Shown here in pieces: positions 1 through 64,000 of a DNA stretch of 64,000 nt (its first letter is position 1; each line of letters opens with the position of its first letter). The notes below the pieces were generated by a model. It was not told the origin of the DNA. It saw only the letters and a list, made by a program, of their open reading frames with translations, and searched no databases. The stretch is from an uncultured Ignavibacteria bacterium (GTDB lineage: Bacteria; Bacteroidota; Ignavibacteria; Kapaibacteriales; UBA2268): NCBI GenBank assembly GCA_903862655.1, contig CAIOZA010000027.1:62001-126000 (forward strand), given 5' to 3'. The translations under genes and the position numbers were made by a program.

Positions 1-1323
<1,323 letters not shown>

Positions 1324-1399
1324 AAAGTAATGGAAATTCCTTGAAAATTCAAAGAATCCTTCGATCTTGGAGTAATAGCTAACTCTTGCAGGAATCACT

Positions 1400-2311
1400 T
1401 TAATTCTGTTTTGCAAGAAGTATTTCTTCTAATTCAATAAAATCTTTACTTTCCAAATAATAGTGAGCATTGCAGTATTGACATACCAGCTCATTATGAT
1501 TTTCGTCTTTCATCTTCCTAATCTCCGGCAATCCAATGGTAAGTAGTTTTTTCTTAAATGAATCCATTGAGCATCTACAGTAGAAATCTACAATGTCATT
1601 TTTAATTACATTGAATTCAAAAGGAAGTATTTCTGCAAGAATAATCTCTAAATTATCTTGTAGAGTTAATAACGCATTCAAAGAATGAACCTGAGAAACT
1701 GATTTATAAAGTGATAAAATCTCGTTATCAGTTACTCCAGGCATGGCTTGAACCATTAAGCCAGATGAATACAAAATTCGACTGGCTTCATCGACATTGG
1801 TATCAAGAATAACCAAAGTAGGAATTTGCTCAGACTGATAATGATAAAAAGTTAAATCCGATGATATATCACCTTCCTGGAGTTTTACAATCCCCTGCAC
1901 GGGTTCATTTTTTGAATATAATACCTTAGTTACTTTGTAAAAACCATCCCCAAAAAAGTCTGATATTTTTTCCGCATCAAAATCGGCTAGCTGCTTCGGA
2001 TCATAAGCCACAAATCCTCTTACTTCACCTACCTGGGATGCTTCTGCAAATACTTTTTGTATTGGTCCTGACCCGTCAGCTTCAAGTATAACTCTTTCTT
2101 CTCCTTTTAGGAAAATTGCCATCATTGATGCAGCTGCTAGTTGTCTGGCTAGTAAGTATGAAGGAACACCTCTTAAATTATGTTTCTGTTGCGCTGTCTG
2201 AGCCGAGAAAGTATTTTTTATAATTGATGCTCTGAATTTTCCGTCTTTTGCGAGTACGCTAATGATTCTATCTCTCTTTTTTAAAAATTCTTTTAATTCT
2301 TCTGCTGTCAT
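1400..2311 (-). CDS. hslO: Redox-regulated chaperone Hsp33
   Basis: Cytoplasmic holdase chaperone activated by oxidative stress and unfolding. The C-terminus carries the family zinc switch: a CxC pair (CRC) followed about 30 residues later by CxxC (CQYC). These four cysteines bind zinc when reduced and form disulfides when oxidised. The N-terminal domain has the GSGPI and GEVRGF segments typical of Hsp33. The reading frame extends upstream to a TTG at 2362, but the extra 17 residues do not look like an Hsp33 N-terminus, so the ATG giving MTAEELKEFL is preferred. The gene lies downstream of amrS on the same strand and probably shares its transcript. Confidence 0.93.
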   Translation of the reverse strand: MTAEELKEFLKKRDRIISVLAKDGKFRASIIKNTFSAQTAQQKHNLRGVPSYLLARQLAAASMMAIFLKGEERVILEADGSGPIQKVFAEASQVGEVRGFVAYDPKQLADFDAEKISDFFGDGFYKVTKVLYSKNEPVQGIVKLQEGDISSDLTFYHYQSEQIPTLVILDTNVDEASRILYSSGLMVQAMPGVTDNEILSLYKSVSQVHSLNALLTLQDNLEIILAEILPFEFNVIKNDIVDFYCRCSMDSFKKKLLTIGLPEIRKMKDENHNELVCQYCNAHYYLESKDFIELEEILLAKQN

Positions 2312-2371
2312 TATCTTACTATTTATATAATTTAAAAAACATAATCCTATAACGGTTAACAAATCAACACA

Positions 2372-3418
2372 TTATATTGTCAGATCTTGAATTTGTTTGC
2401 AATGCACGCAAACTGCCTTCCCGTCCTCAATAATAAAATTCAACTTTATGTTTCTGTATGAATTTCTCTCAATAATAATCATTCCACATTCTGGACAGCA
2501 AGTGTTTGATTCTTGAAGTAATGTTGTATTTCCGATGAACACATATTTTATTCCTGCTTCCAATGCAACCCTTTTTGCCTTTTCCAATATAGATGTTTTG
2601 GTAGGCTCAATTGTCGACATCTTATATCTTGGAAAAAATCCAGTAAAATGAACTGGAATTCTGGAATTTATTGAAGCCACAATCTCTGAAAATTTTATTA
2701 AATCTTCTACTGAGTCATTAATGTCAGGTATTATCAAATTAGTAATTTCAATGTGAATTCCTGCATCAATTAATAGTTCTATATTTGATATGATTGGTTC
2801 CATTGAACCACCAGTAAAGGTTCTATACGATTTATCATTTGAAAATTTTAAATCGATATTCATTGCATCTATCAATTTTTCATTAATAATAAGACTAATG
2901 AGTTCATATGAGAAATAACCGTTGCTTACAAGAATGTGTTTATAGTTTATTGTCTTCTCATTTTGTTTTGAATAATTAATGACATCATAAATATATTCAA
3001 AAAAAATTGTTGGTTCGGAGTAGGTATAAGCAATTCCTAGTGCATTTATATTCTCAATTTCAGAAATGAATTTTGATGGTAATATCATTTCTGATGAATT
3101 CACTAATGATTCATTTTCCTTTATACATTGAGATAAGTCCGAATTCTGGCAATTAAAACAATGGAAATTGCATCCGGGTAACCCAAATGAAATTAATTGA
3201 GATCCTGGAAAGTAATGATACAATGGCTTCTTTTCGATAGGATCAATTGCTAAACCTTGAATAATTCCATAATTCAGAGAGAATAGAGTTCCATTGATGT
3301 TTTGCCTGACTCCGCACTTTCCCTTTTCATTATTACCTATATTGCAGTAGTGAGAACATAAGTTGCATCCTACAGATTTATCATTCGGAAATTTTTTATA
3401 TAATATCGCTTCGATCAT
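2372..3418 (-). CDS. amrS: AmmeMemoRadiSam-type radical SAM enzyme
   Basis: Radical SAM protein of the AmrS/PflA-like family. The cluster-binding motif CNFHCFNCQN (CxxxCxxC) sits about a third of the way in. A cysteine-rich N-terminus (CNLCSHYCNIG...GKCGVRQ) and a C-terminal zinc-ribbon-like section (CCPEC...CVHC) are visible; the N-terminal cysteines are usual for AmrS. The internal YTYSEPTIFFEY and the FTGFFPRYKM stretch near the C-terminal half fit this family better than a true pyruvate formate-lyase activase. The family is often encoded with AMMECR1 and Memo proteins, neither of which is in this window; the substrate is unknown here. It is transcribed just ahead of hslO and divergently from nrnA. 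Confidence 0.85.
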   Translation of the reverse strand: MIEAILYKKFPNDKSVGCNLCSHYCNIGNNEKGKCGVRQNINGTLFSLNYGIIQGLAIDPIEKKPLYHYFPGSQLISFGLPGCNFHCFNCQNSDLSQCIKENESLVNSSEMILPSKFISEIENINALGIAYTYSEPTIFFEYIYDVINYSKQNEKTINYKHILVSNGYFSYELISLIINEKLIDAMNIDLKFSNDKSYRTFTGGSMEPIISNIELLIDAGIHIEITNLIIPDINDSVEDLIKFSEIVASINSRIPVHFTGFFPRYKMSTIEPTKTSILEKAKRVALEAGIKYVFIGNTTLLQESNTCCPECGMIIIERNSYRNIKLNFIIEDGKAVCVHCKQIQDLTI

Positions 3419-3494
3419 TGTGTTTAAGATTTAATTCAGTTAATTTACATAACACAAATTTGTTTTTTCAAAAATATGAAATTTTATATGCTTT

Positions 3495-4508
3495 ATGATT
3501 GATGAAATTATTAATAAAAATATCAATGAAGTAAAAATACTGAATTTATTAAATGAATCAAAAAATGTAGTAATAATAACTCACATGAATCCTGACGGTG
3601 ATGCAGTAGGATCCGCAACAGCTCTTGCATACTTCCTACTCTCTAAATCCAAGTCAGTAAATATTCTAGTTACCGGTGAATATCCCTCCAATCTGAATTT
3701 TCTAAATCATGATAATCTAATACATTCTTATAATAGCCATGAACACAACAGCATCATTAATTCTGCAGATTTGATATGCATTGTTGATCTTAATGATCCT
3801 GATCGATTCAAAGAGATGAAAGAACTTGTTTTAGCCTCAAAAGCAATGAAAGTTGTTATTGATCATCACATTAAACCAAAAGAATTTGCTGATTTTTACT
3901 GTATTGATTCCAATGCAACTTCCACAGGTGAATTGATTTGGAGGATATTAAAGAATGATTCTTCTTTTGAATTAAACAAGAATATTGCAACCGCTTTATA
4001 TACTGCTATTATGACGGATACTGGTAGTTTTAGATTTCCTAAAACTAATTCAACTACGCATAGAATAATAGCCGATCTTATAGATGCAGGAGCAGATCCG
4101 GTAAGTATTTATGACTCTGTTTATAATCAATTTCCTGTTAGTTCTGCCAGATTGAAGGGCATTGGTTATGCAAATCTTGAATTATACCACGAGAAAAGAG
4201 TTTGTCTGATGACAATATCACAGAAAGATTTTCAGATTACAGGTGCAAAAGAAGAGGAGACCGAAGGATTTGTTGAGAGCTTGCTTGCTATCCAGGATGT
4301 AAAAGTTGGTATTCTCTTGATTGATTCTCCTAAAAGCAATCAAATACGTTGCTCTTTCAGAGCGAAAGCAGATGCTGAAGTTCGCTCATTAGCCGAAAAA
4401 TTCAATGGTGGAGGTCATGCCCAGGCAGCTGGTGCTAGGGTATCAGGCATGAGTCTCGAAGAATTAAAAAAAATAATAATCATTGAATCAGGTTTGCTTT
4501 TCTCATAA
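3495..4508 (+). CDS. nrnA: DHH/DHHA1 phosphoesterase, NrnA-type oligoribonuclease/pAp phosphatase
   Basis: Cytoplasmic DHH-family phosphoesterase. The metal-binding motifs are present in order: THMNPDGDAVGSA near residue 30, a central VDLND, the diagnostic DHH followed by IKP, and TDTGSFRFP. The C-terminal DHHA1 domain ends with the substrate-binding FNGGGHAQAAGARVSG. Length (337 residues) matches NrnA. Family members degrade short oligonucleotides (nanoRNA, pGpG in some species) and pAp with Mn2+. Other DHH proteins such as GdpP or RecJ carry extra domains that are absent here. A 48-bp gap to ribE suggests cotranscription. Confidence 0.9.
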   Translation: MIDEIINKNINEVKILNLLNESKNVVIITHMNPDGDAVGSATALAYFLLSKSKSVNILVTGEYPSNLNFLNHDNLIHSYNSHEHNSIINSADLICIVDLNDPDRFKEMKELVLASKAMKVVIDHHIKPKEFADFYCIDSNATSTGELIWRILKNDSSFELNKNIATALYTAIMTDTGSFRFPKTNSTTHRIIADLIDAGADPVSIYDSVYNQFPVSSARLKGIGYANLELYHEKRVCLMTISQKDFQITGAKEEETEGFVESLLAIQDVKVGILLIDSPKSNQIRCSFRAKADAEVRSLAEKFNGGGHAQAAGARVSGMSLEELKKIIIIESGLLFS

Positions 4509-4556
4509 ACAATAAGTATTTTTTAATTCTTTAAAAATCAAAGTTCAATATTTTTT

Positions 4557-5201
4557 ATGTTTACAGGCTTAGTTGAAGAAATTGGTACCGTAAAATCTGT
4601 TTCAGCATTAGGAAATGGAAAAAGATTATCCATTTCTGCATCATCAATTTTGGTTGATTTAAAAATCGATGATTCAGTAGCAATTAATGGAGTTTGTCAA
4701 ACAGTTGTTTCATTCGATTCAAAATCCTTTACAGTAGAGGCTATTGAAGAAACTATCCGTAAAACGACCTTTAAATCTATAAAAACAGGTGATAAGGTTA
4801 ATTTGGAAAGAGCATTAAAAGTTAGTGATAGACTTGGTGGGCATATTGTTCAGGGTCATGTCGATTCAGTAGGGAAAATATTTAGGATTATTCCGGAAAC
4901 CGCTGGGATACAACTTTGGATTACCTATCCTTATGAATTTAAAAAATATCTTGTGACTACAGGTTCAATTTGTATAAATGGAATAAGTCTGACCACTGCC
5001 AGAATAGATGAAGATAAATTTATGGTTGCAATTATTCCACATTCGTGGAAATCAACAAATTTATTTTTAATAAAAGTCGGTTCTGAAGTAAATTTGGAAT
5101 TTGATATACTTGGAAAATATATAGAAAACATGATGTCTTCTCAAAGGCAATCAAAAAGTATTTCTAGTTTAGGATATTATATTGATCAACCTGACTTATA
5201 G
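4557..5201 (+). CDS. ribE: Riboflavin synthase alpha subunit
   Basis: Forms riboflavin by dismutation of two 6,7-dimethyl-8-ribityllumazine molecules. It starts with the hallmark [12 protein letters not shown] and contains two lumazine-binding domains; the second is marked by [13 protein letters not shown] near residue 100. The C-terminal part has the usual INGISLT and [10 protein letters not shown] segments. At 214 residues it is full length. No FMN riboswitch fits in the short 48-bp gap from nrnA, and no other rib gene is nearby, so this is a dispersed pathway gene. fumC follows in the same direction after 44 bp. Confidence 0.95.
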
Positions 5202-5245
5202 AGTATTCTTATTATTTTTATTGTCATTTTAAATTAGGTGAATCT

Positions 5246-6640
5246 ATGAACTATCGTATCGAAAAAGACTCAATGGGTGATATTGAAGTCCCGTCAAATG
5301 TTTATTGGGGTGCCCAATCGGCACGTTCTCTTATTCATTTTAATATTGGTATTGAGAGAATGCCTCGTGAAATAATTCGAGCTATGGGAATTTTAAAAAA
5401 GGCAGCTGCATTAGCAAATGCTGATTTAGGAGTTTTATCGCAAGAAAAAGCTGATCTAATTTCTCAATCTGCAGATGAAGTTATCGAAGGTACACTTGAT
5501 TCTCATTTCCCATTATCTGTTTGGCAAACTGGATCGGGCACTCAGAGTAATATGAATGCTAATGAAGTCATCTCAAACAGAGCAATCGAGATTGCGGGTG
5601 GTGAAATGGGCTCCAAAAAACCAATTCATCCTAATGATGATGTCAATAAATCACAATCATCAAATGATACTTTTCCTACAGCTATGCACATTGCTGCAGT
5701 AGAAGAAATCAATAAAAGATTATTACCTGCTCTTGCCATTTTAAGAAATACTCTCAATAAAAAAGCCGACGAATACAAAGATATTATAAAAATTGGCAGA
5801 ACGCACTTAATGGATGCTGTGCCTTTAACTTTACAGCAAGAATTTTCGGGTTATGTTCATATGCTCGATAAATCAATTGAACGTTTACATCTTGTATTAC
5901 CACATCTATATGAACTTGCATTAGGTGGTACAGCAGTCGGTACTGGCTTAAATGCCCACCCTGAGTTTGCTGATAGAGTGGCAAAGAAAATTGCCTATTT
6001 AACTGATCTTCCATTCATTAGTGCCCCAAATAAATTTGAAGCTCTTGCTACACACGATGCTTTAGTCTTCGCCCACGGTGCATTAAAAACCATAGCCGCT
6101 TCATTCATGAAGATTGCAAATGACATCAGATGGATGGCTTCGGGTCCTCGTGCAGGTTTAGGTGAATTAAATATTCCAGAGAATGAGCCTGGGTCATCTA
6201 TCATGCCCGGAAAAGTTAATCCTACTCAGTCTGAAGCAATGACAATGGTTGCTGTCCAGGTTATGGGAAATGATGCAGCTATTAACATAGCAGGTGCTTC
6301 AGGCAATTTTGAGCTCAATGTATTCAAACCTGTTTTAATTCTAAATTTCCTTCAAAGTGTCAGACTTCTTGCTGATACTTGCATAATGTTCAATGAACAT
6401 TGTGCTATTGGAATAGAACCAAACATAGAAAAAATTGATACATATTTGAAAAATTCATTGATGCTGGTTACAGCTTTAAACCCACATATCGGATATGATA
6501 ATGCTGCCAAAATAGCCAAAAATGCACATCATAAAAAAGTAACTTTAAAAGAATCAGCTCTAGAGCTAGGAATACTTACTGAGGAACAATTTGACAAATG
6601 GATGAGACCTCATGAAATGATTGGACCAAGTTTGAAATAA
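5246..6640 (+). CDS. fumC: Class II fumarate hydratase
   Basis: Iron-independent fumarase interconverting fumarate and malate in the TCA cycle. The signature [13 protein letters not shown] is seen near residue 315, with the substrate-contact segments [13 protein letters not shown] and [11 protein letters not shown] upstream and [11 protein letters not shown] in the middle. The 464-residue length is normal for FumC. Related aspartase and argininosuccinate lyase members share the fold, but the [14 protein letters not shown] stretch is that of fumarase. A clear hairpin terminator follows before the convergent exporter gene. Confidence 0.96.
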
Positions 6641-6659
6641 TATGCAAAATGGACTTTTT

Positions 6660-6692
6660 AAGGGGAACTAAGTAACAATAGTTCCCTTTTTA
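6660..6692 (+). terminator. Rho-independent terminator after fumC
   Basis: GGGAACTA and TAGTTCCC form a perfect 8-bp stem with an 8-nt loop, preceded by AA and followed by a T-run (TTTTTATTT). It sits 20 bp past the fumC stop. The convergent exporter gene ends immediately beyond it, so the structure may act in both directions. Confidence 0.75.
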
Positions 6693-8069
6693 TTTACTAT
6701 TCTTACCTCTTGCTAATGAAGCAAAAATTCCAATGATACATAATACTACAAAGATTACAAAGCTTACACGAATACTAGTCATCAACTGAATATGATTTTG
6801 TGGTGCTATTTGAACCTTTCCCACAAATATTGAAATCACAAGCATAGCAATACCCATACTCAACATTTGTCCTATCAAACGCATTGTGCCAATTGTAGCT
6901 GATGCTACACCCAGATATTTTCTCTCCACCGAACTCATTACAGCATTAGTGTTAGGTGACGAAAAAAGTGCAAAACCAAGTCCTAAAATTATTAAAGCGA
7001 ATATAACATATAGAAAAGATGTCTGCTCGTTAAGAAAAACTAATAATATAAGACCCAAAACCGTTAGACTCATCCCAATAGATGCAATAACCCTTGAATC
7101 AATTTTATCTGATAATCGACCGGCTAAAGGTGAAAATGTTGCCATAACTATAGGTTGTGCTATTAGAATAGAACCGGCTGTCTGTGGATTTAACATTTTA
7201 ATGTATTGTAAATAGAAACTTAGTAGGAATGTGACAGCAAAAGTTGCCGAATAATTAATAAGAGCTGCAAGGTTTGAAAATGCAAAAATGGGATTTCCTT
7301 TAAATAATTTAATGTTTAATACTGGATTGGAAATTTTCAGTTCAAGATAGATGAAGATCAAAAGAACTGTTATACCAGCAGCCATACTGAAATATCCGAT
7401 ATTGCCGGGTAATTTTGATAAGCCAAACATTATAAGAACTAAGGAAATGCAGTATAGGAAAGTACCCCAAATATCCAATTTCTCACCTTTGGCTTCAGCC
7501 CATTCACCTTTCAAGTTTGTTATAACATAAAATATCGCAATTAAACCTAATGGGAAATTAAGGATGAAAATACTTCGCCACCCAAAACTATGGGTTAAAA
7601 TTCCTCCTATAAATGGTCCCATTGATAGTCCAAGATAAACCGACCCAATTGTTAGCCCTATAGCCTTTCCGCGTTCCCCTGGTGGGTAAATCGAAGAAAT
7701 AATGGCTACCCCAGATCCAAAAACCATTGAACTTCCAATGCCCTGGAAGATTCTAAAACTTATTAGCATGAATGAGTTTACTGAAAAAGAACATATTAAA
7801 GAAGAAAGCGTATAAATAATTAATCCACTTAGAAAAATTTTCTTCCTACCATAAATATCTCCAATTTTCCCAAAAGGAACAAGAAACATTGCCGATGCCA
7901 ATAGATAAACCGTTGAAACCCAGCTTAAAGACATAGCATCCATTGAAAATTCACGACCTATTGATGGTAATGCTCCATTTATTGATGATGCCATAAATGG
8001 AGTCAGGAATGAAGTCAGAGTTGCGGATATCAAAGCTGCTTTCTTCATTGAAACAGAATATTCTTGCAT
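6690..8069 (-). CDS. MFS transporter, DHA2 (EmrB/QacA-like) drug exporter family
   Basis: Polytopic inner-membrane protein of 459 residues with roughly 14 predicted hydrophobic segments. The first periplasmic loop and TM2 carry SLSWVSTVYLL, typical of the DHA2 subfamily, followed by the MFS motif A region PFGKIGDIYGRKKIF. The FRIFQGIGSSMVFGSG segment in TM4 and GLSMGPFIGGIL in TM5 (motif C) support a drug:H+ antiporter. The substrate cannot be deduced; there is no adjacent membrane-fusion (EmrA-like) or regulator gene. It is transcribed divergently from murB with about 170 bp between them. Confidence 0.85.
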   Translation of the reverse strand: MQEYSVSMKKAALISATLTSFLTPFMASSINGALPSIGREFSMDAMSLSWVSTVYLLASAMFLVPFGKIGDIYGRKKIFLSGLIIYTLSSLICSFSVNSFMLISFRIFQGIGSSMVFGSGVAIISSIYPPGERGKAIGLTIGSVYLGLSMGPFIGGILTHSFGWRSIFILNFPLGLIAIFYVITNLKGEWAEAKGEKLDIWGTFLYCISLVLIMFGLSKLPGNIGYFSMAAGITVLLIFIYLELKISNPVLNIKLFKGNPIFAFSNLAALINYSATFAVTFLLSFYLQYIKMLNPQTAGSILIAQPIVMATFSPLAGRLSDKIDSRVIASIGMSLTVLGLILLVFLNEQTSFLYVIFALIILGLGFALFSSPNTNAVMSSVERKYLGVASATIGTMRLIGQMLSMGIAMLVISIFVGKVQIAPQNHIQLMTSIRVSFVIFVVLCIIGIFASLARGKNSK

Positions 8070-8235
8070 TTTATTTAATTAGCTCTATAAAATTAAAAAA
8101 ATAAATTAATTTGGATATACTTCGAAATGAGCTTCGATAATTTAATCTCTAAACTATCTATTATAAATGTTATTGTTTGAAACGACTATTTTATTCATTA
8201 ATTTAGAAATTGTTCTGAAATAATAGTGAAAAAAT

Positions 8236-9258
8236 ATGAATATTTTGAACAACATATCACTTAAAGCCAACAATACATTCGGCATCGATTGTAAAGTTAA
8301 GAATTTTGTTTCAATTCGAAATGAAAAAGATATTAAAGTTCTATATAAATCAGATATTACTTTAAATTCTAAGAGCATCATTCTTGGTGAAGGTTCTAAT
8401 GTATTATTTGTCGGTGATTTCGACGGATTAGTAATTCACAATGAAATTAAAGGCTATAACATTATAGAATCCAACAATGATTTTATAATTATCGAAGCCG
8501 GGGCAGGTGAGAAATGGCATGATTTTGTTTCTCTCTCTATTAATAATGGATATTCCGGTCTCGAAAATCTGGCACTTATTCCAGGAACAGTTGGTAGTGC
8601 TGCAATTCAGAATATTGGAGCTTACGGTGTCGAACAAAATGAATTTATTGATTCCGTATATGGTTTTAATATTGAAAAGCATATTTTTCAAAGAATTTAT
8701 AAAATAAATTGCAATTATGGTTATAGAGATTCAATTTTTAAAAATGAGCTAAAGGACAAATTTATTATTTCGAGTGTTAGATATACATTATCAAAATCTC
8801 CTGTCGTCAACTATAATTACAAAGATATCATAAATCTATTTAAAGAATTTAACATTACAAATCCAACTCCAATTGATATTTTTAAAGCTGTCATTTCAAT
8901 TCGAAATGAAAAATTACCTGACTGGCGACAGTTGGGGAATTCGGGAAGTTTCTTTAAAAATCCAATTGTAAGCAAGAAAGTAATTGTTGATATCAAATCC
9001 AAATTTCCAGATATTCCTGTTTTCCCTCAAACAAATAATCTTTTTAAACTATCAGCTGCTTGGATGATTGAGCAAACAGGATGGAAAGGTTTTCGAGTGG
9101 GAGATGCAGGCGTCTATGAAAAGCACGCATTGATTTTGGTTAATCATGGAAATGCATCCGGAGAATCAATTTTCCAACTTTCTATGGACATTAGGAAATC
9201 TGTTAAATTAAAATTTAATGTAGAGTTGGAACCTGAAGTGTTAATTATTTCAAACTAA
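8236..9258 (+). CDS. murB: UDP-N-acetylenolpyruvoylglucosamine reductase
   Basis: FAD enzyme that reduces UDP-GlcNAc-enolpyruvate to UDP-MurNAc in peptidoglycan synthesis. FAD-binding motifs GEGSNVLF and IPGTVGSAAIQNIGAYGVE are clear. The YGYRDSIFK tyrosine motif and GNSGSFFKNPIV with the catalytic serine place it in type I MurB, and 340 residues matches that type. It is not linked to other mur genes here. Its stop codon abuts the stop codon of the convergent subtilase gene with no intervening base. Confidence 0.95.
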   Translation: MNILNNISLKANNTFGIDCKVKNFVSIRNEKDIKVLYKSDITLNSKSIILGEGSNVLFVGDFDGLVIHNEIKGYNIIESNNDFIIIEAGAGEKWHDFVSLSINNGYSGLENLALIPGTVGSAAIQNIGAYGVEQNEFIDSVYGFNIEKHIFQRIYKINCNYGYRDSIFKNELKDKFIISSVRYTLSKSPVVNYNYKDIINLFKEFNITNPTPIDIFKAVISIRNEKLPDWRQLGNSGSFFKNPIVSKKVIVDIKSKFPDIPVFPQTNNLFKLSAAWMIEQTGWKGFRVGDAGVYEKHALILVNHGNASGESIFQLSMDIRKSVKLKFNVELEPEVLIISN

Positions 9259-12200
9259 TCAACGTACAATCGCAAATTTCTTTGGTTCTGAAATTAATTT
9301 TGTCCCAGATGTTGATAGCATTTCTACTTTAAATAAATAAATACCTGATGGTATGCTATTGCCATCTTTATCTCTTCCATCCCAATATACTCCACCATTG
9401 CCATCATTTTCAGCTAATTGTTGGATTTCTTTTCCATCAAGTGTTAAAATAATGATAGTTGAATTCAGAGATAAATTAGCAAAATATAGACCATTAGATT
9501 CCGACATTTTTGCTGGATTCGGATATACAAAAACATTCTCAAAATCATCTTTAAAGAAAACAAAGGAAAGAGTATTTCCTGCTCCAGATGTAATTATTGT
9601 GTCAGACAAAGAATGTACATAACTTACAGTTAATGTATAGGTTCTGCCTAATGCCCCAATCCCTGAATTAGGTGTCAAGATAATTTGATATATTGAAGGA
9701 TCATTGGTCTCATTTATTAAATCAATTGAACCCATAGGTAATAAATGATAATTTCTCAAATCAATAGATTCTGATTTTTTAGTAGGTTCAGAAAACTTAA
9801 GTTCTAACTCAAGATTTGAAACTACTCTCAAACTTTTCAGATAAAGTGCTGGTTCTGAAATAGGAAGTTGCGGAATAATCAAATTGAATGAATCGGGTTT
9901 AGTAGGTGCATTATAATAATCTCGGAATGTATCAATTTCTAAAACAACATTGCCCGGTTTTAATTCACTAAAGAAGCATAAATACTCTGAGTCACTCTTT
10001 CTATTAACAGCTTCTGGAACCACCAATTCTGGAGTATTAAGTCTAAACTTACTTATATCAGGATATGCATCAGCTAGTTTACCACTAAACTTAATCAAAA
10101 TATTATTCCTATTTAGTATCTCACATTTTAATGGTTTTATTGTTGAATGATGATAAATTTTAATAAAGAATGTATCATTTGAAGCAATATGATTTTTACT
10201 TGAGCTTATTCCAAAATAATAATAATTATTTAATTTTAATGGACTAATATTAATTGTACTTTCAGATATGGTATCATTTCTGAAAAGTAATATCTTGCCG
10301 GAACTTTCAATACCAGTCAGAATATTGTACTTTAAACCCTTCTCCTGACTCTTCCATTGAAGAGAAACAGTAGAATCATCAATAGACCATCCGTGGAATT
10401 CAACCGGTATTCTTGGTTTACTAGCATCTTGAATGTATTCAAAAAAGTCAGTAGATTGACCAGTCGAAAATCCAAATTCATTTATGCCATTTTTGTCAAA
10501 ATCATGAATTATTGCAGAATTAGTAAAACTCGATGGATACCACCAGAATGGGATAAATTTTCTATTTATAACATCCCATTTAAAGATATAAAAATTTGGA
10601 AATGGAGCAATAATCAATTCATCACCTTGTTGATTATCAATATTTCCTACTGCTAATCCATTCCTATAAAATACACCAGCTGTAGTAGAACCCTGTCTTA
10701 CACCATAAAAATTATCAGCCCAAATAAAAGAGTAATTATTAGGTTCAAAGCTTTTAAGAACTTTATAAGTCCAGATTGGGTCAACAGGAACATTTGAATC
10801 AAATAAAATATTTGTTCCAAAATTGCCAATGATTATTTCAGGAATGCCGTCAATATCAATATCAGCTTTTACCATGTATTGAGGACTAGATGAATTGTTC
10901 TGCATGTAGCTCCACTCAAGATTGAATTTATTATCTCTAAATTCAAAAATAAAAACATTACCCTTCTCATTTCCAAAACATAATTCGTCATATCCATCAT
11001 TGTCAAAATCTCCGCATACTACGCCGGGGGCAGTTCCAAAATATGAATTGGGACTGTCAAGTTGTGCTCTTGCTACTTCTACGTATTTGCCATTTGCAAA
11101 AGTAATGAGGTGAAAAGCAGTATCTGAATATGCAATGATTTCTGGTTTTCCATCCTTCGTAAAATCAAAAAACTCTCCTGCAAATAGATTTCCCGATGTT
11201 GAATCTGCAAAAATAATACTTGAAAAGGGGGATGAACTTTTAGATTTTGGCTGATATACAATTGTTGAACCAAGACTTCTTGTTAATATCTCATTCAAAC
11301 CATCTCCATTTGAATCACCAATTCCAACTGGCAAAGAAACTGTAGATGTTGAATCTTTAGCAATTAAACTATCTTGTTTGTACTGAAATACTTTAGTTGA
11401 TTGCCATAATCCGTTTGTAATATCATTAGCCACATAATTCTCTGAGCCATCTCCATAAAAGTCAGCTGTTTTATTAAATAAATACGACAAAGGAGTAGAA
11501 TATTTTTTCTGGATAATTTTGTCTATGGGAAATTTGTCGTCTGGCATTTTATAAAACAATGTAGTCGAATCTTTAAGAATTCTTTTTGATGAAGATTGTG
11601 CATATACTTTAAAGGTATATTTAACACCTGGAATTAAATTGTACTCGATTGGTATAGTATGATACTTTGATATTTGTTCTTGATCAGAATAACTGGAATA
11701 TTGATTAGTTGAATCGGAAAGTTGTAATATACTAACAATTGAACTCCTGTTAGTAGTAATACCGGCTAATAGTACTCTTCTTCCATCCTTATATGCAGGT
11801 ATTATTTTGGCTGTAGATATTTTAATTTTTGATGTATTTGAACTAATAGTAAATGAAGACCTGTTTTCTAATTTGGTTTTGTTTTTCAAATTGACAATTA
11901 ATCTGATTATATAACTTGTGTCAATTAAATTTGATGTCGACATGAAAGCGATTGTGTCTTTTAGCGATTGGTTGGAATAATGAAATATCGTATCCCATTT
12001 TTCAGGATTATTCCCTAAACCTAACAATAACAGGTAATTATCAAATAGGGGAGTTGTTACAGAAGCAATAATCGGAATTCCACTTTGACCAATATCAGGT
12101 TTAAAGATTTCTTGATTATTTTCGGGATATCTAATTGTGATATTAGATGGAGCAACAGAACTCAATGCATCACCAGCATTTAAAATACCACTGCCTGAAT

Positions 12201-13533
12201 AAATATTCCAACCATCCTTGTCAATTTTTGTTGCTGTTGACAGAATAATGCCACTTATATCCAAAGGCTTTAAATTCTTATTTTGCTCGAGCAATAATGC
12301 TGCCGTAGCTGATACAAAAGGAGCGGCTAAAGAGCTACCACTTGCATCTTTATAAAGTCCGTCAAATGAAGTTGACTTGATTTTCACCCCTGGTGCTAGC
12401 AACGTCAACCTTTGACCATAATTGCTAAAATTATCTCTTTTGTCTAAAGAGTTTGAATACCCTACTGATATAACGCCATCATAATCTGAAGGATAGTGGG
12501 GAGAATTACTTCCTTCATTTCCTGCAGAAGCAACAACTGTAACACCCATCGATATAGCAAGATCAAAAACATCCTTGAGTAGCTGAGAAGAATAAATCTC
12601 TCCAAAGCTACAATTGATTACTTTTGCCCCATTCATTACAGCATATACAACTGCATTTGCTATGTTATCTGTCTGGGAATTACCATTAATGTCGAATGCT
12701 CTTAGAACCATTATTTTTGCATCGAAAGCTAAACCAGTTATTCCAATGTTATTATTTGAAGCTGCAGCTATCACTCCGGAAACAAGAGTACCATGACCAT
12801 TTTCATCATAAGGTATCGGATCCGTTCCCTGCCAGTCGCCAAGATTTTCAATTGACTGATTAACAAAATCATACCCAATCACATCATCTACATATCCATC
12901 TCCATCATCATCTATGTTATTTAAATCACCGGATACTCCATCTCTAAGTTCTGTACTGGGCCAAGGATCAAATCTTCCGTTCTTATTAATGTCTTCTTTA
13001 ATATTAATCCATAAACTATTTATTAAATCGGGATGATTCCATTCAATTCCGGTATCGATCACACCGACAACAATACCTTTTCCGGTTGCTTTTTCCCATG
13101 CCTTTTGAGCATGAATATTGGATAACCCCCATTGTAAATTAAAAAGAGGATCATTCGGCTTTGTCCTATCCTGGTTAATTCTATATGTTCTTATTGGTTC
13201 AAAATATTCAATATATTTGTTAAAAGATTTGTCATTCAAAACGGAATCAATATTCAGTGAAGCTTTAGCTGAAAGAATATAATATGAATTTAGATTTGAA
13301 ATTCTGTTTTTGTTTGATTCTGAGAGTTGTACATTATTCGTATTTTTAATGTTAGGTTGTACATTAATACTCATAGCAGGTCTGAAAATAAATTTCTGTA
13401 ATTCCTTTGGCAATTGGCTTTCATTTAGTTTAAATTTAACAATAAACCTTTTTGAGTTGTTATCTACCTGTGAGTGCAGATTTATAAAGATAGAAAAAAG
13501 AAAAACAAATATCAGATTGATTCTTACTCTCAT
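9259..13533 (-). CDS. Large secreted subtilisin-family (S8) protease with T9SS sorting domain
   Basis: Exported 1424-residue protein. The N-terminal signal peptide is followed by a propeptide-like region and an S8 catalytic domain: Asp160 (VVGVIDTG), His247 (NGHGTLVSG), oxyanion Asn339 (ASAGNEG) and Ser401 (ASGSSLAAPFVSA). An acidic Ca-binding-like loop (NNIDDDGDGYVDD) is inserted after the Asp motif. The middle has VCBS/FG-GAP-like repeats with DxDxDG loops (GDSNGDGLNEI, GDFDNDGYDEL, ADIDIDGIPEI, HDFDKNGINEF), suggesting a beta-propeller. The C-terminus shows the FlgD-like/T9SS type A pattern (VYPNPA...IPSGIYLFKVEM). It is likely surface-displayed or released; the substrate is unknown. Confidence 0.9.
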   Translation of the reverse strand: MRVRINLIFVFLFSIFINLHSQVDNNSKRFIVKFKLNESQLPKELQKFIFRPAMSINVQPNIKNTNNVQLSESNKNRISNLNSYYILSAKASLNIDSVLNDKSFNKYIEYFEPIRTYRINQDRTKPNDPLFNLQWGLSNIHAQKAWEKATGKGIVVGVIDTGIEWNHPDLINSLWINIKEDINKNGRFDPWPSTELRDGVSGDLNNIDDDGDGYVDDVIGYDFVNQSIENLGDWQGTDPIPYDENGHGTLVSGVIAAASNNNIGITGLAFDAKIMVLRAFDINGNSQTDNIANAVVYAVMNGAKVINCSFGEIYSSQLLKDVFDLAISMGVTVVASAGNEGSNSPHYPSDYDGVISVGYSNSLDKRDNFSNYGQRLTLLAPGVKIKSTSFDGLYKDASGSSLAAPFVSATAALLLEQNKNLKPLDISGIILSTATKIDKDGWNIYSGSGILNAGDALSSVAPSNITIRYPENNQEIFKPDIGQSGIPIIASVTTPLFDNYLLLLGLGNNPEKWDTIFHYSNQSLKDTIAFMSTSNLIDTSYIIRLIVNLKNKTKLENRSSFTISSNTSKIKISTAKIIPAYKDGRRVLLAGITTNRSSIVSILQLSDSTNQYSSYSDQEQISKYHTIPIEYNLIPGVKYTFKVYAQSSSKRILKDSTTLFYKMPDDKFPIDKIIQKKYSTPLSYLFNKTADFYGDGSENYVANDITNGLWQSTKVFQYKQDSLIAKDSTSTVSLPVGIGDSNGDGLNEILTRSLGSTIVYQPKSKSSSPFSSIIFADSTSGNLFAGEFFDFTKDGKPEIIAYSDTAFHLITFANGKYVEVARAQLDSPNSYFGTAPGVVCGDFDNDGYDELCFGNEKGNVFIFEFRDNKFNLEWSYMQNNSSSPQYMVKADIDIDGIPEIIIGNFGTNILFDSNVPVDPIWTYKVLKSFEPNNYSFIWADNFYGVRQGSTTAGVFYRNGLAVGNIDNQQGDELIIAPFPNFYIFKWDVINRKFIPFWWYPSSFTNSAIIHDFDKNGINEFGFSTGQSTDFFEYIQDASKPRIPVEFHGWSIDDSTVSLQWKSQEKGLKYNILTGIESSGKILLFRNDTISESTINISPLKLNNYYYFGISSSKNHIASNDTFFIKIYHHSTIKPLKCEILNRNNILIKFSGKLADAYPDISKFRLNTPELVVPEAVNRKSDSEYLCFFSELKPGNVVLEIDTFRDYYNAPTKPDSFNLIIPQLPISEPALYLKSLRVVSNLELELKFSEPTKKSESIDLRNYHLLPMGSIDLINETNDPSIYQIILTPNSGIGALGRTYTLTVSYVHSLSDTIITSGAGNTLSFVFFKDDFENVFVYPNPAKMSESNGLYFANLSLNSTIIILTLDGKEIQQLAENDGNGGVYWDGRDKDGNSIPSGIYLFKVEMLSTSGTKLISEPKKFAIVR

Positions 13534-13563
13534 ATTATGAAATTTGATAAAGATATATTAAAA

Positions 13564-14271
13564 TTATTCCTTGTTACCTTCAATAACGACGACGAACTCA
13601 CCTTTTAAATTCTTATGATCAATCATAATCTGTAAAACTTCTGAACAGGTGCCCCGAATGTACTCTTCATGGATTTTCGATATTTCTCTTGCTATGCAAA
13701 TCAGTCGTTCGGAATAACCATGACTAATAATTTCACTTACTAGTTTAATTACCCTATAAGGTGATTCATACATAATTGTTGTTGATACTTCATTCAAAGC
13801 ATTTTTTATAAAAGTTTGTCTGCCCTTTTTTTGAGGTGGAAATCCAAGGAATTTGAAGCAGTCTACTGCCATACCACTTGCGACTAATGCTGGTACAAAT
13901 GCCGTTGATCCCGGTAATGCTATTACTTTAATCTCAGACTTAATCGCTAAATTTACTAATCGGTATGACGGATCTGAAATTCCAGGTGAACCAGCATCGG
14001 TAATAATAGCTACTGATAATCCTGATAGCAAGTTTTTGATTAATTGTTCTGCCTTTTCACGTTCATTATTGTTATGATAGCTTTCCAGTTTTTTACCAAT
14101 AATATCTAAGTGCTTTAGTAGCATGCCACTATGCCTTGTGTCTTCACATGCAATAATGTCTACACTTTTAAGTACATTGATAGCTCTTAAAGTAATGTCT
14201 TCAAGATTCCCAATTGGTGTAGGAACAAGATATAATGCATTTTCAATAATATTATTTTTCAATTGTACCAT
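13564..14271 (-). CDS. rsmI: 16S rRNA (cytidine1402-2'-O)-methyltransferase
   Basis: SAM-dependent methyltransferase of the tetrapyrrole methylase fold that modifies C1402 in the ribosomal decoding centre. LYLVPTPIGNLEDITLRA and IACEDTRHSG near the N-terminus and ITDAGSPGISDPSY in the middle are the RsmI signatures. The 235 residues are somewhat short compared with the roughly 280 of E. coli RsmI; the C-terminal extension is missing, which is common in this phylum. The first 20 bp overlap the end of tadA, so the two are translationally coupled within an aminotransferase-tadA-rsmI operon. Confidence 0.93.
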   Translation of the reverse strand: MVQLKNNIIENALYLVPTPIGNLEDITLRAINVLKSVDIIACEDTRHSGMLLKHLDIIGKKLESYHNNNEREKAEQLIKNLLSGLSVAIITDAGSPGISDPSYRLVNLAIKSEIKVIALPGSTAFVPALVASGMAVDCFKFLGFPPQKKGRQTFIKNALNEVSTTIMYESPYRVIKLVSEIISHGYSERLICIAREISKIHEEYIRGTCSEVLQIMIDHKNLKGEFVVVIEGNKE

Positions 14272-14743
14272 TTCTAAGATTTTTGAAGAAATCTTTAATT
14301 ATCATTGAACATTCGTTTTGAAGAACATCAAACTCTAAGTCACATCTGTGATTAAGAGAACTATTTTGAATAATATTGACTATCGATCCACAAGCTCCTG
14401 ATTTGGGATCCATGGTGCCTACAATAACTTTTTCAATTCTGGACAATACTATTGCCCCGGCACACATTGAACAAGGCTCAAGTGTTACATATAATTGACA
14501 GTTCAAAAGATGTTTGTAACCGATTCTCTTAATCGCTTTTTTTATGGCCAATAGTTCCGCATGAGCTGTTGGATCATTTTGCTTTTCTACTTGATTGTAA
14601 GCCCTGCTAATTATTCTACCATCGAATACAATTACAGAACCAATCGGTACATCATGAAAAATTAGGGCCTTTTTAGCTTCCTTCAAAGCTTCATTCATAT
14701 AAAAATCATTACTTTTTCTCGGAATATCTTTCAAATCAAACAT
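14252..14743 (-). CDS. tadA: tRNA-specific adenosine deaminase
   Basis: Zinc deaminase that converts A34 to inosine in tRNA-Arg(ACG). Zinc and catalytic residues are His61 and Glu63 (HAELLAI) and Cys91/Cys94 (EPCSMCAGAI). The DPTAHAE context and the SRIEKVIVGTMDPKSGACGS stretch are typical of TadA rather than cytidine or guanine deaminases. The 163 residues match the family. It overlaps the upstream aminotransferase by 8 bp and the downstream rsmI by 20 bp. Confidence 0.93.
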   Translation of the reverse strand: MFDLKDIPRKSNDFYMNEALKEAKKALIFHDVPIGSVIVFDGRIISRAYNQVEKQNDPTAHAELLAIKKAIKRIGYKHLLNCQLYVTLEPCSMCAGAIVLSRIEKVIVGTMDPKSGACGSIVNIIQNSSLNHRCDLEFDVLQNECSMIIKDFFKNLRNGTIEK

Positions 14744-15878
14744 ACTTCTTTAAGTTTTCAATACCTTGTATAATTGTTTCATCAGTCTTTGCAAAACATA
14801 ATCTTAACATTGTTTCTCCTTCTCTGGATTTACCATAAAAACCTTGAGTTGGAACAGTTGCCACTTGGTAGTCCTTCACAAGCCTCATGGCTAAATCTTC
14901 ATCTTTAATGGCTTTAGGTATGTCAACCATGATAAAATAGCTTCCTAATGGCGTATGTGCCACAAATGTACTATCCTCAAGTAGTTTAAGCATTAAATTT
15001 CTCTTGCCAAGGTACATTTTTTTAAAATCTGGTAAATATTCATCCAGCTTTGTGATAGCGTATGCCATTGCATGTTGGCCTGGAGTATTAACAGCGAATG
15101 TCGTCCATTGGTGAATCTTTTTTATTGCATCAATTAGTTCAGGCTTCCCAACAGCATATCCAATTTTCCAACCTGTTAGACTAAAAGTTTTCCCTGTCGA
15201 TGATATAGTAATTGTTATATCATACATTCCCGGTAGCGAAGCAATTGGGATGTGAATAGCATCATCATAAGTCAGAAATTCATAAACTTCATCACTAATT
15301 ACTATCAAATTATTTTTGATAGCAAATTTTGAAATTTCCTCTAATTCACCTCTTGTGTATACTTTTCCTGTAGGGTTATGAGGATTATTAATAATTATAG
15401 CTTTAGTTTTAGATGTTAAGGCATTATCGAGATCGTTAAAATCAAATCCGAAATCTGGTTTTCTCAATGTAACATATTTTGGTATTCCGCCTGCTAGCAA
15501 AACATCTGCTGGATAGGCATCATAAGCTGGTTCAAATAAAATCACTTCATCACCAGGATTTATATAGGCACTAATAGTTACAAACAATGCTTCTGTTGCA
15601 CCGGCTGTAATACAGACTCCATTTTCAGAATCGATATCCATATCATAGTAATTTTTATAATTACTAGCTATTCTTTTTCTCAAAGTCAATATTCCCGGCA
15701 TAGGTGCATATTGGTTCTTACCTTCAGTCATAGCCTTAAAGGCTTCATTGAAAATCCATGAAGGACCATCAAAGTCTGGAAATCCCTGACCAAGATTTAT
15801 AGCATTATGTTTAATTGCTAGCTTACTCATCAGGGTAAATATTGAAGTTCCCATTGATTGAATTCTATTTGCGAACAT
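14736..15878 (-). CDS. Class I/II PLP-dependent aminotransferase, methionine/kynurenine type
   Basis: Cytoplasmic fold-type I aminotransferase of 380 residues. The N-terminal NLGQGFPDFDGP, the NNPHNPTGKVY motif, the ISDEVYEFLTYD segment and the PLP-binding Lys230 in SSTGKTFSLTGWKIGY are clear. The INLGQGFPDFDGP start resembles YbdL-like methionine aminotransferases and kynurenine-oxoglutarate transaminases more than aspartate aminotransferase. The exact substrate is not proved by sequence. It is the first gene of the overlapping operon with tadA and rsmI, with no obvious metabolic link to tRNA or rRNA modification. Confidence 0.85.
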   Translation of the reverse strand: MFANRIQSMGTSIFTLMSKLAIKHNAINLGQGFPDFDGPSWIFNEAFKAMTEGKNQYAPMPGILTLRKRIASNYKNYYDMDIDSENGVCITAGATEALFVTISAYINPGDEVILFEPAYDAYPADVLLAGGIPKYVTLRKPDFGFDFNDLDNALTSKTKAIIINNPHNPTGKVYTRGELEEISKFAIKNNLIVISDEVYEFLTYDDAIHIPIASLPGMYDITITISSTGKTFSLTGWKIGYAVGKPELIDAIKKIHQWTTFAVNTPGQHAMAYAITKLDEYLPDFKKMYLGKRNLMLKLLEDSTFVAHTPLGSYFIMVDIPKAIKDEDLAMRLVKDYQVATVPTQGFYGKSREGETMLRLCFAKTDETIIQGIENLKKYV

Positions 15879-16037
15879 TGTTTTTTCATTTTCAATTTAT
15901 AAAAAAGCAATTTACAAAATATTGATTAAAGAAATAATTGAAGATATTTTAGTTTTCACAATGTTTTCATATCAATATTTTAATTTTGAATTGTAATTAA
16001 ATTAAAATTCATTTACTTTATATAAGGAGATTTCATC

Positions 16038-16289
16038 ATGAAACTCAGAATTATTGCAGCAATCGTCGCGTTAGCTTTCATTGGTTCTTTCGCATTTTCT
16101 CAGCCACCACCTGTAGAGAAAAAGAAAATGGACAAGCCAAAAACAGAACAAGTCAAGAAAGAAATAAAGGAAGTAAAAAAGGAATCGAAGATAGAGAAAA
16201 AAGAAGCCAAGAAACATAAGAAAGAAGCTAAGAAACATGGAAAAAAAGTTAAAAAGCATGCTAAGAAAGTAAAGTTGGAAAAAAAATAA
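16038..16289 (+). CDS. Small exported lysine-rich protein
   Basis: An 83-residue protein. The first 22 residues form a clean signal peptide (MKLRIIAAIVALAFIGSFAFSQ). The mature part begins with PPP and is then almost entirely Lys, Glu, His and Ala, with repeating KKEAKKHKKEAKKHGKK-type units, so it is very basic and probably helical or disordered. A strong ribosome-binding site (AAGGAGA, 8 bases before the ATG) and a good terminator directly downstream argue that it is a real, single-gene transcription unit. Histone-H1-like tails have similar composition, but an exported protein would act in the envelope, perhaps binding anionic polymers. I do not recognise a family. Confidence 0.75.
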   Translation: MKLRIIAAIVALAFIGSFAFSQPPPVEKKKMDKPKTEQVKKEIKEVKKESKIEKKEAKKHKKEAKKHGKKVKKHAKKVKLEKK

Positions 16290-16304
16290 ATTAAATTAAT
16301 TATG

Positions 16305-16331
16305 AAAGCCGGATTTATCCGGCTTTTTTTT
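16305..16331 (+). terminator. Rho-independent terminator after the lysine-rich gene
   Basis: AAGCCGGA and TCCGGCTT form a perfect 8-bp stem around a TTTA loop, followed directly by eight Ts. It lies 16 bp after the stop codon of the lysine-rich protein and is the clearest terminator in the window. Confidence 0.88.
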
Positions 16332-16384
16332 AATTTCTTTTGAATTGTCCCTATTTTGGGTTAAAATTATTCCTAAAAATATCT

Positions 16385-16392
16385 TAATTTTG
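16385..16392 (+). promoter_or_regulatory. Candidate Bacteroidota -7 element upstream of purL
   Basis: TAATTTTG matches the TAnnTTTG -7 consensus of the Bacteroidota primary sigma factor, about 30 bp before the purL ATG. No good TTTG -33 element is found at the usual 19-21 bp spacing, so this remains tentative. Confidence 0.3.
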
Positions 16393-16421
16393 TTTCTTTA
16401 TTAATAAAATGATTTAAAAAC

Positions 16422-18668
16422 ATGAAATTAGCTGAACACCTTTATTCTGAAGTTGAAGTTTCTCTGGAAACTGCAATTGAATGTGGACTTACTGAAAATG
16501 AATATAAATTGATAACTGATTTTCTTGGTCGTACACCTACCTATACAGAGATTGGAATTTATGGTGTTATGTGGAGTGAACATTGCTCATATAAAAATTC
16601 AATTAAACTTTTAAAAACATTACCTCGCTCTGGTCCAAGATTGTTGGTTGGAGCAGGTGAAGAGAATGCTGGACTGGTGGATATCGGTGATGGTTATGCA
16701 ATTTGCTTTAAAATTGAAAGTCACAATCATCCTTCTGCTATCGAGCCTTTTCAGGGTGCGGCCACTGGTGTTGGCGGAATTTTAAGAGATATCTTTTCTA
16801 TGGGTGCAAGGCCTATCGCCGCATTAAATTCATTAAGATTTGGTAATTTGGATTCAGATAGAATAAAGTTTTTATTGAGAGGAGTAGTTGCCGGTATTAG
16901 TCATTATGGTAACTGTTTTGGAGTGCCAACAGTTGCCGGTGAGATTTATTTTGATGACTGCTACCATGATAATCCTTTGATTAATGCCATGGCAGTTGGA
17001 ATAGTTAAAGTTGGAGCAACAGCTACAGCTTCCGCCACAGGTCTAGGTAACCCAGTATTTATTGTAGGAAGCAGTACGGGTAGAGACGGTATACATGGAG
17101 CATCATTACTTGCTTCTAGAGAATTTGACGAGAAGACAGAGGATATGAGACCTACTGTACAAGTTGGGGATCCTTTTGCAGAAAAATTATTACTTGAAGC
17201 CACTCTTGAGCTGATTAAAGCAGATGTTGTTGTTGGAGTACAAGATATGGGAGCAGCAGGAATTTGTTGTTCTACCTCTGAAATGAGTGCTAAGGGTGAA
17301 TCAGGAATGTCAGTCGACCTTGACAAAGTCCCACTAAGAGAATCTGATATGTCAGCGTATGAAATTATGCTTTCTGAATCACAGGAAAGAATGCTTTTCA
17401 TCATTGCTCAAGGTAAAGAGGATGAAGCCATTAGAATTTGTAAAAAATGGGATGTTCCTATCACTCAAATTGGAAATATTACTGACGATGGCTTGCTTAA
17501 GATTTATAGAAATGGCAAACAAGTATGTGAATTGATTTCAGATCATCTTGTTCTCGGTGGAGGTGCTCCTCAAAATGATAGAGATTCTATAATACCAGAG
17601 TATCTCAAAGAAACAAGTACATTTGATCTTTCAACTTTATCAACCGATTTGTCAAGTGAAGAGATCTTTTGGAAAATTTTATCCTCACCAACCATTGCTT
17701 CTAAGCGTTGGATTTTTGAACAATATGATTCACAGGTTAGAACTAACACGGTCACCATCAAGGGTGATGCAGCTGTTATGAGATTGAAAGAGTTACCTGG
17801 AAAAGGAATAGCTGTAACAACTGATTGTAATAGTAAATATGTATATCTTAACCCTTATGAAGGTGCTAAGATAGCTGTAGCTGAAGCTGCAAGAAATGTT
17901 GTCTGTACTGGTGCTAAACCAGTTGCAATTACAAATTGTTTAAACTTTGGCAATCCTTATGATAAAGAGGTCTATTGGCAATTCAAAGAAGCTGTCAGAG
18001 GAATGGGTGATGCCTGCCGACATTTCGATACTCCAGTAACTGGTGGAAATGTTAGTTTCCATAATGAATCAAGAAACCATGCCATTTACCCGACTCCAAC
18101 TATAGGTATGCTTGGATTGATTGATGACATATCAAAAGTTGTAGGATCTGGATTCAGAAATGAAGGCGATATTATTTGTTTACTTGGAAATGACAGAGAA
18201 GAAATAGGTGGATCAGAGTATTTGAAACAAATTTTTGGCTTAATTACTGGTGAATCTCCAATTCTGGATTTAAACGAAGAATCAAGATTACATAAAACAA
18301 TACTTACAGCAATAGATAAATCATTACTCAGTTCAGCTCATGATTGCAGTGAGGGAGGAATCGCCATTACTTTAGCAGAAAAAGCTCTTACCTCAAAAAT
18401 ATTTGGAGCTGAAATTGAATTACAATCACTAAATAATGAATATATATTTGGAGAATCACAATCGCGTGTAATCGTTTCATTACCAACAGATAAACACTAT
18501 TTACTTGAGGAAATATGTAATGACAATACTGTAAGCATTCGCATAATAGGTAAGGTAACAAATTCTAATTTTACAATTAATGGTTTATTATCTACATCGG
18601 TTGAAAAATTATATTCAATATATGAAAATACCATTCCAGATCTGATGGAAGGTGATAGAATTAATTAG
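16422..18668 (+). CDS. purL: Phosphoribosylformylglycinamidine synthase subunit PurL
   Basis: ATP-dependent synthase subunit making FGAM from FGAR in purine synthesis. At 748 residues it is the small PurL that needs separate PurS and PurQ subunits; the C-terminal glutaminase domain of the large form is absent. The EIGIYGVMWSEHCSYKNS start, KIESHNHPSAIEPFQGAATG and GVQDMGAAGI segments are classic. The duplicated half is marked by VTGGNVSFHNES and SSAHDCSEGGIA. purS and purQ are not in the window. The short 5' region carries a TAnnTTTG element. Confidence 0.96.
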   Translation: MKLAEHLYSEVEVSLETAIECGLTENEYKLITDFLGRTPTYTEIGIYGVMWSEHCSYKNSIKLLKTLPRSGPRLLVGAGEENAGLVDIGDGYAICFKIESHNHPSAIEPFQGAATGVGGILRDIFSMGARPIAALNSLRFGNLDSDRIKFLLRGVVAGISHYGNCFGVPTVAGEIYFDDCYHDNPLINAMAVGIVKVGATATASATGLGNPVFIVGSSTGRDGIHGASLLASREFDEKTEDMRPTVQVGDPFAEKLLLEATLELIKADVVVGVQDMGAAGICCSTSEMSAKGESGMSVDLDKVPLRESDMSAYEIMLSESQERMLFIIAQGKEDEAIRICKKWDVPITQIGNITDDGLLKIYRNGKQVCELISDHLVLGGGAPQNDRDSIIPEYLKETSTFDLSTLSTDLSSEEIFWKILSSPTIASKRWIFEQYDSQVRTNTVTIKGDAAVMRLKELPGKGIAVTTDCNSKYVYLNPYEGAKIAVAEAARNVVCTGAKPVAITNCLNFGNPYDKEVYWQFKEAVRGMGDACRHFDTPVTGGNVSFHNESRNHAIYPTPTIGMLGLIDDISKVVGSGFRNEGDIICLLGNDREEIGGSEYLKQIFGLITGESPILDLNEESRLHKTILTAIDKSLLSSAHDCSEGGIAITLAEKALTSKIFGAEIELQSLNNEYIFGESQSRVIVSLPTDKHYLLEEICNDNTVSIRIIGKVTNSNFTINGLLSTSVEKLYSIYENTIPDLMEGDRIN

Positions 18669-18772
18669 CTATAAAAATCCATAATTGCACTTAATGAATT
18701 TTGCTTGTAACAAAATCGTCATTTTTTTATTATTACAGATAAATTAAGTGTTAACATGAAAGGAGTAACGTA

Positions 18773-21595
18773 ATGAAAAAAATACCAATATTTTTCATAT
18801 TCTTTCTTGTGTTATCTTTAAATATATACCCTCAGTATTGTCAAGTTAGCCTTCAAAACCCATCGATGGGATTTATTAGAATTTTCAATTTCAACGGAAT
18901 CTTAAACGCCAATAATACATATGATCCATCAGGTTATTCTGATTATTCTGCAACTTATAGAACTGATCTATGTTATCCGGGACAAACTTATAGCTTCCAA
19001 GTTGATGGATCTGGTTTTTGGGCTAATAATTCTGGAGTTACTATTTGGATTGATTTTAATCAAAATGGAAATTTTAATGAACCCAATGAAAAGGTTTTCA
19101 GATCAGTAGTTCCATCAAGTATGGTGATTAGTGGTTCTATTACAATTCCTACTAATGCTTTGGAAGGATCCACCAGGATTAGGGTATTATATTCCGATTA
19201 TTGGCCATATTTTTCACAGTATTTGGCTGATAATCCTTGTTGTTATAATTGTTTGAATGGAATGTATGGAGAGTATGAAGACTATCGGATAAGAATTGCA
19301 TCTTTTCAACCTACAATTATTTCTAGTACAAATGATACTATTTTGTGCACTGACTCTTTCTTAAAAGTTTCATACACCATTTCTGGTACATTTAATTCCG
19401 CTAATGTATTTTCAGTTCAGCTTTCTGATTCTTTGGGGAGTTTTACAAATCATACTACAATTGGATCATTAACGTCACAAATTTCTGATTCAATTATTTG
19501 CTACATCCCTAAATTTAACCCACCGGGAACTAGATATAAGGTAAGAATTGTATCATCTGATCCTGTTGTTATAGGTACACCAAACAACTCAAATATAGTA
19601 ATTAATAAATTACCCAATCCATCAATATTAGGTAATTCAAATGTGTGTGATAGAAGTTATTATTCTTATCAAACATTGACAGCTTCTAACAGACTATGGA
19701 CTTGGTCTTCAGAAAAAGGAGTGGTTTATCAGTCACAAACAAGTCCAAATAAAGCAATTATTTACTGGGGTGATTTAGCACCGGAAGATGTGCCTGTTTA
19801 TGATACTTTGAAAGTCATTGAATTGAATACAATCACAGGTTGCAAGGATAGCAACTTGTTCCAGGTAACAATTTACCCCAAACCACATCTCGAAATTTTG
19901 GGTAAAAACTCTGTTTGTGAGCTGGAGGAAGTTGTATATTCTGTCACAAACACAAACTTATCAAGTTATAAGTGGATAGCTAACAGAGGTTCAATAATTG
20001 GTTCCGATAACACTAATACTGTAATTGTTAAATGGGGAAGCACTGCTTCAACAAATGGTAGTGTAAAACTAATAGGAGTTAATCAGAATGGATGTAAAGA
20101 TACAACAGAAATTTTAGTAACAATTAATAATTTGCCTTCACCAAAAATAACTGGGGACTTAATATGTTGTGAAAAAACTCCACAGATTTATGCCAGTAAT
20201 TCTAAGGCTGATGAAACGGATCAATGGCTTGTTATTAATGGGACAATTATAGGTGAATCAACTACTAAAGCTGTTATTATCGAATGGTCTCAAAAGGGGA
20301 CTGGGCAAGTAGCATTAATTCAGAAAAATTCAATAACTGGTTGTTCTGATACTGCCAGATCCGTCATTAACATACTACCACGGCCTTCTGCTAGTATAAA
20401 TGGAGGATTAACGGTTTGCTCATCAGAATGGAGCTATTACACAACTGAATCTCAACCAGGCTATATATACGATTGGAATATTATCGGTGGTAAAGTTTCT
20501 GGTCCAATCGATAATGCTGGAGTATTTATAGAATGGAAATCAACTTCTGGAAGAGGTGTCCTAAGGTTGATAAAAGAAAATTCTCAGGGTTGCCGTGATA
20601 CCAGTTCCATAAATATTGATATCAATGAAAAACCTAAGGCTTCCATCGATGGTCCAACAATGTCAAAAGTTAATTCTGTTGTTTCTTACGAAACTACTCA
20701 GGATGATAAGATTAATTATAAATGGGAGGTTTTGAAGGGGGGCAAAATATTAGGATCAACAACGGAGTCTAAGGTTGATATAAAATGGGAATTCGGCCCA
20801 GAAGGGAAACTTCAATTAATTCAGCAGGATCGAGCTTTCGGATGTTCTGATACAGCTTTACTGACTAATTCGATTACAAATTCAAATGTTATTATTAATG
20901 GTTATAGTGAAGTTTGTGAAAATAGTGAGTGGATATACACAAGTGATCTACCTCTAGGAGCAGAAAATAAATGGTCAGCCTTTGGGGGGAGTATTGTTGG
21001 GTCATCTCTTGGAAAATCAGTGGTTGTACGATGGAGTAATAAAGGCAATGGAATAATAAATCTTATTCAAACAATACAGAAAGATAATTTTAAAGATTCA
21101 TCATCAATGTATGTGAATATAAATCCTGTTCCTGAGAAACCCAAAATCACTCGTCAAAACAATCAATTGAGTTCTAGTGCTTTTTTAAGTAATCAGTGGT
21201 ATCTTGATGGAGTTAAACTACTTGATTCAACTGATCAATTCCTTTATCCTTCAAAGAATGGAAACTATCAGGTTAGTTCATACCAAAAGCCTTGTACTAG
21301 TGAGTTGTCACTTGCGGTCTATGTAAACTTATTAGGTGTTGAAGATCAGGAAAGTTACTCAGAATTGAAAATCATTCCAAACCCAGCAAACAGTGAATTT
21401 AAAATAATATCTCTCAATGATTTGATTACAGCAGTTAAAATCTTTAATATACTTGGTGAATCCATTTTTTCCGAAGAGAACTTGACTTCATCAGTATTTA
21501 ACGTTAAAAGTATTAACCTTCAATCAGGAGTATTTTATATAATGATCAGTACCGAGAAACAATACATTGTAAAAAAGATATTAATATATCATTAA
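18773..21595 (+). CDS. Secreted T9SS protein with GEVED-like domain and PKD-like repeats
   Basis: A 940-residue exported protein of unknown function. A signal peptide (ending near YPQYCQ) precedes a GEVED-type domain around residues 50-175 (VTIWIDFNQNGNFNEPNE...YGEYEDYRI). From about residue 285 to 790 there are six tandem PKD/Ig-like units of 80-90 residues. Most open with I-x-G-x-x-x-VC and contain the W-x-x-x-x-G-x-I-x-G and V-x-I-x-W patterns, with Cys pairs conserved in most units. The C-terminus is a T9SS type A sorting domain (IIPNPANSEFKI...LQSGVFYIMI). Such proteins are surface adhesins or scaffold components; no catalytic domain is visible. The start has an AAAGGAG site. Confidence 0.82.
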   Translation: MKKIPIFFIFFLVLSLNIYPQYCQVSLQNPSMGFIRIFNFNGILNANNTYDPSGYSDYSATYRTDLCYPGQTYSFQVDGSGFWANNSGVTIWIDFNQNGNFNEPNEKVFRSVVPSSMVISGSITIPTNALEGSTRIRVLYSDYWPYFSQYLADNPCCYNCLNGMYGEYEDYRIRIASFQPTIISSTNDTILCTDSFLKVSYTISGTFNSANVFSVQLSDSLGSFTNHTTIGSLTSQISDSIICYIPKFNPPGTRYKVRIVSSDPVVIGTPNNSNIVINKLPNPSILGNSNVCDRSYYSYQTLTASNRLWTWSSEKGVVYQSQTSPNKAIIYWGDLAPEDVPVYDTLKVIELNTITGCKDSNLFQVTIYPKPHLEILGKNSVCELEEVVYSVTNTNLSSYKWIANRGSIIGSDNTNTVIVKWGSTASTNGSVKLIGVNQNGCKDTTEILVTINNLPSPKITGDLICCEKTPQIYASNSKADETDQWLVINGTIIGESTTKAVIIEWSQKGTGQVALIQKNSITGCSDTARSVINILPRPSASINGGLTVCSSEWSYYTTESQPGYIYDWNIIGGKVSGPIDNAGVFIEWKSTSGRGVLRLIKENSQGCRDTSSINIDINEKPKASIDGPTMSKVNSVVSYETTQDDKINYKWEVLKGGKILGSTTESKVDIKWEFGPEGKLQLIQQDRAFGCSDTALLTNSITNSNVIINGYSEVCENSEWIYTSDLPLGAENKWSAFGGSIVGSSLGKSVVVRWSNKGNGIINLIQTIQKDNFKDSSSMYVNINPVPEKPKITRQNNQLSSSAFLSNQWYLDGVKLLDSTDQFLYPSKNGNYQVSSYQKPCTSELSLAVYVNLLGVEDQESYSELKIIPNPANSEFKIISLNDLITAVKIFNILGESIFSEENLTSSVFNVKSINLQSGVFYIMISTEKQYIVKKILIYH

Positions 21596-21632
21596 CTGGT
21601 CTTTATCTTTGTTCTATTTGTCAAATTTACAT

Positions 21633-22751
21633 CTATATTAACTTAAATTCTTTAATGACTTTTTCGCAAAGATATAGCATTTTTTGTGCAGATGTATCCC
21701 ATGAAAAACCTGTAGCCCATTCAAGAGCTCCATTAGAGAATTGATTTAATGATTTTTCAGTACAGATAATTTGTTTGATTTTGGAGGTTAGATCATTTAT
21801 TTTACCAAATTCATATAATAGACCGGATTGACCATCATTAACTGAATCCCTTAACCCGGGCACATTTGCCGATACAACAGCAGTGCCACATGCATTTGCC
21901 TCAATATTAGTTATACCCCAACCTTCTTTAATGGAAGTATTTACTACTACCCATGATTCTGATAATAATTCAATTTTTTGTTTTTCAGATACGAACCCAA
22001 AGAAAGTTGTAGAATTATCAATAGATAAATGCTTTGCGAGATTTTTAAGTTCAGTTTCATAATTCCCTCTACCCATAATATAGAGCTTTGCTTCAGGATA
22101 CTCTAAGGTTAATTCTTTAAAAGAGTATAGCAAATGTTGAACACTCTTATACTTCTTCAATCTGCCAAAATATGTAATAACTGGACTTTCATTTTTATTT
22201 GAAACCTTCATTGGATATTCTGTTTGATGAATTGCATTTTCGATTATTGTGAAATTATTTCTACTAAAGCCTCTTTCTATGAATTCATCAAGTGTGCTTT
22301 GTGATACAACTGCAAACTGAATTTTTTTATATATTAAATTTACAAGAAATTCTGCTAAATAAACATAAATGCCGCTGACTACATCAACTTCCCTAAAAAT
22401 ACTAGTTCCAAAAAAATGATGACTAATTGCCAATAATGGTTTTTTCACAAAAAGTGGAGTATAAAATGGAATTTTATTTATATCATCAATAATTATATCA
22501 AAATTATTTTGTTCTATAAGTTTAATATAATTTTTCTTTACAATAAAATTGAACAGGGATCTGTTACCTCTTCGGATCACTCTAATTCCATCAATTAACT
22601 CTTCAAATGGTTCACCATCTATGCAACAACAAAGAAGTGTTACTTCATGACCCATTATAACTATTCTTTTAAAGATTTCATGTAAATGTACTTCAGCTCC
22701 ACCACCAAATGGATTTTTTATATCCTGCCAATTTATTACTAAGATCTTCAT
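21633..22751 (-). CDS. GT4-family glycosyltransferase
   Basis: A 372-residue GT-B glycosyltransferase. The N-terminal MKILVINWQDIKNPFGGGAEVH is the acceptor-domain start of a group 1/GT4 enzyme, and the C-terminal half has the donor-binding pattern ITYFGRLKKYKSVQHLL and later EGWGITNIEANACGTAVV with the conserved acidic residues. No membrane segment is present; it probably works at the cytoplasmic face on a lipid-linked or surface glycan. It stands alone, with no sugar-polymer cluster around it, so donor and acceptor are unknown. Confidence 0.85.
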   Translation of the reverse strand: MKILVINWQDIKNPFGGGAEVHLHEIFKRIVIMGHEVTLLCCCIDGEPFEELIDGIRVIRRGNRSLFNFIVKKNYIKLIEQNNFDIIIDDINKIPFYTPLFVKKPLLAISHHFFGTSIFREVDVVSGIYVYLAEFLVNLIYKKIQFAVVSQSTLDEFIERGFSRNNFTIIENAIHQTEYPMKVSNKNESPVITYFGRLKKYKSVQHLLYSFKELTLEYPEAKLYIMGRGNYETELKNLAKHLSIDNSTTFFGFVSEKQKIELLSESWVVVNTSIKEGWGITNIEANACGTAVVSANVPGLRDSVNDGQSGLLYEFGKINDLTSKIKQIICTEKSLNQFSNGALEWATGFSWDTSAQKMLYLCEKVIKEFKLI

Positions 22752-22923
22752 TTTACCAAAATAATATTATCAAAATTTCACAGAAAATATTAACTCATTA
22801 CAAAATTAAACATTTCTTTTGAGTTCTTTTAATGATAACTCCTAAATCTGGCATATTCATTGAATAAGTGTTAGTATAAACTAAAATAAACAATATGTTA
22901 AATATTATAAAAAAGAAGAACTT

Positions 22924-24006
22924 ATGAAAAATTCTAGAATAATTTTTACAAGAAGTAATTGTATAATAGGATACAGTTGGTTAATAGTAACAGTTTTTGT
23001 GCTTTCATTACTGATTACTTCATGTGGATCACCTAATTCTGTTAGATCTCAATATAGAAAAATCAAAGAAAAAACCGACGAAACAAAAAAACATTACTAC
23101 CTCGATGAAGAAAAAGAAACAGTAATTCCAGCAACTTTTGAAAAGTTAAACTATACAAGTGAAAATGATCTTGCTAGCAATGATATTAAAAGCGGTAGTT
23201 CTCCAAAAATCAAAATTCCTTCCTTACGAGAACAAATGAAGATATATACTGAGGAGCAATCAGTAATTAAAAATAAAATTACTAATATCGAAACAGATAT
23301 TTCTGATATTAAAACTACACTTACAGAGATAAAGGAAAATATTAATCCCAATAAAAATCTTCAAACAGCAATAGCTGGAGATTATAATCAAGACAATATT
23401 CCCCAAGAAGCTATTAAAAAGGCAGATACAAAGAAGTCATTAACAATTTTGTCTGACGAAGCAACTGACTCAAAAGTAATGAAGAAAAAAGAAAATCCAA
23501 CTCCTAATATCGAAAAGAAAAAAAAATTAATACCCCAAAGTATTAAAATTGAGAATAGTGATTCAAAAGAAAAAGTTAAGCTTCCGAAAAATAATGTTAT
23601 CAAAGCTAATGAACAAGCTGAACCAAATTTAAAAAAAATCGATCAAAAAGGTGATATTGAACTTGCCTTATCTCTAATGAAACAGAAGAAATATGAATCG
23701 GCTATAGTTGAATTCAATCGAATAGCTTTAGGGTCAAAAAGCAATCAGGTTATTACATCATGTAATTATTGGATAGGGGAGTCGTACTTCTCTCAAAACC
23801 AGTATGATAAAGCTGCTCAATCCTTTCAAAGAGTTTTAAGATCGACTGCAAATTTCAAAAAGGATAATGCGCAGATGCTATTAGCTGAGTGTTATACAAA
23901 GATTGGCAAAACTGATAATGCAAAACTAGCTTGCCAATCACTCATTGATAATTATCCTAAAAGTATATATGTTCCCAAAGCTAAGAAGATGTTACAAACT
24001 CTTTGA
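22924..24006 (+). CDS. CpoB/YbgF-like TPR lipoprotein with coiled coil
   Basis: A 360-residue envelope protein. A long hydrophobic N-terminus ends in a lipobox (LLITSCGS, Cys near 35). Residues about 100-140 predict a coiled coil (spaced ISDIKTTLTEIKENI-like heptads), followed by a Lys-rich low-complexity linker. The C-terminal 120 residues carry three TPR-like units (KKYESAIVEFNRI, NQYDKAAQSFQRV, GKTDNAKLACQSL). Coiled coil plus C-terminal TPRs resembles the CpoB/YbgF protein of the Tol-Pal system, but the order and linker differ and no tol genes are adjacent. Its stop codon lies 2 bp from that of the convergent barrel gene. Confidence 0.65.
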   Translation: MKNSRIIFTRSNCIIGYSWLIVTVFVLSLLITSCGSPNSVRSQYRKIKEKTDETKKHYYLDEEKETVIPATFEKLNYTSENDLASNDIKSGSSPKIKIPSLREQMKIYTEEQSVIKNKITNIETDISDIKTTLTEIKENINPNKNLQTAIAGDYNQDNIPQEAIKKADTKKSLTILSDEATDSKVMKKKENPTPNIEKKKKLIPQSIKIENSDSKEKVKLPKNNVIKANEQAEPNLKKIDQKGDIELALSLMKQKKYESAIVEFNRIALGSKSNQVITSCNYWIGESYFSQNQYDKAAQSFQRVLRSTANFKKDNAQMLLAECYTKIGKTDNAKLACQSLIDNYPKSIYVPKAKKMLQTL

Positions 24007-24008
24007 TG

Positions 24009-24770
24009 TTATTTAGGTTCTAAAGGTGATGAAATATCTTTAAATGGATTATACTTTAATTGAATTCCTAAAGCAAAATAGGACATTTTCCAGGTTCTAT
24101 CAAGGAATAAAGAGTTTAATCCGTATGAATAGGATAATTTGGGAGCTAAAGAATACATATTATAATTATCTAATTGTAAATTATATTCTGCATATATATT
24201 TAAAAAAGCCATTAATATGGATATCTTTTCAATTTTACCTGATATCTCATATCTAATTCTCTTACCATTTTCAAAAGTACCCTCATTTTCAGGTTTTACT
24301 AATACTTCTGACTGGTTATAGCTCGCTGATATTGGTATATTGAAATTTAAACCTGCCGCAACTATTAATCCAATAGGTGTACTATATTTATAACTCGGTT
24401 CTAACGAGATATAATTAAATGTAGTAGTTAATGTATGATTAATTTCTGCTAATGCTGGTTGATTATTTAGCTCTATCCATTTAAATTCAGGTGATGACAA
24501 ATCTGCATATAGCTTTATATAAGATATGTTCAGATTAATATAACTAAATGCGTCGATTTTTCTGTCGGCATTCAAACCTAATGATAAACCACTTCCATTG
24601 CCACTTGAGTAATGCGGGCAACAACTCTCTACACCTGGTAATTGATTAAAATCGACTTGATGAGATACTAGAATAAGATTTGTTGATACTCCAAATGAAA
24701 AATCACTTTTCTCATAAGGTAATTGACAAAATAATCCAACATTGTTAATAGTCACGACAATGAAAATCAA
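24009..24770 (-). CDS. Small outer-membrane beta-barrel protein with SCCP motif
   Basis: Predicted exported barrel of about 253 residues with alternating amphipathic strands and an aromatic-rich C-terminal half. The segment LPGVESCCPHYSSGNGSGLSLG aligns with VPSCCPRFETGTGIGFNGG in the N-terminal barrel of the OmpA-family protein at 55.7 kb, so the two barrels are related. The first conventional start is TTG at 24770, which cuts a signal peptide in half. The frame stays open upstream to the preceding gene's stop, and an ATT codon at 24797 placed 6 bases after AGAGGA would yield a complete signal peptide (TIKLLLQILIFIVV...). It directly follows the PPDK-like gene, probably in one transcript. 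Function unknown. Confidence 0.6.
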   Translation of the reverse strand: MIFIVVTINNVGLFCQLPYEKSDFSFGVSTNLILVSHQVDFNQLPGVESCCPHYSSGNGSGLSLGLNADRKIDAFSYINLNISYIKLYADLSSPEFKWIELNNQPALAEINHTLTTTFNYISLEPSYKYSTPIGLIVAAGLNFNIPISASYNQSEVLVKPENEGTFENGKRIRYEISGKIEKISILMAFLNIYAEYNLQLDNYNMYSLAPKLSYSYGLNSLFLDRTWKMSYFALGIQLKYNPFKDISSPLEPK

Positions 24771-24800
24771 TATTTGTAATAATAATTTTATAGTAATGTT

Positions 24801-27800
24801 TTATCCTCTGTTCAATTTTAACTTATAACATTTGGTATTATTATTTGATATTAATGAGTGGAAATATTCATTCTTAACTTGATCGTTATCACTGATATAA
24901 GTAATATCTAAGAGCTTTTCAACAATATAACCTGTATTAGCAAATATCTGCTGCTTCAATGAATGTTCCCAGCCTTCAAACCAAATCATCAATTTCTCTT
25001 TATTGAATTCATTACCATCATAATGAACCAGCAAATCAATATCTGATTTCGAACCTGCACTTTTGTTATAAACAGTACCAAATAAATACATATTAATCAC
25101 GCCAAACTTCTGTGAATTAAGATTAGAAGCAATGTGCTCAGCATATTCCCATCGTATTTCCCAAGGCTCAGTAGATCTGGCTTCAACTTCTGAGTTTGTA
25201 GAATTTAAAGCTATCTTGTGGGTTGTATTTGTCAAATAACACAAGGCACTACTTTCATCTGCATTCATTAGCATTCTAGCTTTTTTGCCGTCTGCAATTT
25301 CAGGAACATTTATCAATTTTATTACTTTTGACAAATAAGCAAATTCAGGGAAAAATTGTTCTAATTTATTTGCCGAATTTATAAAGAAATCATCATTGAA
25401 TAATATACCGGATTCATCAGGATAAAGTGGTAGGTATTTAATATTTGCTTCTACTAAATCTTGAAAGAAATGAGTGCCAAATGAAAGATCGGGTACATAA
25501 TTGCCTTTTGCTCTGGCTATCTCAATAAGCATAGATGTATTGAAAATATCAGTATATGTTACCGAAACACCTAGACGTATGTCTCCACGGCTGCCCCATC
25601 TGCCAGGTCCCATTAGTATGAAACTTTTCTTTGGTAGTATTTGATTTAATCTTCCAATTACTCTGCCTATTGATTTAAGATCTTCTAACGATTGAACATT
25701 TGAATATTCTAACGGATCAACATAGACAATATACTGGATATCTGGTACTTTTCCATTTGATACAAATTTGTTTGCAGTAAACAAAATGTTTTCTTTACTA
25801 ATATTCTTTGGGATTACATCTGGACTTGATATACTGTTTGAACTCTGAGGTCTGCACTGTAAGATAAACAAATTGTCTCCGTCAGATGCAAATTCAAGAT
25901 CAATAGGTGCTTTCATGCTATCACGAATAATGTTAAGCATCTTTGAAATTTGCTTTAACATTTTCCCATCATTTATTAAATTATCAAATGTAACAATAAC
26001 ATCATCCCTTTTTGTGTCAATACCAAGACCAATAGGAGCTTTTAGATGATGTTGCTCTCTAATTGAGAAAATCTTATTAATTGCTGGAAACTTATCTCCA
26101 ATTTCCTTAAGAAGATCATCAATTTTCAAAGATTCAAATGAATTTGTTCTGATATTAATTAAGTCAATATACTTTGGAGCATATCCGACAATTTGTTCAA
26201 AAGATAGATTTAGTCTAAGTGCTGGTTTACCTGGTGATATTAAAATTGGATAATCATCACCAATGCGATCAACTGCTCTTGTACCAAGCCCTGGGACTAA
26301 TCGGATGAGCCCATCCTCTCGTTCAATTCTCGGGGACCATCTGAATTCATTAAAACTAAAAGCAACACCTGCATAAGCCGGGAAAAAGTAGTTACCTGCA
26401 TGAGTACCCACTACTTCCTGTATCATTATTCCCATTTCCTCGTTAAAGTCTAGCAGTCCTCTTTCAATCCTGTAACCTATGGGATCAGGTCCAAAAACTG
26501 AAGCATAGACTTCTGCAATAGCATCACATAACGACTCGAGCCGCTCCTGCTTTGTTCCTTGATTTGCGAGGAACAAGCTTTTATATTTACCAGCAAAAAT
26601 AGCACCCAACCTATCTTCGAGTAAACTGGAACTTCTGACAATAATTGGACTATCTCCAAAATCATCCAGAGCTCTTGATAATCCGTTTATTAATTCAGCC
26701 GGAAATGATGCATTTTTAAAGGCTTGAATAACATAACTGTACTCATGCCTTATATCATTAATATCCTTGTATTTCTGTTCAATAACATCTTCAAGATTAT
26801 TATAATACATAAAATGCATAATAGCATCAGAAGTTATGTACCATGTTTTCGGCATCTTAATATTATTAAATAATTCTTTATTTTCTTCGGAACTTTCAAT
26901 GATTTTCTTAGCTAGAAATAGTCCCGCGGTTTTACCACCTAATTTACCATGACCATCAGGTGGAAAAATCAAATTTTTTAAAAGGTCATCAAAATCTTGT
27001 AATGTGCAAAGATCTTTTGCAATATTAATATATTCCAGCTGATCTGATAGAAAACGTCTTATCAGTGATACTCTTATTCCCTTATTCAATGGTGAATCAT
27101 CACTGTTCGACAGTGGATTTACTATTAAGTACCTTCTTATAGCGTCATAAATTTCGTTTATTGGAGTATGTGGATTCGCTAGAGTCCTAACAAGGAAACT
27201 GGACTTTTCTTCATTTATCCACTTTTGAATATTATTTAGAATATCCTGCTCAGATAAATATTTTTTTGCTATTTCAAATGTCTCATTACTCAAATTGAAT
27301 GATTGTTCAAGTATTTGTTTCTTTGATGGTTTATTAATTTCAGTCTTGATTTCATCGGAATCCAAATTTCCAATCTTTGCAAAGATTTCCGCAGCTTCCT
27401 GAATACCTCTGCAGAATAGAAGTACTATCATTTTTCGGGAGATAATTGAGAACAAGTTTTGATCGGTATGTTTAATAAGATTCAGAATTACATTCCATTC
27501 AGGTTTCTTATTATTATCTTCATTTTCCCTTTGGCTGTTGAGCTCACTATAAATGTCATTTAGTTTATTATATAAAAGATAATGACTAATACGATCAGCT
27601 ATAGTATTGATCAGCTTTCTTTCGTCAACAGTGAATGAACCTTCGTCAGATTTTGGCAATTCTATTAAATAATAAACATCTATTCTGCCGGCAACAAGGT
27701 CATGAATCTTTAAGTCTGCAGAAATTACCCATGGTGTTTCCTTAAAACCTTCATGGGAATATACCTTATCTTCGATAACTATTCTTGATTCGCAGTACGA

Positions 27801-27968
27801 TATATACTGAAATCCGGTTGGAATAACTTTGACTAATTTTTCAAAAATTGCATCAGGGTTTTCTTTATTTGTATTCAATACTTCATCAACTTTATAAAGA
27901 CAGTGCAATTCTTTAGCACGTTCTTCTAATGAGCGGATGAAATAATTCATGTCATTTTCTTTTTTCAT
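24801..27968 (-). CDS. PPDK-type ATP-binding domain / nucleotidyltransferase fusion protein
   Basis: A 1055-residue cytoplasmic protein. Residues about 10-150 look like a GAF-type sensory domain. Residues about 335-720 form a pyruvate phosphate dikinase/PEP-synthase N-terminal ATP-binding domain (GKLGGKTAGLF, IIVRSSSLLEDRLGAIFAG, GIMIQEVVG, LFILQCRPQ). Next comes a conserved block PGRWGSRGDIRLGVSV near 800. Residues about 955-1010 have the nucleotidyltransferase pattern FGTVYNKSAGSKSDIDLLVH (GS-x-DIDLLV). The phosphohistidine swivelling domain (TSHAA-type) and the PEP/pyruvate barrel are absent, so it is not a PEP synthase. Related PEP/pyruvate-binding domain proteins occur in other bacteria and archaea, but their reaction is not established. 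Confidence 0.75.
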   Translation of the reverse strand: MKKENDMNYFIRSLEERAKELHCLYKVDEVLNTNKENPDAIFEKLVKVIPTGFQYISYCESRIVIEDKVYSHEGFKETPWVISADLKIHDLVAGRIDVYYLIELPKSDEGSFTVDERKLINTIADRISHYLLYNKLNDIYSELNSQRENEDNNKKPEWNVILNLIKHTDQNLFSIISRKMIVLLFCRGIQEAAEIFAKIGNLDSDEIKTEINKPSKKQILEQSFNLSNETFEIAKKYLSEQDILNNIQKWINEEKSSFLVRTLANPHTPINEIYDAIRRYLIVNPLSNSDDSPLNKGIRVSLIRRFLSDQLEYINIAKDLCTLQDFDDLLKNLIFPPDGHGKLGGKTAGLFLAKKIIESSEENKELFNNIKMPKTWYITSDAIMHFMYYNNLEDVIEQKYKDINDIRHEYSYVIQAFKNASFPAELINGLSRALDDFGDSPIIVRSSSLLEDRLGAIFAGKYKSLFLANQGTKQERLESLCDAIAEVYASVFGPDPIGYRIERGLLDFNEEMGIMIQEVVGTHAGNYFFPAYAGVAFSFNEFRWSPRIEREDGLIRLVPGLGTRAVDRIGDDYPILISPGKPALRLNLSFEQIVGYAPKYIDLINIRTNSFESLKIDDLLKEIGDKFPAINKIFSIREQHHLKAPIGLGIDTKRDDVIVTFDNLINDGKMLKQISKMLNIIRDSMKAPIDLEFASDGDNLFILQCRPQSSNSISSPDVIPKNISKENILFTANKFVSNGKVPDIQYIVYVDPLEYSNVQSLEDLKSIGRVIGRLNQILPKKSFILMGPGRWGSRGDIRLGVSVTYTDIFNTSMLIEIARAKGNYVPDLSFGTHFFQDLVEANIKYLPLYPDESGILFNDDFFINSANKLEQFFPEFAYLSKVIKLINVPEIADGKKARMLMNADESSALCYLTNTTHKIALNSTNSEVEARSTEPWEIRWEYAEHIASNLNSQKFGVINMYLFGTVYNKSAGSKSDIDLLVHYDGNEFNKEKLMIWFEGWEHSLKQQIFANTGYIVEKLLDITYISDNDQVKNEYFHSLISNNNTKCYKLKLNRG

Positions 27969-28310
27969 AAATCGATTTATAATAATTGTACACTAACAAA
28001 AATCTAAATTAACAATAAAATAATTTTCGGATTAAGATCATTTCAATAAAAGATAAATTTTATCTCTAAATATTGTAATTTCAGCTTCCATTATGAAAAT
28101 TGAAAATTAAAATTTCACTCCCCAATGCTCCATTGGAACGACCTTGAAATTGAAAAATCCGATTGAAAAGCTGAAGCAATAAAATATATTTCAAAACCGG
28201 ACAAAAAATTGCGAAATAAATTTGTATATAACATTTATTTTATTATTTTTGTATCTATGATTTATAAGCAGACTAAAATATCTGAATTAAAATATATAAA
28301 TGGAGAATTT
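27969..28310. other. Intergenic region upstream of the nos operon
   Basis: This AT-rich gap of about 340 bp separates the divergent PPDK-like gene from the nos cytochrome. It holds inverted repeats: CCAATG-CTC-CATTGG at 28122-28136, and an outer pair TTCAGCTT (28080) / AAGCTGAA (28168) that encloses it. Further on are the nos promoter candidate and the cytochrome ribosome-binding site. No coding sequence is apparent; the TTG-initiated extension of the cytochrome frame from 28209 is not credible. I find no exact TTGAT-N4-ATCAA FNR box. Confidence 0.5.
28221..28251 (+). promoter_or_regulatory. Candidate nos operon promoter (-33 TTTG / -7 TAnnTTTG)
   Basis: TTTG at 28221-28224 and TATTTTTG at 28244-28251 match both halves of the Bacteroidota promoter consensus with 19 bp between them, within the usual 19-21 bp. 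This would start transcription roughly 50 bp before the cytochrome ATG. It is the only site in the window where I found both elements at good spacing. Confidence 0.5.
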
Positions 28311-28751
28311 ATGTTTAAGAAAAATGCCTTTAAATGTAAAAACACAAAGTTATTACTTTCAGCTTTTACATTATTATCAATCACTTTAATTGCATCCTGC
28401 TCTGGTGGTGGAGATACTGAATTTACTGTAATTAAAGGAGCTGAAATTGGAGCTTTTAATCAAGCACAAGCCAATATGGGAAAAAAGATTTTTTCAGAGA
28501 AATGTGCTTCATGCCATAAATATGACATAAAGCTTGTTGGGCCTCCATTAGGTACTGTGGTCAAAAGACGTTCAACTGATTACATTCTAAGCCAAATTCT
28601 TCATCCTGATAAAATGATTGCCAATAATGATACTACAAAGGCTCTTCTTGCAAAGTTTCTGACTCAAATGCCGAATCAGCACTTAAATATGATCGAAGCA
28701 AAAGCTGTCTTAATGCACCTTACAGACGTGTCTAATGGTGGCGGTAAGTAA
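28311..28751 (+). CDS. Lipoprotein monohaem cytochrome c of the nos operon
   Basis: A 146-residue class I-like cytochrome c. The ATG is chosen because GGAGAA lies just before it and the product then begins with a lipoprotein signal (TLIASCSGGG, lipidated Cys30). The haem motif is Cys65-Ala-Ser-Cys68-His69 and the distal ligand is probably the Met in LTQMPNQHL. It is located 50 bp upstream of nosZ, the usual place of a cytochrome in clade II nos clusters, where it is thought to deliver electrons from the quinol-cytochrome chain to NosZ. The lipid anchor would hold it at a membrane face in the periplasm. Confidence 0.88.
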   Translation: MFKKNAFKCKNTKLLLSAFTLLSITLIASCSGGGDTEFTVIKGAEIGAFNQAQANMGKKIFSEKCASCHKYDIKLVGPPLGTVVKRRSTDYILSQILHPDKMIANNDTTKALLAKFLTQMPNQHLNMIEAKAVLMHLTDVSNGGGK

Positions 28752-28801
28752 ATCGGATATCGAACACTAATTTATTAATTTATAATTATTATGGGATTAT
28801 T

Positions 28802-30751
28802 ATGAAACGTGTTTTATGGCTTTTTGGAGCAGTTGTCATTGTTACATCAATGATTATTCTTATTACAGCCTGTCCATCTACCAAAAAAGATGGAGTTGCC
28901 TCTGATGCAGCTTCTAAAGTATATGTTGCACCAGGTGAATATGATGAATTATATGGATTTTTCTCAGGTGGATTTAGTGGTCAGATTTCAGTATATGGAC
29001 TTCCAAGTGGTAGATTATTCCGTGTGATTCCTGTATTTTCTGTAGATCCTGAAAAAGGTTATGGATTTAATGAAGAAACAAAAGCGATGCTTAATACATC
29101 ACATGGCTTTGTTCCTTGGGACGATGCACATCATCCTGAATATTCAATGAAGGCTGGAATGCCCGATGGAAAATGGGTGTTCATCAATGGAAATAACACA
29201 CCACGTATTGCCAGAATTGATCTTACAACATTCAGAACGACCGAAATTATTGAATTACCCAATAGTGCAGGTAATCATTCATCTCCTTTTGGAACGGAAA
29301 ATACTGAATATGTCGTAGCAGGAACACGATTCAGCGTACCCATCCCAAATGAGGATGTTGAAATTAGTAAATATGCTGAGAAATTTAAGGGAGCACTATC
29401 CTTTATCAAGGTTGATCCCAATAATGGTAGTATGGATATTGCTTTTCAAATTCTTATGCCCGGATTTAATTATGACTTATCCAGATCCGGAAAAGGTAAA
29501 TCACATGGCTGGAGCTTCTTCTCTATGTACAACACAGAGCAGGCAAGTACAATGTTAGAAGTTAATGCAAGCCAAAATGACAAGGATTTTATAGCAGCTA
29601 TCAACTGGAAAAAAGCTGAAGAATATGTAAAGCAAGGCAAATTTAAAGAATTTACTTCAAGCTATGTCCATAACTATATTGATCCAAACACTCACATGGC
29701 AGTCTCTGAAAAGAGAAATAAAGTCAAAGTTCTGATTCCTTCAGAATGTCCAGGCCTTGTTTATTTTATTCCAACTCCAAAATCACCACATGGTTGCGAT
29801 GTTGATCCAACAGGTGAATTTATTGTTGGTGGCGGAAAACTTGCTACAGTAATTCCAGTCTTTTCATTTGACAAAATGATTAAAGCAATTGGGGCGAATA
29901 AAGTAGATAAAGTTATCGATGGTATTCCTGTATTAAATTATCAGTCAGTTATAGCAGGAGAAGTTGAGAAACCTGGATTAGGCCCACTTCACACCGAATT
30001 TGATGCTAATGGATTTGCATATACATCAATGTTTGTTTCGTCTGAGATCGTAAAATGGAGCCTAAAAGACTTTAAGGTTAAGGATAGAATACCAACATAT
30101 TATTCAATCGGTCATTTAATGATTCCTGGTGGAAACACAGTTAAACCTTATGGTAAATATGTCATAGCTTTAAACAAAATCACAAAAGACAGATATCTTC
30201 CAACAGGACCTGAACTATGTCAATCTGCTCAATTGTTCGATATATCTGGTGACAAGATGAAACTGTTGCTCGACTTTCCTACAATAGGCGAGCCCCATTA
30301 CGCATTAGCAATACCTGCTAGTTTGATTAAAGAACAACAATTGCAATTCTACAAGATGGAAGAGAATAAAAATCCATATAGAACCATCAAAGAAGCAGAT
30401 GCTAAAGTTGTTAGAGAAGGTAATGTTGTCCATGTTTACATGACTTCGATTAGGTCTCATTTCAAGCCTGATAATATTGAAGGAGTCAAAGTAGGCGACG
30501 AAGTATATTTCCATGTAACCAATCTGGAACAGGATTGGGATGTTCCTCACGGATTCGCTGTGATGGGAAATACAAATAGTGAATTATTGATCATGCCTGG
30601 GGAAACCAATACAATTAAATGGATGCCAAAAGAAGTTGGAATATTTCCATTCTATTGTTCTGATTTCTGTTCTGCACTTCATCAGGAAATGCAGGGTTAT
30701 GTCAGAGTATCTCCAGCAAATTCTAAAACCAAGTTATCCTGGAATAACTAG
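28802..30751 (+). CDS. nosZ: Nitrous oxide reductase, clade II (Sec-dependent)
   Basis: Copper enzyme reducing N2O to N2 in the periplasm. The 649-residue protein has no twin-arginine signal; a Sec-type signal ends in a lipobox (LITAC), so it may be a lipoprotein. CuZ ligands include His110-His111 in DDAHHPEYS, and the seven-bladed propeller contains the conserved SPHGCDVDPTGE and PLHTEFD segments. The C-terminal cupredoxin domain carries the CuA motif Cys619-x3-Cys623-x3-His627-x2-Met630 (CSDFCSALHQEM), with the upstream His in VPHGFAV. Sec signal, cytochrome upstream and nosL/DFY downstream without nosR define clade II. All key ligands I can check are intact, so it should be functional. Confidence 0.96.
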   Translation: MKRVLWLFGAVVIVTSMIILITACPSTKKDGVASDAASKVYVAPGEYDELYGFFSGGFSGQISVYGLPSGRLFRVIPVFSVDPEKGYGFNEETKAMLNTSHGFVPWDDAHHPEYSMKAGMPDGKWVFINGNNTPRIARIDLTTFRTTEIIELPNSAGNHSSPFGTENTEYVVAGTRFSVPIPNEDVEISKYAEKFKGALSFIKVDPNNGSMDIAFQILMPGFNYDLSRSGKGKSHGWSFFSMYNTEQASTMLEVNASQNDKDFIAAINWKKAEEYVKQGKFKEFTSSYVHNYIDPNTHMAVSEKRNKVKVLIPSECPGLVYFIPTPKSPHGCDVDPTGEFIVGGGKLATVIPVFSFDKMIKAIGANKVDKVIDGIPVLNYQSVIAGEVEKPGLGPLHTEFDANGFAYTSMFVSSEIVKWSLKDFKVKDRIPTYYSIGHLMIPGGNTVKPYGKYVIALNKITKDRYLPTGPELCQSAQLFDISGDKMKLLLDFPTIGEPHYALAIPASLIKEQQLQFYKMEENKNPYRTIKEADAKVVREGNVVHVYMTSIRSHFKPDNIEGVKVGDEVYFHVTNLEQDWDVPHGFAVMGNTNSELLIMPGETNTIKWMPKEVGIFPFYCSDFCSALHQEMQGYVRVSPANSKTKLSWNN

Positions 30752-30776
30752 TCCTATTTAAAAATGACTAAACTTT

Positions 30777-30826
30777 GAAAGCCGGAAATAATCTCATGTA
30801 TATTTGAGATTATTTCCGAGACTTTC
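30777..30826 (+). repeat. Long perfect hairpin between nosZ and the membrane-protein gene
   Basis: CGGAAATAATCTCA (30783-30796) pairs perfectly over 14 bp with TGAGATTATTTCCG (30805-30818) around an 8-nt loop; an outer GAAAG/CTTTC pair extends the stem. It lies 25 bp after the nosZ stop and about 40 bp before the next start. No T-run follows, so it more likely stabilises the nosZ transcript or attenuates read-through than fully terminates. Confidence 0.6.
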
Positions 30827-30863
30827 ATTCAAAAAATGATTTATAATTTTCTGGTAGATAGTA

Positions 30864-31451
30864 ATGAAACCGAAAACTAAAATTTTGTTCTCTTGTTCTA
30901 TACTCCTCCTGATTTTAATGTATTTCTTCCCAATTTGGAGCATATCTCTCGAAGCACCTCAATATCCAGAGGGTTTAGGACTTTACATCAATATATCGTC
31001 AATGACCGGTCATAAGACTCACGATTTAAACAGCATTAATAATCTGAATCATTATATCGGTATGAAAGTAATCAAACCAGAATCAATTAATGAGCTTAAA
31101 ATAATGCCTTTTGTGATTGGATTCATGATGTTGTTTGGAGTTATTATTTTACTTATAAATAAGAAGAAGCTAATCTGGGTGTGGATAATTATTTTCATGA
31201 TTATCTCATTTATTGGATTATATGATTTTTATTTGTGGGGATATGATTATGGTCACAATCTTGATCCAAAAGCAATTATTAAAATTCCCGGTATGTTTTA
31301 TCAGCCCCCAGTGCTTGGTACTAAGCAATTATTAAACTTTACAGCTCATTCATATCCTTCAAAAGGAGGAATAGCTGCATTCTTGTCAATAGTTATTGCA
31401 TTTATTGGGATAGGGGTAGATAAAAGAAAAAAAAGAAAGGATAAGATATGA
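30864..31451 (+). CDS. nos-cluster four-helix membrane protein of unknown function
   Basis: A 195-residue protein with four hydrophobic segments (about residues 8-28, 80-99, 104-125 and 170-187). The non-cytoplasmic loops contain several His and Met residues (TGHKTHDLNSINNLNHYIGMK; YDYGHNLDP; KIPGMFYQPP; NFTAHSYPS). The stop overlaps the nosL start by 4 bp (ATGA), so translation is coupled. Uncharacterised membrane proteins occupy this position in other clade II nos clusters. A role in copper handling or electron transfer to NosZ is a guess based on location and on the His/Met content. Confidence 0.72.
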   Translation: MKPKTKILFSCSILLLILMYFFPIWSISLEAPQYPEGLGLYINISSMTGHKTHDLNSINNLNHYIGMKVIKPESINELKIMPFVIGFMMLFGVIILLINKKKLIWVWIIIFMIISFIGLYDFYLWGYDYGHNLDPKAIIKIPGMFYQPPVLGTKQLLNFTAHSYPSKGGIAAFLSIVIAFIGIGVDKRKKRKDKI

Positions 31452-31897
31452 AATATATGTTTTTTTTTATATTATCATTATTGATTTTATCGTGTACTGC
31501 TAAGAATAAAAAAATTCAATTTGGAGTAGATTTGTGTTCTAATTGCTCAATGAAAATTTCAGATTCGAAATACGGTGCTGAAATTGTAACTGATAAAGGT
31601 AAGATATATCTTTTTGATTCAATTGAATGTTTAATTAGTAAATTATCCCAGACTGATAAAAATATTGCTGGCAGCTACAAGTCTCTCTGGACTGTGGATT
31701 ATCTAAGTCAGGGTGATCTGATTGATGCTAAAAAAGCATTATACTTGAGAAGTGAATCACTGCACTCTCCAATGGGGTTGAATATTGGATCATTTATGAA
31801 TCGGGATTCACTTAGTCAATTTATTAAATCAGATTCTGATAAAGTAATTAACTTTTCTGATCTAATGGAGCTTGTTAAAAAAGAATGGGAATTATAA
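31448..31897 (+). CDS. nosL: NosL copper-binding lipoprotein
   Basis: A 149-residue lipoprotein (LLILSC, lipidated Cys16) that in other organisms carries Cu(I) to apo-NosZ. The metal-binding section is visible as Cys30-Ser-Asn-Cys33-Ser-Met35 (DLCSNCSMKI), followed by the family pattern YGAEIVTDKGKIYLFDSIECL. It starts on the stop codon of the membrane-protein gene and its last 13 bp overlap nosD. Gene order and motif make the call safe despite overall divergence. Confidence 0.9.
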   Translation: MKYMFFFILSLLILSCTAKNKKIQFGVDLCSNCSMKISDSKYGAEIVTDKGKIYLFDSIECLISKLSQTDKNIAGSYKSLWTVDYLSQGDLIDAKKALYLRSESLHSPMGLNIGSFMNRDSLSQFIKSDSDKVINFSDLMELVKKEWEL

Positions 31898-33138
31898 GAA
31901 TATATAAAGTTTTCTTGTTGCTCTTATACATTGCGTTACAAATTTCACCTGTGTTTCCGAGAGTTATTTTTGTAAATCCATCAGGAGAAATAAAGACCAT
32001 TTCTCAAGCTATTAGTAATTCAAATTCTTACGATTCAGTATTCGTTGTAAAGGGGTATTATAAGGAATCCAACCTGAACATTAATAAACCTCTTACTCTT
32101 ATCGGCACTGATTATCCTGTGATTGATGGCACATACAGCAATTCAAACATCTTGACGGTAACCTCTTCTAATGTTATAATTTCTGGTTTTATCATAAAGA
32201 ATGTTGGTGTTTCAGCTGTTAATGATAATGCAGGAATAAAAGTGACGAATTCTAATTACTGTAAGATCGAGAATAACCGTCTATTTAATACATTTTTTGG
32301 TATCTATCTGGCAAAATCTAAAAATTGTTATATTCTCGGTAATGAAGTCAAAGGTAATGGAAATGTCGAATCTCAATCCGGCAATGGGATCCATCTATGG
32401 CAATGCTCAACGATTGTAATTCAAAAGAATAGAGTGGTAAATAACAGAGATGGAATTTACTTTGAATTCGTAAGCAATTCAAGTATTCAATATAATTATA
32501 GTTCAAAAAATAAAAGATATGGTCTCCATTTTATGTTTTCGGATAACTGCGATTATATTAATAATGATTTTATTGATAATGGAGCTGGTGTAGCCGTCAT
32601 GTACACCAAAAACATAAAGATGCAAAATAACAGGTTTATTGATAACTGGGGTGCTTCAGCTTATGGATTACTTCTTAAAGACATAAGAGATAGTTTCATC
32701 TATGACAATGAGTTTAAGAATAATACTATTGGAATTTTGGCCGAGGGATCGAACCGACTCGACATTAAAAGAAATAATTTTATTAGGAATGGGTGGGCTG
32801 TTAAAATAATGGCAAATTGCATAGATGATAACTTCAGTAGAAACAACTTTATTTCAAATACATTTGACGTAGCTACTAATAGTAAGCAGAGCTATAATAA
32901 ATTCCATGAAAATTACTGGAGTGAATATGATGGGTATGATTTAAACAATGATAACTATGGCGATGTGCCCTATCATCCAGTTAGTCTGTTTTCATATCTG
33001 ACTTCTCAGAATGAACCTGCCATTATTCTATTGAGGAGCTTATTTATTAATTTTTTAGATGCCGCCGAAAAAGTATTTCCGTCAATCACACCCGAAGCTC
33101 TTGTCGATAAAAAACCTTTGATGAGGCCAATAAAATGA
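31885..33138 (+). CDS. nosD: NosD copper-processing periplasmic beta-helix protein
   Basis: Exported 417-residue protein with an N-terminal signal peptide and a long right-handed parallel beta-helix made of CASH-type repeats rich in Asn (IENNRLFNTFFGIYL, IQKNRVVNNRDGIYFE, IQYNYSSKNKRYGLHF). NosD acts with the NosFY ABC transporter in CuZ assembly on NosZ. The C-terminal NYWSEYDGYDLNNDNYGD segment is typical of NosD. The start lies inside nosL and the stop overlaps nosF by 4 bp. Confidence 0.92.
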   Translation: MGIIRIYKVFLLLLYIALQISPVFPRVIFVNPSGEIKTISQAISNSNSYDSVFVVKGYYKESNLNINKPLTLIGTDYPVIDGTYSNSNILTVTSSNVIISGFIIKNVGVSAVNDNAGIKVTNSNYCKIENNRLFNTFFGIYLAKSKNCYILGNEVKGNGNVESQSGNGIHLWQCSTIVIQKNRVVNNRDGIYFEFVSNSSIQYNYSSKNKRYGLHFMFSDNCDYINNDFIDNGAGVAVMYTKNIKMQNNRFIDNWGASAYGLLLKDIRDSFIYDNEFKNNTIGILAEGSNRLDIKRNNFIRNGWAVKIMANCIDDNFSRNNFISNTFDVATNSKQSYNKFHENYWSEYDGYDLNNDNYGDVPYHPVSLFSYLTSQNEPAIILLRSLFINFLDAAEKVFPSITPEALVDKKPLMRPIK

Positions 33139-33848
33139 TTGAAGTTAAGAATCTTTTTAAAAGCTTTGGAAAAAATCTTGTTCTCAATAATATAAATATC
33201 AAGATTGATCAAAGTAAGATAACCATTATAGCCGGACCAAATAGTTCTGGGAAGACTACTCTTATTAAATCAATTTTAGGCCTTGTAAATATTGATAAAG
33301 GCGATATTTTTGTTAATGAGGAAAATAATAGAAATAGTACAATATATCGCGAGAAAATAGGCTATATGCCCCAAATAGGCAGATATCCTGATAATCAGTC
33401 CATTCGTGATGTTCTTGACATGATCAAGGATCTTCGGGGAATAAAGCAAATTGACAAAGAGGATGAGTTAATATCGATATTTGGATTGGAAGAACACATA
33501 ACCAAAAAAATGAGCACACTGTCAGGTGGGACCAGGCAAAAAGTAAGTGCTGTTCTGGCTTTGATGTTCGAACCTGACATACTAATTTTGGACGAACCTA
33601 CAACCGGGCTTGATCCTGTGTCTGCATCGAAAATCAAAGAAATTATAATTGAAGAGAAGAATAAAGGAAAAACTGTCATTATCATTTCCCATATTATGAG
33701 TGAGGTTGAAGAACTTGCTGACAAATTAATTTTTCTTCTCGATGGAGAGATAAAATTTCAGAATACTGTGATTAAAATTCTTGAACAAACAAATGAAAAA
33801 TCCCTTGAAAAGGCAATTGCAAAGTTAATAAGTTTGAATAAATTATGA
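33135..33848 (+). CDS. nosF: NosF ABC transporter ATPase
   Basis: A 237-residue ATPase that powers NosDFY. Walker A is GPNSSGKTT, the signature is LSGGTRQKVSAV, Walker B is ILILDEPTTGLDP, and the switch His lies in IIISHIMSEVEEL. The MPQIGRYPDNQSIRDVL stretch after Walker A is characteristic of NosF. It overlaps nosD and nosY by 4 bp on each side, giving tight translational coupling. Confidence 0.93.
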   Translation: MIEVKNLFKSFGKNLVLNNINIKIDQSKITIIAGPNSSGKTTLIKSILGLVNIDKGDIFVNEENNRNSTIYREKIGYMPQIGRYPDNQSIRDVLDMIKDLRGIKQIDKEDELISIFGLEEHITKKMSTLSGGTRQKVSAVLALMFEPDILILDEPTTGLDPVSASKIKEIIIEEKNKGKTVIIISHIMSEVEELADKLIFLLDGEIKFQNTVIKILEQTNEKSLEKAIAKLISLNKL

Positions 33849-34627
33849 ATAATTTCTTAAAAATTTTACATTTCGAATTAATCAATGTACTGAAAAGTAA
33901 ATGGATCATATTCTATGGCCTTTCATTCTTTTTCATTACAGAAGCAATTTTCAGATTAGGAGGAAGTGGCTCCAAAGCAATAGTAAGCCTGCTAAATCTA
34001 TCTTTAATTTTAATTCCGATTATCAGTATTATTTTCGGAACAATATATGTGTATAATTCCAGAGAATTTATTGAATTATTATTGACGCAGCCGATTAAAC
34101 GATCTCAAGTATATTTTGGATTATATCTGGGCTTGACATTTCCGCTATCAATTTCTTACTTGATTGGAATAATGATTCCATTTCTCATTCATGGAATAGC
34201 AGAACCAATTGTTCTAACTAGTCTTCTATTGTCTGGGATCTTCAATACGTTTATATTTACAGGAATAGCTATTGTTATAGCTTTAAAATTTGATGATAAA
34301 TCAATCGGAATAGGTGTAGCTCTTCTGTTTTGGTTCTTCTTCTCCATAATATACGATGGACTGGTTATGATGCTTATATGGCAGTTCGGTGATTATCCTC
34401 TTGAGATTCCTCTTATTCTTTCATCAATCCTTAATCCATTAGATTTGGGCAGAGTGATGGTGATGTTGAAATTTGACTTAGCAGCGTTGATGGGTTACAC
34501 AGGAGCTATTTTTGAAAAGTTCTTTGGAGAAACTATTGGCATTGTTATTTCTTTAATTATGATGTCAATTTGGGTGATTTTCCCATTTTTTTATGGTCTA
34601 AAGATATTTAAAACAAAGAATTTTTAG
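33845..34627 (+). CDS. nosY: NosY ABC transporter permease
   Basis: A 260-residue integral membrane protein with about six hydrophobic helices, of the ABC-2 permease type. The characteristic NosY segments SREFIELLLTQPIKRSQVYFG and LNPLDLGRVMVML are present. It forms the membrane part of the NosDFY transporter. It is the last gene of the nos operon; an AT-rich inverted repeat (AATAATATT/AATATTATT, 34654-34692) between it and the convergent kinase gene may end transcription. Confidence 0.93.
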   Translation: MNNFLKILHFELINVLKSKWIIFYGLSFFFITEAIFRLGGSGSKAIVSLLNLSLILIPIISIIFGTIYVYNSREFIELLLTQPIKRSQVYFGLYLGLTFPLSISYLIGIMIPFLIHGIAEPIVLTSLLLSGIFNTFIFTGIAIVIALKFDDKSIGIGVALLFWFFFSIIYDGLVMMLIWQFGDYPLEIPLILSSILNPLDLGRVMVMLKFDLAALMGYTGAIFEKFFGETIGIVISLIMMSIWVIFPFFYGLKIFKTKNF

Positions 34628-34687
34628 TTATTACGTATACTCTAAAACAACTCAATAATATTTAAAGTATGATAAAGTATGAGAATA

Positions 34688-35827
34688 TTATTCATATTTA
34701 AGTGGAAGAACTACAGTAAATTCTGTCCCCTCGTTAAGAACTGAATCACAAATTACCACACCCTTAAGCAATTCAACATAACCTTTGACAATAGCTAAAC
34801 TTAGCCCAGTTGTGATTTCGTTTGCCGTTGGTCTGTTGGATAGCTTTCTGAATTTTTCGAAAAGTAAAGGGATTTCATCGTCAGATATTCCTGGTCCTTC
34901 ATCTTTGATTCGGAATCTTATATATTGCTTATTATCCTCATCATGCTGGTCAATTACAATTGAAACCTTCTTATTAAATGATGAAAAAGTAATTGCGTTA
35001 TCAAGAATGTTATCGAGCAGCTGTCTAAGTTTTGCAAAGTCTGTGTTTATTGAAAGTTTGCCGGCTTCATTGGTAAGAATGATTTCAATGTTCTTTGAGT
35101 ATGAATGAGCTGCATTGTCCTGAAGAATAATCTCACCGATAAATTCAGCTGGAATATCGTCAGTCATAACCTCAAGTTTACCTTCATCAATAGCATTGAC
35201 TTCCAGCATGTTGGTAATAATGCGCAGCATACCTTCTGCTGATGTTCGAATGTCATTCATGAATTCCTTTATTTCTTCAACTGAGAAAGATAGGAATTTA
35301 TCGATAATTAGCTTTGAGAATCCATGAATTACCTTGAGAGGATTTTTTAGATCATGAGCAGCAATAGATAAGAATTTGTTCTTCTCGAAATTAAGATCCA
35401 AGAGATGTTTGTTCTGCCACATAATTGTTTGACGGGCACGGCGAAGATCAACATGGGTCTTAACTCGTACAAGAAGTTCTTCTGCTTCGAATGGTTTGGT
35501 TATATAATCAACAGCTCCTAAATGAAAACCCTCAACCATATCTTCAAGCTGAATGCGTGCTGTAACGAAAATAATAGGAATGTCAGCTGTATCAGGGTTA
35601 TCTTTGATTGCTTTGCAAGTAAGAAAACCATTCATTTCAGGCATCATGATGTCTAGTAAAATTAGGTCAGGAATAATCTCTCCAGCAATACGGATTGCAT
35701 CACGTCCAGAGGTAGTTATCGAGATGCGATATTCTGTCAGAATATTCCCTAGCACCTGCAGATTTTCTATCTGATCATCTACCAGAAGTAGAAGAGGCCT
35801 TTCATCGAACTTAATTTCATTTTTCAA
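34688..35827 (-). CDS. Response-regulator/histidine-kinase protein (REC-HisKA-HATPase)
   Basis: A soluble 379-residue signalling protein with an N-terminal receiver domain (DD17-18, phospho-acceptor Asp59 in LLDIMMPEMNG, Lys111 in YITKPF). A short linker leads to a HisKA domain with His158 (SIAAHDLKNPLK) and a C-terminal HATPase (N box LRQLLDNILDNAI, G1 IKDEGPGIS, F box LFEKFRKL, G2 TTGLSLAIVK). There is no membrane segment or sensor domain, so input must come from another protein phosphorylating the receiver. It converges on nosY. A role in nos regulation is possible but rests only on proximity. Confidence 0.88.
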   Translation of the reverse strand: MKNEIKFDERPLLLLVDDQIENLQVLGNILTEYRISITTSGRDAIRIAGEIIPDLILLDIMMPEMNGFLTCKAIKDNPDTADIPIIFVTARIQLEDMVEGFHLGAVDYITKPFEAEELLVRVKTHVDLRRARQTIMWQNKHLLDLNFEKNKFLSIAAHDLKNPLKVIHGFSKLIIDKFLSFSVEEIKEFMNDIRTSAEGMLRIITNMLEVNAIDEGKLEVMTDDIPAEFIGEIILQDNAAHSYSKNIEIILTNEAGKLSINTDFAKLRQLLDNILDNAITFSSFNKKVSIVIDQHDEDNKQYIRFRIKDEGPGISDDEIPLLFEKFRKLSNRPTANEITTGLSLAIVKGYVELLKGVVICDSVLNEGTEFTVVLPLKYE

Positions 35828-36041
35828 ACATTTCCTCTCGAAAATTTTACATGCTAATTTAAAAAGATAAATTTCAAAGAAAAATTATCCCGAAAACTAA
35901 TTAGTAAATTGTAATTAAGCAAATTAAGAATAATAAAATAAAAGGCAAAGGAAATTGAATAAAAGTAAAGAAGAATTATTTGTAATTTGCTAACTAATCT
36001 TAAGAAATCAATGGAAATTTATATTTATTTAGGGATAATTT

Positions 36042-39000
36042 ATGGAAAGATTAAGTAATACTATCAAGCTTTTATTTTTGTTGATTTTAATATTAGTTCC
36101 TATGGAATTATTTTCAGGACAGATTCTTGAAGAAGCCTGGAAGTCGTTTGATAATAACGACTACAAGAAAGCAAAGGAAATGTTTTCTCTGTCAGGCAAG
36201 GAAAATATAAATGATAGAGTTGAAGCTAACCTTATGCAGTTATTATTGATTAGTCAGGAGAGCGGTGAATCAGACTGTCTAAAGTATCTGAAAGATGTTT
36301 ATCCACTATTGGAAAATCCAAATCCATATTTAATTGCTCTTTGGTCTTCAAAAGCTATAATGAGAGTACCCCCAAGAATGGATGAAAATCTAACGGATTT
36401 CCTGGAAGAACTAGTAGAAAATCCAAAAACTGATGGTACTGTCAAAGCCTGGATATATGAAGTACTGGAGCAGAGATATGACTGGCATTACAAAATTGCT
36501 AAGTCAAATAAAGCCGGTGTGAAGATTGGAGCAATTTATGATTGGCAGGCTGTTGGTGCTTTTGAGAATATTTCAGCAAGCGGATTTGATAAAAGTTTTC
36601 CTCCTATAGATCATCCTGAGTCAGATTTCATATTTAAGAACAGAGAAGGAGCTGGAGTAAAATGGTTTAATCTTGTAAAGCCAGCTCTTGGCAAATGGAT
36701 GAATCTGGCAATGAATTTTATTTTTTCAAATTCGATTATATATACTCAATCATTCTGCAATAGTACAGTTGATCAGGAAGTACAGTTGAGAGTAGGGACA
36801 TCAGGTTCCATTAAAATTTGGGTAAATGATAATTTGGTTATAAGTGAATCGGAAGAGCGAAACAATGGATTAGATACTTATGTTTCAACAATAAAACTTA
36901 ATAAGGGGGTTAACCGGATTTTACTTCAGATCGGTGCTAGTGAAATAGATAATTGTAATTTCCAGGTCAGAATTACTAATAATTTGGGAGACCCAGTTAA
37001 GGATTTAACCTTTTCAACCGTATATAGCCCGTATAAAAAAGAAACACATTATAAATCAAATCAGCTTAATTCTGCTGCTGAAGAATATTTTCAAAATAAA
37101 ATTACAGAGAATCCGCAAAAATTATTTTATTATTTGCTTCTTTCAGACGTTTATCTAATGAATGATAAAACCTTCGAAGCCAGAAAATTACTTACCGAAG
37201 CTCAGAAATTATCTCCTAAATCAAGTTATTTACTTGCTAAATTTATGGAGGTTTATTCCAGAACAAAAAACAGGACATCGTTAAGTTTGGTCATCGAAAA
37301 GTTCAAAGATATCGATCCAGATAATCCAGAAGCATTGGATTATATTTTCAATGAAGAATTAGATAAAGGTAATATTGATGAAGCCAAGAAAATTCTTGAA
37401 CGATTAAGGGTAAATACCATCGTTACACCAGATATAATCGATAAGGATATATCAATTGCATATCAGGAAAAGAGAATTGACGACATGATAAAAATTGTGG
37501 AAAAAGGTTATGACTTATACCCAAATTATTTGAATTTCATTAATATGATGTATGCTGTTAATATTAAACAGAATAGGAAGAAAGCTGGGGAAGTTCTTGA
37601 AGATTATCTTGATAAAAATAATAATTATGGTATTAGAGAGAAATTAGCAGATCATTATTCTGAACAAGGAGATGTTAAGTCATTTATTTCAAATTATCAA
37701 CAGATAATTGATTATGAACCAAATTCAATTGAAAAATATTATCAGATAGCTTTAAAATATTTTAACATTCAAAAGTATAAAGAATCCATAGAATATATAA
37801 AGAAGTGTATTGAAATTGCCCCTTATGTTGGTACTTATCACGAGGAATTAGCTAATGCTTACCAAGAGCTAAATGATAAAGATAATGCCAGACAGAGCTA
37901 TTTACGATGTCTGGAATTAAATCCTTACGATTTTCAGGCAAGGGATAAATTAAGACTGCTGGATAATAAAAAGTCTTTGTTTGAATCATTCGCTACACTA
38001 GATTACTATAAAATTTTTAAAGAAGCACCTGCTGCTGAAAAGTATCCTGGTGAGTTCGCATTGATTTTGTTAAATAGTGTAAATAAAATAGTTTATTCCG
38101 GGGGTGCCAGTGAAGAGAAGCACCATTATCTTGTAAAAATATTTACAAGTAGGGGGAGGGACATCTTTAAGGAGTTTTCTGTACCAGTGATGAGAAATCA
38201 AAGTTATATTATTGAAAAAGCGGAAGTACTAAAAAAAGATGGCAGCAAACTCAAAGCAGAAGTAAATGAAAATGTTGTCGTCTTTACTAATCTTCAGGAA
38301 GGAGATGCTGTATTGCTCGTGTATAAATTGCAAACTTTTCAGTTTGGTTCATTGTCTCAATATTTTTCCGATAATTTCTCTTTCACATCTTTTATTCCTT
38401 ATCTTGAAAAGAAATATGAAATCATCGTTGCTTCAGATACTAAATTTGAATATAAAATGATGAATTCTGATATCAAACCTGATATCATAAAAATGTCCGA
38501 TGAATTTTCACATTTTACTTGGGCAAAATATAATCAATCAGCAGTTAAGGAAGAAGCATATATGCCAAGCATATTAGATTTTGGTGAGGTTTTATTTCTC
38601 TCTTCATTGCCAAGTTGGGATTATGTTTCAAAGTGGTATCTGGATATTTCAAAAACAAAGGCTAAATCAGATCTTGAAACAAAAGAAGTTGCTGACAAAC
38701 TTTTCCCAGTTAAAAATAATTTAAGTAAAGTTTTTATCGCTAAAACAATTTATAATTATATTGTCAATAATGTCAGATATAGTTCTATACCATTTCGTCA
38801 GAGTGGAATTGTTCCACAAAAAGCTAGTACAACAATCAATACGCAAATGGGTGACTGCAAGGATGTGGCAACATTGTTTGTAGCTCTTTGTAATGAAATG
38901 AACTTAAAAGCGACTTGGGTATTAGTTTCAACCAGAGACAATGGTCAAACCGCAATGCCATTACCTTCCATTGAATTTAATCACTGTATTGCAACTGTTA

Positions 39001-39794
39001 ATCTTGATGATAAGCAGTATTTTGTTGATTTAACTAATGATGATCAGCCTTTCGGAAATATTTATGGTTTAAATAATCATGCAATTGCTTTGGTAATTAA
39101 TGATAATCCTGTTAATATTATTTTTAATCTTACTAGCATTGAAAATCAAAATACAAGTTACAGACAAACTTTTGTTAGTTTTATTAACGATAGAATGAAC
39201 GTTAAGACATCATCTTTGAAAAAAGGTGGGCTTGCTGCTTCAACAAGGGCTAACTACAAGAATAAATCTAAGGATGAACAGATGAAAGACATGTCTGAGG
39301 CAATTGCTTCAGGTTATGCAAACATTAAATTAGCCAATCTTGAATTCAAATCTGGATTAAATGATAATTCTGATACTCTTGAGTATAGTTATACTTATTA
39401 TGTTGACAGAGTGTTTATCAAAATCAGTAATTTGTTCGCATTTAAGATGCCCTTAACTGATGCATACTCTCCAATTGAATTTTTAGCTAATGACGAAAGA
39501 AAATATCCAATAGATCTTTATCAATTTTCAACTAGTGATATAAGAGATGAAATTCTAAATATTCAGATACCGGATGATAAAGTGCTAGCTGAAATTCCGG
39601 AAACAATTAAAATCAATTCAAAATTTGGTAATTATATTCTCGAATTCTCGTTGGAAGGCAATACACTCATAGTTCACCGGTCTTATGTTCAAAAGGAACT
39701 CAATGTCAGTTCCTCCGAATATAAAGATTTACAAAAATTCTTCAATGATATAGTAAAATCTGATGAAACTCAAATAGCTTTCAAAGCTAAATAA
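36042..39794 (+). CDS. Giant exported TPR / DUF3857 / transglutaminase-like protein
   Basis: A 1250-residue protein with a signal peptide. Residues about 30-200 and 350-640 are TPR-like; between them (about 200-330) lies a jelly-roll-like region (QLRVGTSGSIKIWVNDNLV). Residues about 660-860 match the DUF3857 pattern (ASEEKHHYLVKIFTSRG...YIIEKAEVLKKDGS). A transglutaminase-like domain follows with Cys939 (QMGDCKDVATLF), His981 (FNHCIATV) and Asp996 (FVDLTNDD), an intact papain-like triad. Such proteins occur in Bacteroidota envelopes; their substrate is unknown. It may cleave or cross-link proteins or peptidoglycan peptides. Confidence 0.8.
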   Translation: MERLSNTIKLLFLLILILVPMELFSGQILEEAWKSFDNNDYKKAKEMFSLSGKENINDRVEANLMQLLLISQESGESDCLKYLKDVYPLLENPNPYLIALWSSKAIMRVPPRMDENLTDFLEELVENPKTDGTVKAWIYEVLEQRYDWHYKIAKSNKAGVKIGAIYDWQAVGAFENISASGFDKSFPPIDHPESDFIFKNREGAGVKWFNLVKPALGKWMNLAMNFIFSNSIIYTQSFCNSTVDQEVQLRVGTSGSIKIWVNDNLVISESEERNNGLDTYVSTIKLNKGVNRILLQIGASEIDNCNFQVRITNNLGDPVKDLTFSTVYSPYKKETHYKSNQLNSAAEEYFQNKITENPQKLFYYLLLSDVYLMNDKTFEARKLLTEAQKLSPKSSYLLAKFMEVYSRTKNRTSLSLVIEKFKDIDPDNPEALDYIFNEELDKGNIDEAKKILERLRVNTIVTPDIIDKDISIAYQEKRIDDMIKIVEKGYDLYPNYLNFINMMYAVNIKQNRKKAGEVLEDYLDKNNNYGIREKLADHYSEQGDVKSFISNYQQIIDYEPNSIEKYYQIALKYFNIQKYKESIEYIKKCIEIAPYVGTYHEELANAYQELNDKDNARQSYLRCLELNPYDFQARDKLRLLDNKKSLFESFATLDYYKIFKEAPAAEKYPGEFALILLNSVNKIVYSGGASEEKHHYLVKIFTSRGRDIFKEFSVPVMRNQSYIIEKAEVLKKDGSKLKAEVNENVVVFTNLQEGDAVLLVYKLQTFQFGSLSQYFSDNFSFTSFIPYLEKKYEIIVASDTKFEYKMMNSDIKPDIIKMSDEFSHFTWAKYNQSAVKEEAYMPSILDFGEVLFLSSLPSWDYVSKWYLDISKTKAKSDLETKEVADKLFPVKNNLSKVFIAKTIYNYIVNNVRYSSIPFRQSGIVPQKASTTINTQMGDCKDVATLFVALCNEMNLKATWVLVSTRDNGQTAMPLPSIEFNHCIATVNLDDKQYFVDLTNDDQPFGNIYGLNNHAIALVINDNPVNIIFNLTSIENQNTSYRQTFVSFINDRMNVKTSSLKKGGLAASTRANYKNKSKDEQMKDMSEAIASGYANIKLANLEFKSGLNDNSDTLEYSYTYYVDRVFIKISNLFAFKMPLTDAYSPIEFLANDERKYPIDLYQFSTSDIRDEILNIQIPDDKVLAEIPETIKINSKFGNYILEFSLEGNTLIVHRSYVQKELNVSSSEYKDLQKFFNDIVKSDETQIAFKAK

Positions 39795-39807
39795 TAATTT
39801 AAGTCGA

Positions 39808-39852
39808 TCAGACGTGAGGAAGTAGGAGGAATTTTTCTACTTCTTTGTCTGG
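39808..39852 (+). terminator. Interrupted hairpin between the transglutaminase gene and lysC
   Basis: CAGAC (39809) pairs with GTCTG (39847) and GAAGTAG (39819) with CTACTTC (39837), leaving an internal loop and an 11-nt apical loop. It begins 15 bp after the upstream stop and about 70 bp before lysC. No T-run follows, so it is a weak terminator or an attenuator-like leader structure. Confidence 0.4.
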
Positions 39853-39922
39853 CAATATTAAAATTTCCTAAAACGTCTTACAATTCTAAATTCAAATTTT
39901 TTTAGAAAGATTAGTTTCAATT

Positions 39923-41284
39923 ATGTTAGTTGCAAAATTTGGTGGTACTTCAGTTAAGGATGAACAAGCTATATCCAGATTATTGGCGATAATTAGTAAT
40001 AAAAAGGGTAAAATAGTAGTTATCGTTTCTGCCATGTCAGGAATTACTGATGATCTTATTGGCATTATTAGTGAGCTAAAACAAAATAATCTTAAAAATG
40101 CTTTGGCATTATTAGATCATTTATTTGATCGGCATATTCAAGTGATAAAGAAACTTGGACTTCCGAAAAGTACTATTGTTAATATTAATACAAAGAGAAT
40201 AGAACTGGAACAACTTGTTCGGGCATTGAATGTTCTTGGAGAAATTAGTCCAAAATCTTATGATATGATAGTTTCAACTGGTGAAATTCTCAGTTCATTT
40301 ATCGTTGCTGAGTATTTTAGCCTAACCGGTGAAAAAACAAAACATCTCGACTCGAGAAATATCATCAAGTCTGATTCAAACTTTGGTGAAGCCAATGTTG
40401 ATTTTGAATCTACATTTGATTGTTGTAAAAAAACTATCCTTGCTTTACTTAAAAAATCTAGGGTAATTGTTTGTGGGGGTTTTATTGCTGCAGATAAGCT
40501 TGGTAACACAACAACATTAGGAAGGGGTGGGTCTGATTATTCTGCAGCAATCATAGCTTCTGCTCTTCAAGCCGATAATCTGGAAATATGGACTGATGTT
40601 TCGGGAATTATGACTTCAGATCCAAGGCTAATTCAAAGTGCTCGTATAATTAAAGAATTGACTTATACTGAAGCAGCTGAATTAGCATACTTTGGTGCTA
40701 AGGTGCTGCATCCTAAAACAATTCAACCTGCTGTAAAAAATCAGATTCCTGTTTGGGTTAAAAATAGTTATGAACCTGATCATTCTGGAACAAAGATTGT
40801 GTCTAAAAGTAATCACAAAAAGATAATAAAAGCTATCGCATTTAGAAAGAATATAATTGTAATTAGTGTAAATTCTAATAGAATGCTTGGTGCTTACGGC
40901 TTTTTAAGCAATGTCTTTGAAGTGTTTAGCCGATACGAAACATCAGTCGATATTGTTACTACCTCTGAAGTTAGCATAAGTTTAACCATCGATGATGATA
41001 AGAACTTAAACAAAATTAAAACCGAACTTCAAAAGATAGGTGATATTGAAGTTAAGAAAGATTATGCTATTATTTGTTCTGTTGGAGAAGGTATCAGAGA
41101 TACTGCTGGCATTGCCGCTAAATTTTTCGGTGTACTCAAAGGGATAAATATTCTGATGGTTAGCATAGGTGCTTCTGAAGTCAATATCAGTATTATCGTG
41201 AAGGAAGCGGATTTAAATAAAGCTGTAACATTACTTCATCATGAGTTTTTTGATAATTTAAATGACAAAGATATTTTTTATTAA
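39923..41284 (+). CDS. lysC: Aspartate kinase (monofunctional)
   Basis: Phosphorylates aspartate, the entry to lysine, diaminopimelate, threonine and methionine synthesis. The N-terminal VAKFGGTSVKD, the TTLGRGGSDYSAA motif and the WTDVSGIMTSDPR segment define the kinase domain; two ACT domains occupy the last 150 residues and probably bind lysine or threonine for feedback control. At 453 residues there is no fused homoserine dehydrogenase. It lies 12 bp upstream of lysA, forming a lysine/DAP operon. Confidence 0.95.
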   Translation: MLVAKFGGTSVKDEQAISRLLAIISNKKGKIVVIVSAMSGITDDLIGIISELKQNNLKNALALLDHLFDRHIQVIKKLGLPKSTIVNINTKRIELEQLVRALNVLGEISPKSYDMIVSTGEILSSFIVAEYFSLTGEKTKHLDSRNIIKSDSNFGEANVDFESTFDCCKKTILALLKKSRVIVCGGFIAADKLGNTTTLGRGGSDYSAAIIASALQADNLEIWTDVSGIMTSDPRLIQSARIIKELTYTEAAELAYFGAKVLHPKTIQPAVKNQIPVWVKNSYEPDHSGTKIVSKSNHKKIIKAIAFRKNIIVISVNSNRMLGAYGFLSNVFEVFSRYETSVDIVTTSEVSISLTIDDDKNLNKIKTELQKIGDIEVKKDYAIICSVGEGIRDTAGIAAKFFGVLKGINILMVSIGASEVNISIIVKEADLNKAVTLLHHEFFDNLNDKDIFY

Positions 41285-41296
41285 AATTCAATAAAT

Positions 41297-42520
41297 ATGA
41301 ATACAATAGCAAAAGTAGATATAAAAGAATTAGCGAAACAATACGGAACTCCGGTTTATGTTTATGATAAAGGAATGATAATTCAAAATTATTCTACCTT
41401 GAAAAAAGCGTTTGCTAAATATTACAGTAAAACTAAGATTCACTTTTCTGTTAAAGCTAATAGTAATATTAAGCTCCTCTCTATTTTTAAAGAAATTGGA
41501 TCTGGTGCTGACTGCTCATCTCCAATCGAATTGATACTTGCAGAAAAGTCTGGATTTTCTCAAGAGAATCTCCTTTATACCGGAAATTATGAAAGCTATC
41601 TGGATTTAGAACAGGCATTATTAAGCAATGTTACAATCAACCTTGATGATATCAATTCGTTTAAGAGATTGATGAAAATTCGTTTACCTGAAAGAATTTC
41701 ATTCAGAATTAATCCCGGAATTGGTAGGGGAGGATTCGAAGGGATTGTTACTGGTGGTACAGATGCTAAATTCGGAATTCCTTATGAAAATGCTCTCGAA
41801 GCATATAAATTAGCAAAAGAAAGTGGCGTCAAGAGATTTGGTATTCACATGATGACTGGCTCTAACAATCTAGAACCATATTATTTCGCAGAGATTGTTG
41901 ATAAATTAATGACAATTGCCGGGGATATTTTTACTAAGCTTGAAATTATACCCGAATTTGTCGACATAGGTGGTGGATTTGGTGTTCCTTATAATGATAA
42001 TGAAGAACCATTGAATGTTGATCTTACGGCAAGATTGGTCACTGAAATGTTCACAGAAAAATGCAATAAATATGGTTTTGGAGAACCATACTTATTCTTG
42101 GAACCAGGAAGATATTTAATTGCCAATAGTGGTTATTTGATTTCAAATGTAACAGGAATTAAAAACAGTTACAAAAAGTTTGTTGGTATTGATTCCGGAA
42201 TGAACACTCTGCTGCGTCCTGCTCTGTATGGTGCCAGACATAGAATAGAAGTCTATGATAAAAATGAGAATCAACAAATAGTTAACATCTGTGGTCAAAT
42301 TTGTGAGAATTCTGATATATTTTCTCTTTTGCAACCATTTCCAGATGTGGAAGAAGATGATATAGTTGTTATTCATGATGTAGGAGCCTATGGTTATGTT
42401 ATGGCTTCAAATTACAATAACAGATTGAGACCGCCTGAAGTCATTGTTGATGGAGATAAACATGAACTTATTAGAAGAAGAGAAAATATTGATGATGTAT
42501 TGAGGTTGTACGAATTTTAA
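41297..42520 (+). CDS. lysA: Diaminopimelate decarboxylase
   Basis: PLP fold-type III enzyme converting meso-diaminopimelate to lysine. The PLP lysine is in HFSVKANSN, the phosphate-binding glycines in VDIGGGFGVPY, and the GSGADCSSPIEL and EPGRYLIANSG segments match LysA. The C-terminal cysteine-containing ICGQICENSD and the GAYGYVMASNYN motif complete the active site at the dimer interface. The length of 407 residues is normal. It is cotranscribed with lysC; its 3' end is 12 bp from the convergent oxidase gene. Confidence 0.95.
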   Translation: MNTIAKVDIKELAKQYGTPVYVYDKGMIIQNYSTLKKAFAKYYSKTKIHFSVKANSNIKLLSIFKEIGSGADCSSPIELILAEKSGFSQENLLYTGNYESYLDLEQALLSNVTINLDDINSFKRLMKIRLPERISFRINPGIGRGGFEGIVTGGTDAKFGIPYENALEAYKLAKESGVKRFGIHMMTGSNNLEPYYFAEIVDKLMTIAGDIFTKLEIIPEFVDIGGGFGVPYNDNEEPLNVDLTARLVTEMFTEKCNKYGFGEPYLFLEPGRYLIANSGYLISNVTGIKNSYKKFVGIDSGMNTLLRPALYGARHRIEVYDKNENQQIVNICGQICENSDIFSLLQPFPDVEEDDIVVIHDVGAYGYVMASNYNNRLRPPEVIVDGDKHELIRRRENIDDVLRLYEF

Positions 42521-42532
42521 TTTCATTTTTGA

Positions 42533-43669
42533 TCATCTTAATCTTCTAATTAGATTCATAACTATTTCTTTAACATATTCTCCTATTGCTGGAGATGCTG
42601 TTAATGCCGGAGATTCCATTCCTATCAGATTTATTAAACCGGGAAAACCTTTGTCGGATTCTTCACGAATGACAAAATCTTTCATCATCTCTCCTTCTTT
42701 TTGAATGGATGACATAATACCGGCCATATCAGGTTTTAAATCTTCAATATCTAAGAATGGCAAGTATCTAACTGCTGATCCAAAGAAATACTTTAAAAAA
42801 GTATTATCAACTGAATAATCAATTTCATCACTCCAAAAGAAATGTGGACCTAATCTCATTCCACCATATAAGTCGGGTGTTGTGTGAATACCAACCGATC
42901 CAGATTCAGGTGGTAGAGGATAAATCAGTGCTTTAGGATATTTGTCAAGATTTCTATTGACTCTGAAATAAATACCTTTATGGTAGTTAATTCGATAATT
43001 ATGTTTGTCAATATCAATTCCTAGCAATTCAGCGATTCTACCTGACATGAGACCTGCTGAATTTATTATAATTTTGCTTGTTAATTGAAACTCATTCGAT
43101 TCTTTATCCTTAACTATAATTCTATAATCCTTATTATCAAAGGATAATTCCTTAACCTCATGATTATAAACAAAATTTACATTCTTGGATTTAGAATATT
43201 GTTCAAAAAACTCCATGAGTTTATGAGAATCAACAATACCTGAACTTGGGCAAAAAATTGCTGAATCGGCATGGACGTTTGGTTCAATCTCAAAGATCTC
43301 AATTTTGTTGACAATTCGGACACCGTGAGCTCCGTTATCGATAGCGTTTTCAAGAATACCATTAAGTTGATTGCATTCATCTTTATTGTTCGCAACAATT
43401 AGCTTACCACAGTTTGAATAGGGGATACAATAGTCTTTACATAACCTATACATTAATTTATTCCCTTCTAGGCAAAGTCTTCCCTTGAGTGAGTTCTGAG
43501 GGTAATAGATGGATGCATGAATCACTTCCGAATTTCTGCTTGAAGCTTCTCTACCAAAAGAATCATGCTTATCAATAATAGTAACATCTAACCCTAAATC
43601 TGATATTGAATAAGCAATTGCTAAACCCACAACGCCAGCACCAATTATGGTAATATCCGTTCTGCTCAT
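42533..43669 (-). CDS. FAD-dependent oxidoreductase, L-2-hydroxyglutarate oxidase-like
   Basis: A DAO-family flavoprotein of about 378 residues. It starts with the dinucleotide-binding motif TIIGAGVVGLAIAYSIS; EASSRNSEVIHASIYYP, shared with LhgO-type enzymes, follows. The GSVGIHTTPDLYGGMRLGPH section also fits L-2-hydroxyglutarate dehydrogenase/oxidase. A TTG further upstream would add 10 residues, but the ATG just before SRTDITIIG is the natural start. Other DAO enzymes (glycerol-3-phosphate dehydrogenase, sarcosine oxidase) share the fold, so the substrate is likely but not proven. Confidence 0.8.
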   Translation of the reverse strand: MSRTDITIIGAGVVGLAIAYSISDLGLDVTIIDKHDSFGREASSRNSEVIHASIYYPQNSLKGRLCLEGNKLMYRLCKDYCIPYSNCGKLIVANNKDECNQLNGILENAIDNGAHGVRIVNKIEIFEIEPNVHADSAIFCPSSGIVDSHKLMEFFEQYSKSKNVNFVYNHEVKELSFDNKDYRIIVKDKESNEFQLTSKIIINSAGLMSGRIAELLGIDIDKHNYRINYHKGIYFRVNRNLDKYPKALIYPLPPESGSVGIHTTPDLYGGMRLGPHFFWSDEIDYSVDNTFLKYFFGSAVRYLPFLDIEDLKPDMAGIMSSIQKEGEMMKDFVIREESDKGFPGLINLIGMESPALTASPAIGEYVKEIVMNLIRRLR

Positions 43670-43797
43670 TTTTAAAATCCATTTCGCTGTGAAAAACAAT
43701 ACAAACTAATAAATTATGTCTAAACTTAAAACCTCAAATTTTAACTAATGGCATATTAATTGCAAGATTAATCTGACACAATTAAGGAGGATTTAAG

Positions 43798-44436
43798 ATG
43801 AAATTGTTCAATAAAATATCGCTTCTGTTTCTTTTGTCACTAACGCTTATGATTGTAAGCCTAAATGCTGAAGAAAAAACCAAGAATAATCTAAAACAAA
43901 TTTCTGATAAGATTTTAAAAATGCAGGTAGAATATGGTGATGCTTTTTATAAAGCATTATTCTCATTAGATGATATCAGAGCTTATTCAATTATTCAGGT
44001 TGATAAAATTAGTAATCTATATAACAATAATTGGATTTCTCCTAATAAAATTCTTAGCTTAATCGACAAGAAGGATAAGGAGTTGCTTAACATTGGATTA
44101 TCCGAGTTTATAGATAGTTACTCTGATAATAAAAAACAGGAAGAACTATTCACAACCATCCGAAATTGGTGCATAGCTGAGTTTGAGATGAAAATATTAA
44201 CTAGTAAAATGGGATTACCCGAATCAAGACTAATAAATGCATTAATGAAAATTAATCCAATTATTGTTTCAAATGTAACCGGGGAAACAATTCAACCATC
44301 AAGTATCAAAAATAGTCAGAATGATGAACAATATTATTTCCTTTGTCTTAATAGTATCAGTTCTATGACTATTAATGATCAGCTAAGATACTATTCCAAA
44401 CTATTTAATCAATTAGCGGATATAAGTCAGAACTGA
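43798..44436 (+). CDS. Exported protein of unknown function
   Basis: A 212-residue protein with a clear signal peptide (hydrophobic to residue 24, ending SLNAEE). The mature part is mainly charged and predicted helical, with no motif I recognise. The start has one of the strongest ribosome-binding sites in the window (TAAGGAGG, 8 bases upstream). Its stop lies 2 bp from the end of convergent pcrA. It appears to be a single-gene unit, probably periplasmic. Confidence 0.65.
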   Translation: MKLFNKISLLFLLSLTLMIVSLNAEEKTKNNLKQISDKILKMQVEYGDAFYKALFSLDDIRAYSIIQVDKISNLYNNNWISPNKILSLIDKKDKELLNIGLSEFIDSYSDNKKQEELFTTIRNWCIAEFEMKILTSKMGLPESRLINALMKINPIIVSNVTGETIQPSSIKNSQNDEQYYFLCLNSISSMTINDQLRYYSKLFNQLADISQN

Positions 44437-44438
44437 TT

Positions 44439-46697
44439 TTATATCTTTTCAAGTTTAGCATATTGAAGCATTAATTTCTTTCTACCTACTGTCTGAAAAT
44501 ATACAGTAGCCTGTAGATTGTGTGGTGTTCCGCTTATGGATTCTATCTTACCAGGTCCGAAAACAGAATGTTTAACCCTATCTCCGGATTTTAATTTTAA
44601 CTCATTTTCTGGCATTTGTGAATAGGAGTCATCACTAAAAACTTGACTATAATTATCGGCTTTAGGTCGGTAAGGATTTCCACCGTGTAATTTAGATCTA
44701 GGTTGAACAATGCTTTGCTGAGTTGGTTTGGCCTTCATATCAATTAGCTTTGGATCAATCTCTGAAATAAATTTCGATGGATTTTGATAATTATACTCAC
44801 CAAAACGCATTCTTCTGGTGGCGTAAGTCAGATATAAATTCTCCATTGCCCTTGTGATTGCCACATAGAATAGCCGTCTTTCTTCTTCTTCTTCATCTCT
44901 AATAGATTCAGTGCGGGCAAATGGAAACAATCCCTTTTCAAGTCCGGCTATGAATACAACTGGGAATTCCAGACCTTTAGCTGAATGTATTGTCATTAAC
45001 TTGATCTGATCTCTATTAATGTCCTTTTCGTCAATGTCTGAAATCAAAGTCACTTGTTGAAGATAATCTTCTAGATCCTTGTCTGGTTCCATTCTGAAGA
45101 ATGTTGCAATATCTGAAAGTACCTGTTGAACGTTATTCCATCTGTCAATGGAATCTTCTGTATCAATCTCTTTATACATTTGGAGAAGACCTGTTTTTTC
45201 AATGAACTGAGTCGCAAACTCTCTTGGTTCGGTTTTGGATTTGATAACTAGAATTTCATTTATGAAATCGGTAAATGCCTTAATTGAATTTTTTCCTCTG
45301 GATGCTAGATCTGTAATGGAATCAATTTTCTGAAATGCTTCATAAATGGAAGATTTCTCATTTTTAGCAAATGATCTGACACTTGAAAGAGTCTGCTGAC
45401 CTATACCACGTGGTGGTTCGTTAATAATCCTTACAAGGGATTCATTGTCTTTTGGATTGCAAATGAACTTAAGATAAGAATAAACATCTTTTACTTCTTT
45501 TCTTTTGTAGAATGACATCCCACCAACAATAATGTAAGGTGTTTTATGTTTTCTGCATGAATTTTCAAAAGCCAGAGATTGAGCGTTTGTTCTATAGAGG
45601 ACAGCGAAATTTTTAGCTGAAATATTCTCATTGGAAATTTTAGAGTTTATAGTTTTGATTATGAATTCGGCTTCGTCGATTTCATCAATACATTCAACTA
45701 ATCTGATCTTATCTCCATCAGGATTATCAGTCCAAAGATCTTTACTTATTTGTTTCCGATTGTTTTTAATCACAGAATCCGCTGCTGAAAGAATATTTTT
45801 GGTTGATCTGTAGTTTTGTTCTAGTCTTATGATTGTTGGGTTGTCATAGTCCTTTTGAAAATCTAGAATATTTTTAATGTCGGCACCTCGCCATTTATAA
45901 ATACTCTGAGCATCATCACCAACAACGCAGATGTTTTTATGTGCTTCAGCTAGCATTTTACAGACTAAGTATTGAGGCCGGTTAGTGTCTTGGTATTCAT
46001 CGACTAGTAAGTATTTGAATCGTTCCTGATATTTTTTAAGTGTTGCCATATCGTTCCTGAGGATACGAATCATATTAAGAAGTAAATCATCGAAATCCAT
46101 AGCATTAGATCTCTTTAAATTCTCTTCGTATTCTTTATAAATATCTGCTATAGTCCTGTCATTAGAAGTCGTATATACGTCTGTGTACTTATCCCATGTG
46201 AGCATCTGATTCTTTGCGGAAGAAATTTTCCCACGAATGGCTTGTGGCGTGTACTGTTGAGTGGAAATTCCTAAATTTCTTATAATATCCTTGATGGCAT
46301 TTGATGAATCATCAGTATCATATATAGAGAATGATCTAGTATATCCAATAGATTCAGCTTCAATTCGTAAAATTCTTGCGAATATCGAATGGAAAGTCCC
46401 TGACCATATTCTTGTTACAGCATTTTGAGGAACAAGGGAAGCAATTCTCAGACTCATTTCTTCAGCAGCTTTATTAGTAAAGGTAAGAGCTAGTATGTTT
46501 TCCGGACGTATACCCTGATCAATCATATAAGCAATTCTATGGGTAAGTGCTCTGGTTTTACCACTGCCTGCACCTGCAATTATAAGAACTGGACCTTCGA
46601 TAGATGTTACGGCTTTTTGTTGAGATTCGTTAAGTTTATCTAATATAGAATTTATAGATGGTGTTTCTGATTCGGTCTTTATAAGTTTTAATGTCAT
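44439..46697 (-). CDS. pcrA: UvrD/PcrA-type ATP-dependent DNA helicase
   Basis: Superfamily 1 3'-5' helicase of 752 residues. Motif I (IIAGAGSGKTRALTHR), motif Ia (LALTFTNKAAEEM), motif II (LLVDEYQDTNRPQ), motif III (VVGDDAQSIYKWRGAD), motif IV (RLEQNYRSTKNIL), motif V (LMTIHSAKGLEFP) and motif VI (VAITRA) are all present. The C-terminal tail has the PcrA/UvrD RNA-polymerase-interacting Tudor-like region (GDRVKHSVFGPGKIESI). It acts in nucleotide excision repair and in removing RecA or stalled complexes. The symbol is by similarity; uvrD would be equally defensible. Confidence 0.93.
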   Translation of the reverse strand: MTLKLIKTESETPSINSILDKLNESQQKAVTSIEGPVLIIAGAGSGKTRALTHRIAYMIDQGIRPENILALTFTNKAAEEMSLRIASLVPQNAVTRIWSGTFHSIFARILRIEAESIGYTRSFSIYDTDDSSNAIKDIIRNLGISTQQYTPQAIRGKISSAKNQMLTWDKYTDVYTTSNDRTIADIYKEYEENLKRSNAMDFDDLLLNMIRILRNDMATLKKYQERFKYLLVDEYQDTNRPQYLVCKMLAEAHKNICVVGDDAQSIYKWRGADIKNILDFQKDYDNPTIIRLEQNYRSTKNILSAADSVIKNNRKQISKDLWTDNPDGDKIRLVECIDEIDEAEFIIKTINSKISNENISAKNFAVLYRTNAQSLAFENSCRKHKTPYIIVGGMSFYKRKEVKDVYSYLKFICNPKDNESLVRIINEPPRGIGQQTLSSVRSFAKNEKSSIYEAFQKIDSITDLASRGKNSIKAFTDFINEILVIKSKTEPREFATQFIEKTGLLQMYKEIDTEDSIDRWNNVQQVLSDIATFFRMEPDKDLEDYLQQVTLISDIDEKDINRDQIKLMTIHSAKGLEFPVVFIAGLEKGLFPFARTESIRDEEEEERRLFYVAITRAMENLYLTYATRRMRFGEYNYQNPSKFISEIDPKLIDMKAKPTQQSIVQPRSKLHGGNPYRPKADNYSQVFSDDSYSQMPENELKLKSGDRVKHSVFGPGKIESISGTPHNLQATVYFQTVGRKKLMLQYAKLEKI

Positions 46698-46756
46698 TGA
46701 ACTAATATGAGATATAAAAAGATTTAAATTAATAAATATGTTTTAATAGTTTTAGA

Positions 46757-46796
46757 CAAAAAAGAAAAGAGCCTTATTTATTCAATAAGACTCTTT
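46757..46796 (-). terminator. Rho-independent terminator of the thyX transcription unit
   Basis: On the minus strand a stem of about 13 bp (AAAGAGTCTTATT with AAATAAGGCTCTTT, one non-Watson-Crick pair) closes a short loop and is followed by TTCTTTTTT. It lies 19 bp after the stop of the second LolA-like gene and before pcrA. Confidence 0.78.
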
Positions 46797-46814
46797 AAAA
46801 AAAATCAATCGGAT

Positions 46815-47582
46815 TTATTTTTTAACTTGATTCTCAGGCTGTTTATTATATGTCGGTGGCTGAAAAATATTTGCATCAATCTTCTTATTGATTTCAAATT
46901 TTTGAAATGTTAAAGATGAAGGGGCCTTTGGCATCTCTTCAGCAGTTGATACAGAAACACTTACAGAATGTGGAAGCATCAAATTACCTTCCTTTTTAAA
47001 GTTATCAAATTTAACCTTTTCAATAACTATCTTTTTGCCAACTGTTCTTTTGTAAGTAATCTTATGCTCAAGATATGTCTTTGTATCAATCATGAATTCA
47101 GCTTCGGTACTATCTTTAACAAGTCTGATTTTAAAGTATTCAGCTTTATCTAAAGTGTCTTTGCCAAGATACTCAATCTTTCCTTGATTCTTAAGATAGA
47201 AATCAATTAAATCAGACTTGAATATCTTTATTTGATAAGCCATATCACGTTTATTTTCTGCTACAAATTCAGCTGGTACTTCTGTAACATTGCTATCCTG
47301 AACCATCCAAATTCTATCTTCATTGAAAATTGACGAACCCTCTTTGCCCATTACCACAAAATCATAACGTAATTTTGAAGGTAAGATGAAATTCATTCTA
47401 AATGGCATTGCCATCATCATAGACATCGATTGACCTTCAGCGTATACAGAAGTTACTTTAGTGATTTCGTTACCACCACGAGCCTTGTAGTGTTCTCTAA
47501 GGATATTATCTAAATCCTTAGAGCAGGATGTTATACCAATAGCTAGAACTATGAACAGTAGACTAAATATTTTAAATTTCAT
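46815..47582 (-). CDS. LolA-fold-like lipoprotein, paralogue 2
   Basis: A 255-residue lipoprotein (lipobox IGITSCSK, Cys20). It shows the pattern of the outer-membrane lipoprotein-sorting (LolA/LolB-like) superfamily: GGNEITKVTSVYAEG near the start, then long antiparallel strands with alternating residues and a KVKFDNFKKEGNLMLPHSV segment. The preceding gene encodes a related protein with the same order of segments (GGYEAMKETKTTSA, ILLKDYKKVGKVMV). A C-terminal FQPPTYNK tail resembles the partner's FIKPSN. It is a member of the thyX transcript; function unknown. Confidence 0.65.
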   Translation of the reverse strand: MKFKIFSLLFIVLAIGITSCSKDLDNILREHYKARGGNEITKVTSVYAEGQSMSMMMAMPFRMNFILPSKLRYDFVVMGKEGSSIFNEDRIWMVQDSNVTEVPAEFVAENKRDMAYQIKIFKSDLIDFYLKNQGKIEYLGKDTLDKAEYFKIRLVKDSTEAEFMIDTKTYLEHKITYKRTVGKKIVIEKVKFDNFKKEGNLMLPHSVSVSVSTAEEMPKAPSSLTFQKFEINKKIDANIFQPPTYNKQPENQVKK

Positions 47583-47596
47583 TTTACTTGTAAATA

Positions 47597-48298
47597 TTAG
47601 TTAGATGGTTTTATAAATAATGAATCATCCAATTTTGGATTTATTTCAAATTTCTCCATTTTCAATTCCATATCCATACCCTGTGCTTTGATAACATATA
47701 GATATGCAACCATTACTTTGCCAACTTTTTTATAATCTTTTAATAATATTTCAACATTGGCCTCTTTGTCTGCTTTATCTATTTTTTTAAGTAAATAATC
47801 ATTAGCATCAATATAGGCAGTAATTGTTTCATTGTTTTTATCTGTCATAAGTAACTTGAAACATGTGTTGCCATCAACTTTCTCTTTTCCTTGTTTCTCA
47901 ATTTTAGCACCAGTCTCCCTGTATTTTACCAATTGATTATCTGTCATTTCTGCCTGCTCTCTCATCTGATTGATCTGCTCTTGTGGAATTTCCTGAACTC
48001 CACCTGCACCTGGATTACTCATCCATCCTGTTTTACCATCAAAAACCATTACCATTTTCTGACCCATCATATCGGTTTCAGATCTGAAAGCAGGTTTTTT
48101 ATTATAGACAGTCATTCTCAAATCCATACCTTGAATACTCATCGACATAACTGCTGATGTTGTCTTTGTCTCTTTCATTGCTTCATAGCCACCTACAGCC
48201 TCAATGGCTTTGTCTAAAATTTCTTCTCCGGTCTGCGCTCTGAGGATCACTGAGCTAAAGAAGATGATTACTGCGAACATTGCTAATTTTTTGAACAT
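47597..48298 (-). CDS. LolA-fold-like exported protein, paralogue 1
   Basis: A 233-residue exported protein with a signal peptide ending at LRAQTG. It starts the mature region with EEILDKAIEAVGGYEAMKE, a frequent opening of Bacteroidota outer-membrane lipoprotein-sorting-like proteins, and contains KTGWMSNPGAGGVQEIP and KVDGNTCFKLLMTDK strands. It is 14 bp upstream of paralogue 2 and 25 bp after thyX. Unlike paralogue 2 it lacks a lipobox, so one of the pair is probably soluble in the periplasm and the other anchored. Confidence 0.65.
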   Translation of the reverse strand: MFKKLAMFAVIIFFSSVILRAQTGEEILDKAIEAVGGYEAMKETKTTSAVMSMSIQGMDLRMTVYNKKPAFRSETDMMGQKMVMVFDGKTGWMSNPGAGGVQEIPQEQINQMREQAEMTDNQLVKYRETGAKIEKQGKEKVDGNTCFKLLMTDKNNETITAYIDANDYLLKKIDKADKEANVEILLKDYKKVGKVMVAYLYVIKAQGMDMELKMEKFEINPKLDDSLFIKPSN

Positions 48299-48323
48299 AA
48301 TAGCTCCAATTTTACGTGTAAAT

Positions 48324-49172
48324 TTATTGAATTATTTTTTTAAATTTTGTTTTGAATTCTGATAATTCACCTGATGATAATCCTGATTGCTTGAGCGTAT
48401 CGTTATCCGGCAGGTCTAAGTTAATAAGACTTTTAATGATGTTTAGTTCCTGTGCTGAGAAAAATTCTGAGTTCAGAACATAATCCTCAAAAGCTTCATA
48501 AGCAAGTGGAACTATTTCGCGAATAATATCTGCTATAACTTCTCCATAGACTCTAATCTCATACTGAGCATGAACATCTAATCTTAAGCGGAGGAAATGG
48601 AAGAGATTATGTAGATCAATTTTCCAGTACCATTCTGTATAGTTGGACAAAGGAAGATTAATTCTGGCAAGTTCTCTGGCTAAATCAATTTCCAATAATT
48701 CAGAATACTCTTTGAAAAGTTTCTCTTGGGTTGTTTGAAGTGTAGAGATTATTTCATTCGCAATATTTTCAGGGAATATATCTGACGATCTACCCTGCTT
48801 ATTGAGCAAACTTTGTGGTCTGATCTGTTCGATATCAGGTATATAGAATTCATCCTTCATCTCTGAATACCGACCACTATATTCGTTCACATTAGCCGTT
48901 CTATGTCTGATCCACTGTCTTGCAACAAATATAGGAAGTTTGACATGGAATTTGAATTCAACCATCTCAAATGGAGAAGTATGGCGGTGACGCATTAAAT
49001 AACGAATTAAACTTCTGTCTTCGTTAATGGATTTGGTGCCTTTGCCGTAGGATACTCTGGCTGCTTGTACTATGGCTTCATCGTCGCCCATGAAATCGAC
49101 TAAGCGTACAAATCCCTTATCAAGACATTTGAATTCTTTATCGACTATTTCAGATTTTTTTGAGTTGTTCAT
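48324..49172 (-). CDS. thyX: FAD-dependent thymidylate synthase
   Basis: Makes dTMP from dUMP using FAD, NADPH and methylene-tetrahydrofolate. The ThyX signature RHR-x7-S is present as RHRTANVNEYSGRYSE. The FKFHVKLPIFVARQW segment before it and the RLRLDVHAQYEIR segment after it supply FAD and dUMP contacts. At 282 residues it is slightly longer than the bacterial average because of a C-terminal helical tail. No thyA is visible here. It is the first gene of a unit with two envelope proteins. A TATTTTTG promoter element lies upstream. Confidence 0.95.
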   Translation of the reverse strand: MNNSKKSEIVDKEFKCLDKGFVRLVDFMGDDEAIVQAARVSYGKGTKSINEDRSLIRYLMRHRHTSPFEMVEFKFHVKLPIFVARQWIRHRTANVNEYSGRYSEMKDEFYIPDIEQIRPQSLLNKQGRSSDIFPENIANEIISTLQTTQEKLFKEYSELLEIDLARELARINLPLSNYTEWYWKIDLHNLFHFLRLRLDVHAQYEIRVYGEVIADIIREIVPLAYEAFEDYVLNSEFFSAQELNIIKSLINLDLPDNDTLKQSGLSSGELSEFKTKFKKIIQ

Positions 49173-49196
49173 ATAGAAAATTAAATATTAGAATTA

Positions 49197-49204
49197 CAAA
49201 AATA
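49197..49204 (-). promoter_or_regulatory. Candidate -7 element of thyX
   Basis: On the minus strand TATTTTTG matches TAnnTTTG about 25 bp before the thyX ATG. A weaker TTTT stands where the -33 TTTG would be, 21 bp further upstream. Plausible but not strong. Confidence 0.3.
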
Positions 49205-49304
49205 ACAGTTATTTTTGATTCTCAGAAAATATTTTATGCAACTCTTTCGCAATTTGATAGTATTATAACAAATATATTTACAAATATTTCAAGTGGGGTT
49301 TAAA

Positions 49305-49988
49305 ATGAAAGGAAGATATTTTGCTGCTATTCTGCTGATTTTGATAGGATTAGCACTAATTCTTGATCAATTTAACGTTTGGTCATTTGGAGAGTTATTA
49401 TCTACATGGTGGCCATTAACTATTATCGCATGGGGTGTAGCAACAATAGTAATGAACAGGTATAGTTATTGGTCTGGAACAATTATTTTATTGATTGGTG
49501 TGCTTTTTCAAGCAGATATGCTTGATATGTTGCCTGGTTCAGCATGGGATTTCTTTTGGCCGATTGGATTAATTCTTGCAGGGCTTTACTTATTATCAAT
49601 TAAAAAACCTCGCACAAAAGCAAAATTTCAACAACAAAATCCAAAGAATGATAATTTTATTAAATATGATACGTTTTTTAGCGGTGTTAAAGAATCAGTT
49701 GAGATAAATGATTTTCGTGGGGGTTCAGTTCAAGTTGCTTTTGGTGGTATAGAACTTGATTTGAGTAAATGCACATTAGCATCTGACGGAGCTGATCTGG
49801 ACATTAATGTATCCTTTGGTGGTATAGAATTATTTGTTCCTAGAAACTGGAAACTTGAAATTAAAGGCTCACCTTTTGCCGGAGCATTGAATAATAAAAC
49901 CAGACAAGATGTCGATGATTCAGCAAATGCATCAGTCTTACGAATTAAATATTCTGTAATGTTTGGTGGTATTGATATAAGAAATTAA
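49305..49988 (+). CDS. LiaF-like membrane protein
   Basis: A 227-residue protein with four N-terminal hydrophobic segments (residues about 6-100) containing the repeated WWPLTIIAWGV / FFWPIGLILAG motif of the LiaF/LiaI TM region (DUF5668-type). The C-terminal soluble half has repeated FGGIELD-x-SKC and FGGIELFVP units, typical of the LiaF-like cell-wall-stress response domain. In Firmicutes LiaF restrains an envelope-stress kinase, but no kinase is adjacent here. GTG at 49293 is possible; the ATG giving MKGRYFAAIL is preferred. trpS follows after 29 bp. Confidence 0.78.
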   Translation: MKGRYFAAILLILIGLALILDQFNVWSFGELLSTWWPLTIIAWGVATIVMNRYSYWSGTIILLIGVLFQADMLDMLPGSAWDFFWPIGLILAGLYLLSIKKPRTKAKFQQQNPKNDNFIKYDTFFSGVKESVEINDFRGGSVQVAFGGIELDLSKCTLASDGADLDINVSFGGIELFVPRNWKLEIKGSPFAGALNNKTRQDVDDSANASVLRIKYSVMFGGIDIRN

Positions 49989-50017
49989 CTTAAATATGAG
50001 TAAATAGGAAATAAACT

Positions 50018-51031
50018 ATGCAGGAAAACAATACTGAACTAAAACCAATAATTTTAAGCGGGATTCAGCCATCAGGTCAGATACATATTGGACATTTAAC
50101 AGGGGCAATTAGAAATTGGGTTGACCTACAGGATAAGTATAAATGTTATTATACAATTGTTGATTTACACGCCATTACTGTCAGGCAAGAACCAGCTGAG
50201 TTAAGAAGAAGAACACTCGACCTGGCTGCTATGTTCATTGCTTGTGGAGTTGATCCGGATAAATGTACTTTATTTATTCAATCACATGTTCCTGAGCACG
50301 CTCAATTAGCATGGGTTCTCAATACTTTTACTGGAATGGGCGAATGCTCCAGAATGACTCAATTCAAGGATAAATCGGAACAACATGAAGATAATATAAA
50401 TGTCGGTTTATTTACTTACCCAGTTTTAATGGCTTCAGATATTTTACTCTATCAGGCAGATTTAGTTCCTGTGGGGGAAGATCAAAAACAACACCTCGAG
50501 TTGTCCAGGAATTTAGCTCATAGATTTAATCATTATTATTCAGATACTTTTAAAGTTCCCAATCCGTTCATTCCGCAAGTAGGTGCAAGGATAATGAGCT
50601 TGCAAGAACCAACCAAAAAAATGTCTAAATCAGATGAAAACGAAAAAGGTTCTATTTTCTTAACTGATTCTACCGAACAGATAATATCTAAAGTAAAAAG
50701 AGCAGTTACTGATTCTGGTTCTGAAGTGCGATATGACATCGTAAATAAACCCGGAATCGCTAATTTAATGTCATTATATCAAATTGCTACCGGCTTTTCG
50801 TATAAACAAATTGAATCTGACTTTGATGGACTAGGATATGGGGAATTTAAACCTAAAGTTGCTAAAGCCGTAGCAGATTATATAGCACCTATCCGAGAAA
50901 GTTATTTATCCTTGAGAAAAGATGAAACTAAACTTAAGGAAATACTCACCAAAGGTGCTGAGAATGCCCGTAAACAAGCTTTCAAAACACTAAGAAAAGT
51001 CTATAAGAAAATTGGTTTTGTTCAGTTCTAG
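50018..51031 (+). CDS. trpS: Tryptophan-tRNA ligase
   Basis: Class I aminoacyl-tRNA synthetase charging tRNA-Trp. The HIGH-type motif is PSGQIHIGHLTGA and the KMSKS motif is TKKMSKSDENEKG. The VGEDQKQHLELSRN segment that recognises ATP and tryptophan is present. At 337 residues it is full length for bacterial TrpRS. It lies between the LiaF-like gene and the FmdB gene, probably in one transcript. Confidence 0.96.
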   Translation: MQENNTELKPIILSGIQPSGQIHIGHLTGAIRNWVDLQDKYKCYYTIVDLHAITVRQEPAELRRRTLDLAAMFIACGVDPDKCTLFIQSHVPEHAQLAWVLNTFTGMGECSRMTQFKDKSEQHEDNINVGLFTYPVLMASDILLYQADLVPVGEDQKQHLELSRNLAHRFNHYYSDTFKVPNPFIPQVGARIMSLQEPTKKMSKSDENEKGSIFLTDSTEQIISKVKRAVTDSGSEVRYDIVNKPGIANLMSLYQIATGFSYKQIESDFDGLGYGEFKPKVAKAVADYIAPIRESYLSLRKDETKLKEILTKGAENARKQAFKTLRKVYKKIGFVQF

Positions 51032-51123
51032 TAATTTCCAGAGGTTTCTAGTGATATAATATTTTGTGACTTTTTTCATCTATACTCTGGAATTTTATAA
51101 AATTATGGAAATTTAAATCATAC

Positions 51124-51432
51124 ATGCCAACATACGAATACAAATGTAAGACCTGTGGAAAAGAATTTGAAATTACCCAAAGGATCACTGCCGATTCTTT
51201 GAAGAAATGTCCTGTTGAGGTCTGTGAAAACGATCTAAAAGGTATAGGTGATATCGAAAGAATGATTAGCAAGAATGTTAGCCTTGTATTTAAGGGAACT
51301 GGATTTTATCTTACAGATTATGCCAAAAAGAATGTATCACCAAATTCTACATCAGAGCTCAAAACAACTGAGACTAAGAATAAGGAGGTAAAATCTAATT
51401 CCTCAAAATCCGAGAAGTCAACAAATCAATAA
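51124..51432 (+). CDS. FmdB-family zinc-ribbon protein
   Basis: A 102-residue protein. It starts with MPTYEYKCKTCGKEFE, the FmdB regulatory-protein family signature with the first CxxC; the second pair is in CPVEVC. A FKGTGFYLTDY motif follows, typical of the family, and the tail is a Ser/Lys/Thr-rich disordered extension. FmdB was named for a link to formamidase/amidase regulation, but most members have no known role. It is located 92 bp after trpS. Confidence 0.85.
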   Translation: MPTYEYKCKTCGKEFEITQRITADSLKKCPVEVCENDLKGIGDIERMISKNVSLVFKGTGFYLTDYAKKNVSPNSTSELKTTETKNKEVKSNSSKSEKSTNQ

Positions 51433-51938
51433 ATATTGATATACCGATCCTTAGGATCAAGTGATCAATTTCCTTTTTTCGAGTAATCTAATGGGGAAAA
51501 GTCTTAATTTTAATAGACCAAAAGTTAAACTCATTTTTGAACTTGACTCCAAACTCTAAATTCTATCCAAAGAACATACTTTTAAAAGCTAAAAGGTAGA
51601 TATATCATTTTTGTATTTTCCAGCCCAAACCTTAAGGCTTTGATATATTATCAATCTCATCGTTTTGCATTAGTACTATCAATTCAACTCAGGAGAAAAC
51701 CTCCAAATCAGCTTCAAGTAGTTTTATTAGAAAGAAAAAAAAGTAATGAAAATGAAAAAGTGTATATAATATAATAGAAAAAAATATAAGTGAAATATGT
51801 ATTATGTGTGTTGTTATGCGATTGAATATGGTAAGATGATAAATAAATTAATTATTTATTCAAGATACTTCGTAAATTTGAATTAGAATAAATGTGTGTT
51901 TTAAATTTTATTATTATTTTGTATTCAAGGAACTATAT
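51433..51938. other. Long AT-rich intergenic region before the carboxyltransferase gene
   Basis: About 500 bp without a credible gene. Near the FmdB end a weak hairpin (GATCC-TTA-GGATC at 51446-51458, flanked by TTGAT/ATCAA) is followed by a T-rich run and could terminate that transcript. TAAATTTG at 51873-51880 fits a -7 element for the next gene, without a clear -33. The frame of the next gene stays open back to a GTG at 51894, but this is not a likely start. A 22-codon ATG frame at 51490 has no ribosome-binding site or family resemblance. I see no tRNA or structured RNA. Confidence 0.5.
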
Positions 51939-53483
51939 ATGTCGTTAATAACAAGGCTGAAAGATTATTTTTCTAAAAAATCGGACATTGAGGAACAGAT
52001 TGAAGTTCTTGCTAAACAGAAGCAGTCTAAAATGGGAAAACTTACCGCGAGACAACGAATTGAAGAAATTCTGGATAATGGTACATTTCATGAGTATGAT
52101 TTGTTTGTTGAACATCAAGCTGTTGACTTTGGTTTAGATAAAAAGTATTTACCTGGAGATGGTGTTATAACTGGAACAGGTACAATATTAGGACATCCTG
52201 TTTGCATTTATGCTCAGGATTTCACAGTTGCAGGCGGATCTCTTGGATTAGCCCATGCCCGAAAAATCACAAAAATAATGGATCATGCCATGACATTGGG
52301 CTTACCAATAATATGCATTAATGATTCTGGCGGAGCAAGAATACAGGAGGGAGTTAATTCTTTAGCCGGTTATGGGGAAATCTTTTACCGGAATACAAGA
52401 GCTAGTGGTGTCATACCCCAAATATCAGTTATATTGGGGCCATGTGCCGGAGGTGCCGTTTATTCTCCTGCATTGACAGATTTTGTTTTTGTTGTCGATA
52501 AAATTTCTAAAATGTTTATAACTGGTCCTGAAGTCATTAAAACTGTTCTTGGTGAAGAAATTTCAATGGAAGATCTTGGTGGCGCAAGAGTTCAGGCAGA
52601 AATTACTGGAAATGCTCATTTTTATGCTGAAACGGAACTTGAATGTTTTGAACAAATAAAAAGACTTGTAACTTTTATTCCTTGGAATAATAGAAAAAAA
52701 GCTGATAAATTCCCATCAATTCAACCAAAATCATTGTTTCAAATCGACAAAATAATTCCGGAGGAACCATCTAATCCATACGATATAAGGGATATTATCA
52801 AAGCAATTGCCGATAATTCTGATTTCTTCGAAATCCATGAGCTGTGGGCATCTAACATAGTAATTGGATTTGTTAGATTAAATGGTGAAACAATCGGTGT
52901 TATTGCTAATCAGCCATTAGTTCTAGCTGGAGTTTTAGATGTAGATTCATCTGTGAAAGCTGCAAGATTTATTCGTTTTTGTGATGCATTCAATATTCCT
53001 TTAGTAACACTTGTCGATTTACCAGGTTATCTACCAGGTGTTGATCAGGAGCATGCTGGCGTTATCCGTCATGGTGCAAAGCTTCTATATGCCTATAGCG
53101 AGGCAACTGTTCCAAAAATTACTGTGATACTTAGAAAAGCTTATGGTGGTGGATATATTGCAATGTGCTCAAGACATCTTGGCTCTGATTTTGTTTTCGC
53201 ATGGCCTTCAGCCGAAATTGCGGTAATGGGTCCTGAAGGTGCCGCAAATATAATATTCAAGCAGGAAATAGCAAATGCGGATAATCCAAATGATGTAAGG
53301 AAGCAGAAAGTTGCTGAGTATACTGAGAAATTTGCTAATCCATATATTGCAGCCGCAGCAGGTCATATCGATGCTGTTATAAATCCCCTCGAAACAAGAG
53401 AATATGTTCTCCATGCTTTACAAATAGCAGAAAATAAGGTTGATAATGTAATACATAAAAAGCATGGCATTCCTCCATTTTAA
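51939..53483 (+). CDS. Acyl-CoA carboxylase carboxyltransferase subunit (propionyl-/methylmalonyl-CoA type)
   Basis: A 514-residue carboxyltransferase that moves CO2 between biotin and an acyl-CoA. The LTARQRIEEILDNGTFHEYD start, the two oxyanion-hole segments ICINDSGGARIQEGV and VILGPCAGGAVYSPAL, and the biotin-domain LRKAYGGGYIAM motif are present. The chosen ATG has AAGGAA upstream. It is followed by a small biotin carrier gene. It could serve propionyl-CoA carboxylase (needing a separate biotin carboxylase, not seen here) or a Na+-pumping methylmalonyl-CoA decarboxylase (whose membrane beta subunit is also not seen). MmdA/PccB similarity is all that is certain. Confidence 0.9.
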   Translation: MSLITRLKDYFSKKSDIEEQIEVLAKQKQSKMGKLTARQRIEEILDNGTFHEYDLFVEHQAVDFGLDKKYLPGDGVITGTGTILGHPVCIYAQDFTVAGGSLGLAHARKITKIMDHAMTLGLPIICINDSGGARIQEGVNSLAGYGEIFYRNTRASGVIPQISVILGPCAGGAVYSPALTDFVFVVDKISKMFITGPEVIKTVLGEEISMEDLGGARVQAEITGNAHFYAETELECFEQIKRLVTFIPWNNRKKADKFPSIQPKSLFQIDKIIPEEPSNPYDIRDIIKAIADNSDFFEIHELWASNIVIGFVRLNGETIGVIANQPLVLAGVLDVDSSVKAARFIRFCDAFNIPLVTLVDLPGYLPGVDQEHAGVIRHGAKLLYAYSEATVPKITVILRKAYGGGYIAMCSRHLGSDFVFAWPSAEIAVMGPEGAANIIFKQEIANADNPNDVRKQKVAEYTEKFANPYIAAAAGHIDAVINPLETREYVLHALQIAENKVDNVIHKKHGIPPF

Positions 53484-53514
53484 ATTTTTATTAATTATTT
53501 AATCGATACTAAAA

Positions 53515-53832
53515 ATGAACAAAAATGAATTTGAAAATATAGAAATTGATGATACTAAGTACAAAACATTATTAACTAAGAATTATCTGCGAAGAAAACA
53601 CTATACTCCAAAGGATCCAAATTTAATATTAGCATTCATTCCTGGAACTATTAGAGATATTTGTGTTTCAACAGGTGATTTTATTAAAAAAGATCAGGAT
53701 TTATTGGTACTTGAAGCTATGAAGATGAAGAATAAGATAAAAGCTCCATTTGATGCCAAAATAAAGGGAGTAAATATCAATGTGGGAGATACTGTTATAA
53801 AAAATCAAGTATTGATTGAATTCGTACAATAG
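53515..53832 (+). CDS. Biotin carboxyl carrier protein of the acyl-CoA carboxylase
   Basis: A 105-residue biotinyl domain protein. The acceptor is Lys70 in VLEAMKMKNKIKAPF, flanked by the FIPGTIRDICVSTGDFI hairpin and the mirror VNINVGDTVIKNQVLIEF half, giving the usual barrel-sandwich hybrid. It has a short polar N-terminus and no Ala/Pro linker. It begins 31 bp after the carboxyltransferase and is certainly its partner. A strong hairpin follows. Confidence 0.9.
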   Translation: MNKNEFENIEIDDTKYKTLLTKNYLRRKHYTPKDPNLILAFIPGTIRDICVSTGDFIKKDQDLLVLEAMKMKNKIKAPFDAKIKGVNINVGDTVIKNQVLIEFVQ

Positions 53833-53843
53833 AGTTATGATTT

Positions 53844-53875
53844 TACAGCATCTGAACTACTCTTCGGATGCTGTA
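53844..53875 (+). terminator. Bidirectional terminator between the biotin carrier and dusB
   Basis: TACAGCATCTGAA pairs with TTCGGATGCTGTA over 13 positions (one G-T) around a 6-nt loop. TTTAC follows on the plus strand and TAAAATC on the minus strand. The dusB stop codon (53857-53859) lies in the apical loop. Confidence 0.65.
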
Positions 53876-54861
53876 TTTACTTCAGAATTGATTAAGTCAT
53901 ATCTGTAATTCATTAATACTTCTGTTATTTCTGAAATTTCATTGATTGTAACGAGTTTTTGTCGGACCGAATGAGAAGATTTTAAGCCTTTGAGGTAGCC
54001 ACTATAATGTTTTCTGAATTCATGGATTGCTCTGTATGAACCCTTATAATCAATCTCTAGATTCAAATGTTCTAAACATGTAAATATTTTCTCATCCATA
54101 GTGGGAGGAGGGCATTCAATTCCGTGATCAAGATAATGTCTCATTTCACGAAAAATAAATGGATAACCAATTGCAGCTCTTCCAACCATAACTGCGTCAC
54201 AGCCAGTTTCCTCAAATGCTCTTTTAGCATCCTGAGGTGTTTTAACATCCCCATTTAAAATTAATGGGATGCTAATATTTGCTTTAATTTTGGGTATCCA
54301 GCTCCAATCAGCCTCACCTTTGATTGCTTCGAATCTGGTCCTGCAATGTACAGCAAGTGCCGCTATTCCGGTATCTTCTAACCTTTTAGCTAAATCAACA
54401 ATAATTATTGATGTTTTATCCCAACCAAGTCTTGTCTTGACAGTAACAGGAATATTCACAGCATCAACTACCGCCTTTGTAAGCTCAATCATTTTATCCG
54501 GGTCTTTAAGCAATGCTGCACCGGCATTATGTTTAACTACATTTTTCACCCAGCAGCCAAAATTAATATCAATAAAATCAACACCAATACTTTCAACAAT
54601 TTTAGCAGACTGAATCATTGATTCAATGTTATTTCCAAATATCTGAATTGAAACAGGTCTCTCTGCATCGTTTATTAGCATTTTCTGCATCGATCTTTTA
54701 GCATCACGTATAATACCTTCAGCAGCAACAAATTCAGAGTAAACAATGTCGGCTCCAAATTTTCTGCAAAGCAGACGATAGGGTGGATCAGTAACGTCTT
54801 CCATCGGAGCTAGCAAAACTCCATTTGTTATTTCAATATTTCCAATTTTTAATAATGACAT
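53857..54861 (-). CDS. dusB: tRNA-dihydrouridine synthase (DusB type)
   Basis: Flavoenzyme reducing uridine to dihydrouridine in tRNA D-loops. At 334 residues it carries the FMN barrel motifs: VLLAPMEDVTDPPYRLLCRKFGAD at the start, DINFGCWVKNVVKHNAGAALL with the conserved Asn and active-site Cys, VTVKTRLGWD, LAVHCRTR and LILNGDVKTPQDA. The CWVKNVVKHNAGA variant differs from the more usual CPV/CPA but keeps the catalytic Cys. The symbol dusB is by general similarity; other Dus subtypes are possible. Its last codons fold into the shared terminator hairpin. Confidence 0.92.
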   Translation of the reverse strand: MSLLKIGNIEITNGVLLAPMEDVTDPPYRLLCRKFGADIVYSEFVAAEGIIRDAKRSMQKMLINDAERPVSIQIFGNNIESMIQSAKIVESIGVDFIDINFGCWVKNVVKHNAGAALLKDPDKMIELTKAVVDAVNIPVTVKTRLGWDKTSIIIVDLAKRLEDTGIAALAVHCRTRFEAIKGEADWSWIPKIKANISIPLILNGDVKTPQDAKRAFEETGCDAVMVGRAAIGYPFIFREMRHYLDHGIECPPPTMDEKIFTCLEHLNLEIDYKGSYRAIHEFRKHYSGYLKGLKSSHSVRQKLVTINEISEITEVLMNYRYDLINSEVNTASEE

Positions 54862-54877
54862 ATACTAGTTCTAATTG

Positions 54878-54885
54878 TAATTTTG
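54878..54885 (+). promoter_or_regulatory. Candidate -7 element of the methyladenine glycosylase gene
   Basis: TAATTTTG (TAnnTTTG) stands about 30 bp before the proposed start, inside the 51-bp gap from divergent dusB. No -33 element is evident at standard spacing. Confidence 0.3.
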
Positions 54886-54912
54886 CCTTAAAACATTTAA
54901 ATTGAGAAATTA

Positions 54913-55539
54913 TTGTTATTGAAATGTAATAATTTGAAAGAACCTTTTAAACCTGATTTCAGAAATCATTTAACTGAAGACTTTTTTATTCAGCCAGCAG
55001 AAATTGTAGCTAAAGAACTTCTGGGAACTATTCTAATCAAAAAAGAAGAATCAGATACGATTGCCGGAGTTATTGTTGAAACTGAAGCATACCTTCATCA
55101 GAATGATATGTCGAGTCATTCTTATGTTGGTCTAACAAATCGGAACAAAGCTATGTTCGAAAGAGGTGGAATTCTATATGTGTATCGAAGCTATGGTATT
55201 CATCATTGTATCAACATTGTAACTGAAGATAAAGGTATTGGTTCTGCTGTGTTAATTAGAGCAATTGAACCAATCTTTGGAATAGACATTATGATGAGAC
55301 ATCGAGGGATTTCTGATCGTGCTAAATTATGCAAAGGTCCAGGGAATCTCTCAAAGGCTTTCAATTTCACAATTGAGGACAATTTTACTAAAATTACCAC
55401 ACCATATCTATTTATTCAAAAAAATGCCGATTATTCTAATAATCAGATTTTTCAAACAAAAAGAATTGGAATAAGTAAATCAGTAGAATTAGAGCTAAGA
55501 TTTTATTTAAAGAATTCGATATTTATATCAAGAAAATAG
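54913..55539 (+). CDS. 3-methyladenine DNA glycosylase (AAG/MPG type)
   Basis: Base-excision repair enzyme removing alkylated purines. The AAG motifs are present: VIVETEAYLHQNDMSSHS, RGGILYVYRSYGIHHC with the catalytic-region Tyr/His, AVLIRAIEPIFG and LCKGPGNLSKAF. At about 208 residues it is full length. No ATG precedes the conserved start; the frame has TTG codons at 54913, 54919 and 54934, so initiation is at TTG, the second lying 9 bases after GAGAAA. Divergent from dusB by about 50 bp. This is a stand-alone repair gene. Confidence 0.92.
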   Translation: MLLKCNNLKEPFKPDFRNHLTEDFFIQPAEIVAKELLGTILIKKEESDTIAGVIVETEAYLHQNDMSSHSYVGLTNRNKAMFERGGILYVYRSYGIHHCINIVTEDKGIGSAVLIRAIEPIFGIDIMMRHRGISDRAKLCKGPGNLSKAFNFTIEDNFTKITTPYLFIQKNADYSNNQIFQTKRIGISKSVELELRFYLKNSIFISRK

Positions 55540-55663
55540 TGTTATTTTAGATAAAAATTAGTAAATTGTAATTCAATTTATCTTCTTATAATTAACGTTA
55601 AAGTAGAGTTAACCTATTACGAAATATATTTTGACCGGTTATCGGGTTATTCGGAGGGGCATT

Positions 55664-57706
55664 ATGTTTAAAAAATTACTATTAAGTCTTTCAATATTTC
55701 TTTTAATCACTATCAATAGTGGCTTTGGACAAGGTTATTTAGACAAACCTACTGATAATAGAGTTGCATTTGGACTGTTTGCTGGAGTTAATTTTAATCA
55801 GCACAGTGCTGATTTTATCGGTATTAATTTTCCTCAGGTACCTTCCTGTTGCCCCAGATTTGAAACTGGTACAGGTATAGGATTTAATGGAGGTTTGTTA
55901 TTCGATCTACCTTTATCTGATCGACTAAAACTTCAGTTTCGTGGACTTTACAGTATTTTATCGGCCAAATTATCAACGATAGAGCCTACCTACGTATCCA
56001 CTCCCGATGGTAAAGGAACAAGTGGCAGTTTTGAACATTCAGTTGATGCAAGTTTAGCAATCGCTGGTTTTCAACCAATGATAGGATATAGAATTCAGGA
56101 TAATCTTACAATTTCTGCTGGACTCAGAGCAGGTTTTCTGTTGGAAAAGACATATAAACAACAAGAAGTTTTGACATCACCATCAACAGGTACTTTTCTT
56201 GGTACCAATAGTCGTGTTAGAAATGCTTCCTCTGGTGATATTAACAATACAAGTGCACTGAACCTAGCCCTTGCATTAGGTGCTGGATATTCCCTTCCAT
56301 TGAATACAGAAAATTCGTTACAATTAATTCCTGAAGCATATTATTACTTAGGTTTAAATAACATATTTTCAGATGGCAAATGGAAATCAAATCAATTTAG
56401 TTTAGGACTTGCTCTTGTTTGGTCACCAAGAAAATTAAAACCCATTAGACCAGTTGCATTGCCTCCATTGCCTCCTCCTGCATTAATGCCTCCGCCTCCT
56501 CCTGCTGTGCCGGTGCTTGATGCATCCATCGCAGCTGTCGCTGTAGATGAAAAGGGTATTGAAACTTCAATAGCAAGATTGAAGGTTGAACAATTCTTAT
56601 CAACAAGAATGCATCCTTTATTGAATTATGTCTTCTTTGATGAAAATGTTTCAAATATTCCATCAAGATATAAGGGTATTACCGACAAACAGAAGAATGA
56701 TTTCAGTTTGAAGAAAATGTATAGTATGTCAACTATGGATGTTTATCACAATATTTTGAATATAATTGGTAAAAGAATTTCTATGTATCCACAGGCTGAA
56801 ATTACATTAACCGGTTGTAACTCTGATATTGGGAATGAGAAAGGTAACACTACCTTATCCAAACAAAGAGCTGAAAATGTAAAAAAATATCTTGTAAATG
56901 TGTGGGGAATTTCCGAATCCAGAATAAAAGTAGAAGCAAAGAACTTGCCTTCAATTCCATCAAATATTACAAATATTGAAGGACAACAGGAAAATAGAAG
57001 AGTTGAAATTTCATCAAATGTAGATAGAATTTTCGAACCCATAATTGTGCAGGATACGTTAGTTGAATCTAATCCACCTCTATTCAGGTTCAAGCCAAAC
57101 ATTAATACTCCAATCGGAGTTCAAAGTTGGAAAATTATAACAGAACAAAGTTCCGGAGAGTTGAAAGTATTCTCTGGTACAGGAATACCTCCAAAGACAA
57201 TTGAGTGGGATTTATCTAAAGAATATGAAGTTGTTCCAAGACTTAACGAACCATTGAACTATAAATTAGAAGTTGTTGACAATGACAATAAGAAATGGCA
57301 GTCTCCTCTTCAGAGTTTACCTGTTGAACAAATGACAATTGAAAAGAAAATTCTTGAACAAATAGCTGACAAGGAAATTGATAAGTTCTCTCTAATTTTG
57401 TTTGCTTATGATAAATCTGACCTTGGTATTGAGAATCAAAAAATAGCGGATTTTGCTAAAAGAAGAATTCAGAAGAATTCTACTGTGAATATTGTTGGAT
57501 ATACCGACCGTTCAGGAGATGAAAAACATAATATTGATTTGTCGCAAAGACGTGCAAATTCAACTGCTAAGGCATTAGGAGTTGATCCAAAGCTAGCAAA
57601 GGGTCTCGGTGAATTGAAGTTGCTTTATGATAATGAATTACCTGAAGGCAGATTCTATTGCAGAACAGTTAATATCGAAATCGTAACACCGGTGATTTAT
57701 GAATAA
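55664..57706 (+). CDS. OmpA-family protein with N-terminal barrel and two OmpA-like domains
   Basis: A 680-residue outer-membrane protein with a signal peptide. Residues about 30-255 form a beta-barrel with the SCCPRFETGTG motif shared with the small barrel at 24.0 kb. A Pro-rich linker (ALPPLPPPALMPPPPP) follows at about 265. Two OmpA-C-like domains appear: the first has ITLTGCNSDIGNEKG...LSKQRAENVKKYL, the second NIVGYTDRSGDEKHN...LSQRRANSTAKAL, separated by an Ig-like region. OmpA-C domains bind peptidoglycan; having two is unusual. The GGAGGGGC site decides the ATG. It is followed 37 bp later by the vWA protein, so they probably act together at the cell surface. Confidence 0.82.
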   Translation: MFKKLLLSLSIFLLITINSGFGQGYLDKPTDNRVAFGLFAGVNFNQHSADFIGINFPQVPSCCPRFETGTGIGFNGGLLFDLPLSDRLKLQFRGLYSILSAKLSTIEPTYVSTPDGKGTSGSFEHSVDASLAIAGFQPMIGYRIQDNLTISAGLRAGFLLEKTYKQQEVLTSPSTGTFLGTNSRVRNASSGDINNTSALNLALALGAGYSLPLNTENSLQLIPEAYYYLGLNNIFSDGKWKSNQFSLGLALVWSPRKLKPIRPVALPPLPPPALMPPPPPAVPVLDASIAAVAVDEKGIETSIARLKVEQFLSTRMHPLLNYVFFDENVSNIPSRYKGITDKQKNDFSLKKMYSMSTMDVYHNILNIIGKRISMYPQAEITLTGCNSDIGNEKGNTTLSKQRAENVKKYLVNVWGISESRIKVEAKNLPSIPSNITNIEGQQENRRVEISSNVDRIFEPIIVQDTLVESNPPLFRFKPNINTPIGVQSWKIITEQSSGELKVFSGTGIPPKTIEWDLSKEYEVVPRLNEPLNYKLEVVDNDNKKWQSPLQSLPVEQMTIEKKILEQIADKEIDKFSLILFAYDKSDLGIENQKIADFAKRRIQKNSTVNIVGYTDRSGDEKHNIDLSQRRANSTAKALGVDPKLAKGLGELKLLYDNELPEGRFYCRTVNIEIVTPVIYE

Positions 57707-57743
57707 TATTTTGAAAAATAATAATGTAATAGATGGAGGATTT

Positions 57744-60700
57744 ATGAAACACCTCTTTAAGATTTTGCTCTTGAGTCTGATAATTTTTGGATGGACAAAT
57801 TCCAATGGTCAATCATTTAAACTTGGACAATTCATCACGGACAATTATCCAGAAATCACTGTTGAATTTCAGGCTAAGGATGCTAATGGTGAAATACGTG
57901 CATTCAATGCTAATGATTTTATAATTCAGGAAAATTGTCCTAATACAAAACCAAAATATGTTATATGTCCTCCACCAGGTCAGTCAAAATTCTCATTAAT
58001 TTTGACATTAGATAATTCGACATCTATGTTTGAGCAAGTTCCTCTGCAACCTTTGGGCGTTTTGAAAAAAGATCTGGTTATTTCTGCGGTTTATAAAATG
58101 CTTAAATCATTGCCTGATAAATCCAGATGGGAATGTGCAGTTGTTATGTTTTCAAGCAATGCCGTCCTTGCTCAAGATTTTACAAACGATACTTCGTTAA
58201 TCTCAAAAGCAGTAGTTAAGAATTACAAAAATCCAGTTGGTCAAACTGATTATAATGCCGGTTTTCTATATTCTAACAGTGGTGCCCCAGGTGCACTTGA
58301 AGTTGCAAAAAGAGCAAAATACAAACCAATAGTTCTGTTTTTAACTGATGGTGTACATTCATATCAAACAAATACTAATCCACCTCGAATAAATGTTTGG
58401 ACTGGTCAAATACTAGCTGCGGCTAATGCAGATTCAATTAAAGCAACTATATTTACTTTTACCCTTGGATTTCCAATGACAGCTGAGCTAAGTGCTATTG
58501 CTACCGGTACACAATACGGAGAGGCATTTGCTGCGCAGCTTTCACAATCTGAATTAGAAGGATTGTTTTCAAATATTATAACAAAGGCTGGATCTCTTGG
58601 TCCACCTGCTCCGTGCCAGCTTGTCTGGGAGACATGTTGTGTTGGTGGTAATCTTAAAGTTACATATTCTCCTCTTGCTCTTTCAGATAGTGCTATTTAT
58701 AATGTTAATTCCAATCTGAAACCATTTCTGGAGGTTGTTCCTACAAATCCTTTCTATGGGAACAAAACTCCTGGATCAGTAACCGATATTCCTGTCACAA
58801 TAACAGCCAGAAAGAATTTTATAAAACTATCTAGTCCATTCTATACATCTTCAGATTTAAGTTTTACAATAAAGGGACTTCCTACAAAAGATTCAACTCT
58901 AAAAAAAGATGAACCATTGAATTTGCTTGTTTCCTATACCGCTCTAAATGACAGAATAATTCATGCTTCGGATATAAGGTTTGTTTCTTCAGCTTGTGAT
59001 TATAATTTGTTGGAGCCAACAGCAGGCTGGATCTATGAGAATGACGTAAATGTCGGTGCTTCTACTTTAGGAACACCAAAAACTGTAGACATCGATACTG
59101 TTATTTGTAACAACACAGGCAGATCAGTTAAGATATTAAAATTATATACTTCAGGTGGAGATGCCGGTGATTTTGTGATTCTGGCTCCATCTTTTCCAGC
59201 TGATTTAGCTGCAAATGAGTGTTTGAAAGTTACATTTAAGTTTACCCCATCAGCAAATGGGACTAGAACTTCAACATTGATAGCAGAAACTGAACTTGGG
59301 AAATTAACAGCTAAAATTACTGGATCCGGATCAGGTTTTGCTGAAATTGACGGTAAGAAAAATTATGTTTATGCAAACACAAATTGTCAAATTTCAAGCC
59401 GCGATACGATTGTATCCGTTACTAACCCTGGTGCTTTAGATTTAAATATTACAAATATTTCATTAAGTAACTCCGTTGATTTTTCAAAAGACAAAAGTGC
59501 TCCTCAAACTATTAAGCCTGGAGAAAAGCTAGATATTAAGATTACGTTTGATGCTAAATCTGCGGGATCTAAATCAACTGTTTTATCAATTGAAAGCAAT
59601 GCTAATGGACAAGCAACTTATAATATTAATATTTCCGGAAACAAGGATAGCCTAGATTTTGTCTCTTCTTTGCCATCTATAGATTTTGGTGATTTGTGTG
59701 TCGGTGAAACAAAGGACATTGTCGTAAAATTGACTAATACCGGATTAGTTACTTTGACTGTATCTGCATCCGATAATGGAAGCTTTACTTTACCAATAAA
59801 ATCATGGACTATTCCAGCTTCAGGGGTTCAGGACGTAACGATTAGTTTTACTGGCAACTCTGAACAATTATTCAATACCGATATTACATTTACAGATGGG
59901 GTTTGTAATATTGTTAGAAAAGTAAATGTTAAAGCCAACGTAGTTTCACCAAAAATTTCGTACACACCACTGTCTCTAACCTCTACAGTTGGGGTTCCTG
60001 CTTCTGGTAAAATTACTATTACAAATACTTCAACTAGAAATCTTATTGTTAGTACAGCAACAGCTTCTGATCCTCAAATTAAGTATGTGCCTGCTCCGAA
60101 CTGGAATATTCCAGCTGGTGGCACATTTGATGTAACTGTTATTTATACACCGTCTAATAGCACATTATTGAAAGCAGTGATTAAACTTCAGGGATCACCT
60201 TGTAATTTCGATGATTCTCTATTAATAACAGGAAACCCTGATCTTGCAATTGGGACATTAATGATAGACAAACATACTGGATACCCAGGTTTCTCAATAG
60301 ACATTCCAATTCATTTGATAAATACATTTAAACTTGCAGAATCTAAAGCTACGGGTATTTCAACCAGAGTTACTTATGATCAAACAATGTTGACTTATAA
60401 AGGTATAAAACCTTCAGTAACTGTAACCAATAATATAGGTTCTATCGACATTGATAATATGTTATTAAGTGGAATGAGCGGTAATGTTCTTGCAACATTG
60501 ACATTTGATATCAACAATTCAGCAAATATAACAACTGCTTTGGCTTTTTCAAACAATACTGCAATAGGTGGACAAGTAAATATTTCAAATCAAAACGGAG
60601 AATTTATTTTAAATCCTGTTACTGTTGATCTCGAAGTTGTATCAATGACAGCAAAGGCTGGTGAGTCAGTCAATCTAGTTATTAAAATAAAAAATTCACA

Positions 60701-61280
60701 AAATCTCAACAAAGCAGTTCACCAATCAATTAGTACAAAATTGATTTATAATTATTCCTTGCTCGAGCCAATAGGTACAACCCCTCAGGGAACTTTTACA
60801 GGTGTTAGTCGTGAAATTGTATTAACCCTACCTGCAGATGCTACAGGAACTACAAGTTTTCCATTTAGAGCTATGCTGGGTAATGCTGTTAAAACTGATT
60901 TGTTATTATCCGAAACAAAGCTGCAATATGGTAGTGGAACTTTCAATACAACAAACGGTCAATTCTCATTAGATGGTATATGTGTTAGCAACGGACCAAG
61001 ATTATTTGATCCTAAGGGAGTAGCACAAATTACATCAATCAATCCAAATCCGGCTGATGGCAAAACATCTGTTATGATTGAAACCCAAGAAGAAGGATTG
61101 CATAGTGTATCAATTTACTCTTCAATTGGTCTCTTAGTCAATAGGGTATTCCATGGAGATTTGAAGATCGGAGTTCATGAACTTACTTTTGATGCTTCTG
61201 AAATCTCCAATGGTTCATATTTTATAATTTTCGAAACTCCAACAAAGACATTAACTCAAATGTTGGGTGTTATGAAATAA
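57744..61280 (+). CDS. Secreted vWA / HYDIN-like / cohesin-like protein with T9SS sorting domain
   Basis: A 1178-residue exported protein. After the signal peptide and a short beta domain, a von Willebrand A domain (about 70-270) carries the MIDAS motif DNSTS (LTLDNSTSMFEQ) and LTDGVHSY. Residues about 390-840 hold four choice-of-anchor-D/HYDIN-type units (VICNNTGRSVKIL, VTNPGALDLNI, VKLTNTGLVTLTV, ITNTSTRNLIV). Two cohesin-like beta domains (SIDIPIHLINTF; VNLVIKIKNSQNL) follow, then a T9SS type A tail (INPNPADGKTSV...SNGSYFIIFE). GGAGGA precedes the ATG. It probably works as a surface adhesin or as an envelope scaffold with the OmpA protein upstream. Confidence 0.82.
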   Translation: MKHLFKILLLSLIIFGWTNSNGQSFKLGQFITDNYPEITVEFQAKDANGEIRAFNANDFIIQENCPNTKPKYVICPPPGQSKFSLILTLDNSTSMFEQVPLQPLGVLKKDLVISAVYKMLKSLPDKSRWECAVVMFSSNAVLAQDFTNDTSLISKAVVKNYKNPVGQTDYNAGFLYSNSGAPGALEVAKRAKYKPIVLFLTDGVHSYQTNTNPPRINVWTGQILAAANADSIKATIFTFTLGFPMTAELSAIATGTQYGEAFAAQLSQSELEGLFSNIITKAGSLGPPAPCQLVWETCCVGGNLKVTYSPLALSDSAIYNVNSNLKPFLEVVPTNPFYGNKTPGSVTDIPVTITARKNFIKLSSPFYTSSDLSFTIKGLPTKDSTLKKDEPLNLLVSYTALNDRIIHASDIRFVSSACDYNLLEPTAGWIYENDVNVGASTLGTPKTVDIDTVICNNTGRSVKILKLYTSGGDAGDFVILAPSFPADLAANECLKVTFKFTPSANGTRTSTLIAETELGKLTAKITGSGSGFAEIDGKKNYVYANTNCQISSRDTIVSVTNPGALDLNITNISLSNSVDFSKDKSAPQTIKPGEKLDIKITFDAKSAGSKSTVLSIESNANGQATYNINISGNKDSLDFVSSLPSIDFGDLCVGETKDIVVKLTNTGLVTLTVSASDNGSFTLPIKSWTIPASGVQDVTISFTGNSEQLFNTDITFTDGVCNIVRKVNVKANVVSPKISYTPLSLTSTVGVPASGKITITNTSTRNLIVSTATASDPQIKYVPAPNWNIPAGGTFDVTVIYTPSNSTLLKAVIKLQGSPCNFDDSLLITGNPDLAIGTLMIDKHTGYPGFSIDIPIHLINTFKLAESKATGISTRVTYDQTMLTYKGIKPSVTVTNNIGSIDIDNMLLSGMSGNVLATLTFDINNSANITTALAFSNNTAIGGQVNISNQNGEFILNPVTVDLEVVSMTAKAGESVNLVIKIKNSQNLNKAVHQSISTKLIYNYSLLEPIGTTPQGTFTGVSREIVLTLPADATGTTSFPFRAMLGNAVKTDLLLSETKLQYGSGTFNTTNGQFSLDGICVSNGPRLFDPKGVAQITSINPNPADGKTSVMIETQEEGLHSVSIYSSIGLLVNRVFHGDLKIGVHELTFDASEISNGSYFIIFETPTKTLTQMLGVMK

Positions 61281-61321
61281 TTCCTTAATTTTGAATATGG
61301 TCAACTGATAAATTTTTATGA

Positions 61322-61354
61322 GGCTGTCCTAATAGTTTAACAACTTGGACAGCC
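61322..61354 (+). terminator. Hairpin terminator after the vWA gene
   Basis: GGCTGTCC pairs with GGACAGCC around a 17-nt loop, followed by CTTTAATT. It lies about 40 bp after the stop and 36 bp before the NUDIX gene. The loop is large and the T-run poor, but its position supports termination. Confidence 0.55.
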
Positions 61355-61389
61355 CTTTAATTAACAAAAGCAACTAAAATCATTATTAG

Positions 61390-61932
61390 ATGGAATGGAT
61401 AACTGAAATAGATGAATTAGTAGCAAATTATAAGATATTTGATTTGCACAAGGTTCACAGGAAAAGTACAATTAGTTCAAAAGAAGGTGACTTTTTTGTG
61501 CTTGATTCTGCTTCTTGGGTTAATATAATTCCAATTACTAAAGACGGAAGGATTATATTAATAGAACAGTTTAGGCATGGTAAAGCTGAAGTCACTCTCG
61601 AAATCCCTGGTGGTCTTGTTGAACCTGGCGAAGATCCAAGATTAGCGGCTGAGAGAGAATGTATTGAAGAGACAGGGTATTTTTCAAATAATGAATCTGT
61701 GTTACTTGGAGAAAATTCACCTAATCCTGCTTTTTTAAATAATACGTGTTATTCTTTTCTTTGGCTCGATGTTGAACAAAAGTTTGAACAAAGCCTTGAT
61801 GGAAATGAGGAAATAAGAATAATCAGTGTAGAAATTGATAAGGTTTTTGATTATATTAAACTTGGTCGAATAGATCATTCATTAGTTTTAAATGCATTTT
61901 TCTTCTATTTATTAAAGTTTGGAAGATATTGA
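61390..61932 (+). CDS. NUDIX hydrolase, ADP-ribose pyrophosphatase-like
   Basis: A 180-residue Nudix enzyme. The Nudix box fits exactly: GLVEPGE, seven residues, then RECIEETGY. The preceding IILIEQFRHGKAEVTLEIPGG strand and the Pro-Ala after the box (NSPNPAFLNN) suggest an ADP-ribose/sugar-nucleotide pyrophosphatase of the NudF type. It is 3 bp upstream of parA and evidently cotranscribed with parA and parB, although no functional link is known. Confidence 0.85.
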   Translation: MEWITEIDELVANYKIFDLHKVHRKSTISSKEGDFFVLDSASWVNIIPITKDGRIILIEQFRHGKAEVTLEIPGGLVEPGEDPRLAAERECIEETGYFSNNESVLLGENSPNPAFLNNTCYSFLWLDVEQKFEQSLDGNEEIRIISVEIDKVFDYIKLGRIDHSLVLNAFFFYLLKFGRY

Positions 61933-61935
61933 AAT

Positions 61936-62709
61936 ATGGGCAAAATAATAGCTATTGCTAATCAAAAGGGTGGTGTTGGTAAAACTACAACTTCAATTAA
62001 TTTATCTGCATCTCTTGCGGCTGCTGAATATAAAATTCTTCTCGTAGATATTGATCCTCAGGCAAATGCATCCAATGGAGTTGGTGTTGATTCCAGAAAA
62101 TTTGACAATACTATATATGAAGTCTTAATCAACGGAAGTAATGCTAAAGATTCCATAGTGGCTACAGTTATGCCAAACCTTGATTTAATGCCATCGCACA
62201 TAAATTTAGTAGGTGCTGAAATCGAGTTGGTGAATATTGAGGACAGAGAAAAGATTCTATACAAAGTTTTAGATAAGCTAAAAGATAAATATGATTTTAT
62301 TATTATTGATTGTCCTCCTTCACTTGGATTACTAACATTAAATGCTCTAACTGCAGCTGATTCAATTTTAATTCCAGTACAATGTGAATATTATGCTCTT
62401 GAAGGTCTTGGCCAATTATTAAATACAATTTCAATCGTAAGATACCGCTTAAATCCAAATCTTGATATTGAAGGTGTACTATTGACTATGTTTGATGGAA
62501 GACTAAGATTATCAAATCAGGTTGCCGATGATGTAAGAGTCCATTTCGGAGAAAGAGCATTCAAAACTGTAATCAATAGGAATGTAAGGCTATCTGAGGC
62601 TCCAAGCTTCGGTAAACCTGTAATTCTATATGATGCTCTGAGCACAGGTTCAAAAAACTATATGGAATTAGCACAGGAAATAATAATAAAAAATAAAAAG
62701 CAACATTAA
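61936..62709 (+). CDS. parA: Chromosome-partitioning ATPase ParA (Soj)
   Basis: Walker-type ATPase that positions origins in concert with ParB. At 257 residues it is a short chromosomal ParA with no N-terminal DNA-binding domain. The deviant Walker A is [13 protein letters not shown], followed by [11 protein letters not shown] and [16 protein letters not shown]. The [16 protein letters not shown] tail is typical. It sits 5 bp upstream of parB, so the pair is translationally coupled. Confidence 0.96.
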
Positions 62710-62714
62710 AAATC

Positions 62715-63674
62715 ATGACTAAGAAATTTAATACAGGTCTTGGCAGGGGATTGGATGCACTTTTATCTTCAGCTGTCGAATTCTCAGATCAAGGAATAAA
62801 ATTCAAATCACCCGACGATGTAGAAAACACTGGGAATGTTAATTTCGTTGAGATTAGCAAGATAGTAAGAAATCCATATCAACCACGTAAGGAATTCGAT
62901 AAAGAAGCGTTGGAAGAATTAAAAAAATCTCTGATAGAACACGGGTTAATTTCACCCATTACTGTTCGAAAAGCTATAAATGGGTTTGAACTTATTGCTG
63001 GTGAAAGACGTTTAAGAGCCGCTACCGAAGCAGGTTGGAAAAAAATTCCTGCGTATATACGTGAAGCTGATACTAATGTAAAGATGCTTGAATTAGCTTT
63101 GCTCGAAAACTTACTAAGAGAAGATCTTAATCCTATTGAAATGGCTAATGGCTTCGCCAGTTTGATAGAAGATTTTAATGTCACGCAAGAAGAAGTCGCT
63201 AAGAGGTTGGGTAAAGATAGAGCAACTGTTGCAAATTATCTTCGACTGCTCAAATTACCTGAATCTATTCAGGATAGCTTGAGAATGAAACAAGGTACAA
63301 TGGGTCATGCTAAAGCTATCTTAGGTTTGAATGACCGAAAAAAAATGATAAAGGCTTGGGACATAATAAATAAAAAGCAACTATCAGTTCGGCAAACAGA
63401 AGACTTTGTTCGAAACATCGAACTGGGATTAATTGATCTGGGGGATAAGTTTTCTAAAACACCAATATCAAAATCTAAAGAAAAAACTAATGTATCTTCT
63501 GATATTTTAGCTTTAATTGAAGAAAATGAGAAGATGTTACGGTTTAGATATGGAGTTAAAATTAAGATTAATCCAAAAGATGATGTTCAGGGCACGATTG
63601 AGTTTACATATTCAACAATCGATGATTTTGGTAGGGTAATGGATATTTTGCTTGAAAATAAGGATGAAAATTAG
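62715..63674 (+). CDS. parB: Chromosome-partitioning protein ParB
   Basis: CTP-dependent clamp that binds parS. The N-terminal GLGRGLDALLSS, the ParB/Srx motifs VRNPYQPRKEF and LIAGERRLRAATEAGW, and ALLENLLREDLNPIEMANG are clear. A HTH region (TQEEVAKRLGKDRATVANYLRLLKLP) follows, then a C-terminal dimerisation domain. 319 residues is average. I did not find a TGTTTCACGTGAAACA-like parS in the window. Its TAG is immediately followed by the ATG of the next gene. Confidence 0.96.
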   Translation: MTKKFNTGLGRGLDALLSSAVEFSDQGIKFKSPDDVENTGNVNFVEISKIVRNPYQPRKEFDKEALEELKKSLIEHGLISPITVRKAINGFELIAGERRLRAATEAGWKKIPAYIREADTNVKMLELALLENLLREDLNPIEMANGFASLIEDFNVTQEEVAKRLGKDRATVANYLRLLKLPESIQDSLRMKQGTMGHAKAILGLNDRKKMIKAWDIINKKQLSVRQTEDFVRNIELGLIDLGDKFSKTPISKSKEKTNVSSDILALIEENEKMLRFRYGVKIKINPKDDVQGTIEFTYSTIDDFGRVMDILLENKDEN

Positions 63675-64000
63675 ATGGATATTACTATAGAAAATGTTAC
63701 ATTCATTCGTGTTAGATACGCAGATACCGATAAAATGGGTGTTGTTTATAATGGCAATTATTTTACTTTTTTTGAAGTTGGAAGAACAGAGTTGATGAGG
63801 GCTTACGGACTTCCTTATACAACTTTTGAAAACGAAGGATATATATTACCATTAATAGAAGCACATGCAAATTATAAGAATTCAGCTTATTATGATGATT
63901 TGCTTGAAGTAAATGCATGGCTGGATATCAATCAAATTGGTGCGACATTGAGATTTGAATATGAGATTACATATAAAGACAAAATCATTGCGAATGGTTA
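63675..64000 (+). CDS. Acyl-CoA thioesterase, YbgC/4HBT family (5' part only)
   Basis: Hotdog-fold thioesterase, cut by the window end after about 108 residues. The motif VRYADTDKMGVVYNGNYFTFFEVGR contains the catalytic-type Asp and the Tyr/Asn pattern of the YbgC/4-hydroxybenzoyl-CoA thioesterase group; the Asp that precedes MGVVYN is the conserved nucleophile/base. It begins on the base right after the parB stop codon. In many genomes YbgC accompanies tol-pal, but here the linkage is to parAB. Confidence 0.88.
   Translation, partial: MDITIENVTFIRVRYADTDKMGVVYNGNYFTFFEVGRTELMRAYGLPYTTFENEGYILPLIEAHANYKNSAYYDDLLEVNAWLDINQIGATLRFEYEITYKDKIIANG

Follow-up and report, generated by a model that had tools for sequence, protein, structure and literature searches.

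A predicted sensor-bearing dikinase from an Ignavibacteria bacterium and the linkage of its family to glutamate dehydrogenase genes

We find that genes for a family of proteins with a common ATP-grasp/swivel-like core lie beside genes for glutamate dehydrogenase (GDH), a linkage that is well supported, and that one member of this family is encoded in the window analysed here (64,000 nucleotides from an uncultured Ignavibacteria bacterium). Because its relatives are consistently located beside GDH genes, this protein probably controls GDH, as judged by gene neighbourhood. We regard as evenly poised the more specific reading that it is a sensor-controlled, acceptor-less dikinase modifying or otherwise controlling GDH, by a chemistry that we infer. 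The first-pass annotation of this DNA had thought conceivable a sensor that governs the transfer of a phosphoryl or nucleotidyl group and had left the target unnamed. This suggestion fits the anatomy of the protein, and the gene neighbourhood now makes GDH a likely target. A literature search, with most subscription papers outside its scope, returned no description of the family or of a GDH link.

The core is found in three architectures. In the L-type, to which the window protein belongs, it is flanked by a GAF-like domain and a nucleotidyltransferase (NTase); the S-type, about 580 amino acids long, has nothing besides the ATP-grasp and swivel-like domains; and the R-type carries a double receiver. 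S-type proteins end about 110 residues past the start of the GRWG motif, as do R-type proteins, and neither type has an NTase.

Domain anatomy of the window protein

The gene is a single open reading frame on the minus strand (24801..27968) that encodes 1055 amino acids. Near full-length relatives with 47-56% identity and the identical domain order are present in many genomes, so the reading frame is not a chance one. From the N-terminus, the L-type order is GAF-like, helical, ATP-grasp (PPDK_N), swivel-like, and nucleotidyltransferase. The GAF-like, ATP-grasp and NTase parts had all been recognised in the first pass, as had the missing PEP barrel, but the absence of a phosphohistidine domain, which was claimed alongside them, has to be revised.

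The GAF-like sensor domain (residues 1-140; 27549..27968, minus strand) had no match in a Pfam scan and is assigned from the predicted full-length structure model, of which residues 1-144 align to GAF structures in VIA-align with Z scores of 9-11 and an rmsd of 2.3-3.2 A. Matches include 3p01_A (Z 11.4, 127 aligned residues), the Aquifex NLH2 GAF domain (4g3v, Z 9.9) and the NifA GAF domain (8jrc, Z 9.8). Some relatives have no such domain; in L024-L026, for instance, the match begins at 133-158. Residues 150-330 (26979..27521, minus strand) form a helical region according to the secondary structure of the model, which is of low confidence here. DUF5752 is found in R-type proteins, and by eye the helical region corresponds in position to their DUF5752-like stretch.

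The ATP-grasp domain (residues 342-722; 25803..26945, minus strand) is the PPDK ATP-binding domain named in the first pass, and Pfam PPDK_N matches it with an E value of 9.4e-59. K346, R445, E692, Q704 and R706 are invariant in all 77 aligned core sequences; the ATP site is thus intact by its residues, and their retention suggests catalytic competence. These core sequences, like those behind the linkage count given below, were picked by the motifs GxGRWG and G[STA]HF (and for the linkage count also RSSS), so that conservation of the motif letters is circular in those sets. Non-circular evidence of conservation comes from alignment A1 and from 24 L-type sequences that were selected by score and include that of the window. 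In VIA-align the modelled domain is closest to 5hv1, a rifampin phosphotransferase (Z 23.0), followed by the PEP synthase 2ols (Z 22.9). A Pfam listing extended to E 10 gave five families, none of them a PEP/pyruvate barrel, and the protein runs on into the NTase where the barrel is absent. The description of the protein as lacking the catalytic PEP parts is right for the barrel but probably wrong for the phosphohistidine part.

The candidate for that part is the swivel-like domain (residues 728-915; 25224..25787, minus strand), which holds the motifs SNG, GPGRWG and SFGTHFFQDL. The conserved PGRWGSRGDIR block noted in the first pass lies within this roughly 200-residue domain, which no profile recognises, and GPGRWG..DI is kept in 24 of 24 aligned L-type sequences, the window's included. 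The candidate phosphohistidine is H833 (codon 25470..25472, minus strand), which the domain model places at the N-terminal end of one of this domain's helices; every one of the 24 score-selected L-type sequences keeps it, as does alignment A1. When the domain was modelled alone (pLDDT 78, pTM 0.79), the helix at residues 125-133 started at residue 125, H833 being residue 126; in the full model, local pLDDT is low just before and at H833. The order of strands and helices in the model is that of a swivelling phosphohistidine domain, and its position is that seen in PEP synthase and PPDK. Moreover, residues 330-913 of the full model align collinearly to residues 4-467 of PEP synthase over 365 residues; for the ATP-binding domain of rifampin phosphotransferase, taken by itself, the aligned length is 289.

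Sequence searches with this domain were negative. PF00391 (PEP-utilizers) was not one of the five families in the Pfam listing of the whole protein, taken to E 10, and the domain alignment A2 matched no PDB sequence and no Pfam family. In hhalign, residues 708-927 (46 core sequences) were compared with 32 PPDK/PEPS-type and 8 EI-type His domains, taken from relatives, and did not outscore controls made by shuffling columns or by reversal. The window's genome also encodes an ordinary PPDK of 954 amino acids with both domains, together with an EI-like protein, and these two were the only places where PF00391 appeared in a search of that genome. Structural matches to the domain alone were weak: VIA-align gave Z 4.7-5.2 to the central domain of PPDK and the extra C-terminal part of pyruvate kinase, the best value of 5.2 being reached by TRiC, MccF-like and other chains as well, and Foldseek gave no match at E 0.001 (best E 0.07). 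A MAFFT placement of GRWG onto GGxTSHAA in a mixed alignment was not used. The claim that the protein lacks a phosphohistidine domain thus holds at the level of sequence only. A profile match to a hidden domain of this kind, named in the first pass as a refuting observation, was sought and did not appear in Pfam, PDB-sequence or profile-profile comparisons, but the structure model resembles such a domain where one would be expected. Because the model has a swivelling-domain topology at that position, and the matching helix opens with the conserved H833, we consider that a phosphohistidine part is probably present yet unrecognisable by sequence; the support for this comes from structure models and is moderate at best.

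The C-terminal domain is a minimal (MNT/pol-beta) nucleotidyltransferase (residues 935-1050; 24819..25166, minus strand), which Pfam NTP_transf_2 matches over residues 952-1003 at E 3e-5, above the family cut-off. A C-terminal NTase had been predicted and is indeed there, but its motif reads G-T-(x)n-SDIDLLV (D976 and D978, with D1021 as the third Asp) and not GS-x-DIDLLV. A PDB sequence match was UTP:RNA uridylyltransferase 1 (E 0.0077), and the closest named NCBIfam NTase profile was MntA (E 0.0091 for the window protein and 0.0012 for the L-type protein of L004), far below the family cut-off in score. Loss of the NTase metal ligands in homologues, raised in the first pass as a refuting observation, is partial: motif and carboxylates are kept in 19 of the 24 L-type sequences and lost in five, four of which lack or have largely lost the domain, the fifth being full-length with the motif gone. 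The NTase is therefore an accessory and not part of the core.

Glutamate dehydrogenase linkage of the family

A survey of gene neighbours across genomes, as recommended in the first pass, showed GDH to be recurrent beside core genes. GDH is the immediate neighbour of 33 of 41 R-type genes (40 of the 41 R-type matches of the phylum search, plus one in L005), the remaining eight having no immediate GDH neighbour, and of 9 of 11 motif-typed S-type genes, these 11 including one that ends at a contig edge and one with an R gene between itself and GDH. It also lies at most 5 kb from 19 of 24 L-type genes, a set with three loci from a separate search, two of them (L004 and L006) near-identical. These counts took in nine loci (L103-L111) because GDH had been seen nearby, and they missed one S-type by motif (L044, 572 amino acids) as well as L135, an R-type match that contains a stop. 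GDH is present at 46 of 57 core-bearing loci, sampled from one phylum and a plasmid collection. The next commonest family, a broad one containing aminotransferases, is found at 17 of the 57. Three GDH clades are each linked, with mean between-clade identities of 29-50%; all three score as glutamate dehydrogenase in NCBIfam, one of them above the curated cut-off. S and L genes abut or overlap, with gaps of 0 to -4 bases, in all 11 motif-typed S-L pairs.

Co-occurrence points the same way. When 247 genomes of the phylum were searched, L-type proteins and one GDH subtype (at least 67% identity) turned up in an identical set of 21. This match is inexact in closer sampling, since in the window's own family this GDH is present without an L-type in 11 of 54 genomes and an L-type without it in 3 of 54. 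The 21-genome match, the family tallies (43, 51, 11 and 3 among 54 genomes) and a figure of 12 for head-to-head pairs come from reading the match lists. The window gene itself has no adjacent GDH; its genome encodes one of the matching subtype on another contig (C108). Genes of the nos-like kind adjoin the window gene, and no gene cluster shared with them was seen in 23 other loci inspected. PADLOC returned only NTase-domain matches (PDC-S09 and PDC-M05A) and no sign of a defence locus, and a scan of viral_contigs with core alignment A1 gave 152 pattern matches and zero relatives.

The linkage extends to gut Bacteroidales, in which R-types beside gdhA bear the uninformative name 'PEP/pyruvate-binding domain-containing protein'; in the RefSeq annotation of Parabacteroides distasonis, gdhA is head-to-head with such a protein. 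For B. fragilis, an excerpt of one study tabulates three spots of one GDH, and spots of the same mass with different isoelectric points suggest isoforms according to that excerpt (PMC4539542).

Proposed mechanism and competing explanations

In the reading that we prefer, a family of 'acceptor-less dikinases' would serve GDH, and the window protein would be its sensor-bearing member. Its ATP-grasp domain would bind ATP and pyro/phosphorylate H833, the putative phosphohistidine, on the highly diverged swivelling domain, as in PEP synthase and rifampin phosphotransferase. Because no pyruvate-, drug- or glucan-binding domain is present, and because the S-type is composed of the ATP-grasp and swivel domains only, the phosphoryl group would then leave to a partner in trans. 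By gene neighbourhood, the likeliest partner is GDH or a GDH-containing complex, which we infer to be the substrate and whose activity would be set by the modification. The GAF domain, replaced in the R-type by the double receiver, would sense a signal, and the MNT-like NTase of most L-types could add a second modification, whose target may be GDH, the S-type partner or the L-type protein itself.

Much of this evidence must be weighed against the possibility that the core is a metabolic enzyme that phosphorylates a small molecule produced or used beside GDH, be it glutamate, 2-oxoglutarate or one of their derivatives, much as pyruvate is phosphorylated by PEP synthase, with the GAF or receiver domains only tuning it. 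The GDH linkage would also fit a pathway partner, and relatives of the ATP-grasp domain, namely PEP synthase, PPDK and rifampin phosphotransferase, act on small molecules (PMC4844700, in excerpt). We nevertheless find this explanation unlikely: there is no acceptor-binding domain, the S- and R-types stopping so soon after GRWG; the core is fused to sensor domains in both R- and L-types; and the 11 family genomes with GDH and no L-type, together with three linked GDH clades, suit a regulator. Similarly improbable is that residues 728-915 are not a phosphohistidine domain at all and that the core is an allosteric energy-charge sensor which binds or hydrolyses ATP, with its output through the NTase or contacts with GDH. 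The missing sequence match to PEP-utilizers and the weak stand-alone fold match would agree with this, but the invariance of H833 in the score-selected L-types and the longer collinear fit to PEP synthase than to the rifampin phosphotransferase ATP-binding domain do not, and an output through the NTase sits poorly with its loss or degeneration in five L-types.

Two further explanations seem to us less probable still. ATP could charge H833, which would pass the phosphoryl group to an R-type receiver in cis or in trans, making a new histidine-to-aspartate relay upstream of GDH control in which GDH is not directly modified. R-types do have two receiver-like domains, the second of which keeps, by eye, an acidic pair together with the Asp, Ser and Lys, and in L122 this part is scored by Pfam Response_reg; the first receiver, which scores in Pfam in two other R-types, however lacks the Asp by eye. 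L- and S-types have no receiver, and a search of the window's genome gave, apart from the protein, just two matches to the GAF region, hence no R-type. We consider this relay quite unlikely, and slightly more so a version in which the protein AMPylates or uridylylates GDH in the manner of GlnE/GlnD, its dikinase core being solely a regulatory ATP sensor. Catalytic carboxylates in 19 of 24 L-types and profile matches that include MntA (E 0.0012, L004) and PADLOC PDC-S09 speak for such an activity. Against it, the R- and S-types carry most of the GDH linkage and have no NTase, and the five L-types that lost the NTase keep the core, three of them with GDH close by.

On the acceptor-less dikinase reading, we would tentatively go further, with somewhat less than even confidence, and propose an undescribed GDH control system of Bacteroidota and relatives. 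Its engine would be of the dikinase type, neither a histidine kinase nor a Hanks-type kinase, and a cryptic phosphohistidine, with an NTase in some lineages, would modify GDH on a signal borne by GAF or receiver domains. GDH is the meeting point of carbon and nitrogen metabolism. If the proposal is true, PEP-synthase chemistry would serve regulation instead of metabolism, the naming of a widespread family would be corrected, and a clear experiment would be possible. In Bacteroides thetaiotaomicron, genes downstream of gdhA reportedly act in trans on GDH activity (one study), and the proposal would offer a testable mechanism for this effect.

Comparison with known systems

PEP synthase and PPDK (PF01326, PF00391 and barrel) share their key ATP-grasp residues with the window protein, whose predicted swivel-like domain would occupy the corresponding place; the window protein differs from them in having no barrel and no recognisable TSHAA-type motif, in its extra GAF and NTase domains, and in the GDH neighbourhood of its family. 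MntA-type minimal NTases supply the closest named profile, and the window protein's version is a fused C-terminal domain scoring far below its cut-off. Rifampin phosphotransferase, whose ATP-grasp domain is the best model match, makes dikinase chemistry plausible for the window protein. That enzyme has its own drug-binding domain and a C-terminal His domain (PMC4844700, in excerpt), whereas in the window protein the swivel-like domain follows the ATP-grasp domain and there is no acceptor domain; the NCBIfam model RIF_Ptrans_rph gave 37.8 bits against a cut-off of 999. The Bacteroidales R-type WP_041525632.1, adjoined by gdhA, has the ATP-grasp and GRWG/HFF core in common with the window protein (29.5% identity over query residues 339-897), but, judging from other R-types, a receiver-type N-terminus stands in place of the GAF domain and there is no NTase. 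GlnE and GlnD are nucleotidyltransferases in nitrogen control that are not known to have a dikinase core. If our reading is right, the likeness to them is that of an NTase attached to the control of a nitrogen-assimilation enzyme.

The ATP-binding core and the terminal domains

The L-type gene lies on the minus strand of the window at positions 24801-27968, as an uninterrupted reading frame of 1055 residues. A Pfam scan of the protein returned PPDK_N at residues 342-722 (E 9.4e-59) and NTP_transf_2 at 952-1003 (E 3e-5), with no other convincing match. Thus the pyruvate phosphate dikinase (PPDK)-type ATP-binding domain and the C-terminal nucleotidyltransferase (NTase) proposed in the first-pass annotation were both recovered, the latter as a minimal NTase (residues 935-1050) in which D976, D978 and D1021 are present. 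The GAF-like N-terminus proposed there was supported by a predicted model of residues 1-140, which resembles GAF domains with Z scores of 9-11, including the NifA GAF domain (8jrc) and Aquifex NLH2 (4g3v).

A rifampin phosphotransferase paper lists Lys22, Arg117 and Thr136 as polyphosphate-binding residues of that enzyme (PMC4844700). Across all 77 aligned core sequences (ATP-grasp plus the swivel-like domain that follows it), K346 (GGK), R445 (VRSSSxxED), E692 (DxEFA), and Q704 and R706 (LQxRP) are invariant, and position D690 varies between Asp (24 sequences) and Glu (53). Most of the invariant residues align with the same motifs in PPDK and PEP synthase relatives, in an alignment whose PPDK row is misaligned around R445. 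These positions bind ATP and metal in the ATP-grasp dikinase family, and the ATP site of the L-type protein is intact. NCBIfam PEP synthase models matched the ATP-grasp part only, the best scoring 67.4 bits against a cut-off of 598. Because the same genome encodes a separate ordinary PPDK and an EI-like protein, the L-type protein is distinct from the cell's PEP-making enzyme. Its near relatives include one from a metagenome-assembled genome (MAG) named Ignavibacteriae.

The terminal domains are variable. The NTase motif is retained in 19 of 24 L-type sequences and missing in five, so that loss of the metal ligands in homologues, looked for as a challenge to the first-pass reading, does occur. 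Four of these (L005, L023, L025 and L026) have lost all or most of the domain, and L022, the same sequence as L057, keeps its length without the motif. Many members of the window's family lack the GAF domain (the match begins near residue 145) or the NTase (it ends near 913). The stable part of the protein is the helical region, the ATP-grasp and the swivel-like domain. Several L-type copies in this family carry in-frame stops within the aligned stretch (genomes G293, G282, G250, G160 and G279), and some may be decaying.

The swivel-like domain

The conserved GRWG block noted in the first-pass annotation is real, yet it belongs to a larger domain spanning residues of about 728-915 rather than standing alone. 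That annotation also held that a phosphohistidine domain is absent, and at the level of sequence this stands: for this region we found no Pfam family in six members scanned, no PDB sequence match at E 10, and, against the His domains of PPDK, PEPS and EI, hhalign scores that shuffled and reversed controls also reach. Predicted structure, however, leans the other way, if weakly. In AlphaFold2 models built from six sequences (full length, moderate, pLDDT 62, pTM 0.47; domain alone, fair, pLDDT 78, pTM 0.79), the region resembles a swivelling domain in the position it occupies in PEP synthase. The full model aligns to PEP synthase 2ols over 365 residues (330-913 against 4-467, Z 22.9) and to PPDK 1kbl over 348 (330-912 against 3-508, Z 15.0), whereas the isolated ATP-binding domain 5hv6_A aligns over 289 residues. 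The domain-alone model matched weakly to residues 476-582 of the pyruvate kinase 2e28, its extra C-terminal part (Z 5.2), and to PPDK residues 366-519 (Z 4.7-4.8). Chaperonin, MccF-like and aconitase X structures, several of which belong to the same swivelling fold class, scored equally well, and Foldseek with this model returned nothing significant. Its secondary structure runs strand-helix-strand-(loop GRWG)-helix-strand-(SFGTH) helix-strand, as in the PPDK central domain. In the domain-alone model H833 comes second in the SFGTH helix, the last of the helices; confidence in the full model is lowest just before and at this residue. Altogether, these models suggest that the region is probably an extremely diverged phosphohistidine domain, a reading we favour somewhat as regards the fold, with lower confidence in the chemistry.

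Association with glutamate dehydrogenase

Some match to the family occurs in 74 of 247 genomes of the phylum, and the L-type protein in 21. Two other architectures are built on the same core. The S-type (about 580 aa) consists only of the ATP-grasp and swivel-like domains, and in the R-type (about 1000 aa) a pair of receiver-like domains and a DUF5752-like stretch precede the core; by eye, the first receiver lacks the phospho-Asp, whereas the second retains that Asp together with the acidic pair, the Ser and the Lys.

When we examined the loci, glutamate dehydrogenase (GDH) was the immediate neighbour of 33/41 R-type and 9/11 S-type genes, and lay within 5 kb of 19/24 L-type genes. Counted per locus, GDH appears in 46 of 57, against 17 for the next commonest gene family. 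A common order is gdh-S-L, in many cases with his genes (hisG-, hisD-, hisC- and hisH-like, by eye) coming next. In each of the 11 S-L pairs typed by motif, the two genes are directly adjoining or share at most 4 bases, which suggests that their translation is coupled. In the independent annotation of a Parabacteroides distasonis record, gdhA is head-to-head with the R-type gene for WP_041525632.1 ("PEP/pyruvate-binding domain-containing protein"), with a second GDH about 3.5 kb beyond; Phocaeicola massiliensis is arranged similarly, and a Prevotella record has an R-type gene with no GDH in the stretch fetched.

Could this linkage reflect no more than operon drift? The linked GDHs form three clades, between which identity averages 29, 31 and 50%: one of 446-453 aa, mostly upstream of R-type genes, one of 428 aa, upstream of S- or L-type genes, and one of 415 aa, downstream of R-type genes. 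Sampled members of each clade score as glutamate dehydrogenase with NCBIfam models, the first exceeding the curated NADP-specific cut-off and the other two falling below theirs. Drift does not readily account for linkage to three separate GDH lineages, and we regard the link between family and GDH as likely to be real. A GDH at least 67% identical to that of the Ignavibacteriae contig L004 is present in 21 of the 247 genomes, the same 21 that encode the L-type protein, the next GDH being 53% identical. With closer sampling of the window's family, in which some assemblies are incomplete, the match is inexact: 43 of 54 genomes have the L-type protein and 51 the GDH, 11 having GDH alone and three L-type alone. 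Since the L-type protein nearly always accompanies GDH and GDH can do without it, the pattern suits an accessory regulator. Of the 43 genomes, 12 have the two genes arranged head-to-head, about 260-380 bases separating the matches.

The genome from which the window comes carries its GDH on a different contig from the L-type gene, with no core gene in the neighbourhood of that GDH. Transposase-like reading frames lie a few kb from it (contig C108, locus L137, by eye) and could explain the separation. A nos-like (nitrous oxide reductase) cluster at 28209-34627 (plus strand) adjoins the L-type gene and is divergently transcribed; by eye it encodes a cytochrome c, a 649-aa NosZ-like protein and NosL-, NosD-, NosF- and NosY-like proteins. 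PurL and a glycosyltransferase gene (16422-22751 in the window) lie close to the L-type gene here, in L004 and in L006 (JAGXRP010000077.1), a contig labelled Desulfobulbaceae but nearly identical to L004 in gene content and sequence, and so probably from a mislabelled or misbinned MAG. A prolyl-oligopeptidase-like gene (about 675-890 aa, by eye) recurs near GDH and core genes at L-type (L044, L049, L051, L052) and R-type loci (such as L103, L104, L107, L109, L112 and L122). At L103, L104, L105 and L113, genes resembling PAS-type sensor kinases and LuxR-type response regulators (by eye) separate or flank the R-type/GDH units and may provide two-component input upstream of them.

Comparison with known phosphotransfer enzymes

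Each of the component domains (ATP-grasp, GAF, receiver and NTase) is already known; searches of open-licence literature gave no published description of how they are combined here, of the unrecognised swivel-like domain or of the linkage to GDH. A 1996 article by Baggio and Morrison, cited in a paper on Bacteroides fragilis, reportedly concerned, by its title, genes downstream of gdhA in Bacteroides thetaiotaomicron and a trans effect on GDH activity. The citing paper lists three spots of one GDH and takes spots of equal mass but different isoelectric point as a sign of isoforms (PMC4539542). Both fit covalent control of GDH, by this family or by other proteins.

As a first ligand for the GAF domain, 2-oxoglutarate is a natural guess from NifA-type GAF domains and GDH chemistry. 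PEP synthase-type enzymes use ATP to phosphorylate a histidine of a swivelling domain, which then hands the phosphate to an acceptor bound by a third domain. Unlike these enzymes, the L-type protein has no acceptor-holding domain, and the S-type has only the ATP-grasp and swivel-like domains; the acceptor should therefore be a partner. A phosphoryl group would pass from ATP to the swivel-like domain's histidine and then in trans to a partner protein, for which genome neighbourhoods point to GDH. We give roughly even odds to GDH being controlled by phosphoryl transfer of this kind and, in the L-type, possibly also by nucleotidyl transfer.
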